A DNA stretch of 38,828 bases from Bdellovibrio sp. CG22_combo_CG10-13_8_21_14_all_39_27 (GTDB lineage Bacteria > Bdellovibrionota > Bacteriovoracia > Bacteriovoracales > Bacteriovoracaceae), in the NCBI GenBank assembly GCA_002786715.1, contig PCTW01000043.1, positions 217,235-256,062 of the forward strand. The letters are read 5' to 3'. A program made the translations under genes and the position numbers. The notes beneath the pieces are model-generated. The model searched no databases. It saw nothing but the letters and a program-made list of their open reading frames with translations, and was not told where the DNA came from. Within the stretch, counting starts at the first letter, position 1. Each line of letters begins with the position of its first letter. Below, piece by piece: positions 1 to 38,828 of this stretch.

Positions 1-432
1 TTTATACTTTAAAATTGGACGATGCGAAAGGTCATAGCTATCTCCGAGAACGTCTTTATTTAATGAATAAAGTTCTCGCCACTTCCTATAATCCCCATAA
101 ATACTAAAAGCGACAAGCATCAGAGTTTCATTTTTCTTAGTCTGATATTCGAGAATTTCTTCCGACGTTTCTGGTAATCTTTGAGTCGCCGCCACACCTT
201 CAGAAACAGAGTCTTCCAAGGTATTTAAAAGCTTGGCATGTTCCAACTTTTGGCGGTCTTCTACGGTATAGAGATCATCGTCGTCGTCACTGATGATAAA
301 ACCAGCATCTTCAACGATAAAGCCAGAATCTTCATAGATGCTCTTCTTTCCAAGTATCCCATCAGTTCCAATACAAGACTGGAAGGTTATGAGAATTGGA
401 AAGAGGATCAGTAGTGATAAAATTTTCCCCAT
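1..432 (-). CDS. LysM-domain lipoprotein (3' part outside the window)
   Basis: An open reverse frame runs off base 1, so the C-terminus is missing. The N-terminus is a lipoprotein signal: a short basic start, a hydrophobic stretch and a lipobox-like FQSC at about residues 18-21. A very acidic stretch follows (ISDDDDD). From about residue 100 the sequence resembles a LysM fold (YQTKKNETLMLVAFSIYGDY, then a WREL motif and LNKD), which usually binds peptidoglycan. The protein is therefore probably a periplasmic or outer-membrane-anchored wall-binding lipoprotein. An alternative ATG at 444 adds four residues; the ribosome site does not clearly decide between them. It is divergent from the LysM/beta-barrel gene at 468, with fewer than 40 bases between them. 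The family is fairly sure; the role is unknown. Confidence 0.65.
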   Translation of the reverse strand, partial: MGKILSLLILFPILITFQSCIGTDGILGKKSIYEDSGFIVEDAGFIISDDDDDLYTVEDRQKLEHAKLLNTLEDSVSEGVAATQRLPETSEEILEYQTKKNETLMLVAFSIYGDYRKWRELYSLNKDVLGDSYDLSHRPILKYK

Positions 433-467
433 CCTAATATCCATCCCTTTTAGTGTAAAATAATATT

Positions 468-1535
468 GTGGAGCTGTATAAGAGGTATTTTTTACCCATT
501 CTTTTTTCTGTGTTTGCGACCTGTGCCTTGGCCGGAAGTCCGCTTATTAAAACCGGCCATGTTTATGCTCATGGCGGGGAATCTCTAAGAGAACTACTTG
601 AAAGTAAGGTCGGCATTCCAGGCCATGTTTTGGATGAAGGTGGCTACTTTGAAAAAATCAAACGCTGGAATTCTTCTCTTGAAAACTCCTCCTCACTCAT
701 GCCCGGCGAACGTGTCTACGTGGAAGTACCGTATCGAGTGGTACTCACACCAAACTCAAGGTCGAAAAGAAAAAATTTAAATGTGGGACAGACACTTTCT
801 CAAAAATCACAGAGAAAAACCGCATCTATTATAAACGAAAATCAAAAACTCGTAGCGGCCATCGACAGAGATGATGACAAGGAAAGGGCGGACAGATGGA
901 ATTATTCTCTATTCTATGCGCTATCCAGAGGCTCACTTCAAGAAGGCATCCCCAATTCTAATATCTCCACCGAGTCAAGTCAGGATTCGCCCCTAACCTT
1001 GGGTTTTTCGACCTTTAAAAGACTGTCCTATGATTTTAATTATTCGGGAAGTTTGTATCTTTCAAAACTTGACGGTGGTCTCTCCGATCAAAATGAAAGT
1101 GTCTCTCTCCCTTGGGAATACGGTCTAAACTCCTATATGGGATACCAACGGGAGAATTGGCCACTCGAAGTCTATACAGGATTGGATCATGAACGCTTTT
1201 CTTCATACAACACAGAAGAGCTTCCATCAGGTGAACCACTAACAACCCGAGAGCACACGCTGACATTTTTAACTTTGGGAATCTCCAAAAAATTTGAATG
1301 GTTTGGAAAACAGTTTTTGGCAAAGGCAAGTTATAGCAGTTCAATCATGAGTTCACAAAGTAGACCAAGTAAAATCAATCCCCAGGAGTTTGAAGGAACA
1401 AAATTTATCCTTTATCTCAACATGAAGGCCAGTAAAGATTGGTTCTACCATGGCTTTTATAAGCAACATGATCTTGAAGGCGCGACAGCTCTACACATTG
1501 CCAGAGTGGGATTAGGGTTTGGTTATACGTTCTAA
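468..1535 (+). CDS. LysM-like plus outer-membrane beta-barrel protein
   Basis: The 355-residue product starts with GTG and has a signal peptide (cleavage probably after ATCALA, near residue 22). Residues about 28-95 look like a degenerate LysM unit that ends in an LMPGERVYVEVPYR-type strand. A polar linker follows. Residues about 145-355 alternate hydrophobic and polar residues with many aromatic ones and end in GLGFGYTF; a terminal phenylalanine is typical of outer-membrane beta-barrels. The protein probably links the outer membrane to peptidoglycan. It is divergent from another LysM lipoprotein, so the two may act together. Its 3' end overlaps the convergent gene at 1532-2755 by four bases. 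No strong ribosome site precedes the GTG, so the start is only moderately sure. Confidence 0.65.
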   Translation: MELYKRYFLPILFSVFATCALAGSPLIKTGHVYAHGGESLRELLESKVGIPGHVLDEGGYFEKIKRWNSSLENSSSLMPGERVYVEVPYRVVLTPNSRSKRKNLNVGQTLSQKSQRKTASIINENQKLVAAIDRDDDKERADRWNYSLFYALSRGSLQEGIPNSNISTESSQDSPLTLGFSTFKRLSYDFNYSGSLYLSKLDGGLSDQNESVSLPWEYGLNSYMGYQRENWPLEVYTGLDHERFSSYNTEELPSGEPLTTREHTLTFLTLGISKKFEWFGKQFLAKASYSSSIMSSQSRPSKINPQEFEGTKFILYLNMKASKDWFYHGFYKQHDLEGATALHIARVGLGFGYTF

Positions 1536-2755
1536 GATTTTCTGATTTTCCAAACACGCTTATCGTATTTAAACTTAGTCCTCGAATCATCCAACACGGA
1601 ATTGACCAAATCAACATATTGGCCAAGCTCTTTGTCCCCACCAAAAACAGGAGCAAGGACACCTTGCGCGTTTTCAAATACTTCTCTCAAACGAGTCTTT
1701 TCGATTAGCCTTGATTCATCATCATTAAAAAGTATAGGGAGGTCACGAAAGCTCATACAATTATCAACCTCAAATCCCGCTTCGTTTAGATAAGCGGGCA
1801 AGTTGTCATTAATGAAGAAATCGAAATTGGGAATTCCTCTTTCTTGCAGCTTGTATTGGTAGTTATCCAGCTCTGGATAATATGCAGATCGAATATTGAT
1901 GAGGAGTCCGTTGGTATCAACAACTATCAAAATCCCACCAGGCTTCAGAACTCGGAAAAGTTCATCTGTAATTTTTTGTGGTCTTGCCATGTGTTCATAT
2001 ACATAACGACATATGATTACATCAAAAAATGAGTCAGGATGGGGAATCTCTTCAAGATTTGCATTTTGAAATTCAATATTGGAAAAGGCCTCAATTCCTT
2101 CGATTCTTTTTTGGGCAAGTTCCGCTGTGCCTTTTGAAATTTCAATCCCGTGAATATTTATACTCTTTTTCGCATTAAGAAGAGCAAGCATCCGGCAAAC
2201 AACCCCTGAACCGCACCCTGCATCCAAAATATTTTGTCCGTCTTCAAAGAGACAATCTTCCAATATAAAATCCTCCTCAGGTCGATATCCCTTCATGAGC
2301 GCCTGTTTTTCCAGTCGGTAAAACTCTTTAAGGCCTTCATTCCCAATAGGATACTGATAGGAAATTCTCTCTAAAAATGAGGTAAGTCCTCTAATGTCGG
2401 TTTTGCTAAAGAGAATTAGTTCCTCCGATGATAGATCAAAGTATTTTCTGCATAGGCTATTAAAATAGCCAGCCCCGACTTCCCCTGAAATAATGGCCCG
2501 ATATTTGATACCGAAATAATTATGGGCCTTAAGCTCTTTAAAAAAATCGATTCCATTCATCGGTGCCATATTGTAATCACTAACGACAAGAGAATACTTC
2601 TCTGGAGAATCCTTTATGGCATCCAATGCTCCAACTGGATCAACAAATGAATCAACCTGAAATCCTGAATTTTCAAAAATCTCTCGATATGTTTTTAATA
2701 TAAGAACTTCATCGTCTACATGGAGTACAAATTTGTTTCTATCGAGAGTGTTCAT
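1532..2755 (-). CDS. Response-regulator receiver fused to SAM-dependent methyltransferase
   Basis: The 407-residue protein has two domains. Residues about 8-130 form a CheY-like receiver with the acidic pair in HVDDE (D14, D15), a phosphoacceptor at D60 (VVSDYNMAPMNG) and the conserved lysine near K118 (LFSKTD). Residues about 150-400 are a class I methyltransferase. SAM-binding motif I is ILDAGCGSG at about 176-184, there is a later acidic strand, and VLKPGGILIVVDTNG is typical of the Methyltransf_11/25 group. Phosphorylation would be expected to control the methyltransferase; the substrate cannot be read from sequence. The ribosome site AAAGGA lies five bases before the ATG. It is last in a leftward run with the genes at 2766-3748. 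The cognate kinase could be the hybrid kinase at 4464-6038, which is inference. Confidence 0.85.
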   Translation of the reverse strand: MNTLDRNKFVLHVDDEVLILKTYREIFENSGFQVDSFVDPVGALDAIKDSPEKYSLVVSDYNMAPMNGIDFFKELKAHNYFGIKYRAIISGEVGAGYFNSLCRKYFDLSSEELILFSKTDIRGLTSFLERISYQYPIGNEGLKEFYRLEKQALMKGYRPEEDFILEDCLFEDGQNILDAGCGSGVVCRMLALLNAKKSINIHGIEISKGTAELAQKRIEGIEAFSNIEFQNANLEEIPHPDSFFDVIICRYVYEHMARPQKITDELFRVLKPGGILIVVDTNGLLINIRSAYYPELDNYQYKLQERGIPNFDFFINDNLPAYLNEAGFEVDNCMSFRDLPILFNDDESRLIEKTRLREVFENAQGVLAPVFGGDKELGQYVDLVNSVLDDSRTKFKYDKRVWKIRKS

Positions 2756-2765
2756 AACGGTCCTT

Positions 2766-3185
2766 TTATTTGCATTTTTTTAGATAATTTTTTAAGAGAA
2801 TATTTTTTAAAAGTAGGCGTTTAAACCGAATCTTCCATCTCAATCGCACACCATAATACTTCGATTCAAAATCCCATTGCTCTTGACCAAATACTTTCCA
2901 GTTCTGTCTTACGATTTTTGACTTTTTAAATGGATAGTTTCGAATTTCAATTTGATGGCAAATGACTCTGAGATGATCTTCTTGCTTATATCCTGAGTAA
3001 AGCGTCCATTCAGGAAGATATAAAGACTTCCACAGAGAATAAAACTGATGACAAGGAATTCTTATGGCATCAAAAGAATGCGGTATCTCACAAGAGGAGA
3101 GCAGCTTATTGAATTTTTTGTCGCTAAGTCCGATGGTTTCCTTTGCAGAAGTGATTGCGTTATTTACGTCAGCCAACTCAATCAT
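2766..3185 (-). CDS. Hypothetical protein, basic C-terminus
   Basis: I do not recognise this 139-residue protein. It has no signal peptide or membrane segment. The C-terminal 45 residues are strongly basic (RWKIRFKRLLLKN and following), which would fit nucleic-acid or membrane-surface contact. Its ATG overlaps the TGA of the upstream gene (3182-3748) in an ATGA arrangement, and the receiver-methyltransferase gene starts 10 bases after its end. The three genes are therefore very probably one operon with coupled translation. It may be a partner of the receiver-methyltransferase, but nothing in the sequence proves that. Confidence 0.6.
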   Translation of the reverse strand: MIELADVNNAITSAKETIGLSDKKFNKLLSSCEIPHSFDAIRIPCHQFYSLWKSLYLPEWTLYSGYKQEDHLRVICHQIEIRNYPFKKSKIVRQNWKVFGQEQWDFESKYYGVRLRWKIRFKRLLLKNILLKNYLKKCK

Positions 3186-3748
3186 AATTTTACGCCTTTA
3201 AGTTGAGGGCATTTTTGTTCAAGCCACTCAAACATACTGCTATAAATTTTTTGCATTTCAGAAGATGGGTTGGGATCATTTTTCTTTAAAAAATCAATGA
3301 GGTTCTGTGGATGGTGGAGATATGAATTGAGCATGGACAAAATCAGTTGATATGTTCCCAAAGCTTCAAGACAGTCAAACTCTTTCAAGACTTGAAAAGT
3401 CCTCAAATCTTTTTCCTCTTGTGTCTCACCTTTGTCCGGCAAAACGATAATTCGGTACTTTCCTCCGCTACGATCCTTTTTGCTATATGGCAACGAAATA
3501 CCTTTCTCGAATTCGACTTTGATTCCACTAACTTCTGTAATTCTTTTAAATGCGGTGTCACCACTTTCGCCTTTACCCTTGTCATAAAAGTGGTTGTAGA
3601 ACCTCTCAAAAATAATGCCGAAAAAGTCCACAGGAATTTCATTGGTCGGAATATTGACCTCAAGGTTACTGAGAAAGGCCTTCATCATACTGGCCAGTGG
3701 AGTTCCCTCCCTTTCGCCATTTTTCTCTGGTTTTTTGCTATCTCCCAT
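3182..3748 (-). CDS. Hypothetical cytoplasmic protein, first gene of leftward operon
   Basis: The 188-residue product has a charged N-terminus (GDSKKPEKNGERE), no signal peptide and a mixed alpha/beta pattern. I do not recognise a family. The start ATG follows a GGAG ribosome site. Its 3' end overlaps the next gene by four bases (ATGA). Upstream lies a control region with a 13-base perfect inverted repeat, shared with the divergent regulator gene at 3962, so the regulator may control this operon. Confidence 0.6.
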   Translation of the reverse strand: MGDSKKPEKNGEREGTPLASMMKAFLSNLEVNIPTNEIPVDFFGIIFERFYNHFYDKGKGESGDTAFKRITEVSGIKVEFEKGISLPYSKKDRSGGKYRIIVLPDKGETQEEKDLRTFQVLKEFDCLEALGTYQLILSMLNSYLHHPQNLIDFLKKNDPNPSSEMQKIYSSMFEWLEQKCPQLKGVKL

Positions 3749-3772
3749 TCACTCCGCCATTTCTTTAAATCA

Positions 3773-3826
3773 TTAAGTTTGATTTATATAACTTATTAAA
3801 CAAAAATAAGCAAAAATCAAACTTAA
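3773..3826. promoter_or_regulatory. Nested inverted repeat in divergent control region
   Basis: The outer arms TTAAGTTTGATTT (3773-3785) and AAATCAAACTTAA (3814-3826) are perfect inverses. Inside them, CTTATT (3792-3797) and AATAAG (3805-3810) form a second inverted pair. Partial copies of the outer core, AAGTTTGA near 3898-3905 and CAAACTTTAAG near 3933-3943, lie closer to the rightward gene. There is no T-run after the arm as in a terminator, and the element sits between divergent genes, so an operator is the best reading. The HTH-like protein at 3962-4471 is the obvious candidate binder (inference). Confidence 0.6.
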
Positions 3827-3961
3827 ATCGGTAAAATACCTAAGTTACGAGAGGAGAGGAATAAGTCAGCGTAAATTTGAGCATTTAGAGATTAACTAAG
3901 TTTGAAAAATGATATAGGATGGCAAAAAAGTGCAAACTTTAAGTGAAAGTGGAAATGTGGC

Positions 3962-4471
3962 GTGGCAAAAAAGAAAATGATTCAAAAGAAAAGGCCCGGA
4001 CGGGGAAGAAGGCCTAATGTTGTTGAGGGACTCAGGGAAAATCCTGAAAGGGATACAAATATTGAAATCTTTATGCAGCTAATGATTGCTGAATATCTGG
4101 TCGGTAAGGAGGGAGAAGTTCTCAGTAACGATGAAAAGGCAAAGAGACGAAAAATTCTGGCCAAGCATCTTGGCCGTACAGAGCAAACACTTAAAAATAT
4201 GTATCTCTATGGCCAGGGCAGTCTTCAACAATTCTTCAAAGCGGCTGAGTTCATCTTGAAAATTAATCAAGAAGAGGTTATCAAATTTCTCAGAGCCTAT
4301 CCCTATATCATGAACAAACTCGATACGCTGAGTGAGTCCAAGAAAAAATTATACTATAACATGGAACAAATGACCGAAGAAGAACTCGCCTTGACCAACG
4401 ACCTTATCGAATTTGGACTTCAAAGGAATAAAGTCATGCGAGAGGGGAAAAAAGACCTTAACATCAAGTAA
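3962..4471 (+). CDS. HTH-type DNA-binding regulator
   Basis: The 169-residue protein begins with a very basic tail (KKKMIQKKRPGRGRRP), which suggests DNA contact. Residues about 60-100 (RRKILAKHLGRTEQTLKNMY) fit a helix-turn-helix of the Xre/Cro style: a first helix, a GRT turn and a recognition helix. The rest is helical and charged. The GTG start is the longest choice; an ATG at codon 6 is the alternative, and no strong ribosome site decides. It is divergent from the operon at 3748 and preceded by operator-like repeats, so autoregulation is likely. Its 3' end overlaps the convergent kinase gene by eight bases. It is not a clear member of a named family. Confidence 0.65.
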   Translation: MAKKKMIQKKRPGRGRRPNVVEGLRENPERDTNIEIFMQLMIAEYLVGKEGEVLSNDEKAKRRKILAKHLGRTEQTLKNMYLYGQGSLQQFFKAAEFILKINQEEVIKFLRAYPYIMNKLDTLSESKKKLYYNMEQMTEEELALTNDLIEFGLQRNKVMREGKKDLNIK

Positions 4472-6038
4472 AACTTTCCTCTCTTCCCAGATACTCAATC
4501 AACCCCTTGGGGAAAATTTTGACATTGGCATTAAGCGCCTTTGTTTGAACTAAAAGATCGTCATAATAATTGGTCAACAAGATCGACTTTGATTCAAGGT
4601 TAAAGTCTTGAATCAAATCTATTCCAGTTCTTGAATTATCGCCCAGATCATAATCGAATACAAAAATGGGGGAAATCAACTCCTTCTGATTTTTGTCGTA
4701 CCATGCTTCAAACTCTTCAGGAGTTTGATAAAAATATTTTTTTATGCTGTTATTGTTTTTCTCCAACGAATCTTTGACAAGTGAATGTATGACCGGACGA
4801 TCATCCGTAAGGATAAACTCCTTGATATTTTCTAAACTCAATTTCCCACTAAACCATTTGGGAACCTTCTCCTTGAGAAGAGATATTCTCACCGTTGTTC
4901 CAATGTCAACTTTGGAAATTATTGCAACTTTCCCGCCCCACTCTTCCACCTTTTCCATGGCAAAACTAATCCCAAGCCCATGCCCACCTTCTCGAAAAGA
5001 CACACCCCGTTTACCGATCAGACTCAATTGCTCTGGTCTAATTCCATGACCCTGATCTTTAACTTCAATTATATTTCCCTCATTTTCTTGAGACAGGATA
5101 ACTCTTATCTCAGCACCATTTTCGCTGGCCTTTGAGGCATTATCAACAATGTTTCCCAAAATGCGTTTTAACATACTTTCATTAACATTGGAAAAAGCAG
5201 TAAGAGCATCTTTCACAATCTCAAAAGACACTCGCTGTTCTTTCCTAAACAATTTAAAGTTTTCTTTCTCAATAATTTCTTTAACCGTTGCCGCCAGACA
5301 AACTGACGCTGTTTTTCCCCGGCTGAATTGATCCCGCTTTTCTTTTAGGTCATCAAGGATTGATGCCATATCGTCACATGCACTTTTAATTTTCTGACGT
5401 TCATCATGAACCACATTATTATTATTTTCTGCCAGAGCATACAAAAGTTGCATTGGCTGATTAAGATCGTGCCATACTTGGCTTACGGTTTCCTTGATTC
5501 CTTTATTTTTTTCTTCAAGTAAGTCGCGCTCAAAGCTCTTCTTGATAAGGGTTTTGTATTTATACATAACGGGCAGAAGGAACATGATGCCAATTACACA
5601 AAAAATCAGCACGGCCTTGCCCGCGCTAGCATGGGTGTAGGCATAGGTGATTGTTCCAGCGCGTTGTTTTTGGTTTTCATCAAAGAAAATATCCACCGAA
5701 ATATTGGTCGTTGTTAGCCTCGATAATATCCCACGATCTTCCTTGAAATAATCTGGCCCAAGGCTCGGGGGGAGAACGAAAACCCGGTTTCCTTCAAAGT
5801 CATAATAGCCAATGGCCTCAAAGCTCCCCAATTTGGCGTTGGACAACGAATAGATGGCCTCCCTGTATTGATGGGACTTGAGCATTCCCTCGACTACCTT
5901 GGAGACATTAAAAGCGCTTTCTTGTTTGATGCTGTAGACATAGTACAGTCCCAAAATCGAAGTAATAACAAACAGACCGAGGCAAACAATGACCGAAAGA
6001 GAAATAAAATGTCGGGTAAGCTTCTTTTGATTTTTCAT
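4464..6038 (-). CDS. Hybrid sensor histidine kinase with C-terminal receiver
   Basis: The 524-residue inner-membrane kinase has TM1 at about 12-36, a periplasmic sensor of about 100 residues, and TM2 at about 141-160. The H-box is WHDLNQPM with H190, in the NtrB/DctB-like HDLNQP style often paired with sigma54 activators. The N-box is NIVDNA (N296, N300), G1 is DQGHG at about 328-332, and G2 is GGHGLG at about 351-356. A receiver-like domain follows at about 405-515, with DD at 412-413, a candidate phosphoacceptor at D462 or D464 (FDYDLGD) and K511. It is last in the five-gene operon, three bases after the YcaO gene. It probably phosphorylates the sigma54 regulator encoded first in the same operon, with the peptide-binding protein as a possible ligand receptor. 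Confidence 0.88.
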   Translation of the reverse strand: MKNQKKLTRHFISLSVIVCLGLFVITSILGLYYVYSIKQESAFNVSKVVEGMLKSHQYREAIYSLSNAKLGSFEAIGYYDFEGNRVFVLPPSLGPDYFKEDRGILSRLTTTNISVDIFFDENQKQRAGTITYAYTHASAGKAVLIFCVIGIMFLLPVMYKYKTLIKKSFERDLLEEKNKGIKETVSQVWHDLNQPMQLLYALAENNNNVVHDERQKIKSACDDMASILDDLKEKRDQFSRGKTASVCLAATVKEIIEKENFKLFRKEQRVSFEIVKDALTAFSNVNESMLKRILGNIVDNASKASENGAEIRVILSQENEGNIIEVKDQGHGIRPEQLSLIGKRGVSFREGGHGLGISFAMEKVEEWGGKVAIISKVDIGTTVRISLLKEKVPKWFSGKLSLENIKEFILTDDRPVIHSLVKDSLEKNNNSIKKYFYQTPEEFEAWYDKNQKELISPIFVFDYDLGDNSRTGIDLIQDFNLESKSILLTNYYDDLLVQTKALNANVKIFPKGLIEYLGREESFT

Positions 6039-6041
6039 ACT

Positions 6042-7007
6042 CTATCCAATTGGGTGCGGTGCTATGGGTAACATGCCAAGAGACACCTCTCTTCCAGCAA
6101 AAGCACTCAACCTCTCAAGATTGATGTTTTGCTTTTGATTTTGTCCATAATACATATTTTGTAACCTCACAGACGTGGCCCTTGCCACATAAAGAGGAAT
6201 ATTATCAAAGAGAGGTAGAGGTGCTTTTAAAGTTTGAATCTCAAACTCATGCTCTTCCATTTTTACGGAAGGACCAAAATCAACTTTGCCTATATTTAAT
6301 TCAAAGAGCTTATATGAAAAATGGACTCTTTTGTGGTCCAGGCCCTTTGCTGAATTCAACTCATAAAGTTCGTTTGGAGAGAGCGGAAGCAAGTCCAGGT
6401 TGCCATTCAAATGGGCCACGACATTAATCATGCATTCAAGAATAGCACTTTCAATAGAATGAACTGAACTTTCATCACAACCAAATCCGCACAAAGTTCC
6501 AAAATGCTCTCCTCCATCAGCATGACAAATGGCCACATGGTAATTATCGCTTATGGAATGGGCCCATCCAAAATTTAAAGTAATTCCGTCTTCTTTTAAG
6601 CGTGAAGACAATTCTTCAAATTCATTGGGTATTAAAAATTTTTCATGACTGTGAAAAGGATTCTTGGTTAAATAGTGACAAAGTATAGCATCCCTCTCAA
6701 TGAGTTCCTTTTTTGCATTGGCCACTGCTTGTGTCTTGCGTACGTGAGTCGCCACGCCGTTACTGTTTAACTTGTTGCCAAAGCAATAAATTCTCTCAAC
6801 CAATTCGGAAAAAGACTTATAAAAAGCAGTCTCTTCATTTTTATCCGTACCTCTCCCTACAAAAGTCCGTCTAAAAGCTTTTCCCGTAACGCGAAAGTCG
6901 TGGTATTCGGGAAGCCAGTCATTAACCCAATTAAGTCTCTCAACTTGAAGATCAAGAGACTTTGAATGGGCTAATATCCATTTGTTTAATTCTTTGTAAT
7001 CGTCCAT
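6042..7007 (-). CDS. YcaO-family ATP-dependent amide-activating enzyme
   Basis: The 321-residue protein carries the hallmarks of a YcaO domain: GRGTDKNEETAFYKSFSELV with ER at about 51-72, an NGVAT segment at 83-87 followed by KELIERDA at 100-107, and FGCDESSVHSIESAILEC with conserved acids E186 and E191. These acidic residues bind Mg-ATP in known YcaO proteins. The C-terminus is LPIAPHPIG, a proline-rich tail like the PxPxP end of azoline-forming YcaOs. Known members activate backbone amides to form azolines, thioamides or amidines in peptides, or assist RimO. No ThiF/Ocin-like partner, TfuA or dehydrogenase gene is visible nearby. It overlaps the peptide-binding gene by 22 bases, so translation is coupled; no clear ribosome site is seen. 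The substrate is unknown. Confidence 0.8.
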   Translation of the reverse strand: MDDYKELNKWILAHSKSLDLQVERLNWVNDWLPEYHDFRVTGKAFRRTFVGRGTDKNEETAFYKSFSELVERIYCFGNKLNSNGVATHVRKTQAVANAKKELIERDAILCHYLTKNPFHSHEKFLIPNEFEELSSRLKEDGITLNFGWAHSISDNYHVAICHADGGEHFGTLCGFGCDESSVHSIESAILECMINVVAHLNGNLDLLPLSPNELYELNSAKGLDHKRVHFSYKLFELNIGKVDFGPSVKMEEHEFEIQTLKAPLPLFDNIPLYVARATSVRLQNMYYGQNQKQNINLERLSAFAGREVSLGMLPIAPHPIG

Positions 7008-8554
7008 ATCGGGTTATTCGCAAAAATTTGTGGAAGATGACTCTTCCAAGGTTTTCTTAATAGTGCAATATATGGCGAAGATGCCAAAGGATAGATGATT
7101 CCATCCATCAATGATTTAAAGTGCAATTTTTGAAGCATATCAAGGCGGGCCGATTTTTCAATGATCGACATATATTTGGCAATCCATTGCTGGCGCTCTA
7201 CTTTGCTCATTCCAAAGACTCCGGCATTGATCGAATAGGTAATGAGAGAAATATCCTCATTAAATGTAATGTCCGGCCCTCCAATAAAGGCGTGAGGCAT
7301 TTCTTCTAATGAACTATAATTTGTAAGGGCCGGAATTTTATTGCTTTCATAAATTTCAATTCCAGGTAGCGCCTTTTCAAGAGGTTTTTGATAATTTTCA
7401 ATGGAGCCAACGCGAAGAAGGGCCAGCTTAAGCTTTTCTCCTCGAATATCCGTTTTCATATTCTTGATTTTTTGCTCTACAGTTTCTTTTTGATCCTCTG
7501 AAAGCTGCCCATCTCCAAATGGAGGTAAAAACTGTTTTCTATCTTGATAGCCCGGTTGGGAGAGAAAATATGACGAAAGGGCGTCTTTTATGGCCATCCC
7601 ATATGCTAATCTTTCATCTGAGCTAAATTCTTTAAGACCTCTTTCTGTAAAGAAAACGGCAAATGTCCTAATGTCCATTGTTGTATGCAAAGATGCATCA
7701 TTGACTTCTTTTGAAAGATTAATGATCTTCTCGGGGTTTAGCTTGTCGATTGTTGTTATATGATCGACCTTCCCTTCCTTGTACAAATCAATCGAAGACT
7801 TATGAGTTCCGATGCCACTAGGGATAAACTCGACTTCTTGGGGAAGTGCATCACTATAGTGATAGTGGTTGGGATTCACTCGAAGAAGTATCTTTCCATC
7901 TTCACTTGAAGAATCAACATAATAAGGCCCGGAAGTATTTCTATAATCAATAATGGCCAAAGTCTTTGGATCAACCGAGGTTTTAGGGATTACCGCAAAA
8001 TCAATGGCAGTCAAAATATGAGTTAAAAAAGGTTTTTTCTCTCCTGGCCTCAAAATAAGAGTGTATTTATCTTTCACCTCAATACCATCACAGGGAGACT
8101 CAATCGTTTCCAATTCTGAATCTGGACAAATAATGTCCTTGAAGTTGCCATGAGTATTGCTTGAATTGACGAGTAACCTTTTTAAAGAAAATTCGGCATC
8201 AAATGCGGTGATTTCATATCCATCTATAGTTTTAAGCCCTTTTCTAATATGAAGATAGTATTCGCTGGTTTTTTCGTCCCATTGAAATTTTTCGGCGACA
8301 CCGCCAATAGGCTGGCCATTGGCATTGGACAGTTCAACCAATGGACTATAAATATTTTCAAGAAAAATATATTCCGGTCCAAGGTGAATGCGAGTGGGCT
8401 CATAATGAGAAGCCGGTTTATCGTAGGGAAATGCAACTCTTAACTTCATATCTTTTTTGTCCTTTTGGGATACTTGAATCTTAATGGCGATGTATCCTCC
8501 AATTAATAAAATGGTTACGAATAATGACAGGGAAAGCTTGTTCTTTAAAAACAA
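6986..8554 (-). CDS. Membrane-anchored solute-binding protein, family 5 (OppA/DppA-like)
   Basis: The 522-residue protein has one N-terminal hydrophobic segment (about 8-25) without a clear cleavage site or lipobox, so it is probably tethered in the periplasm. The next region follows the SBP_bac_5 pattern: YIFLENIYSPLVEL, GGVAEKFQWDEKTSEYYLHI, RKGLKTIDGYEITAFDAEFS. This family binds oligopeptides or small solutes for ABC importers or sensors. No ABC permease or ATPase is nearby, so a sensory role with the kinase of the same operon is more likely than transport (inference). The start is TTG with a GGGGGGA ribosome site located inside the end of the upstream gene, so it is coupled to that gene. 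Confidence 0.82.
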   Translation of the reverse strand: MFLKNKLSLSLFVTILLIGGYIAIKIQVSQKDKKDMKLRVAFPYDKPASHYEPTRIHLGPEYIFLENIYSPLVELSNANGQPIGGVAEKFQWDEKTSEYYLHIRKGLKTIDGYEITAFDAEFSLKRLLVNSSNTHGNFKDIICPDSELETIESPCDGIEVKDKYTLILRPGEKKPFLTHILTAIDFAVIPKTSVDPKTLAIIDYRNTSGPYYVDSSSEDGKILLRVNPNHYHYSDALPQEVEFIPSGIGTHKSSIDLYKEGKVDHITTIDKLNPEKIINLSKEVNDASLHTTMDIRTFAVFFTERGLKEFSSDERLAYGMAIKDALSSYFLSQPGYQDRKQFLPPFGDGQLSEDQKETVEQKIKNMKTDIRGEKLKLALLRVGSIENYQKPLEKALPGIEIYESNKIPALTNYSSLEEMPHAFIGGPDITFNEDISLITYSINAGVFGMSKVERQQWIAKYMSIIEKSARLDMLQKLHFKSLMDGIIYPLASSPYIALLRKPWKSHLPQIFANNPIWTITKN

Positions 8555-9060
8555 ATTGTCCCCCCTCGTGAAACGACATCACGAATATTGCCTCGTCTTT
8601 CAAGTTCACGGACAATCGAGTCATTCAAATCCAATTGCACATTATCGCTTCTTTCCAATTCTTCTTTATCAATCTCTACAATTCCAGTCCGAAGAAGCTC
8701 ACCAAGAATTTTCGATTTAACTTTATAAGAAATTTCGGGGCTATTCTTGTCAACCATTGAAACATGGTCTTTCAAAGTAAGGAGGGCCTTCTCCAATTCC
8801 TCCCCCTTTTTCCCATCTTCTTTATCCAAAGGCTTTATTTGACTAGCTGTCACCAGATTGGCTACAGCCTTTTCAATTTGTCCTCGTAGTTCTTTGTTGG
8901 ATAGCTCTGTTACTTGAAGACAGTTTAATGATAGAAGAGACTTGTCTCCCAATACATTGATCTTGCAATCTGGTGTGGCCCTAACAAGCTCATTTGCCTG
9001 AGCATAATTGATGTTGAGTGCCGAAGATAAAATCGTAAGTGTTAAAATTTTCTTTTTCAT
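8545..9060 (-). CDS. Small secreted protein ending in GGTICF
   Basis: The 171-residue product has a Sec signal peptide (basic start, hydrophobic core, cleavage near NYA or AQA at about residues 20-22). The mature part is helical and charged and holds cysteines near positions 32 and 48. The extreme C-terminus is VVSRGGTICF, rich in Ser, Thr and Cys. I do not recognise a family. It lies between the sigma54 regulator and the peptide-binding protein and is translationally coupled to the latter. Two guesses fit the context: a periplasmic partner of the sensor, or a substrate of the YcaO enzyme with a C-terminal modified segment. Against the second, most YcaO precursor peptides are shorter and lack a Sec signal. 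GGGGA lies upstream of the ATG. Confidence 0.7.
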   Translation of the reverse strand: MKKKILTLTILSSALNINYAQANELVRATPDCKINVLGDKSLLSLNCLQVTELSNKELRGQIEKAVANLVTASQIKPLDKEDGKKGEELEKALLTLKDHVSMVDKNSPEISYKVKSKILGELLRTGIVEIDKEELERSDNVQLDLNDSIVRELERRGNIRDVVSRGGTICF

Positions 9061-9072
9061 ATTGTTCCCCTA

Positions 9073-10539
9073 TTAAATTCTTAAGCTTGAAAAATTATCC
9101 ATTAAAGTTTTGAGTAAATTGTTTCTTTCCTCGGGGCCATAATCAAATATTCCAAGCGATTTCATCCGTGAGTTGAGAGTAGTTCTCTTAACTCTCAAGT
9201 CGATAGCCGCTTGCTTGATATTATGCCCCTTGGTTTTTAAAGTGGTGAGAATCAGTCGTTTTACCTGCTCGCGTTGTAATCTCTCCAAAGTTTCCAAATT
9301 CAAATTAATGATGGCATCACTGATGGAATTGGACTCCAAAATATCGTCTGGAAGGTGTTTTTTCCTGATGATTTTTTCTTCTACTTGCACATACAACCTT
9401 TCAACAAGATTTTCCAACTCGCGAACATTTCCCGGCCAACTATGACCTTTTAGGGCCCTGATGGTAGATGATGAGAAGTCCTTTTGCATCTTGAACTTGT
9501 TTTCCGTTATTTCTTTGAAGTGCATGAGAAGAGGTTCAATATCCTCGGTTCTCTCCCTTAGTGGTAGAATTTCCAAATCCAGCGTAGAAATGCGAAAGTA
9601 AAGATCAGGTAGAAAGTCGGGATCGTTCCCCCGGCACATTTCTTTAAGCTTAGGCTTTCCGGCACAGACTAAGCGGAAATCAACTCCAAACTCCTTGTTA
9701 CTACCAACACGCTTTATTTTCTTTTCTTGAACCGCACGTAAAAGTTTTGCCTGAGCATCCCTACCAAGATGGTGAATTTCATCAAGAAAAACCGTTCCCC
9801 CATGGGCCGCTTCAAAGACTCCCGCCTTTTGCTTAATGGCACCAGTGAAAGCGCCTTTTTCATGGCCAAATAATTCCGACTCCATCAAAGAAGAGTCTCC
9901 CTTAAAAGAAGAACAGTTTACTGCAATAAATTGGCCCCGCTTGGCCCTTCTTGAATTATTGTGGACGGCCTTGGCAACAAGCTCCTTGCCGATACCTGTC
10001 TCGCCCAAAATCAATACATCGGAATCCACCTCAGCGTAGCGCAATACGCTCTTTGCAATTCGCTGGAAGTCTGCGGAGACGCCGATCATGTTAATGAGCT
10101 TTGCATAGTCCTTATTATCTATTCGTTGTCCGAGAATAGTTTCTTGAATATGTTTTGAAATAGCTGATTTGATATTAGCTACGACTTTTTGTTTTGTAAT
10201 CGGCTTATATAAAACCTTGTCGGTATCAACCTCAAGCCATCTCTTGTAAGCATCCTCCGAAGTATCAGCGGAGACAATCACAACCACTAAGTCTTCATTG
10301 ACTTTCTTGAGCTGACGGATCAACTCACTCCCATCGGAAAATAGACCGTCTGCCGACATTAGGTTGTAGTCAATAAAGGCAATGACATACTCACCTGGAG
10401 ATGTGAGAAATTGTTGATAGGCTTTGGAGCCAGAGGAATAATACTCAATAAAGTATTTTTCATCTTTTAAAAATTCTCTATAGGAATCCAAGACCTTTTC
10501 ATGGTCATCAACTATCAAAATTTTTTGTCGCTTATTCAT
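9073..10539 (-). CDS. Sigma54-dependent response regulator (NtrC family)
   Basis: The 488-residue activator has three parts. The receiver (about 6-120) has DD at 11-12, the phosphoacceptor D57 (AFIDYNL) and K112. The AAA+ domain has Walker A GETGIGKE, the sigma54-contacting GAFTGA loop (GHEKGAFTGAIKQ), Walker B VFLDEI and an R-finger region. A Fis-type HTH at the C-terminus (GHNIKQAAIDLRVKRTTLNS) binds enhancer DNA. I chose the ATG at 10539 because GGGTGG lies upstream and a sigma54 promoter lies at 10582-10597. A longer frame to 10647 would place the promoter inside the gene. It is first in the operon and probably autoregulated through the TCGTCAC elements. Confidence 0.93.
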   Translation of the reverse strand: MNKRQKILIVDDHEKVLDSYREFLKDEKYFIEYYSSGSKAYQQFLTSPGEYVIAFIDYNLMSADGLFSDGSELIRQLKKVNEDLVVVIVSADTSEDAYKRWLEVDTDKVLYKPITKQKVVANIKSAISKHIQETILGQRIDNKDYAKLINMIGVSADFQRIAKSVLRYAEVDSDVLILGETGIGKELVAKAVHNNSRRAKRGQFIAVNCSSFKGDSSLMESELFGHEKGAFTGAIKQKAGVFEAAHGGTVFLDEIHHLGRDAQAKLLRAVQEKKIKRVGSNKEFGVDFRLVCAGKPKLKEMCRGNDPDFLPDLYFRISTLDLEILPLRERTEDIEPLLMHFKEITENKFKMQKDFSSSTIRALKGHSWPGNVRELENLVERLYVQVEEKIIRKKHLPDDILESNSISDAIINLNLETLERLQREQVKRLILTTLKTKGHNIKQAAIDLRVKRTTLNSRMKSLGIFDYGPEERNNLLKTLMDNFSSLRI

Positions 10540-10581
10540 CGTTTCCACCCTTTGGGTAATATATTTACACAACCCCCTTGA

Positions 10582-10597
10582 GCAACCATCGTGCCAA
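10582..10597 (-). promoter_or_regulatory. Sigma54 (-24/-12) promoter of the sensory operon
   Basis: Read on the minus strand, the sequence is TTGGCACGATGGTTGC, a match to the RpoN consensus (TTGGCACG, four bases, TTGC) with exact GG-to-GC spacing. The expected transcript start is near 10571, about 32 bases before the ATG at 10539. Since the first gene is itself a sigma54 activator, this suggests positive autoregulation. Confidence 0.85.
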
Positions 10598-10628
10598 CTA
10601 TAAAAACCGCTTATTTTCAAGGCATTAC

Positions 10629-10690
10629 AAGTGACGCAATCTAGCATATTTGTTTATTTGGGGCAAAACAGTGCCGATACTTCGTCACTT
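10629..10690. promoter_or_regulatory. Candidate enhancer pair upstream of the sigma54 promoter
   Basis: AAGTGACG (10629-10636) and CGTCACTT (10683-10690) are a perfect 8-base inverted pair, about 58-65 and 112-119 bases upstream of the predicted start. This is the usual placing for NtrC-type enhancers. The same core recurs at 10772-10778 and 11339-11374. Binding by the Fis-type HTH of the neighbouring activator is inferred. Confidence 0.55.
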
Positions 10691-10770
10691 TTTTACAGGG
10701 TTTCTCATTTTCTCTTGTAAAACTTTTGGAATATCAATCAGTTGCCCTCTAAAAAAGAAAATGACTTAAA

Positions 10771-10779
10771 CTCGTCACG
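10771..10779 (+). promoter_or_regulatory. Single TCGTCAC element
   Basis: CTCGTCACG lies in the gap between the sensory operon promoter and the end of the ParB-like gene, about 200 bases upstream of the predicted operon start. It shares the TCGTCAC core with four other copies. The gap 10598-10846 otherwise shows no gene. Confidence 0.4.
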
Positions 10780-10846
10780 TATTGAGGGAAAATGGGTGTG
10801 ATCTACACCTAACTGTTGGAAGTTATGGACAATTTTCTAATGACGT

Positions 10847-11278
10847 TTATTCGCCACACAGCTTTGAATTCCAGTAATCAACGAAAGAAAAATACGCTTG
10901 CTGCGAGGTTAAGAAACCTATGTGTTGGATAACTGAAAGCTTATAAGCAGGAAGTTTTTCAATACCGATCCTGATAGCCTTTTCTATTCGATGGTGCCCA
11001 TCAATGACGTTATATCTGCTTGGAGCAATCTCGGCCAAAATAATTGGAACAGAAAGATTGGCGGTCTTGATTGTGGACTCATCCAAATGATCTGAAGAGT
11101 AATTGGGATAAAGTTTTACTTCTACATTCTCAAAGATGATCTTGCTCTTTTGATCTTCTATGAAGGCAATCATTTTTGTGATGTTGAACTCAAAAATCCC
11201 ATTTGGGAAAAATTCATCACCGTAATCTATTAAAATGGGTTCAAAGTCATTTTGTCTTACTAGCATTTTGGATTTCAC
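10847..11278 (-). CDS. ParB-like nuclease-domain protein
   Basis: The 143-residue protein has the ParB N-terminal/sulfiredoxin-like fold signature in its second half: VPIILAEIAPSRYNVIDGHH followed by RIEKAIRIGIEKLPAY. In this family the DGHHR or GERR box binds nucleotide or DNA phosphate. The usual ParB central HTH and dimer domain are absent, so it is not a partition ParB. More likely it is a small ParB-domain regulator or nuclease, as found on mobile elements. The start is GTG with AGGAGG nine bases upstream. It is transcribed leftward from a region of 370 non-coding bases that also serves the rightward regulator at 11649. Function is uncertain. Confidence 0.7.
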   Translation of the reverse strand: MKSKMLVRQNDFEPILIDYGDEFFPNGIFEFNITKMIAFIEDQKSKIIFENVEVKLYPNYSSDHLDESTIKTANLSVPIILAEIAPSRYNVIDGHHRIEKAIRIGIEKLPAYKLSVIQHIGFLTSQQAYFSFVDYWNSKLCGE

Positions 11279-11338
11279 TGATTTTTTCCTCCTCTCGTTA
11301 TTTCTTATTCAATCACAGATTATCACCGCAAGAATGAA

Positions 11339-11374
11339 GTGACGAGATCAAGCCAAATCAAAAAATCTCGTCAC
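11339..11374. promoter_or_regulatory. 10-base inverted repeat GTGACGAGAT/ATCTCGTCAC (candidate enhancer)
   Basis: Perfect arms at 11339-11348 and 11365-11374 are separated by 16 bases. They contain the TCGTCAC core also found upstream of the sensory operon. They lie about 220-250 bases before the predicted start of the sigma54-type promoter at 11567. A run like TATTTTTA follows, so a weak terminator is possible but less likely. Confidence 0.6.
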
Positions 11375-11566
11375 TATTTTTAAGTTCCTAAAATTTATAA
11401 TGAATCACCCAATTTAAACAGTAAACAGTGGCGATCAGTCGTCAAAAGCTGTTTTAATATTGCCAGCACAAGACAGAGAATATGTCTCGCCATTTTATTT
11501 CTAATGTATTGTCTTTATTCGTTTTATTTCCTCTCAAAATGATCTGGATGGCCTCATGCCAACTTT
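11375..11566. other. Non-coding control region
   Basis: No gene is seen here. It holds an imperfect inverted pair, TAAACAG (11422-11428) with CTGTTTTA (11449-11456), enclosing a partial GTCGTCA match. Together with 11279-11338 it makes a 370-base gap between the ParB-like gene and the sigma-like regulator. The gap probably serves for regulation and could also hold a transfer origin, though nothing marks a nick site. Confidence 0.35.
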
Positions 11567-11580
11567 GGCTTTTCTATTGC
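11567..11580 (+). promoter_or_regulatory. Sigma54-type promoter candidate for the 11649 regulator
   Basis: TTGGCTTTTCTATTGCT carries the GG at 11567-11568 and the GC at 11579-11580 with the exact -24/-12 spacing, and it retains TTGGC and TTGC. It lacks the ACG of the best consensus. The start would be near 11592, leaving about 57 untranslated bases. Upstream TCGTCAC elements support activator control. Confidence 0.55.
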
Positions 11581-11648
11581 TCTATTGAGTTCACACTTTG
11601 GAAGTTTCTTTCAAAACAATAACAAACAGCTTTTCAAAAGGGGGAAGC

Positions 11649-12308
11649 ATGAACATTGAAATCGAACAAACTCAAACATCCGATGAACTTGGTGAGAGAA
11701 AGTCATCACCAGAAAAAACACACCCTCTCACTAGTAAAAGGAAATCCGTTAATAGCAAGTTAACGGGCTCTTCAAAACGTGATCAAAAAGTCTTCACCCG
11801 TCCATGGCTCAATGAAGATGGAACTTTAAAAAGTGATGATGAAATCAAAGAACTCGGGAGAAACTGGTCGGCACAAACTTGGGATCAATATCTAAAGGCC
11901 GACATTGGAACAATTGAAGACGAAAGTTTGATGTTTTATTTCGACATGGATACCGAGGCCATGCTTGAACGTGCCCAGGTATCTGAACTTCTTGAAGAAC
12001 ATGATATTTATGAAGAAATTGAACCAGCACTCTTACTCGCTATGCTCGATCTTTCTGCTATGGAAAGATCAATAATCAAGGGAGCATATTGGCAAGGGCT
12101 ATGCGACCAGGACTTGGCAATAAAACTGTCCAGCACTTATGGTTCGATCCGTGTTCTAAAGTCACGAGCAATCAATAAAATCAGTAAAATTCTTCCAAGT
12201 AAAAAGTTTCGCAAGAAGCTTGCGACCCTCAAACGAAAGGGAAAGCTTGAAAGCATCATAAATGAACAAAAACAATGGCTTTACTCCGGTTCGTTAACAT
12301 TGAGTTAG
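11649..12308 (+). CDS. Sigma70 region 4-like regulator
   Basis: The 219-residue protein has a basic, Ser/Lys-rich N-terminal 55 residues, an acidic middle, and a C-terminal segment resembling sigma region 4: LSAMERSIIKGAYWQGLCDQ, then DLAIKLSSTYGSIRVLKSRA with RAINKISKIL. It lacks the region 2 core-binding and -10 motifs, so it is not a full sigma factor. I chose the ATG at 11649 because AAAAGGGGGAAG lies just before it; the longer frame from 11598 has no such site. It is preceded by the sigma54-type promoter and followed by the regulator genes and the transfer operon, so it is probably an intermediate regulator of transfer. Confidence 0.7.
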   Translation: MNIEIEQTQTSDELGERKSSPEKTHPLTSKRKSVNSKLTGSSKRDQKVFTRPWLNEDGTLKSDDEIKELGRNWSAQTWDQYLKADIGTIEDESLMFYFDMDTEAMLERAQVSELLEEHDIYEEIEPALLLAMLDLSAMERSIIKGAYWQGLCDQDLAIKLSSTYGSIRVLKSRAINKISKILPSKKFRKKLATLKRKGKLESIINEQKQWLYSGSLTLS

Positions 12309-12382
12309 CGGTTTCCCTTTAACTAGTGAGAGGACAATTTTTTTGATGGAGAAAATTATGGGCCAATTATTTATCAGGAGGA

Positions 12383-12988
12383 ATGATGAAGCATCTCGTT
12401 ACAAGTGACGTATTTGACGATCTCTATTTACATACCCACAGGGTCGCCAACAATACCAAAAAAGAATTGTTGATTGTCGGCAATCAATTCAAGGACACCC
12501 GTAGTCTAACGTTATCGGAGCTAAAACTTTACGTTGAAAGAGATATTTTCCTGGCCGTTAAAGACGGCAAACTTCCATATCTCAGTTTCTCGATTGATGT
12601 TGATGAGGAATCCAACGGATTTCATGGCAATTTGGGAATCACAATTGATTACATGAACGGGCAAGTGCTCAATCATGATTTCATCAATCAGACCATCCGT
12701 CTTAATTCCACCAAAGTCCTGGAAGATGATTTTTTTGAGGACAATCACGGAAACTTGTTTTCTGAACTTGCTCTTGGCGTTCAACACAAGATCGCTCAAA
12801 TGCTCGCTGCCTATAACTGTGAAGAGTATCGCCTTATTGATGGACGGGTGATCTTTTTTAGTGAGCGCTTTGATTATTGTGTGCGTTTTGAGCATCGTTA
12901 TTTAAAAAATCTTCTTCGATCTGTTCCCATGATCGAAGAGAACCAACAATTTTTTCTCGACTACATTGTTCCAGGAGTATGTGCATGA
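12383..12988 (+). CDS. Hypothetical protein coupled to sigma-like regulator
   Basis: The 201-residue protein is acidic and soluble, without signal peptide or membrane segment. I do not recognise a family. AGGAGG lies immediately upstream of two adjacent ATG codons (12383 and 12386); spacing favours the second slightly. Its TGA overlaps the start of the next gene as ATGA, so the two proteins are made together. Position between two region-4-like regulators suggests a regulatory partner, perhaps an anti-sigma-like or co-regulator, but this is only context. Confidence 0.6.
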   Translation: MMKHLVTSDVFDDLYLHTHRVANNTKKELLIVGNQFKDTRSLTLSELKLYVERDIFLAVKDGKLPYLSFSIDVDEESNGFHGNLGITIDYMNGQVLNHDFINQTIRLNSTKVLEDDFFEDNHGNLFSELALGVQHKIAQMLAAYNCEEYRLIDGRVIFFSERFDYCVRFEHRYLKNLLRSVPMIEENQQFFLDYIVPGVCA

Positions 12989-13326
12989 TTGAAACCATTC
13001 TAAGCCCCGAATGTCTAAAAAGGTTATCTGACCGCCAAGTAAGCAATGAGTATCTAAAAACGCTCAACCAATGTGACGAGCCTACACTTCTTGAAACCTT
13101 TGTTGATAAGCTTCCTCCACGGGAGAGGAAAGTTATCAGGCTCAAGTTCTGGCACGACATGGATTTTGATGAAATCTCACAGCAAACCGGGATTCGCCGA
13201 AATTGTGTAGAAAAAGTGCTGTCCAGAGGAATCTCAATGCTTAGGCAGAAGATGATTGAAGAACTAGTGGATCTTGAACCCGAGTGGGAAATCGAAGAAA
13301 AGCCCTATCAAATGGCCGGCAATTAA
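12985..13326 (+). CDS. Small sigma70 region 4-like DNA-binding protein
   Basis: The product has 113 residues from the ATG at 12985, chosen because AGGAG lies seven bases upstream and the codon overlaps the previous stop. The core LPPRERKVIRLKFWHDMDFD then EISQQTGIRRNCVEKVLSRG is a classic sigma70 region 4 / LuxR-like helix-turn-helix, followed by a short basic helix and an acidic tail. There is no region 2, so it is probably a transcription regulator rather than a complete sigma factor. It lies directly before the transfer operon, whose first gene starts 57 bases later, and is the most likely local activator of it. Confidence 0.75.
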   Translation: MIETILSPECLKRLSDRQVSNEYLKTLNQCDEPTLLETFVDKLPPRERKVIRLKFWHDMDFDEISQQTGIRRNCVEKVLSRGISMLRQKMIEELVDLEPEWEIEEKPYQMAGN

Positions 13327-13382
13327 AAAACCGTTATCCAATAATAAAAATTAAAACAAAATCAATTTTAAGGGAGCAAACA

Positions 13383-14381
13383 TTGAAAGGTTGGTTCGTT
13401 CTTATTCTGCTAGGTACTTCGACACTTGCGCACGCTTTTCCAAGTGTGTGCAGTGTCGTCAACTCGCCAAGTTTTCGTAGTTGCTTGGGACTCACAAGCA
13501 ATATCTCCATGTGTGGATGGCCTGTACCAAGGCCGTGCATACACTTTTCCTACTATGTGCCGCAATACTATGTTGAGGTGGTGAGTAACCCCAAGGAATC
13601 GTTTTTCACAGGGCTTCCAGGCACGGCAGCACAACTAGCGACAACAAAAGAGGTCGTTCCCTTTGGTGCCGAAAATGATGAAGGAGCCTATTCCTTTCAC
13701 GCTCACACTATCAATGTACCTTTTACTATGTGGGGATTCTCAGGGATGCCATGTGGTGGAGCGCAGTGGGATAATATGTGCTTCACTTCGATGTCGGAGC
13801 ATTTGGGTAGCAATTGGAAGACGGGACTTGCCGACTCTCTTCAACCGGCATGGCTTGCCTGGAGTGCCGCTCCGAAGGCATGCCTAATTAAAGGTGCTGT
13901 GACTTCCACAACGGGCGGTTCTATTCCAACCGGATACCCAAATCACTCTGCCATGTGTTCAGCCGATAGAAGCTGGATGAAAAAGTATCCACCAAGTAAT
14001 CAGCCCGTATGCAATGGCTGGGGGATCGTTTTTCCTCGCTATGGCACAGTTACCAGTTCAGACCAAAATACTGCCTCATTGGTGATTGCTTCAAGAATGA
14101 GAAGTCTTGGTTCGGAGGTATTTCAATCGGTTCCAACTTTTCATGATGAAAAGTGGCAAATGATTTACCCGCAATCGAGTTCTTGTTTTCGGGAGGGGCA
14201 AAACGTGGCCCTTTTGCGTGCCAAACGGGTCAGTGAACTTGGACGCCTTTGGAGCGGAAAACTTAAAAATTATCTGTATGTAGTGTGGAAACGAGTCGGA
14301 TGCACCCGCGATCTTCCTTATTATGCATCCACTCACGCCTGGCCATCCATTATTCAGGCTGCCTGTAGAGGTACAAAATGA
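13383..14381 (+). CDS. traU: TraU-like conjugative transfer protein
   Basis: This is a 332-residue secreted protein. The signal peptide covers about residues 1-18 (LLGTSTLAHA). Cysteine-rich segments follow, and the C-terminal third follows the TraU pattern: an ASLVIASRMRSLG helix, a KWQMIYPQSSSCFREGQNV motif and a final VVWKRVGC. F-type TraU is a periplasmic protein of about 330 residues needed for DNA transfer, with disulphides made by the TrbB/DsbC system. I chose the TTG at 13383 because GGGAG lies eight bases upstream; a frame from 13284 would overlap the previous gene. It overlaps the next gene by four bases (ATGA). Confidence 0.8.
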   Translation: MKGWFVLILLGTSTLAHAFPSVCSVVNSPSFRSCLGLTSNISMCGWPVPRPCIHFSYYVPQYYVEVVSNPKESFFTGLPGTAAQLATTKEVVPFGAENDEGAYSFHAHTINVPFTMWGFSGMPCGGAQWDNMCFTSMSEHLGSNWKTGLADSLQPAWLAWSAAPKACLIKGAVTSTTGGSIPTGYPNHSAMCSADRSWMKKYPPSNQPVCNGWGIVFPRYGTVTSSDQNTASLVIASRMRSLGSEVFQSVPTFHDEKWQMIYPQSSSCFREGQNVALLRAKRVSELGRLWSGKLKNYLYVVWKRVGCTRDLPYYASTHAWPSIIQAACRGTK

Positions 14382-15988
14382 AATTCGGTAAATTTTTAAT
14401 TCAAGAAGGCCTGATAAGTATTGATGCTCTTGATGATACCCTGGCGGTGCAAAAGCGACTAAAAAAGCAAAAAATTGGAAGACTCCTGATTGAACTTGGG
14501 TATTTACAAAAAGAATCTCTCAATCTGGCACTAACCAGGTATTTGAATCCAAAACTAAATAAAACGGCGCTGGAACTTCAAAGCATCGTTGCCAAAACCT
14601 ATCCCTCAAGCACAACCATGATGCTTGCTAAAAGGTATAAGGCAATTGTCTTTAAAGAGGATCACAAAAGCGTTCAATACTTGAGAGTTGATCTTGTTGA
14701 CGATGAGCTGCTACTTGAAACCGAAGGGCGTACTCAAAAAGAGTCATGCTGCCATCTTGTTTCAAAAGAAATATTTGATTATCTCCACCAATCTGCAAGA
14801 GTCGAAGGTCCCGCCCATTCAAAAATTGTGGTGACACAAACTCTTTCAGATGATGACAAGCTTGCTGGAATCTCCCCTTATGCGAAGCTCTTTAAAGAAG
14901 CACTTTCCGAGGCCAAGAAGCGCTCAGTCAGTGATATTCATATCGAGCCGACAGACAAGGGGGTGACGATTCGCTTTCGCCTTTTCGGAAATCTTTACGC
15001 TTACAAGTCGCTTACGAAAGATCACCGTGAGGGACTTATCACGACCGTTAAAAGCATCGTCAATATGGATTTAGCAATCGTGGGTAGGCCCCAGGATTCC
15101 AGAGCGTCTTTTAAAACTTTTAAAGTCGATGTACGGGCAAGCTCGCTTCCCAAACTTTATGGCGAAAAGTTGGTTTTGCGATTGCTTGACCAAGAACGTG
15201 ATTTTCGACTTGAGGCCTCAGGATTGAATCAAGACTCCCTTCATGCCTTGAGGGCCGCTTCCAGGAAAAGAGATGGGCTTGTACTTATTTCCGGGCCAAC
15301 CGGATCGGGAAAAACAACCACTCTCTATTCGCTATTGAACGAGCTGCCCCGTGACCGACTCAATATCTCCACTTTGGAAAATCCGGTGGAGTATGAACTA
15401 CCTGGTATCAATCAGGTGAACATTAGTGAAAATGGTATTCTCACTTTTGAGTCATCCCTTCGGGCACTTATGCGCCAAGACCCCGATGTTATTTTAGTCG
15501 GAGAAATCAGGGACCACGAAACCGCAAGTCTTGCTTTTAAAGCGGCATCCACAGGGCATTTGGTCTTTTCCACTGTTCATGCCAATGGTGCCAAAGAAGT
15601 TGTGGAAAGGCTTGTAAATCTTGGGATTGATACCTTTACCATAAAAAGTAATCTTTGCCTTAGCGCCGCTCAACGCCTGGTTCCACTACTTTGCAATAAT
15701 TGCGCTCTTTCTTTGAGCGACGAAGACATAAGAGAAATTAAAGGCCATCTTGATGGACGTGATCTTTCCCCCTTGAGGAAAATTAACACCGAAGGTTGTT
15801 CACATTGCCAAAGTGGCATTAAAGATCGCAAGGCCATTCTTGAATATATGGACAAAGGCGAAATCAATCATTTTCTTGGTAATTCCATCCATGGGGGTAT
15901 CATTCCCAAGCACTCACTTAAAAGTGCAGCTCTCGTGTTGGCGGAAGAAGGCAGAATAGATGTTTTTGAAGTTTTGTCTTTCACCTGA
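14378..15988 (+). CDS. GspE/PilB-type secretion ATPase
   Basis: The 536-residue ATPase begins with an MshEN-like N-terminal domain (GKFLIQEGLISIDALDDTL, then IGRLLIELGYLQKESLNLAL), which binds c-di-GMP in some relatives. The central part has the ATP-binding region, Walker A GPTGSGKTTT at about 306-315, the Asp box region, Walker B DPDVILVGEIRD and the His box STGHLVFSTVHAN. A tetracysteine zinc site (CNNC, then CSHC) lies near 445-475. This is the type II secretion / type IV pilus assembly ATPase family, cousin of VirB11. F-type transfer systems normally lack such an ATPase. Its overlap with traU and its place in the transfer operon suggest it powers pilus or secretion steps there. Confidence 0.9.
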   Translation: MKFGKFLIQEGLISIDALDDTLAVQKRLKKQKIGRLLIELGYLQKESLNLALTRYLNPKLNKTALELQSIVAKTYPSSTTMMLAKRYKAIVFKEDHKSVQYLRVDLVDDELLLETEGRTQKESCCHLVSKEIFDYLHQSARVEGPAHSKIVVTQTLSDDDKLAGISPYAKLFKEALSEAKKRSVSDIHIEPTDKGVTIRFRLFGNLYAYKSLTKDHREGLITTVKSIVNMDLAIVGRPQDSRASFKTFKVDVRASSLPKLYGEKLVLRLLDQERDFRLEASGLNQDSLHALRAASRKRDGLVLISGPTGSGKTTTLYSLLNELPRDRLNISTLENPVEYELPGINQVNISENGILTFESSLRALMRQDPDVILVGEIRDHETASLAFKAASTGHLVFSTVHANGAKEVVERLVNLGIDTFTIKSNLCLSAAQRLVPLLCNNCALSLSDEDIREIKGHLDGRDLSPLRKINTEGCSHCQSGIKDRKAILEYMDKGEINHFLGNSIHGGIIPKHSLKSAALVLAEEGRIDVFEVLSFT

Positions 15989-16005
15989 TTCTTTAAGAGG
16001 TTTTT

Positions 16006-16773
16006 ATGAGATTTTTATTTATAATTATGATGATATTTCTGTATCTGAATTCTGGCCATGTGTATGCCTTTGATTTTTTTGATTCGGACATTGATTATTG
16101 GAATGAATCAAAAAATATTCAACAGTCAACTCCCAATGCCATCAAGGGAACTTCAATAAAAGATGAGAACAAATCCGAAGAAAAGAAAAAATCTTCTTTT
16201 GACTGGAAAAAACAACTCAACCCTAAGAATGATGAATTTTTCAAAGAGGGTGATTATACGCCACCCGCCGCCTTTATGGAACTGGCGAGAAACCCCAGCG
16301 ATAAAAATATTAAAAATTGGTTTTCTCTGGTCGAGAAGAAAAATCTGCTCTCCCAAAGACTGGGCCAAAGAATTGCAGAATATGTCCGCAAGAATAAAAA
16401 ACTCAAACCAGAAGAAAAAATAAACCTTAAAACTACTGTAAGTGAGCTTCCTCAAAGTAATGACGATTATAAGCGCTTTCGTTTTCGTATGTACTTTGAA
16501 TCTTCTTGTCCTCATTGCAAGCGTATGTTTCAGACCATGAAGGAGCTGCAAGAGATGGGATATTTTGTGGAACTCAAACAAATTGATGATAACCAAAAGG
16601 TTCGTCGTATGCTGCCTTTTTCGGTTACTCGCGCCTCCAAGGAAGAGCTTAAAAATAAAAAAATCAGCTCATGGCCGGTTCTTTTCGTGGGCGATCTCAA
16701 GAAAAAAGTAGTTTACCGGTTAAACGGCTATCGCTCAACCACAGACGTTATCTCGGCCATTCAATCACGCTGA
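16006..16773 (+). CDS. traF: Thioredoxin-like TraF/TrbB-type periplasmic protein
   Basis: The 255-residue protein has a signal peptide (residues 1-22, ending near HVYA). A Lys/Glu-rich linker is followed by a thioredoxin-like C-terminal domain with the CPHC redox motif in MYFESSCPHCKRM. A cis-proline region (SSWPVLFVGD) follows. F TraF has a thioredoxin fold usually without the CxxC, whereas TrbB and DsbC have it; this one keeps CxxC, so it may act on disulphides of the Cys-rich TraU and TraH-like proteins. AAGAGG lies before the ATG. The gene symbol is a family-level guess. Confidence 0.7.
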   Translation: MRFLFIIMMIFLYLNSGHVYAFDFFDSDIDYWNESKNIQQSTPNAIKGTSIKDENKSEEKKKSSFDWKKQLNPKNDEFFKEGDYTPPAAFMELARNPSDKNIKNWFSLVEKKNLLSQRLGQRIAEYVRKNKKLKPEEKINLKTTVSELPQSNDDYKRFRFRMYFESSCPHCKRMFQTMKELQEMGYFVELKQIDDNQKVRRMLPFSVTRASKEELKNKKISSWPVLFVGDLKKKVVYRLNGYRSTTDVISAIQSR

Positions 16774-16826
16774 GTTTAAGCATTTCTTAAATATTTTAAA
16801 ATCAACCTTTGCAAGGAGGAGGAATC

Positions 16827-17279
16827 ATGTTTGATCCCCATACCAACTATTATCTCGTTAAAGAACGCATGAAAGAGCTGCACAATGAAGTGGGTCGGGG
16901 CGGCCCTAATCCCAAGATTCCTATTTGGCCTTTACTTTTGATTATCGCCATTCTTTTGACGTGGTTTTATGGAGCTGATGCTTTTGCCGCAATTCCAAGA
17001 CTTCCAGGCTCAGATCAAAGCGACAAACTTCAAGCGGCGGGCACACTCCTTCGCATCATCGACAGTGCTCTCTTTTCGTGGGGAGCGCGTATTTTTGCCG
17101 GTCTTCTCATCTTAAACGCCGGAGTCTCACTTAAAAATCAGGCCTTCGGTCTGGCCTTTATCAGTGTGATAGGTGCCATTATTGTGGGAACGGCCCCATT
17201 GTGGGTGAAAAACATTTTTGACATGGGTGGCGGCACACTCTTTTCCATGCTCGCTTCTTTCGGAGGATTCTATGCATAG
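16827..17279 (+). CDS. traA: Candidate conjugative pilin precursor (TraA/VirB2-like)
   Basis: The 150-residue precursor has a long leader. A hydrophobic segment covers about 33-50 and ends in ADAFA, with predicted cleavage after A54. The mature part of about 96 residues has two more hydrophobic segments (about 80-105 and 112-130), the topology of conjugative pilins. F TraA likewise has a leader of about 51 residues and a small two-helix mature pilin. It lies directly before traL, as traA does in F. The ATG at 16827 is chosen because GGAGGAGG lies just upstream. Its stop overlaps the traL start by eight bases. No sequence identity to TraA is claimed; the call rests on size, topology and position. 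Confidence 0.6.
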   Translation: MFDPHTNYYLVKERMKELHNEVGRGGPNPKIPIWPLLLIIAILLTWFYGADAFAAIPRLPGSDQSDKLQAAGTLLRIIDSALFSWGARIFAGLLILNAGVSLKNQAFGLAFISVIGAIIVGTAPLWVKNIFDMGGGTLFSMLASFGGFYA

Positions 17280-17583
17280 TTATGAATCCCTCAAAGAAAA
17301 TTATGGCACCAAAGTCAGCCAAACCATCGACAGTCCCATTTTGGTCTTTGATTACTTTGAATTGACTGAGGTTTTTGCCGCTCTTTTTGTCATGCTGATC
17401 TTTGGAGTGATTTTCTACTCTTGGGGGCTTATGTTTTTGTCTTTGGGAATTATCCTTGGTGTAGTTCCACAAGTCAGAAGAAAAAACCTAAAAGGAATCT
17501 TCTTTCATAGGCCCTACAGAAAACTTCAAATGTCTCTGCCAGGCCTTATCAATCCGAAAGGGCCCAAAAGATACTCGGACTAA
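17272..17583 (+). CDS. traL: TraL-like transfer protein
   Basis: The 103-residue product starts at an ATG preceded by GGAGG and overlaps the end of the pilin gene. It has two adjacent hydrophobic segments (roughly residues 35-50 and 52-65), then a basic C-terminus (RRKNLKG, RPYRKLQM). TraL is a small membrane protein of the F-type pilus assembly complex, equivalent to VirB3, of about 90-100 residues. Its place between the pilin and TraE is the F order and strengthens the call. Confidence 0.75.
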   Translation: MHSYESLKENYGTKVSQTIDSPILVFDYFELTEVFAALFVMLIFGVIFYSWGLMFLSLGIILGVVPQVRRKNLKGIFFHRPYRKLQMSLPGLINPKGPKRYSD

Positions 17584-17606
17584 TAATTAAAGCTTATGGA
17601 GAACCA

Positions 17607-18380
17607 ATGAATAATAAACTCAAATCTCTTAAAGAATTTTTCAAATCGTCTATGATTGGGCCAAAGGAAAAGGGCATGGAAAAAGGCCAGATTCAAACAC
17701 CACCTAATGGAACTTATGAAGGAGTAGACCTTCGCCTCTTGCCACGCTTTATTTCATATAAAGCATCTCTTCTAAAAGAGAAGATGACTTTAAAGACAGT
17801 GATGGCCATTCTTCTCATTCTCTTTTGCTTTCACTACTTCGGCACACGCTTTGAGGTAGCTTCCCTTCACAAAAAGCTGAGAGAAAAAGAGTATATCCTG
17901 GCACCAGGTGTTCTGGATTTTACCACCGCTTCTCCCCAAGCAGTGCCGGATTCCTATGTCAATGATGCAGTAACGGATTTTCTCTCCGATCTTGGCAATG
18001 TCAGTGCCAATAATATTGACGAGCAGTACAATATTCTCAAACGCTTTATGAGTGACAAACTCAAAGTGACATTTGAAATGGAAACCGGCGATTGGGTGGA
18101 GCAAGTCAAAAGCGAGGGCATCTCCCAGATTCTTACTGTCATCGAAAAAGAAATCAAAACCGATGAAGAGGGCAACTATAGAGTGATTGCTACAGCAAGA
18201 GCAGATTTTTATGCCTCTGGGCAGTATTTAGGGCATGAAGATCAGGTGATTGAAATGGCCCTTCAACTCACATCTCCCAAAAAAGGCAAGCGCTGGTATT
18301 TGCAAATCACCTCACTGTCATTGTCAAAAGCTGACGCTTTTAAGGTCAAAACTGACCTCTCAAAAGGTACTGCCAAATAA
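17607..18380 (+). CDS. traE: TraE-like (VirB8-type) transfer protein
   Basis: The 257-residue protein has a cytoplasmic N-terminus of about 65 residues, one transmembrane segment (about 68-85, MAILLILFCFHYFG) and a periplasmic domain with a late strand-rich pattern typical of TraE/VirB8. F TraE is about 188 residues; this one has a longer N-terminal tail. GGAGAA lies before the ATG. It lies between TraL and TraK, in the canonical order. Confidence 0.75.
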   Translation: MNNKLKSLKEFFKSSMIGPKEKGMEKGQIQTPPNGTYEGVDLRLLPRFISYKASLLKEKMTLKTVMAILLILFCFHYFGTRFEVASLHKKLREKEYILAPGVLDFTTASPQAVPDSYVNDAVTDFLSDLGNVSANNIDEQYNILKRFMSDKLKVTFEMETGDWVEQVKSEGISQILTVIEKEIKTDEEGNYRVIATARADFYASGQYLGHEDQVIEMALQLTSPKKGKRWYLQITSLSLSKADAFKVKTDLSKGTAK

Positions 18381-18445
18381 TCTTTTTCTCTATTTGTACA
18401 AACTTAAACTCATTCATCTTAAATCAATTAAAACAAGGAAATTCT

Positions 18446-19285
18446 ATGTACTCTAAACGACTTAAAAAAATCAAGTCTATCGCCAAGCGCGTCGGCTATG
18501 ATCTTTACCGCGCTTTTCTTATCATCGTCAGTCATTTTATTTTGATCTATGCCGGAATCTATATTGGCATGAGTAAGTGTGAGGCGAGAACCATCTACTA
18601 CGGATCAGAAACAGAAACCGTAACAGTTTCCTACGGCGCTGAGACGATATTTCGGTTTAACGAATCTGTAAAGACCATCAGTCGTGCCTCAAGGTTTACC
18701 ATAGCGCCTTCCGATAGCAATAATCCCGACTACGCCGTTCTCTCGGTCACACCGCGTTTTACCAGAGGGGTGGGTAAAGTGACCTTTTTGCTTGCCAATG
18801 GTGCAGTGGTTACAACAAAAATCGTGACCGTTTTAAAGGAGCTTCCTGAAAAGGTTGAAAACTTTTACGACTTTCTGCCTAAAAAATCCCTTATTGAAAA
18901 GGAAGCTAATGCCGGGCCCGCCATTTCCGACTTGGAGCTGATGAAGGCCATGATTCGTTGGGAAGAGATTGTCGGCATTAAAGAGCGCTCCCTCATTCGT
19001 ACTGTTATGACGGGAAATGCAGACCTTTCAGCAAAACTTGTAAGAGTTTATACCGGTGCCAAGTTCAACGGCTACGTCTTTAAAATCCGAAACCTTTCTA
19101 AAAAGAAAGAATATGCAGTTGGCATTCGTTCTCTTTCCCTTGGAAGGCCAAATCAGGCGCTTCTCTCGCAAGTTGACAAGAAACTCTTAAAACCCAATGA
19201 AGCGACGTTTCTCCGCATCGTGGCCAAGCCCACTTCAATTTACTACAACGTCAATCTCCCGGTAGGCGCGGTTCAATCTGAATAG
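18446..19285 (+). CDS. traK: TraK-like (VirB9/secretin-type) transfer protein
   Basis: The 279-residue protein has an N-terminal basic segment and a hydrophobic signal at about residues 25-45, then a beta-rich periplasmic protein (SETETVTVSYGAETIFRFNE and onward) with the TraK pattern. Together with TraV and TraB it forms the outer-membrane core of F-type systems. AAGGAAATTCT precedes the ATG. Gene order between TraE and TraB supports the call more than local motifs do. Confidence 0.75.
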   Translation: MYSKRLKKIKSIAKRVGYDLYRAFLIIVSHFILIYAGIYIGMSKCEARTIYYGSETETVTVSYGAETIFRFNESVKTISRASRFTIAPSDSNNPDYAVLSVTPRFTRGVGKVTFLLANGAVVTTKIVTVLKELPEKVENFYDFLPKKSLIEKEANAGPAISDLELMKAMIRWEEIVGIKERSLIRTVMTGNADLSAKLVRVYTGAKFNGYVFKIRNLSKKKEYAVGIRSLSLGRPNQALLSQVDKKLLKPNEATFLRIVAKPTSIYYNVNLPVGAVQSE

Positions 19286-19324
19286 TCCGCTTCTTTTTCC
19301 ATTTTAAAATTCAAGGAGTTCAAT

Positions 19325-20647
19325 TTGAATAAGATCAAAGAATACTATCTTCGCGCCAAGCGGGAACTTGAAAGTATTTTCCCAAACTACAAAAAATACC
19401 TCCCTTACGCTTTGGTATCCATCTGCATACTTGTTATTTATCTATATGCCCAGATGATGGATAGACAAACCCATGTCTTCCATCAAAAAGAAAGCATTAA
19501 TATTGAGGGTGGACGAATCATTAATAGCGGTAAAGCGATTTATGAGAGAAAAGAAAAGATCGTTTCCAACCGTCTCGGTAATGTTGAAAAGTCTCTTAAA
19601 ACGCTAACTCATGCCTTTACCAAGATCAATGAGGAGCTTCTTGAAACCCAAGGTAAGCTCGATTCGCTTCAAAATCCTTCCAAAGAAAAGGAAGCATCAA
19701 AAGAAAGTGAATCCACAAATTCTGAAGTAAACAAGGTGCCAATTAAAGACAAGAAAGACCCTCAAAAACCTGATGATGAAATCACACTTGATGATCCACC
19801 TAGTGATCTTCAAATTCGCCGCACCCATACCTCCTACGGTGCGTCTCCTTCGATTGAGGGGGTTCGCCCCCTCAATCTTTCCAAAAGAAAGCATTTTTCA
19901 AAAAGGAGGGTAAGAGGCCCATCGGTGATTTCATTTCCGGTTCAATCAACAAAGAAACCCGAAAGGATGGGGGTTAAAGTTCCGGCCGGATCGTATCTCA
20001 AGGCCAAACTTTTGACCGGAGTTGAGGCCAGTGAAGCACGTCCGGTTCCTGTCCTTTTGCAGGCGGATTACTTTTTTGTGGGCCCTAATAAAAGCAAAAT
20101 TGACCTCTCAGGCTGTTTTATTATCGCCAAGTCCAAAGGCAATCTCTCCATTGAACGGGTGGAAATGCAGGCCACGAAAATTTCCTGTGTTTCAAAGTCG
20201 GGAAAAATGTTTGAGCGAAGTTTGAACGGTTTTGTGGCCGATGGTACTGATTCAAGTTTTGGGATTGAAGGAATCGTCAACTCCAAGCAGTCCCGTGTAG
20301 CTTCTATGGCCTTTCTTTCTTCTATCGTTCAGGGAATTGGAAATGCTATCCAGCAGGCGCAAACCACCACTCAAACCAATGCCCTTGGAGGCTCAAGCTC
20401 GATTGTCACCGGAAGTCAGGCCAAATACCTTGCTGCCGGTGGTGCCAGCAATGCCGCCTCACTGGTGACTAACTGGTATCTCAAACACGCCCAGAATTTA
20501 CTCCCCACCATCAATGTGGGGTCGGGACAAGATGTGTGGATCATTCTGCAAGATACGGTGGACCTTCCCAATTGGTATTTCAAAAGGCCTAAAAATTTAT
20601 CGCAAAATTCGGGTAGCTATTCTTATCTGGCTCGTTTGATCGACTAA
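19325..20647 (+). CDS. traB: TraB-like (VirB10-type) core protein
   Basis: The 440-residue protein has an inner-membrane anchor (about 22-40), a coiled-coil and charged linker (about 70-160), and a C-terminal beta-barrel-like TraB domain. That domain shows VKVPAGSYLKAKLLTGVEA, VPVLLQADYFFVGPNKSKID, LSGCFIIAKSKGNLSIERVE and a final GQDVWIILQDTVDLP. This is the scaffold that links inner and outer membranes. The start is TTG with AAGGAG six bases upstream; no ATG is near, so the TTG is well supported. Confidence 0.9.
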   Translation: MNKIKEYYLRAKRELESIFPNYKKYLPYALVSICILVIYLYAQMMDRQTHVFHQKESINIEGGRIINSGKAIYERKEKIVSNRLGNVEKSLKTLTHAFTKINEELLETQGKLDSLQNPSKEKEASKESESTNSEVNKVPIKDKKDPQKPDDEITLDDPPSDLQIRRTHTSYGASPSIEGVRPLNLSKRKHFSKRRVRGPSVISFPVQSTKKPERMGVKVPAGSYLKAKLLTGVEASEARPVPVLLQADYFFVGPNKSKIDLSGCFIIAKSKGNLSIERVEMQATKISCVSKSGKMFERSLNGFVADGTDSSFGIEGIVNSKQSRVASMAFLSSIVQGIGNAIQQAQTTTQTNALGGSSSIVTGSQAKYLAAGGASNAASLVTNWYLKHAQNLLPTINVGSGQDVWIILQDTVDLPNWYFKRPKNLSQNSGSYSYLARLID

Positions 20648-20674
20648 CAACTTAAAAATTACCGGAGAATTAAT

Positions 20675-21064
20675 ATGAGATTTACCTTTATGACGATATT
20701 CACTCTTTTCCTTGCCTCTTGTTCCACTATGCGCGCGCCCAGCATCAATATGTTGGAAAGACGTGCTGACTATAATGGAGAGGTCGAACTTAAAACCATG
20801 CTTGATGATGGTTCACCACTGTTTGTACCCCAAAAAACCAAGCCCCAAGAAGTCGATATTTACATTCACCCCCATGAAACCATCCATGGAGATTACTTTC
20901 GGGGAGGATTTATCCGCTCAGTGGTAGAAGGCAGCCAATGGGAACTCACCAAAGTCGAAGCACCGCCTGTTAAAGAAGAAATCAGGAAGAAAAACGAATC
21001 GGCACCAAAGCGAAAAAAACGCGAGACTCCCAAACTCATGCAAAGTTCAAAAGATCGCCGTTAA
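20675..21064 (+). CDS. traV: TraV-like lipoprotein (VirB7-type)
   Basis: The 129-residue precursor has a lipoprotein signal with lipobox LASC at about residues 13-16. Mature lipoprotein residues follow, then a conserved-looking HPHETIHGDYFRGGFIRSVV segment as in TraV C-terminal halves, and a strongly basic tail (KRKKRE). It would anchor the TraK/TraB core in the outer membrane. The gene sits in the F order between traB and traC. CGGAGAATTA precedes the ATG. It is shorter than F TraV (171), so the call leans on order. Confidence 0.72.
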   Translation: MRFTFMTIFTLFLASCSTMRAPSINMLERRADYNGEVELKTMLDDGSPLFVPQKTKPQEVDIYIHPHETIHGDYFRGGFIRSVVEGSQWELTKVEAPPVKEEIRKKNESAPKRKKRETPKLMQSSKDRR

Positions 21065-21123
21065 CCCTATTCATTCTTTTTTCTTTCCATTTTTTTCTCA
21101 ATTCTTAAAAAGGAGACACTCTC

Positions 21124-23688
21124 TTGAAAGCAAGAAAACTTGTCGATCTTCCTGATCCAATCTCAAAAGCACTATCCAATCGTGAAACTTTCACCAATGC
21201 GCTTTTTTCACGCCCCGATTCACTCTCGGCACTTCTTTCTTACGATGAAGTTCTTGAGAAGGAGCAGCTTTTTTTACAAAAAGACGGCTCTCTGGGAGCA
21301 GTCTATGAAGTCGAGCTATTGGAGCACGAACCTATGGCATCCAAACAGATTATTAATGCCGTCGAGGGACTTAAACCTCTTTTTAATCTTCCTGAAAACT
21401 GCACACTGCAATTTCTCTTTGACCAGTCGGCGTTTTCTTCTTTTGATAAAGAACTTTGTGAGATTGAATCAAGTTACCCAGACGCTCATTCAGTGAGTCA
21501 GCTTCTTTTTGATGAAAAAGTGGCCGCTCTTAAAGAATCGTGTCGTGCGTTTGGCAAAAAATCTCCTTTCAGGCGCAAGCTCTACCTTTCCATTCGATAT
21601 TTTCCAAAGATAGCGGGGAGCAGAAAAGTCAAAGACTACCTTGATCGCGGGGAAGTCACTCTCTACAGGGAACTTTCGGAATTTGTCACGGAACTTAAAA
21701 ACTTCAAAGGTATCTTAAAAGGCATTGAAACCGCCTCCCCCTTGAAATTGGTCCGTCTGGGAGCAGAATCTTTGCTTGATGTTCTGAGGCACTTTTTTAA
21801 TCCCAAGACATACTATAAAAGATCGTTCGCCCCCTTTAATAAGAATATCTCGCTTTCCAAGCAGTTTCTTTACAATTCACCCGTTCTTGATTATCCGGGG
21901 ATTGAACGGGAAGGGATCAAGAGTCGTACATTGACTCTTAAAACGTGCCCACTCTACGCCTATCCCGGTGGCATGGCATATTTTCTCAAAATTCCGTTTC
22001 CATTCAAGCTCTCACTTAATTTTTCGTTTCCTTCAAAATACAAAACCAAACTCTTTTTTGACACCAAAGAGTTCTTTTTGGAACATGGAGCGACGGCCAA
22101 AGCAAGAGTTCAACGCGAAGAAATCAAGGAAGTTCAGGATCGTCTTGCGCGCAATGATCGATGCTTGAATCTCACATTCAACGTTATCATTGAGGGTGAG
22201 AGTGAAGAAGAACTGGACAATCGGGAAAAAGAAATCTGCCACATTTTTAATAATGATCTGGACACCGAAGTCATCACTGAAAATGACATAGGCCTGGGGC
22301 TGGCACTCAATTCCCTTCCACTTTCTTATGTTCCTGATGCCGATTACTCCACCCAAAGAGCGATTCGCATTTTTAGATCGGATGCGGTCAAGTTTTTGCC
22401 CATTTTTGATTCTTTTAGGGGGCTCAAGAATCCACTGTCAGTCTTTCTCTCCCGTGAAAACAATCTGGTTCCATTTTCCCTACTTGAAAATGAAACCTCC
22501 AACCACACGGCGGTTCTCGCTGATACGGGTTCGGGCAAATCGGCATTTGTTATTGACTGCATCGTAGCGGCAAAACGCATGTCGCCTGAGCCGTTAGTGT
22601 TCATCATTGATAAGAAATCCTCCTATTCAATGCTCTCAGAATACTATGATGGGGATCTTACTGTTTTTGACCGAAACAAAGAGGTTCCCTTTTCTCCTTT
22701 CAGGGGTGTTTACGATGAAGAAAAGATTGCCTTTTTAACCAAGCTGATCTCTTCGGCTATTCATCTGACTTCACCAAGTTTTGCTCTTGAAAGTGAACAT
22801 CAGGCGGCAATAACCATGGCGCTTAAGCTGGCCTATATCAAAAAGTGTGACCGCCAGGGGCTTAGTTATCTTGATGGTGAGCTTTTAAGACAAGACTCGG
22901 ATGAGGAAGTCGAACTCACCATGGAAGATTTTGTGGTGGAGCTTGGTTCTCTGACCGACGGTAAAAGTGAAAGGATGCGTGAGGTGGTTGATCCACTTCT
23001 TTCAAAGCTCAGGCCATTTTACGACGATGGGGTGTACGCCAAGTTCTTTAGAGGATCAAAAAGTACAAATAAAAAGTCCAAGCTCTTTTACGTTTATGAC
23101 CTTGATGCCTTGGACGGTGATCCTACTTTACAAACGCTTATGACCATGGCGGTGATTGAAGAGATTCGCTGTATTCTCTCTCTTCCAGAAAATCAAGGCA
23201 GGGCTGGATTTTTGGTAATGGAAGAGTTTGCCATGCTTGGAAGAAACAACCCGGCGTTTCGGGACTTTGCCATAGACTTTGCTGAGACTATGCGAAAGCG
23301 GGGGTGCTGGCTTATCACTCTGACGCCACGCCCACAAAACTACTTCGACCTTGAAGTGGGAAAGGCGTTTTGGTCAGTGGCCTCCAACTACGTCTTTCTT
23401 CAAATGAATGGGGATAACGTGGACTTTATTGTGGAAAACTCGTCTCTTCTTGATGAGGCAAGTAGTGAAATTGTCCGTTCTCTTAAAACCATCAACGGAG
23501 AATTTGCCGAGATATTCCACATTAATAAAAACAAGACCAAACAGGGGGCGTTTCGTTATCGCCAGACTCCTTCAGCGCGCTGGATGAGTCCGACCAATGC
23601 CAAAGACACGAAAAAAGCCCTGACTGCGCTTGAGAAGTTTGACGATAAGTGGGAGGCACTTAAGTATTTAAAAAGTAGTTTGAACTAA
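21124..23688 (+). CDS. traC: TraC/VirB4-like transfer ATPase
   Basis: This is an 854-residue conjugation ATPase. The first half carries the TraC N-terminal domain. The motor domain has Walker A in ADTGSGKSAF (about 466-475), Walker B in GFLVMEEFAML (about 698) and later RGCWLITLTPRPQNYFDLE motifs. It is soluble or peripheral at the inner membrane and powers pilus assembly. The start is TTG with an AGGAGACAC site. A strong terminator follows 12 bases after the stop, ending the first transfer block. Confidence 0.93.
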   Translation: MKARKLVDLPDPISKALSNRETFTNALFSRPDSLSALLSYDEVLEKEQLFLQKDGSLGAVYEVELLEHEPMASKQIINAVEGLKPLFNLPENCTLQFLFDQSAFSSFDKELCEIESSYPDAHSVSQLLFDEKVAALKESCRAFGKKSPFRRKLYLSIRYFPKIAGSRKVKDYLDRGEVTLYRELSEFVTELKNFKGILKGIETASPLKLVRLGAESLLDVLRHFFNPKTYYKRSFAPFNKNISLSKQFLYNSPVLDYPGIEREGIKSRTLTLKTCPLYAYPGGMAYFLKIPFPFKLSLNFSFPSKYKTKLFFDTKEFFLEHGATAKARVQREEIKEVQDRLARNDRCLNLTFNVIIEGESEEELDNREKEICHIFNNDLDTEVITENDIGLGLALNSLPLSYVPDADYSTQRAIRIFRSDAVKFLPIFDSFRGLKNPLSVFLSRENNLVPFSLLENETSNHTAVLADTGSGKSAFVIDCIVAAKRMSPEPLVFIIDKKSSYSMLSEYYDGDLTVFDRNKEVPFSPFRGVYDEEKIAFLTKLISSAIHLTSPSFALESEHQAAITMALKLAYIKKCDRQGLSYLDGELLRQDSDEEVELTMEDFVVELGSLTDGKSERMREVVDPLLSKLRPFYDDGVYAKFFRGSKSTNKKSKLFYVYDLDALDGDPTLQTLMTMAVIEEIRCILSLPENQGRAGFLVMEEFAMLGRNNPAFRDFAIDFAETMRKRGCWLITLTPRPQNYFDLEVGKAFWSVASNYVFLQMNGDNVDFIVENSSLLDEASSEIVRSLKTINGEFAEIFHINKNKTKQGAFRYRQTPSARWMSPTNAKDTKKALTALEKFDDKWEALKYLKSSLN

Positions 23689-23700
23689 TTTTAATAAAAA

Positions 23701-23731
23701 ACTCCCTTGATTGTACCAAGGGAGTTTTTTT
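23701..23731 (+). terminator. Rho-independent terminator after traC
   Basis: ACTCCCTTG (23701-23709) pairs with CAAGGGAGT (23717-23725) around a 7-base loop and runs into seven T residues. Upstream A residues could extend the stem. It may also serve the reverse-strand BrnT-like gene beyond it, since the stem is symmetrical. Confidence 0.85.
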
Positions 23732-23813
23732 GTTTTGCTTTAAAATTTCGATGATTCCTGATCCCATAATGCCTTCGAGAACATTTCTTCCAGAAGATTG
23801 TTAAATTAAAAAC

Positions 23814-24350
23814 TTACTCTTCATCAGCTAAGTTTTGCATTTCTTGATACATTTGTCTTTCTTTTTCATTTGCCTTTCGTAAGGAAATTACTCTGTACTT
23901 CATGTCTCCAATTTCATGACGGAAGGTATAGGCGAACATATATAATTCTCCATCAATATGCCCAAATACCATCCCTCTAAGAGGGTCGGTATTTCCTGTG
24001 TTTTTCTCTATAGCTAACTCTTCAAAGTCAACTTTCGAAAAGTCTTCCCATTTATCTTTTGTTGAAACCATTTGAAATATTCGAAGATCTTTTAAAATAT
24101 CAATTGCTCGCCCTAAGGAAATGCCATGCTTCTCACGATTTTTATTATCTTTAATAGGATCGAACTCAATTGGATTAAACTGATCCATTGCTTTAAAAAA
24201 AGTACATGTGTAATCCAGCTTACTAACCTCTAAAAAATCTCCTTTCCGAGGACTATTATTTACATTCATACATCGGAAGCCAAGATCAAAGATTCCAAAA
24301 TCTCTTAAATATTGACAATTAGAACATATCTTTCTCGTTGAGTTCTCCAT
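23814..24350 (-). CDS. BrnT-family toxin domain with N-terminal cysteine-rich segment
   Basis: The 178-residue protein has cysteines at about 9, 12, 27 and 49 in its first 50 residues (ICSNC, RC, TC), a possible zinc site. Residues about 61-170 follow the BrnT pattern: FDPIKDNKNREKHGISLGRA, then GMVFGHIDGELYMFAYTFRH and YRVISLRKANEKERQMY. BrnT is a RelE-like ribonuclease toxin, usually about 90 residues and followed by the antitoxin gene brnA. No BrnA-like gene is visible on either side, and the extra N-terminal domain is unusual. A TATAAT lies about 8 bases before the ATG with no clear ribosome site, so the message might be nearly leaderless. Confidence 0.65.
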   Translation of the reverse strand: MENSTRKICSNCQYLRDFGIFDLGFRCMNVNNSPRKGDFLEVSKLDYTCTFFKAMDQFNPIEFDPIKDNKNREKHGISLGRAIDILKDLRIFQMVSTKDKWEDFSKVDFEELAIEKNTGNTDPLRGMVFGHIDGELYMFAYTFRHEIGDMKYRVISLRKANEKERQMYQEMQNLADEE

Positions 24351-24409
24351 AAATATAATTATACAGATTTACAAATAGTTTAATATCCTTTTTACCACAT
24401 TGGAGCGGA

Positions 24410-24534
24410 GCCAATAAAGTGAGGAAGTGCTAAAAACAGAGTTAAATTAGAGCTACTCATTTAAAACGGCAGGACGAATGATCTCACTTAAAATCCGAAA
24501 CCGTTTAACCCGTTCTTCCTTGGACTTTATTGGC
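24410..24534. repeat. 11-base inverted repeat GCCAATAAAGT in cargo intergenic region
   Basis: GCCAATAAAGT at 24410-24420 and its exact inverse ACTTTATTGGC at 24524-24534 flank 103 bases between the Mrr-like and BrnT-like genes. The flanks continue with loose similarity (GAGGAAG versus CCAAGGAAG). It could be regulatory, a recombination scar or chance. The enclosed DNA holds no gene. Confidence 0.45.
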
Positions 24535-24555
24535 ATCATCACAAAGTAAGTTTTT

Positions 24556-25467
24556 TCATTTTATTTCAACATCACCACCATCTTTAAAATTAACTTTTTT
24601 CAAGTCGAAGTCTGTAATGAGTTTGTCGACATTTTCCTCTTCCGATTTTACTAAAAGACAAGCTTTTCCATTGGCCTCAACAATTAACTCGTGAGTAAAT
24701 GAATTATAAGGAACCTTGTAATTGAGAGAAATTATAGGAATGAGCTGGCTTTTGATTTTAACAAAGGCGTCTCCATTGGATTTCCAACTTCCTTCAACAA
24801 AATCGTCTCCATTTTTGTGATTCTTTTGTATTTCTAATCCTATATTCTTTGCTGTTGTAAGTACGCTGCCATCAACTCTATAAATCTCTTCCATTCCAAA
24901 AGTTATCTGCTCGTTTTTGTCGTACATAGACTCTAACATTTTCGCCCCTTCCTTTTTAAAAATGGGGTTCCACTGTGCCTTTTCAAACTCAGGAAATTGA
25001 AAATGAATATTGATGATAATCTTCTTTATCCTTCCTTTCTCATCTTCCTCACTACTTGGCCGAATATGATAAATAGATATTGGTTTTGAATTGGGGTTTA
25101 TCTTGGAAGCCTCGGAGTATTTCTTTGCAGGGGCCGTAAAATCTGTTGCAGAGGCCATAATCCCCTTGTCGACCTCTAAGTTTTGCACCCCCCCAGCAAG
25201 TTTTTGAACATCAGGACGACCTACTTTTTTATTTGAGTTAGTATAGTCTTTGGCCTCTAGAAAAGTCTTAAACTGTTCCTTTATCAACACATCAATTTGG
25301 TATTTGTCATCGCTATACAGTCCCTTTAAAAATTGATCGTGCTTGATTTCAGAGGAATTCTGAATCAGCTTGATCGCAGCAGCGGCGAGCATTTCATAAG
25401 CGGTGCCATCTTTTTTCGGTTTATACCCATAAATTGCCTCAAATAGTTCATCCATCTTTGATGCCAT
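24556..25467 (-). CDS. Mrr-like restriction endonuclease (type IV candidate)
   Basis: The N-terminal 100 residues fit the Mrr/PD-(D/E)xK nuclease core: a helical start (GTAYEMLAAAAIKLI), the catalytic aspartate in YQIDVLI (about D59), EAK in FLEAKDY (about E71, K73), then GRPDVQKLAGGVQ and KGIMASATDFTAPAKK. The remaining 200 residues are an unrecognised domain that could sense modified DNA. Mrr enzymes cut methylated DNA, so this could be a defence or anti-competitor gene. I prefer the ATG at 25467 (AGAGG six bases upstream) over TTG at 25473. It is transcribed opposite to the transfer genes, between traC and the traH-like gene, as cargo with the BrnT-like gene. Confidence 0.72.
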   Translation of the reverse strand: MASKMDELFEAIYGYKPKKDGTAYEMLAAAAIKLIQNSSEIKHDQFLKGLYSDDKYQIDVLIKEQFKTFLEAKDYTNSNKKVGRPDVQKLAGGVQNLEVDKGIMASATDFTAPAKKYSEASKINPNSKPISIYHIRPSSEEDEKGRIKKIIINIHFQFPEFEKAQWNPIFKKEGAKMLESMYDKNEQITFGMEEIYRVDGSVLTTAKNIGLEIQKNHKNGDDFVEGSWKSNGDAFVKIKSQLIPIISLNYKVPYNSFTHELIVEANGKACLLVKSEEENVDKLITDFDLKKVNFKDGGDVEIK

Positions 25468-25498
25468 TTTCAACCTCTAATTTTTCAAGGGAGATTCA

Positions 25499-26815
25499 AT
25501 GAAAGTTATTTTACTACTGTTTGTAGTGGTAATAAACCCAATTACTTTATTTGCAGGAGAAAATCTCGACTATCAAAATGTCGAAAACTTCTCTCCCTCA
25601 GATTATCTCTTGGGCTCCCACGGAAGGCGGAAAGACCCGGTATTTGATGAATACCGCACGATTGATCTGAATCTGGACTTGGGACTAGGTGCAGATTGCG
25701 GACGTATCTCCGTCAAAAACACCATGAAAGCGGCGCTTCAAAATATTCTCGATGCTCGCTATCTTGGTGACATGGGAAAGGACATTCTTGCCGCGAGTCC
25801 CATGCTTCTTACCTGTTACTTTAGCCCTACATGGTGCAGTATTTTAAAACATTCCAGAATACGGGCCAATTTTCTGGCTCAACTCAGAATGAATCAGTGT
25901 AAGGCCATCGACTCCTATACTGATTCGAAAGTAAATGAGTTTTATGAACAACGAGCAGAATGTGTTCGTAACGCCAATCAAAAATCGGGCGGTAACTTTG
26001 AACAGTCGATGGAGTCTTGTAAAAATTATTGGGATGCAGACATTGCAGACTGGTCTGGTGATGGTAAATCCTCTGAGAATCGTCTGATTGAAAGCACGGC
26101 TAAATGGGCCGGATTTCAAGGAAAAAAAGCAGAAAGAGTCGTCAACCTTACCAAGGCCTTTATCGGTGACACCGTTATCAAGCGAGGGAGCATCAGCATT
26201 GATTATGGGCCTCGCCGAGTTCAGCTCACTCCTCGCACCTATTTAATGGACATAAGAAAAGACACCTATACCAAGCTCTGTGATGGACTGGTGAAACGCA
26301 TTGTTAAAAAAGGTGGTTATCGTTCAAATGTTTATCAATTGGTGTCAGATAAAGACCTGGATAGTTTGAGCGGCAGCGCCGATCACCATCTGGTTGACCG
26401 CCAAACTATTCTCTCGCTTGCTTACCTTCCTCACAGCAAAAGAGAAGTGGCCTGCAAAAAACTCTCGGATGCCATTTCTATGACTGTCTTCTCCGATGAT
26501 ATGGGAAGAACACTTGATTTCACATCGTCAAAACTGACCACCAATCCGCATTTGCCAAATAAAAGGCAAGCGGAGGCAGTCAGAAAAAGCAAAGTGTTGA
26601 AAGATCAAATTGAGATGGCCCTCGCACTTGAAAAACACAATTCCGATCCTCTCAACCAAGTGCTTTATCAAATCAACAAAGAAGGCGAAAAATATCAAGG
26701 CGTCGTGGTTGAAGAAGAATTGAGTATTGACCGCAATACGGGACTTACTAAACGCCTTGACAGTCTTTTCTTTGATTGTGCTGACCGGATCGGTTGCCAC
26801 AAAGACAATTATTAA
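25499..26815 (+). CDS. traH: TraH-like transfer protein
   Basis: The 438-residue protein has a signal peptide (1-19, ending in LFA). The mature part starts with an NLDLGLGADCGRISV region and is cysteine-rich, with a helix carrying NQCKAID and later ADWSGDG, GSISIDYGPRR and cysteine pairs. F TraH has a comparable layout: an early CG motif, a helical region with SC, and an ADW segment. It is an outer-membrane-associated pilus-assembly protein. It could instead be a PFL_4711-type ICE protein; the two are hard to tell apart by eye. AAGGGAG precedes the ATG. It comes directly before the TraG-like gene, as in F. Confidence 0.6.
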   Translation: MKVILLLFVVVINPITLFAGENLDYQNVENFSPSDYLLGSHGRRKDPVFDEYRTIDLNLDLGLGADCGRISVKNTMKAALQNILDARYLGDMGKDILAASPMLLTCYFSPTWCSILKHSRIRANFLAQLRMNQCKAIDSYTDSKVNEFYEQRAECVRNANQKSGGNFEQSMESCKNYWDADIADWSGDGKSSENRLIESTAKWAGFQGKKAERVVNLTKAFIGDTVIKRGSISIDYGPRRVQLTPRTYLMDIRKDTYTKLCDGLVKRIVKKGGYRSNVYQLVSDKDLDSLSGSADHHLVDRQTILSLAYLPHSKREVACKKLSDAISMTVFSDDMGRTLDFTSSKLTTNPHLPNKRQAEAVRKSKVLKDQIEMALALEKHNSDPLNQVLYQINKEGEKYQGVVVEEELSIDRNTGLTKRLDSLFFDCADRIGCHKDNY

Positions 26816-26849
26816 CCTTACCAACTAAAACACTCCCAGGGGGGCCTTT

Positions 26850-28430
26850 ATGTTTTCCTCAACTGCCTATGAGGCGTTCTATACCATTATTGGGCTTCAC
26901 TTTCATGAGGCTTCGATTCAAATCATAACCTCCCAAGCTGTATTGGCGGGTATCTTGGCACTCACTTTCGGTGCAGCTTTCTTCTTTGCCGTATGGGGAT
27001 ATTTTAAAAAATATTTGCCCGGCTCTTTAGGAGGAGGAAGAGGGGCGAATCTTGCCACTTTTGTTAAACTGATCGCCTCTTTTCTTTTGGGAGTTTCGCT
27101 TCTAAAGGTTGGCTCCTTTGGAGAGGTCAAGGATTACAAACGCGTCTCTTGGCATCATAATGACTATATTGAAACCAAGATTCCCAACCTTCAAGAAACT
27201 TACAAGGTGAGTTTTGTTTTTGATTTGATGACCCAATCAGCGGAGGAGTTGGCGAAATTTTTCAGCATGGTTGTGGATAAGCTTTTTGAGCGAACCAATT
27301 CGGAGCTTCACGCGCCTTCTTCTTTCTACAAGGCAATTATGTATGCCGGCTCCGTTTCTATTGAAGAACCCGCATTGCGCTCACTGATTGACCTCTATTC
27401 TGTCCAGTGTTTTGACAAGGTGATCCCTCAAATTGAAAACGCCAAAAAAATGGATAAAATTTCGGAGTTCTTTCGTCCTTCTCACGGCACTGTCGATCAG
27501 GCGCTCAAAGGCATTGTTATCACCACCAGCAAAGGAACCAAGGTCACTTGTTATGATCTAAAAGAAAAAGTGGGGCTTGAACTTCACAATCATTCCCGAA
27601 AAATTCAAGGAAAACTGGCACTCTACGAGAGCAATATCTCTCTTAAGATTAACCGTAACCTCTTAAACGAAATGACATCTTCTTCATTGAATAATTATTT
27701 CAACGAAAAAGCGGAAACCTATTGGTTCAATATTCAAAAGGGAGCTGAAATCCCCTCAGGAGGCTTTGCCAAGTTTCTGCTCGGTTGGAAACGTTTTTGG
27801 AGTTGGGACGGGTTTTTAAGTTTTCTTGGCAATGAACACTTGGAAGGTGCCAGTCTTACGGCCGATCGAGCACTCCAATTTAATGAGTATCTAAAACGTG
27901 CTCCGCACCTTAAGGGCATGGTAAAGCTTTTTCTGATTGCCATGTTTCCGTGGCTCATCTTTTTTATTTTTGCCGGTAAGTGGCACATTATCATTGCTTG
28001 GTGGGCGGTATATGCCAGTGTACTTTTATGGACCCCTCTCTGGGCACTTCTTTATCATCTGATGAGTAGCATTGCCCTTTCAACTGATGTAATGGCATCT
28101 TTTGGTAGACTGAATGACGGGGTATCCCTCTACTCATCCCAACTCATCACCAATAAAATCTACCAATTCTACGCCATCTATTCCTGGCTCCAAATTATTG
28201 TAGGGCCCTTACCAACCGTTTTTCTTGCCTGGGGCATGTTTACTGGGGTTTTGCGTGATTCTGAACAGGAATCATCACCAGAGGGCATTTCAACGGTTGC
28301 TTCCGTTGCCGGTGCCACTGTTACAGGTGGAGCATCTGCCGGTGTCACAGCAGGAGCGAGTGCAGGTATCAAAACGGCCGCCAGCAAGACTGGTTATCGT
28401 CCCAAAGGATTGCCCTCCAAAGATAGTTAG
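26850..28430 (+). CDS. traG: TraG-like (N-terminal domain) inner-membrane transfer protein
   Basis: The 526-residue protein has hydrophobic segments near residues 28-50 and 70-90, a large periplasmic middle, and further membrane segments near 355-400 and 430-470. A small-residue-rich, probably flexible tail closes it. This matches the N-terminal part of F TraG, which acts in pilus assembly and mating-pair stabilisation. The long C-terminal periplasmic half of F TraG is missing, so the entry-exclusion/stabilisation function may not be conserved. CAGGGGGGC precedes the ATG, and a terminator follows. Confidence 0.68.
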   Translation: MFSSTAYEAFYTIIGLHFHEASIQIITSQAVLAGILALTFGAAFFFAVWGYFKKYLPGSLGGGRGANLATFVKLIASFLLGVSLLKVGSFGEVKDYKRVSWHHNDYIETKIPNLQETYKVSFVFDLMTQSAEELAKFFSMVVDKLFERTNSELHAPSSFYKAIMYAGSVSIEEPALRSLIDLYSVQCFDKVIPQIENAKKMDKISEFFRPSHGTVDQALKGIVITTSKGTKVTCYDLKEKVGLELHNHSRKIQGKLALYESNISLKINRNLLNEMTSSSLNNYFNEKAETYWFNIQKGAEIPSGGFAKFLLGWKRFWSWDGFLSFLGNEHLEGASLTADRALQFNEYLKRAPHLKGMVKLFLIAMFPWLIFFIFAGKWHIIIAWWAVYASVLLWTPLWALLYHLMSSIALSTDVMASFGRLNDGVSLYSSQLITNKIYQFYAIYSWLQIIVGPLPTVFLAWGMFTGVLRDSEQESSPEGISTVASVAGATVTGGASAGVTAGASAGIKTAASKTGYRPKGLPSKDS

Positions 28431-28448
28431 GGTGATTTACACATACAC

Positions 28449-28479
28449 AAAAGGCGTCACTAAAGATGACGCCTTTTTT
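28449..28479 (+). terminator. Rho-independent terminator after the traG-like gene
   Basis: GGCGTCA (28453-28459) pairs with TGACGCC (28467-28473) around a 7-base loop. AAAA before and TTTT after extend the stem. It separates the transfer operon from the DNA-processing genes. The strand assignment assumes it closes the traG-like gene. Confidence 0.85.
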
Positions 28480-28582
28480 CTTCTTTTATAATCCGAAAAT
28501 TCATCTTTATAAATTTAATTCATCACTTTCATGGCTTCCCATTTCGGGAAGATTTTTAACTTGATTCATTCTCAGGAGATTT

Positions 28583-30166
28583 ATGCAAAAGCAAAAACCT
28601 ACCCCTCAATCACCTTCACCCTCGTCCGGTGGCACTCTCATGAAAACCTTTGATGAAGGTGTCATGATGTTTATTGATCTGGCCCAAGAAAGCATTGTCA
28701 TGTTTGGCATTGGCCTGAGTCAGCTCGTTCGACTTCTTGTTCGCTTTCACGTCTTTTCTCTGACGGCCCTCTATGCAATCTATGTGTTCACTCGCATAGT
28801 AATCAAAGATTCATGGCACCTTGAATTGCTTTACAAGTCAGCACCAACCGTCTTCACCCCTGAAAAACTGGATTGGTTTCTACAGTTTTCTCTCAACCAG
28901 CACCATTTTGCCTTCCTATTAATGATTCTTTTCATTGTGTGCGTCTCATTGGGATTTAAACTGCGTTATGTTCGCACAAAGTTCATCAAGATTTTTATCA
29001 CAGCGGGACTTACCAATGGTAAAGGCGACACACCCAAACTTGTAGGCCGAAACAAACTCGATAAATTTCGAGTTCAGTATGATTTTGACGCCAATGGAGT
29101 CGGACTCAGCGAATTTAAAGACAAGCAAGAGCGAATTGAAGCGCAGTTTGGAATGGAAGTTGAATCAATCAAGATGGGTAAGAATCCAGGACGCGCACTT
29201 ATTACGTTCAATAAGAGGAAGTTTCCTGAAACCGTTTCGTATCAAGACGTTAGCGAAGAAAAAGTGCTTGCACCAGATTCATTTTATGTCGGCCACTCAG
29301 TAGAAGGAGTGGTGACTCAAAAAATTTCTGATCTCCCTCACATGCTTGTGGCGGGAACTACGGGTTCCGGGAAGTCGGTCTTTTTCAAGCAATGTTTGGT
29401 GGGACTACTCGAATCAACCAAGCACCTTCAGCTCTACATCATCGACCTAAAAGGCGGGCTTGAGGCCATCGACTTTAAGGACGCTCCCAATGTAAAGATC
29501 GTCAAGACGATGCAAGAAGCCGTCATGCTTTTGCGCCAGGTTGAAAAAGAAATGAAGGATCGCTTCAAGTTCCTTGAAAACAACGCCCTTAAAACGATTG
29601 TTCCTGGCCGTGACAAGAAAGATCGCATCGTTGTGGCGGTGGATGAAGCGAGTGTCCTCTATATGGAGAGAAGTCGCTATGACGACGACTTTAAGATTGC
29701 TCTTGAGGCCAGAAAACTGGCCGATTCAATCTCCAAATTGTCTCGTGCAGCATCCATTCATTTACTACTGGCGACCCAGAAATTAGATCGAACAGTTATT
29801 CCAGTTTCTGTCAGCGAAAACATTTCGGGACGCATGGCCTTTCGTGCCAACTCCCTGCAAGGAAGTCTCGTGGTTCTCGGCAGTAAAGACGCCGCTGAAC
29901 TTCCAAAAACTCCAGGCCGGGGAATTTGGAATGTTGGAAATCAGAAAATGATTGTTCAGGCACCCTTCATAAGTGATGAAGAGATCAAAAGAAGGTGTAA
30001 ACGCATTGCCAATGAATTTGAAGCAAACGAGAGATTTCTCTTTAACGACATGATTGATGAACTCGATCACTCGGAAAGTGAAGAGTCTAAAGAAGTTCTC
30101 AAAGGGCTGATGAACAAAGGATTTTCAGATGAAACAAAAAAACAGGATAGAGATAAGACAGAATGA
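28583..30166 (+). CDS. FtsK/SpoIIIE-type DNA-translocating coupling ATPase
   Basis: The 527-residue protein has an N-terminal membrane region (segments near 50-75 and 110-128) and a C-terminal FtsK-type motor. Walker A is LVAGTTGSGKSVFF at about residues 254-267, then YIIDLKGGLE and the Walker B region RIVVAVDEAS, with HLLLATQ later. FtsK-type motors act as coupling proteins in Gram-positive ICEs such as Tn916 and ICEBs1, while F-type systems use TraD/VirD4. No VirD4-type gene is visible in the window, so this is the probable coupling protein. AGGAGA precedes the ATG. It overlaps the next gene by 38 bases. Confidence 0.85.
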   Translation: MQKQKPTPQSPSPSSGGTLMKTFDEGVMMFIDLAQESIVMFGIGLSQLVRLLVRFHVFSLTALYAIYVFTRIVIKDSWHLELLYKSAPTVFTPEKLDWFLQFSLNQHHFAFLLMILFIVCVSLGFKLRYVRTKFIKIFITAGLTNGKGDTPKLVGRNKLDKFRVQYDFDANGVGLSEFKDKQERIEAQFGMEVESIKMGKNPGRALITFNKRKFPETVSYQDVSEEKVLAPDSFYVGHSVEGVVTQKISDLPHMLVAGTTGSGKSVFFKQCLVGLLESTKHLQLYIIDLKGGLEAIDFKDAPNVKIVKTMQEAVMLLRQVEKEMKDRFKFLENNALKTIVPGRDKKDRIVVAVDEASVLYMERSRYDDDFKIALEARKLADSISKLSRAASIHLLLATQKLDRTVIPVSVSENISGRMAFRANSLQGSLVVLGSKDAAELPKTPGRGIWNVGNQKMIVQAPFISDEEIKRRCKRIANEFEANERFLFNDMIDELDHSESEESKEVLKGLMNKGFSDETKKQDRDKTE

Positions 30167-30875
30167 TGTCGATTTCTTCTTTTTTCTCCATTCTGTTAAA
30201 GCCGCAACTATAGAGCAGGTAGGCAGGGATGCCTACCCTCTTTTAAAAAAGTGGGCCCTCTACAAAAGGCTTCAGATGCTTCAAAATGAGGGGCTGGTGC
30301 AAGGGAGCATCACTTCCAGTTCAGGCCACAGGAAGGTGTACAGCATAACCAGAAAAGCGTTTAGAAAGTATCTTTCAAACGCTCATGTAAAACGAAAGGA
30401 ACTCAAAAGCGATGCTATCAAGCATGACTTGGGGCTGGTTGAGATTCGTTACGCTCTTTTAAATCTTGATCGTGTAACCAGATTCATTCCTGAAAACTCG
30501 CTTCAAACCTGGTCTTCGGATTTGTTAGGAAAGGAGATCGAACCTTTTGTCATTTCCAATTCGGACGCTGCCGCCCAGATCACCGTTAGCCAGACTTCCA
30601 TATTCTTTGCTTTAGAATATGAGCTATCCTTAAAAACCGAAACTCGCTACCAAGAGACCATCAGAAAATACTACCTTGAAAGTGAGGTTACGCGAGTTCT
30701 ATACGTTGTTGAATCAAGTAATGATTTGAAAAAGATCATGGACATTGAAAAAACAATGGATAGAAAATGTCTCGGCAAATTCTTTTACACTACTTTTGAA
30801 AAATTGGTTCAGAAAAAAGAATCAAAGTTTATCAATTGGAAGGGAGAAGTGATAAATCTTGGAGTACAAGGATGA
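30129..30875 (+). CDS. Replication-relaxation/MobC-like protein (relaxase candidate)
   Basis: The 248-residue protein starts with a winged-helix (about 8-75: TIEQVGRDAYPLLKKWALYK, YSITRKAFRKYL). The second half resembles the Replic_Relax nuclease-like fold: FFALEYELSLKTETRYQETI, then RKYYLESEVTRVLYVV. In ICEs and plasmids such proteins lie beside FtsK-type coupling proteins and are proposed DNA-processing factors, in some systems relaxases. The window holds no MobA/TraI-type relaxase, so this is the best relaxase candidate. It overlaps the coupling gene by 38 bases and the small downstream frame by four. Confidence 0.65.
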   Translation: MKQKNRIEIRQNDVDFFFFLHSVKAATIEQVGRDAYPLLKKWALYKRLQMLQNEGLVQGSITSSSGHRKVYSITRKAFRKYLSNAHVKRKELKSDAIKHDLGLVEIRYALLNLDRVTRFIPENSLQTWSSDLLGKEIEPFVISNSDAAAQITVSQTSIFFALEYELSLKTETRYQETIRKYYLESEVTRVLYVVESSNDLKKIMDIEKTMDRKCLGKFFYTTFEKLVQKKESKFINWKGEVINLGVQG

Positions 30876-30994
30876 AGCAAAAAATGAGTTCCAATCCGGT
30901 TCCAGGCCTGGAAATAGCCAATTTTAAAAAAATGAAGTTAATCACCTGTTATCATTATCTTTTTGGACTTCCGCCACCGCCGGAAAAATTCTGA
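30872..30994 (+). CDS. Small 40-residue protein coupled to the relaxase candidate
   Basis: The ATG at 30872 overlaps the TGA of the previous gene (ATGA), and GGAG lies seven bases upstream. The product has 40 residues, with a helical basic middle (IANFKKMKL) and a C-terminus GLPPPPEKF. I do not recognise it. The ATGA coupling and ribosome site argue for real translation. After it, 30995-31249 holds no gene that I can support. Confidence 0.4.
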   Translation: MKQKMSSNPVPGLEIANFKKMKLITCYHYLFGLPPPPEKF

Positions 30995-31249
30995 CTGTAT
31001 GTACTTGCACTGTTTTTTCCGTGTTTTATAGCTCTATTGTCTGATCTCTTATAATTACCTTCTCATCCTCCTTACTATCACGATCTATCCTTCCTCTTTC
31101 CAACCGTAATGACTAATCAACATATCTCAAATGTTCATGAAACTTACCACGGACAAAATATTTCTGATGAATTTCAGCAAAAAAATGAAGTTTCCCAAAG
31201 ATCAAATGAATTAATAAATCAAACCTCTAATTACAGGAGACAAAACAAA

Positions 31250-32209
31250 ATGAATCAAAGTAAAAATCCAACTGACAAACTTTCCGATAAAAAACCGAGT
31301 CAATTTTATACTGTTAATCACCTTTTTAAAAATATCACCTGCCTATTATTTATGACCGTAGTGATGACAAACGTTGTTGGCTGTGGACGTTGTGATAAAA
31401 ATGGTGGCGACTCTTGTCAAATTCAAAGTGAAACGCCGAATTCGACAAACAATGGAGGCGGCAATGGTCCCGGTGATGATTCCGGCAGCGGTGGAGGTGG
31501 CCAAGACAATGGCGACGGTGACGACTCCCGAACAATCACCGAGCGACTTTTAGAGAGTGAGCTGATTACAAATAGTGTCTACCTTGGAATTGTGAAGCCC
31601 GATGATATGCTACATTTTGAAATTGAAGGTGTCGAAATAGTCCCACAATTTTCCGGCATCTATGAAAGATCGTATGCTTCAAGCTGGAAGGAGCTTTTCT
31701 GTCCTCTTGTTGATTTTCCTGTGAGAGATTTTCCTCGTCCGCCTTTTCCTCCAATTCCTCCGATACCGCCAAGGCCTGACTTTAATAAAAGAGGTTGCCG
31801 CTATGTAACGGTGCCGGGAAATTGTCGCCATAGGTTTCGGGATCGTGTAGCTGATAGGGTTCAGGAAATTGCAATCAATAACGATCTGGAAAATCTAAAA
31901 CTCAAACTTGTGATCGGTGACAAGACTTTTCCCCTTGGTGAAATTGTAAAACGAGAGGAAAATAAAATTTTAGCGAAGCTCCTCTTGACTCAAGAAATGC
32001 TCACCCAAGAACGGGAAGCGAAGCTTATTATACAAAGGCATGATGCCTACAGTGTGAAAGTGGGCTTCATTGGGTTTGGTTCATGTGATGGAAACGGGAG
32101 GAGAAACTTTAAAACTACTGGCCCCATAGATTCATCAAATGCGACAGTGCAAACGGTTCAAGAGTTTACCGTCAGTGCTTCGGTTGAATATGTCGAAGGG
32201 GAAGAATGA
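31250..32209 (+). CDS. Secreted lipoprotein with Gly/Asp linker and proline-rich stretch
   Basis: The product has 319 residues from the ATG at 31250, chosen because AGGAG lies upstream; a frame from 31109 lacks a site. Near residues 30-45 a hydrophobic segment ends in VVGC, a lipobox-like site. Then come a Gly/Asp/Asn-rich linker (SGSGGGGQDNGDGDD), an unrecognised domain of about 200 residues, and inside it a proline run (FPRPPFPPIPPIPP) and the cysteines of KRGC and NCRHR. It may be an outer-membrane surface lipoprotein of the element, for example in exclusion or adhesion. The family is unknown. Confidence 0.55.
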   Translation: MNQSKNPTDKLSDKKPSQFYTVNHLFKNITCLLFMTVVMTNVVGCGRCDKNGGDSCQIQSETPNSTNNGGGNGPGDDSGSGGGGQDNGDGDDSRTITERLLESELITNSVYLGIVKPDDMLHFEIEGVEIVPQFSGIYERSYASSWKELFCPLVDFPVRDFPRPPFPPIPPIPPRPDFNKRGCRYVTVPGNCRHRFRDRVADRVQEIAINNDLENLKLKLVIGDKTFPLGEIVKREENKILAKLLLTQEMLTQEREAKLIIQRHDAYSVKVGFIGFGSCDGNGRRNFKTTGPIDSSNATVQTVQEFTVSASVEYVEGEE

Positions 32210-32227
32210 AAACTTGGTGATAAAACA

Positions 32228-32264
32228 AAAGGGGAATGAGCCTTAAAAAGATTCATTCCCCTTT
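32228..32264 (+). terminator. Hairpin terminator after the lipoprotein gene
   Basis: AAAGGGGAATGA (32228-32239) pairs perfectly with TCATTCCCCTTT (32253-32264) around a 13-base loop. The following T-run is short (GTTTCT). The neighbour on the other side, at 32308, runs leftward, so the hairpin may end both messages. Confidence 0.7.
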
Positions 32265-32307
32265 GTTTCTCACTTCAAGGAAAAGTGAAGCATAAAAAAA
32301 ATTGTAA

Positions 32308-32688
32308 CTAAGGTTCAATTTTTTGACCATATTCTTTTTCTGCCTGATCTATGTAATCACGAAATAACAACTCGATAACATGGGCAGGCCTTGAGTTAAT
32401 CTTTTTCGCCATCAGGTCAAACTTTTTATAAAGGTTAGGGTTACAAGTAAAGCTGCTCGTCTTTCTGTCATCACGCTTAGGTATTGATAAGTCTTCAATC
32501 TTCCCCTTTTCGGCCTTCTCTAAAAATTGAATCAGTAAATTTTCAAGGACTAGCGAAAATTTCTTTTGGCCGTCCATCTTGCAGGCATTGGCAAAGCTTA
32601 GAAGGTCAGACTCGCTGACTCTAATCGAATATTTTTTTTTAGGTTCTTCCTTTAGAGATTTTAAGGCATTCTTTCGACTGATTAGCAT
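32308..32688 (-). CDS. Tandem ribbon-helix-helix-like protein (TraY-style relaxosome or repressor candidate)
   Basis: The 126-residue protein appears to hold two similar units: KKYSIRVSESDLLSFANACK with a following helix at about residues 18-60, and SSFTCNPNLYKKFDLMAKKI with a following helix at about 78-120. Each fits a short strand plus two helices, as in Arc/MetJ/TraY proteins. F TraY is also a tandem ribbon-helix-helix in one chain and binds oriT and its own promoter. The identical AT-rich elements in the upstream region are likely binding sites. It is transcribed away from the DUF3560 gene. The fold assignment rests on pattern only. Confidence 0.55.
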   Translation of the reverse strand: MLISRKNALKSLKEEPKKKYSIRVSESDLLSFANACKMDGQKKFSLVLENLLIQFLEKAEKGKIEDLSIPKRDDRKTSSFTCNPNLYKKFDLMAKKINSRPAHVIELLFRDYIDQAEKEYGQKIEP

Positions 32689-32722
32689 ACATGCATTGTC
32701 GTCTATTCATCGTTCATTTTCA

Positions 32723-32791
32723 AGTAAAAAAATACTACAAAATATCGTCATAAGGCTATTTTTTACTTTATATTATAGTAAAAAAATACTA
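32723..32791. promoter_or_regulatory. Repeated AGTAAAAAAATACTA elements between divergent genes
   Basis: The 15-base AGTAAAAAAATACTA occurs exactly at 32723-32737 and 32777-32791, with a palindromic AGTA/TACT frame around an A-tract. An inverted partial copy (TATTTTTTACT) lies at 32757-32767. The copies are 54 bases apart, about five helical turns, in the control region between the tandem RHH gene and the DUF3560 gene. They are probably operators, and the AT-rich region could also be part of a transfer origin. Confidence 0.6.
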
Positions 32792-32856
32792 TACTAATTC
32801 TTGTGATCACCGATAAATAAAGGGTGAGTAACCTAAAAACTAACAAGGATTAAAAA

Positions 32857-34488
32857 ATGAAAAAGCTAAGAGTAGAACTAAAAAACAAGGTAGACCTCAA
32901 TGACCGAGAGCGCCAATACTTAAAGCATGGAGCTAGACTTTACTGCGTAAAAATTTGGAGCGGTGGAGAGAATGTCGTAATTACTGACGTAACTGATGCC
33001 GGAAAGCGTGGCAAAGTCTGCCCTGAACTTTCTATTGATGGTCGCTATATCAAAAACGCCTGCCCATGTCTGGACCTTTTATATAGTCATTTGCACAAGC
33101 TCTTTGAGCTTACAACTGCCAAGAAGTTACCGGAGGAGTCTTTAAATTTTGATGAAAGACTTAATTTTTATGTTCGAGAAGTTGAATCAAAGCGCCTTTT
33201 GCCGCTTGATCTATCCATAATTAAACCACTCAAGATGGAACCGAAAAAGTGGACCATACCCCACGTTATCCGAGCGATAGTAAACGGACAGTGTAAGGGG
33301 CTTCGCTGTAAGTATCGCCATCTTGATGATACCGGTCAAGATTTTGGAGAGGGTGAGATTTCAGACCCTATCAATTTTGCTCGTAAAATTGTTGAAGACC
33401 CTTCAGGTTGGTGGACAAATAAAAACGGGAACGGAGCAGTGACGATTTGCTGTCATTCTTTTGATTCTAACGAGTTTATCCCTATTATTGAGAAACCTAA
33501 AAAAGAAAAAAAGGAAGCTGGCCCAATTTTAAAAGCTGAAACCGCCGGGCCGAAAACAACCAAACAAAAAAGCAAAGAACTAACATTTGAAGAGGCCAGG
33601 GAAGTTTTAGAAAAGGAAGGTGTAAAGGTTGAGCAAACCATGACTACACCTAAAAAGGCCTGGAAAAGTCCGCGCAAGGTGTGGCAAGTATTCGGACGGA
33701 CAAATGGGCTTGAGGATATTCTGCACGACCTTGGTTGCTCACGGCGTAGGTATAGAGGCATGTTTTCCTTTTGGGAAGGCGACCTGACTATAGAGATTGC
33801 TAAGGCAATCAAAGAAGGGGGAAGGCTTAGCTTTACTGGACAGCAAGAGAAAAAAGAAGAGAGAGCCGAAAAACGCGCAGAGCGCTTTGAGAATTATTCG
33901 GACAGCTCCAGCAAAAGATCAGAAATGCGCTTTAATGCCGCAAGCCAAGTCTCTGACCTTATTCCTATGGGGCAACCTATATTAGTTGGCCATCACTCGG
34001 AGAAACGTCACCGACGCGATCTTGAACGAATTGATACAAATATGAGAAAAGGAATCGAGGAAAACAAAAAGGCCAATTATTATCAGGACCGAGCTGCCGG
34101 CATCAAGTACAAACTGGATAAACAAAAAATTGATCTTGGTTATCTTCATAACAAAATTGTTGAAAATGAAAGACAATTAAAGAAAGTCTTTAAATACGGA
34201 AAAAACGGTTATCCAGATTTTGAGTCAAGAGTGAAAGAGCTTGAAGAAAAGCTCTCCTACTATAAGTGCCAGCGCAATCAAATTATAGAACAACAAAAAG
34301 AGGATGGAAAAATCATTCCCTCACCCCAGACGGTCGATAAAGACGATCTCGTAAAATATAGAGGCAGTTGGTATCCCGTTGTTCGCTCCAATCAAAAAAG
34401 TATCACCATAGGTAACTGGCTGGGAATTTCTACTTTCACTTGGCGCGCTCCTTATGATGCGATCTCAGAAATAAAAAAATCTTCTTAA
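32857..34488 (+). CDS. DUF3560-containing protein
   Basis: This is a 543-residue protein. The first 200 residues, unrecognised, contain paired cysteines (CPCLD, CKGLRCKYRH, ICCHSF), maybe metal-binding. A Lys/Glu linker follows. The middle contains the DUF3560 core: RAERFENYSDSSSKRSEMRF, IPMGQPILVGHHSEKRHRRD and later helices. A coiled coil is likely at about 395-475. The C-terminal YRGSWYPVVRSN to TFTWRAPY segment looks like a small beta domain. DUF3560 proteins are common on conjugative elements, with unknown function. It is divergent from the tandem RHH gene and preceded by AT-rich operator-like repeats, so it is probably controlled by that protein. Confidence 0.75.
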   Translation: MKKLRVELKNKVDLNDRERQYLKHGARLYCVKIWSGGENVVITDVTDAGKRGKVCPELSIDGRYIKNACPCLDLLYSHLHKLFELTTAKKLPEESLNFDERLNFYVREVESKRLLPLDLSIIKPLKMEPKKWTIPHVIRAIVNGQCKGLRCKYRHLDDTGQDFGEGEISDPINFARKIVEDPSGWWTNKNGNGAVTICCHSFDSNEFIPIIEKPKKEKKEAGPILKAETAGPKTTKQKSKELTFEEAREVLEKEGVKVEQTMTTPKKAWKSPRKVWQVFGRTNGLEDILHDLGCSRRRYRGMFSFWEGDLTIEIAKAIKEGGRLSFTGQQEKKEERAEKRAERFENYSDSSSKRSEMRFNAASQVSDLIPMGQPILVGHHSEKRHRRDLERIDTNMRKGIEENKKANYYQDRAAGIKYKLDKQKIDLGYLHNKIVENERQLKKVFKYGKNGYPDFESRVKELEEKLSYYKCQRNQIIEQQKEDGKIIPSPQTVDKDDLVKYRGSWYPVVRSNQKSITIGNWLGISTFTWRAPYDAISEIKKSS

Positions 34489-34552
34489 GACAAAAGTGAC
34501 AAATTGGTTAAAGCACATAATAAGTTATGGAACATGAAAAAAAGAGGAATAA

Positions 34553-34984
34553 ATGAAAAATAAAAATTGTAAATCTGTAAAAAAACTTACAGCATTTCAA
34601 AAAGAAGCTGTGGAAGATGCTCTCTCCAATAATGAAAACTCTTCTGATGATGAACTGATTGATCTTTTCGTCAACGAGTTTGACTTAACTAAGGATCAAG
34701 CAACATTTTGGCTTGAAAAGCGAAACCATTATTTAACTTTGCAAGACTTTCCTTTAAATTCACGACTAAGAAAAGAAGCAAGGGAAAACAATCTTGTAAA
34801 AATAGATAAGAAACTCAAAAAGTTGCAAGACCTTATCTTTGAAGTTCAAACAAGACGAACCATCAACATCGAAGCCTATGACGATGAACTTCCCGAAACG
34901 TGGAAAAACCTTCTTCTGGCAATCAATAAACTCGAAAAGGAAGTTAAAGCGCTTGTCGAATTGGTAGATCAGAAAAACGAATAG
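34553..34984 (+). CDS. Hypothetical helical protein
   Basis: The 143-residue protein is highly charged and helical, with a coiled-coil-like C-terminal part (LKKLQDLIFEVQTRR, LAINKLEKEVKALVELVD). No signal or membrane segment is seen. AGAGGAATAA precedes the ATG. It lies just before a zinc-ribbon membrane gene with an intact start. I do not recognise a family. Confidence 0.55.
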   Translation: MKNKNCKSVKKLTAFQKEAVEDALSNNENSSDDELIDLFVNEFDLTKDQATFWLEKRNHYLTLQDFPLNSRLRKEARENNLVKIDKKLKKLQDLIFEVQTRRTINIEAYDDELPETWKNLLLAINKLEKEVKALVELVDQKNE

Positions 34985-34993
34985 GGGGTAGAT

Positions 34994-35249
34994 ATGAATT
35001 TCAACGAAATACACAATTGTGCCCAATGCGGGCACCGGGAAACTCCCAATAAAAAACCAAAAACTATCGAGAAGTGGCTTTGCTTTTTTGGCATTTTCCC
35101 ATTTTTTCTGGTCCCCCCCCTGGCTCATCTTTTGGACACCGTTTGCCGTTTGGTGCTTGCTTAAACACCATAAGCCAGTTTGTGCCAATTGTGGCTGGGG
35201 GCATCCCGTGCCTGTATCGCGATTAAGTAGCAAGCTGGAAATCAACTAG
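34994..35249 (+). pseudogene. Zinc-ribbon membrane protein frameshifted at a C8 tract
   Basis: An ATG with AGGGGG upstream opens a frame with a CxxC pair (CAQCGH) and a hydrophobic segment. At eight C residues (35113-35120) the reading frame leaves the expected protein and stops at 35164. In the next frame the hydrophobic segment continues as WLIFWTPFAVWCLL and a second CxxC follows (CANCGWGH), ending at 35249. One C fewer would join both halves into an 84-residue CxxC-membrane-CxxC protein, a symmetric layout that looks real. So this is a damaged gene, a phase-variable one, or a sequencing error. Confidence 0.65.
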
Positions 35250-35294
35250 CTTTACATATTCGGATAGAAACCACTCATTACATAGGAGAAGTTC

Positions 35295-35612
35295 ATGCTC
35301 AAATGGAAAGAACCATCAAACGACGATCTCAAACGACTCAAGGCCATATCAATTCTTCTGGACGATGACGAAAGGTTTATTCACTTTCTGTTTCACCCAA
35401 GGAAATCACAATTAGCATCCTCGCCCGAAACGCTCAAAAAAGAAATGAAATGCTTTAGCTCAGGTGAGCAAACCCTTCTTCTTATTGCCATGGATATTTG
35501 GGGAACCTATGGGGGAATTCACTTTGATGATCTTTATACCAATCTTGATCCCAACACCTTCAAAAGTTGCATCAATTCTCTTGCCTATATCAAGCGTCAC
35601 CTCTACCGCTAA
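35295..35612 (+). CDS. Hypothetical small protein
   Basis: The 105-residue protein has no recognised domain. It is soluble, acidic in the first third and helical at the end (NTFKSCINSLAYIKRHLYR). AGGAGAAGTTC precedes the ATG. It is downstream of the frameshifted zinc-ribbon gene and may belong to the same operon. Confidence 0.5.
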   Translation: MLKWKEPSNDDLKRLKAISILLDDDERFIHFLFHPRKSQLASSPETLKKEMKCFSSGEQTLLLIAMDIWGTYGGIHFDDLYTNLDPNTFKSCINSLAYIKRHLYR

Positions 35613-35704
35613 CTTACTCCCTTCTTAATTCAAATATTTCTAGTTTTCGGACGAGAAAATCCGAATCCCTTCTTTTATTTATCTAAAATTCCAAGGACAT
35701 TCAC

Positions 35705-36040
35705 ATGCAACACATCACTCTTACAGACGAGCAATGGACTCGTCTATCTTCAATTCTACCAAAGTACAAACCATCAAACAAAGGAGGCCGCCCAAGGCTG
35801 GAACTTAAAAAAGTTTTTGAAGGAATTCTCTACGTTAAAATAAATAAACTTCCGTGGAAAGCCGTTCCCGCCGAATACGGCTCAAAAACCGCCATCAATG
35901 ATTACTTCAGGCATTGGAAAAAAGCCGGGATCTTTAAGCAGTTCAATACCGAAAACATCATCTCTCAAAACGAATTGATCCAACTTTACATAGCTGACTT
36001 TGAAGACAACAACTCGTGCTCTGTGGGAGGTGTCCGGTGA
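35705..36040 (+). CDS. Transposase-derived DNA-binding domain protein (DUF4096-like)
   Basis: The 111-residue protein matches the N-terminal DNA-binding domain of IS5-type transposases over residues 1-80: TLTDEQWTRLSSILP, GGRPRLELKKVFEGILYV, PWKAVP, and a final FRHWKKAGIFKQF. The DDE catalytic domain is absent, and the last 30 residues are unrelated. No terminal repeats or remnant of the rest of an IS are seen. Its stop overlaps the GTG start of the methyltransferase gene (GTGA), so it is translated with that gene. It could be a domesticated regulator of the methyltransferase rather than a broken IS. AAGGAC precedes the ATG. Confidence 0.7.
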   Translation: MQHITLTDEQWTRLSSILPKYKPSNKGGRPRLELKKVFEGILYVKINKLPWKAVPAEYGSKTAINDYFRHWKKAGIFKQFNTENIISQNELIQLYIADFEDNNSCSVGGVR

Positions 36041-36939
36041 ATTTTACTGTTCTTGATCTTTTTTCGGGAATTGGAGGATTTTCACTGGGGCTTGATCGAG
36101 TGGGAATGAAGACTGTCACATTTTGCGAACAGGATCAGACTTGCCAGCAAGTTATAAAAAAACACTGGCCCCAGGTTCCTATATTTTCGGACGTAAGAAC
36201 CCTTACCAAGGAAATTCTCATGGGTCAGGGAATTTCAAAAATTGACATCATCACAGCGGGCTTTCCTTGCCAAGACGTAAGCAATGCAAACATCAAAGGC
36301 AAGGGGCTTAAAGGAGAAAAAAGTGGACTATGGATTGAAGCAAAACGACTCATTAGTGAACTTAAACCCAAATACGCCATCATTGAAAATGTCGCCAACC
36401 TTCGCTCTCGCGGACTTGCCCAAATCCTCAAAGATTTGTGGAAGATCGGGTATGACTGTGAATGGCACATACTACCAGCTTCCCTCTTTGATTCCTGCCC
36501 ACACAGAAGGGAGAGAATCTGGATTCTTGCCTACCCCTCTCACACACGATTCGACCTCGGCAAATCCAACAGGACTGCATCGAAACCGACCACCATTGTT
36601 GACCGTTATTTTCTTATGCAGCTATTTCAAAATGGGACTGAGAGATTGGATGAAGGCAAAAAAACGACTTTTCCAACAGATCGAACAGCTCAAGAAATCT
36701 TCTCCCAGAAGCTTCGCGAGATTGAGAGATCGGGACATTGGCAAAGCCATCTTGAAAGACTCAACTCTCACTGGAAGATTGAACCCTCAGTTTGTCGAGT
36801 GGTTGATGGGCTACCCAAAAAACTGGTCCAAGCTAATAATCGGCGAATAAAACAACTCGGTAACACCGTCATTCCACAAATTCCCGAACTCATCGGGAGG
36901 GCCATTTTAAGACACGAATCTTGTAAGAAGACGGCCTGA
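36037..36939 (+). CDS. DNA cytosine-5 methyltransferase (Dcm/phage type)
   Basis: The 300-residue enzyme has the C5 motifs: I VLDLFSGIGGFSLG at about 5-18, IV with the catalytic cysteine in AGFPCQDVS at about 75-83, VI IIENVANL, VIII HRRERIWILAY, and IX/X RRIKQLGNTVIPQIPE near the C-terminus. I chose GTG at 36037 because GGGAGG lies six bases upstream; a frame from 36016 gives a non-natural start. No partner restriction enzyme is adjacent, so it may be a solitary methyltransferase that masks the element's DNA from host restriction. The target specificity region between VIII and IX is short. A second frame across it also looks MTase-like. Confidence 0.88.
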   Translation: MNFTVLDLFSGIGGFSLGLDRVGMKTVTFCEQDQTCQQVIKKHWPQVPIFSDVRTLTKEILMGQGISKIDIITAGFPCQDVSNANIKGKGLKGEKSGLWIEAKRLISELKPKYAIIENVANLRSRGLAQILKDLWKIGYDCEWHILPASLFDSCPHRRERIWILAYPSHTRFDLGKSNRTASKPTTIVDRYFLMQLFQNGTERLDEGKKTTFPTDRTAQEIFSQKLREIERSGHWQSHLERLNSHWKIEPSVCRVVDGLPKKLVQANNRRIKQLGNTVIPQIPELIGRAILRHESCKKTA

Positions 36940-36988
36940 CCAAAAAAACTTCACCTTAACTCATTAAGAAATAATCGGAGAACTTTTT

Positions 36989-37540
36989 ATGAAAAATATT
37001 TTTTTCACTTCTATCACTATATCTTTGTTTTTATTTTGCCTGAACCCAAAAAGCTTTGCTGCCTCTGAATATACTCTTGGAGGGAGTTATCACCTTAACG
37101 GACAAAATACTTTTTCAGATGATGAGACGCTTGACCTTGGCCTTTCCATGACTGGCAGTATCTTATCCGACGAAACTAACAAATACGGCATCACTCTCAG
37201 TTACAATATCAACTGGGAAGAAAACGCAAACAATAAAGTGATAAGTGAAGTCGTCACCCTCATGCCGCTTGCCTTTTTTCGCCGACATTTTCTTGTCACG
37301 GGAGAAAATTCCAGATTCCCTATTTCTTTCTATCTTGGGCCTAATATCGGATACGCCAAGATTTTAACTCCAACATCAAAGGAAGCAGATTTTACTTTTA
37401 TCGCCGGTGGAAGTCTTGGCATGAATATGTTTTTGGCCAGAGACGTTTCTCTCGATCTTCTCTTCTTTAGTATGAACAAGAACTTCAAAACCCAGCAGGA
37501 AATTTTCAATCAATCTCTTGGAGTGCGCTTCTACTTTTGA
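36989..37540 (+). CDS. Small outer-membrane beta-barrel protein
   Basis: The 183-residue product has a signal peptide (about 1-24, ending in SFA) and then alternating hydrophobic/polar strands (YTLGGSYHLN, LGLSMTGSI, YGITLSYNINW, FPISFYLGPNIGY). It ends in LGVRFYF, an aromatic outer-membrane end. It is about the size of an OmpW/OmpX-type 8-strand barrel. It may alter the surface of recipients, but no function is shown. GGAGAAC precedes the ATG. Confidence 0.65.
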   Translation: MKNIFFTSITISLFLFCLNPKSFAASEYTLGGSYHLNGQNTFSDDETLDLGLSMTGSILSDETNKYGITLSYNINWEENANNKVISEVVTLMPLAFFRRHFLVTGENSRFPISFYLGPNIGYAKILTPTSKEADFTFIAGGSLGMNMFLARDVSLDLLFFSMNKNFKTQQEIFNQSLGVRFYF

Positions 37541-37611
37541 GTGTTTTCTCTTCTCTCTATTCCCCCTCATCCACTTTCAATTATTCCCACCTTTCTCAAG
37601 GAGTTCTTACT

Positions 37612-37980
37612 ATGGAACTATCAAAACCCAATCCACCTAAAAAACAAATAAAAAAAACAAACACCACTCCCATTCGAGTTTTTAAAGCTACTGCCAAGAC
37701 TCTCAAAAGCATGATCCAAAAGCTGGATAAGAAGTCATTCGGTAGAAAAGTACGAGTTGATGATCTTATCTTGAAGTCTCTCTCATTGTTGGAAGACAAA
37801 CACCTTGAAGAGATCAGAGATGCAACACTCTCAAACACCGACAAACTTGAAATCTCCTACCAAGAATACTGCAAAACCCATGGGCAAATTTCCAAGGATG
37901 AATACTTGGGCCGTCTTCTAAGTGATCAAAAAAGTGCCATCGAGGGCACGGCAAATGAGACTCGTCCAGAGTCTTTGTAA
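37612..37980 (+). CDS. Hypothetical basic protein, possible DNA-binding
   Basis: The product has 122 residues from the ATG at 37612, chosen because AAGGAG lies upstream; the longer frame from 37537 has no such site. The first 40 residues are very basic (KKQIKKTN, then RVFKATAKTLKSMIQKLDKK), followed by a helix-rich segment (KVRVDDLILKSLSLLEDKHL). This looks like a relaxosome-accessory or RHH-type protein, but I recognise no family. It lies just before the excisionase/integrase pair. Confidence 0.5.
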   Translation: MELSKPNPPKKQIKKTNTTPIRVFKATAKTLKSMIQKLDKKSFGRKVRVDDLILKSLSLLEDKHLEEIRDATLSNTDKLEISYQEYCKTHGQISKDEYLGRLLSDQKSAIEGTANETRPESL

Positions 37981-38063
37981 CCATTCAATTTTACTTCAAT
38001 TTTTCCCACCTCAAAACTCAAATTTTGGGCATTTCCAGCCTGCAAAAACCAAGGATAAATGTT

Positions 38064-38315
38064 ATGTTTGACTCTGATATTGAGTCTGGCAAACCTACAG
38101 ATGATTGTAGGTCTAACCAGACGTTGCTCTTTGACAATCGAATAATAGATGAATGGCTTTCTACCAAGGAGGCCGCTGATTACCTTTCCATTACTCCCAA
38201 TGCTCTACGCATTTGGGTTTGTCGTGGAAAAATAAAGGCATACAAACTTGGTAATAGGCTGAGATTTAGAAATAAAGACCTCAAGACCTTCATTTTAAAT
38301 GGAGGTCAAGTATGA
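38064..38315 (+). CDS. Excisionase-like (MerR/HTH_17-type) DNA-binding protein
   Basis: The product has 83 residues from the ATG at 38064, chosen because AAGGA lies nine bases upstream. The second half is WLSTKEAADYLSITPNALRI with WVCRGKIKAYKLGNRLRF after it, the helix-turn-helix plus wing of small excisionase/AlpA-type proteins. Its stop overlaps the integrase start as ATGA. It probably directs excision of the element with that integrase, although an ordinary regulator is not excluded. Confidence 0.75.
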   Translation: MFDSDIESGKPTDDCRSNQTLLFDNRIIDEWLSTKEAADYLSITPNALRIWVCRGKIKAYKLGNRLRFRNKDLKTFILNGGQV

Positions 38316-38828
38316 GTATTAATCCGTATTCTAAAGATGGAAAAAAATACTATGAAGTTCGAGTTAAGGGACGAGGTGATAACGGCAAACAAGTTTGCAG
38401 ACGCAAGGCCGGAATCACGTCAATCACAAAGGCAAGGAGTGTTGAACTCGATCTTAGAGAAGAGATTAGGCGGATTGCAGGCGAAGAAGTTCCTTTTAAT
38501 TTTTCGGACTGGCATAGTGAGTGCTTAAATCGAATGCGATTGGAACTCAAGGAATCAACGGTGATCGGTTATGATGGTGCTGTTAAGCAATGGTTGTCAG
38601 ATGAGTGGAATAAGAAACTCTTAACTGATTTTACCAAAGCTCATGTCCATGAACTTATTTATGAGACGATGGACGAAGCAACTGCAAATATGCGAAAGCA
38701 AGCTTTTAAAAAATTGCATCGCATCTTTGAGTTGGCGGTTGAAGAAGGAATTATACCAAGAAATCCTGCCGCAGGGATTAAGGTAAAAGTTCCGGCACCT
38801 GAACAGTTAGTTTTAAATGCTAATGAAG
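38312..38828 (+). CDS. int: Tyrosine integrase, N-terminal part (runs off the window)
   Basis: The frame starts at an ATG with GGAGG six bases upstream and stays open to the end of the window (172 residues). It begins with an arm-binding-like region (KDGKKYYEVRVKGRGD) and then a SAM-like core-binding domain: LKESTVIGYDGAVKQWLSDE, ANMRKQAFKKLHRIFELAVE, IIPRNPAAGIKVKVPAPEQ. The catalytic domain lies outside. This is the layout of phage/ICE tyrosine recombinases. It overlaps the excisionase gene and marks one end of the mobile element, so an attachment site is expected shortly beyond base 38828. Confidence 0.85.
   Translation, partial: MSINPYSKDGKKYYEVRVKGRGDNGKQVCRRKAGITSITKARSVELDLREEIRRIAGEEVPFNFSDWHSECLNRMRLELKESTVIGYDGAVKQWLSDEWNKKLLTDFTKAHVHELIYETMDEATANMRKQAFKKLHRIFELAVEEGIIPRNPAAGIKVKVPAPEQLVLNANE

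Follow-up and report, generated by a model that had tools for sequence, protein, structure and literature searches.

The window, as we call the whole 38,828-nucleotide stretch of Bdellovibrio sp. DNA that was analysed, carries a sensory operon and a set of conjugative transfer genes on opposite strands. Its main genes are as follows.

4464-6038, reverse strand: membrane hybrid histidine kinase (PF02518; HDLNQPMQ box and receiver-like C-terminal region read from the sequence)
6042-7007, reverse strand: predicted YcaO peptide-modifying enzyme (PF02624; E..ER and ELIER motifs; PHPIG C-terminus)
6986-8554, reverse strand: OppA-like periplasmic peptide-binding protein (SBP_bac_5, PF00496; OppA structures match at 5e-10)
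8545-9060, reverse strand: candidate secreted peptide precursor, 171 aa (tail SRGGTICF; last five codons at 8548-8562)
9073-10539, reverse strand: NtrC-type activator (receiver, sigma54-interacting AAA+ domain with GAFTGA, Fis-type HTH)
10847-11278, reverse strand: ParB-like small gene (weak TIGR00180 match), inside the operator array
11649-12308, forward strand: sig1, a sigma-region-4-like transfer regulator (TIGR02937 at 7e-6, below the cut-off)
12383-23688, forward strand: transfer genes of an F-type conjugation apparatus, assigned with Pfam

The activator is matched by PF00158 (3e-55), PF00072 (5e-15) and PF02954 (9e-4, below the gathering score). With the GAFTGA motif read in its sequence, a receiver and a Fis-type HTH, it has the domain make-up of an NtrC-type activator (bEBP). 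Behind it follow the 171-aa protein, the OppA-like protein, the YcaO enzyme and the membrane kinase, and this succession of precursor, receptor, enzyme and kinase recurs across the phylum. A YcaO of the module kind was found at E < 1e-15 in 65 of 369 genomes, part of which were inspected. There is no ABC permease gene in the sensory operon. The YcaO protein has a TIGR03604 domain match below the whole-protein cut-off and is matched by the MJ1094 and McbD structures; its YcaO-type Glu/Arg residues (E68, E71, R72, E101, E104 and R105) are invariant in 14 aligned sequences. Having precursor, receptor and response regulator in one unit, with its own predicted sigma54 promoter and sites, the operon is laid out as a pheromone or quorum system might be. 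A methyltransferase gene adjoins the module both in the window (1532-2755, reverse strand, fused behind a response-regulator receiver) and in contig C60 of the same genome (L098:612-1442), and possibly encodes a further peptide- or signal-modifying enzyme.

The transfer run comprises p201, sig2, TraU, a T2SSE-type ATPase, a TraF/TrbC-like protein, TraE, TraK, TrbI/TraB and TraC, and homologues of sig1 head tra operons. Inside the transfer region, genes for a BrnT-family toxin (23814-24350) and an Mrr-type restriction endonuclease (24556-25473) lie on the reverse strand. At 35705-36939 stands part of an IS4/5-family transposase, and behind it a C5-cytosine DNA methylase. Just left of the element, the gene for p355, a protein of unknown function, is duplicated (window 468-1535 and L101:15977-16972), the C-terminal halves of the copies being highly similar. 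Further genes left of the element (G000:C21:209000-215100; L101:9359-15038) encode a YMDD reverse transcriptase, a small adjacent product and a large, partly masked protein whose end is formylglycine/C-lectin-like; from its sequence, this locus looks like a diversity-generating retroelement. In another Bdellovibrio sp. contig (L017, that is G023:C2), a CRISPR locus adjoins the sensory module (L017:3482-9305), with cas1, cas4, at least 16 repeats and a gene for an 898-aa Cas12-like protein. Known Cas12 models recognise this protein only weakly, the best being Cas12e at 5e-14, which falls far short of the cut-off, and the locus possibly represents a new type V subtype.

The region between the activator gene and sig1 contains two predicted sigma54 promoters and five predicted operators.

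10581-10596, reverse strand: sigma54 promoter of the activator and sensory operon, TGGCACGATGGTTGCT, 12/12 against TGGCACG-N4-TTGCW
10672-10687: predicted operator A1, TGCCGA-tact-TCGTCA, 11/12, 91 bp from the activator promoter element
10762-10777: predicted operator A2, TGACTT-aaac-TCGTCA, 10/12, 181 bp from the activator promoter element
10841-10856: predicted operator A3, TGACGT-ttat-TCGCCA, 11/12, 260 bp from the activator promoter element
11340-11355: predicted operator T2, TGACGA-gatc-AAGCCA, 10/12, 226 bp from the sig1 promoter
11429-11444: predicted operator T1, TGGCGA-tcag-TCGTCA, 12/12, 137 bp from the sig1 promoter element
11566-11581, forward strand: sigma54 promoter of sig1 and probably the transfer operon, TGGCTTTTCTATTGCT, 9/12

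The promoter of the activator operon had been proposed in a sequence-only reading of this DNA, and it holds: the match is complete, the claimed 16-mer occurs once in the genome, and the activator start codon lies 42 bp downstream of the element. The same reading placed a sigma54 element upstream of sig1. Its position is conserved in three related loci, but taken alone a 9/12 match is unremarkable, as shuffled sequence gives 0.23 such matches per region. This promoter is convincing only because elements precede the same gene in G083 (10/12, TGGCACTGCTATTGCC aligning with TGGCTTTTCTATTGCT), in G027 (10/12, TGGCACAGCCATTGCC aligning likewise) and in contig C75 of the same genome (9/12). A further sigma54-like element lies within the TraE gene, at 17994, and was treated as chance. 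An rpoN gene is present in the genome, which together with the -24/-12 elements and the upstream palindromes supplies what a target promoter of an NtrC-type activator has. Judged by sequence comparison, both sigma54 promoters are real and conserved.

The site unit required more revision. Five copies of a TCGTCAC core had been claimed, some of them arranged as inverted pairs. Four exact copies are present in 10582-11592 (10682 and 10772 on the forward strand, 11339 on the reverse, 11368 on the forward), where the remainder of the window would predict 0.19 (Poisson P about 4e-5); the fifth, at 10631 on the reverse strand, reads CGTCAC only. Inverted pairs do exist (11338-11348 with 11365-11375, having 11-bp arms, and 10631 with 10682), but they are not what is conserved. 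Rather than being sites in themselves, the cores are half-sites of a 16-bp palindrome, TGRCGA-N4-TCGYCA, and it is this palindrome that relatives retain; the single core was dropped as the unit for that reason. Palindromes scoring at least 10/12 start at five positions in the window (10672, 10762, 10841, 11340 and 11429), and operator T2 is accompanied by an extra half-site, TCTCGTCAC, at 11366-11374. Dinucleotide shuffles of the region contained 0.07 palindromes on average and reached five in 0 of 2000 runs; the consensus was drawn by eye from the window before testing, so that this count is partly circular and the relatives provide the independent test.

Relatives were found by a contig search, which returned L017 with an activator 63% identical to that of the window, and by searching genomes of the family with a YcaO alignment, which located the same operon in G089, G083, G027 and C75. 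Six loci could thus be compared: the window, C75, G027, G083, G023/L017 and G089. Gene order in G083 equals that of the window from p355 through the transfer genes, and in G027 the sensory operon is divergent from sig1, a 141-aa gene, sig2, TraU and the remaining transfer run. Every related TGACGA-type locus has three to five palindromes, a count reached in 0 of 2000 shuffles. The palindrome nearest to the activator promoter element lies exactly 91 bp from it in all six loci, the second at 181-183 bp in all six, and the third at 259-261 bp in four and at 247 bp in two. The palindromes and the sigma54 element of the activator promoter are retained in five of five related TGACGA-type loci, the latter scoring 11-12/12 at the same relative place. 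On the transfer side, sites and sigma54 element are retained in all three related loci with an adjacent sig1 (C75, G027 and G083). Counterparts of T1 stand 137 bp (G083), 140 bp (G027) and 127 bp (C75) from the sig1 promoter, and the G083 counterpart of T2 stands at 226 bp, as in the window. Neither sig1 nor transfer genes were found near the modules of G023 and G089; weak sig1 homologues in G023 and G029 are without such palindromes. The ParB-like gene lies within the array in the window and in G083. It is missing from C75 and G027, so the two half-arrays may once have been one compact regulatory region.

The palindromes are largely confined to these modules. About one exact degenerate palindrome is expected per 4-Mb genome (an estimate from equal base odds). 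All three exact palindromes of G083 lie in its array, as do four of six in G027, the single one in G089 and one of three in G023; the window's own genome has five, one in the window and two in C75. Scattered palindromes in contigs C38, C83 and C93 were treated as chance, C38 and C83 having no related module genes nearby. Genome-wide, exact sites outside modules occur near background numbers only and reveal no wider regulon. Since exact palindromes are found mostly in module arrays, the regulon appears to be largely private to the module.

Other lineages use other operators. In C60 and in G016, G034, G087 and G225, half-sites are TTACGA, CTACAA or TATCAA with the same 4-bp gap; C60 is of the TTACGA type, and the window and C75 are of the TGACGA type. 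Two or three palindromes lie upstream of the activator's sigma54 element (10-11/12) in each of these five, and the lineage-specific palindrome recurs upstream of transfer genes or sig1.

C60, 9765: tra-side palindrome, with a 10/12 sigma54 element before a VirD4/TraD-like gene
G016, 12241 and 12296: tra-side palindromes, with a 10/12 sigma54 element before a VirD4/TraD-like gene
G034, 3843: tra-side palindrome, 11/12, with a sigma54 element at 3686
G087, 3981: sig1-side palindrome, before sig1
G225, 3190: sig1-side palindrome, before sig1

First-order Markov controls reached the observed score on the tra side in 0/1000 runs for C60, 1/1000 for G016, 4/1000 for G087 and 0/1000 for G225. The 11/12 site of G034 lies just outside the tested 1200 bp, inside which the best site is 10/12 (72/1000 Markov runs). 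No strict sigma54 element was found on the sig1 side of G087 and G225. Among distant modules with a neighbouring activator, no sigma54 element can be recognised in L193, L196, L211 and L138, and a relaxed rule is needed to see one in L212. The activator's recognition helix varies along with the operator (VKRTTLNSRM, L[AK]YTTY, LPYTTYI and MKRSTFIW). Promoters, sites, spacing, the sharing of sites by two operons and their covariation with the recognition helix can all be seen in the aligned loci. The recurrence of lineage-specific palindromes on the transfer side and their change with the recognition helix form the strongest evidence at hand for a reading of the palindromes by the activator's HTH, and for selection keeping the link to transfer. 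The proposal in the sequence-only reading that one activator controls both itself and transfer thus gains support from conserved, shared operators that vary with the recognition helix.

The sequence-only reading leaves out the peptide-signal features of the sensory operon. What the circuit senses is suggested by the gene directly upstream of the binding protein. Across relatives, the product of this ORF starts with a signal-like segment, retains a conserved helix that reads LNxSIVxxLExxG in the close group, and finishes in a short tail of variable sequence. For the window precursor, the structure model shows a helical body, with residues 160-171 disordered (pLDDT < 50) and a mean pLDDT of only 68. 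A Cys lies within the last 25 residues in 29 of 34 YcaO-type precursors, against a body rate of 0.8% and in rows that are not phylogenetically independent, often in the context [S/T/G]x[I/V]C. The remaining five are without a Cys in this stretch, that of L212 falling just outside it. In five modules an HExxH protein takes the place of YcaO, and the C60 representative passes the curated TIGR04267 cut-off (aKG-HExxH-type peptide beta-hydroxylase). Their precursors, again not independent rows, have a tail Cys in none of five cases and end near SF (DHSFA, DNSFA, SRHSFIR, AKASFISGN and GSHSFSM). An adjacent ORF with a conserved leader part and a variable C-terminal core of Cys, Ser and Thr is what a RiPP precursor presents, with the same non-independence of rows. 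Read most simply, these sequences describe a precursor whose tail would be modified by the enzyme encoded next to it and perceived through the adjacent receptor and kinase. In G027, the 141-aa gene after sig1 (L103:11166-11591) encodes an internal NGTVCI identical to the last six residues of the C75 precursor, which is either chance or a decoy or immunity motif. No E1-like/ocin-ThiF partner or TfuA was found among the annotated operon neighbours of YcaO in the window, and no peptidase or exporter was identified for the candidate precursor. For want of these canonical companions, we do not count the locus among classical LAP/TOMM clusters, although YcaO enzymes that act on their own are known.

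From these features we infer how the circuit might work, including binding, the direction of regulation, the phosphorelay, peptide modification and the role of the peptide as signal. The small secreted protein would supply the signal in the form of its C-terminal tail, altered by YcaO or, in sister systems, by the HExxH hydroxylase. Captured in the periplasm by the OppA-like protein, it would be reported to the kinase, which would phosphorylate the activator. The phosphorylated activator would then bind the 16-bp palindromes through its Fis-type HTH, presumably as a dimer, and loop to sigma54 polymerase, opening two divergent promoters, that of its own operon from sites 91, 181 and 260 bp away and that of the sig1-tra operon from sites 137 and 226 bp away. 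The output would be more peptide, receptor and activator, with the transfer genes switched on. With genes for kinase, binding protein, YcaO and candidate precursor in the activator's own operon, this would amount to a positive-feedback loop ending in conjugative transfer.

The input is the part of this scheme most exposed to another explanation. With the same wiring, the binding protein could sense prey or nutrient peptides from the environment, while the small protein and YcaO have other tasks, for example the one as an accessory in the periplasm and the other in maturing it. In favour of this are the organism's kinship with predatory bacteria, the general peptide binding of OppA-like proteins, the location of some modules away from transfer genes, and the failure of a pheromone peptidase or exporter to come to light. 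Such an origin of the signal is nevertheless rather unlikely, given short variable C-terminal tails whose composition tracks the type of enzyme and a fixed order of precursor, receptor, enzyme and kinase. A self-made peptide as the input of the circuit has somewhat better than even chances, the pheromone step being deduced from gene content and tails.

The wiring itself stands on firmer ground. Were the palindromes bound by another protein of the element, such as sig1 or the ParB-like product acting as a repressor or at a partition site, one could point to the way they flank these two genes and to the habit of ParB-type proteins of binding palindromes. The sites are kept, however, in G023 and G089, with neither gene nearby, and in C75 and G027, which lack the ParB-like gene; their type tracks the activator's recognition helix, and their distances to the sigma54 elements fit upstream activating sites; binding by another protein is accordingly quite improbable. 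We find it equally hard to credit that the activator controls its own operon only, with sig1 and tra on a different promoter and the sites common by proximity. Window sites and promoters do share one intergenic region, and the sig1 element scores just 9/12, yet in C60, G016 and G034 the tra operon lies several kb off and has its own palindrome beside a 10/12 sigma54 element. The repeats might also be intrinsic terminators or neutral repeats, since a T run follows site A1 in the window, G083 and G027; the terminator reading was rejected because most other copies have no T run, and fixed promoter spacing together with covariation with the activator makes either version extremely improbable. We consider it very probable, from the conservation of sites and promoters, that one NtrC-type activator drives its own operon and transfer. 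The combined reading, an activator loop acting on two sigma54 promoters and ending in conjugation, with a self-made peptide as its most likely input, is reasonably probable, and is rated so because its main claim is the wiring.

We speculate, at evenly balanced odds, that these modules represent a widespread Gram-negative mating-pheromone system, in which a modified peptide, a periplasmic receptor and kinase, sigma54 autoinduction and lineage-specific operators time conjugation. If this is so, mobile DNA in Gram-negative relatives of predatory bacteria would be timing its spread by a novel means, and variable peptide tails and operators would keep the circuits of different elements apart. The pairs of operator and helix amount to a natural collection of differing specificities between activator and site, and the precursor tails can serve as candidate signals for synthesis. 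Further, the window's own genome has three modules of two operator types (the window and C75, TGACGA; C60, TTACGA), so that cross-talk between elements is directly testable. To our knowledge, peptide-pheromone control of conjugation is known from Gram-positive plasmids. In the literature searched, we found no described equivalent of the present combination, nothing joining YcaO, pheromone and conjugative transfer, incidental mentions only of YcaO with Bdellovibrio, and nothing on conjugative transfer and quorum sensing in Bdellovibrionota.

By analogy, the regulatory logic appears closest to that of CTnDOT RteA/RteB, of LuxP/LuxQ/LuxO in its signalling layout, and of the enterococcal pheromone plasmids in its OppA-type protein. 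The Vibrio system, which includes LuxU, likewise connects a periplasmic binding protein and a hybrid kinase to a response regulator of the sigma54 type within a single pathway. LuxP binds the sugar-derived AI-2, whereas the window binding protein is OppA-like and shares its operon with a candidate precursor and a modifying enzyme. In the Gram-positive enterococcal plasmids with PrgZ, as proposed here, an OppA-type protein and a peptide tell the element when to conjugate; there, however, the peptide is imported and read by a cytoplasmic repressor, with no YcaO modification, no kinase and no sigma54. In the NtrC family, the upstream activating sites are palindromes that precede -24/-12 promoters by some 80-300 bp and are recognised by an HTH of the Fis type. 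The predicted operators resemble these in their placement and in the Fis-type HTH of the activator, and differ in having lineage-specific half-sites common to sensory and conjugation operons on mobile elements.

On the peptide side, LAP/TOMM and aKG-HExxH RiPPs (e.g. PMC12636437) also place a tailoring enzyme beside a short precursor with a variable C-terminal tail of Cys, Ser, Thr and Gly. The present modules depart from these in their signal-peptide precursor and in having receptor and kinase in the operon, with no E1-like partner or exporter found there. In CTnDOT, RteA, RteB and RteC are produced upon tetracycline exposure, and excision and transfer are under the control of rteC, itself activated by RteB (PMC1976400). 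A peptide precursor, a YcaO, an OppA-like receptor and a shared palindrome are features of the window system that the consulted part of that source does not describe for CTnDOT (PMC1976400). The likeness is one of working rather than of membership: as with RteAB, an element-borne two-component system would stand upstream of a second transfer regulator (PMC1976400).
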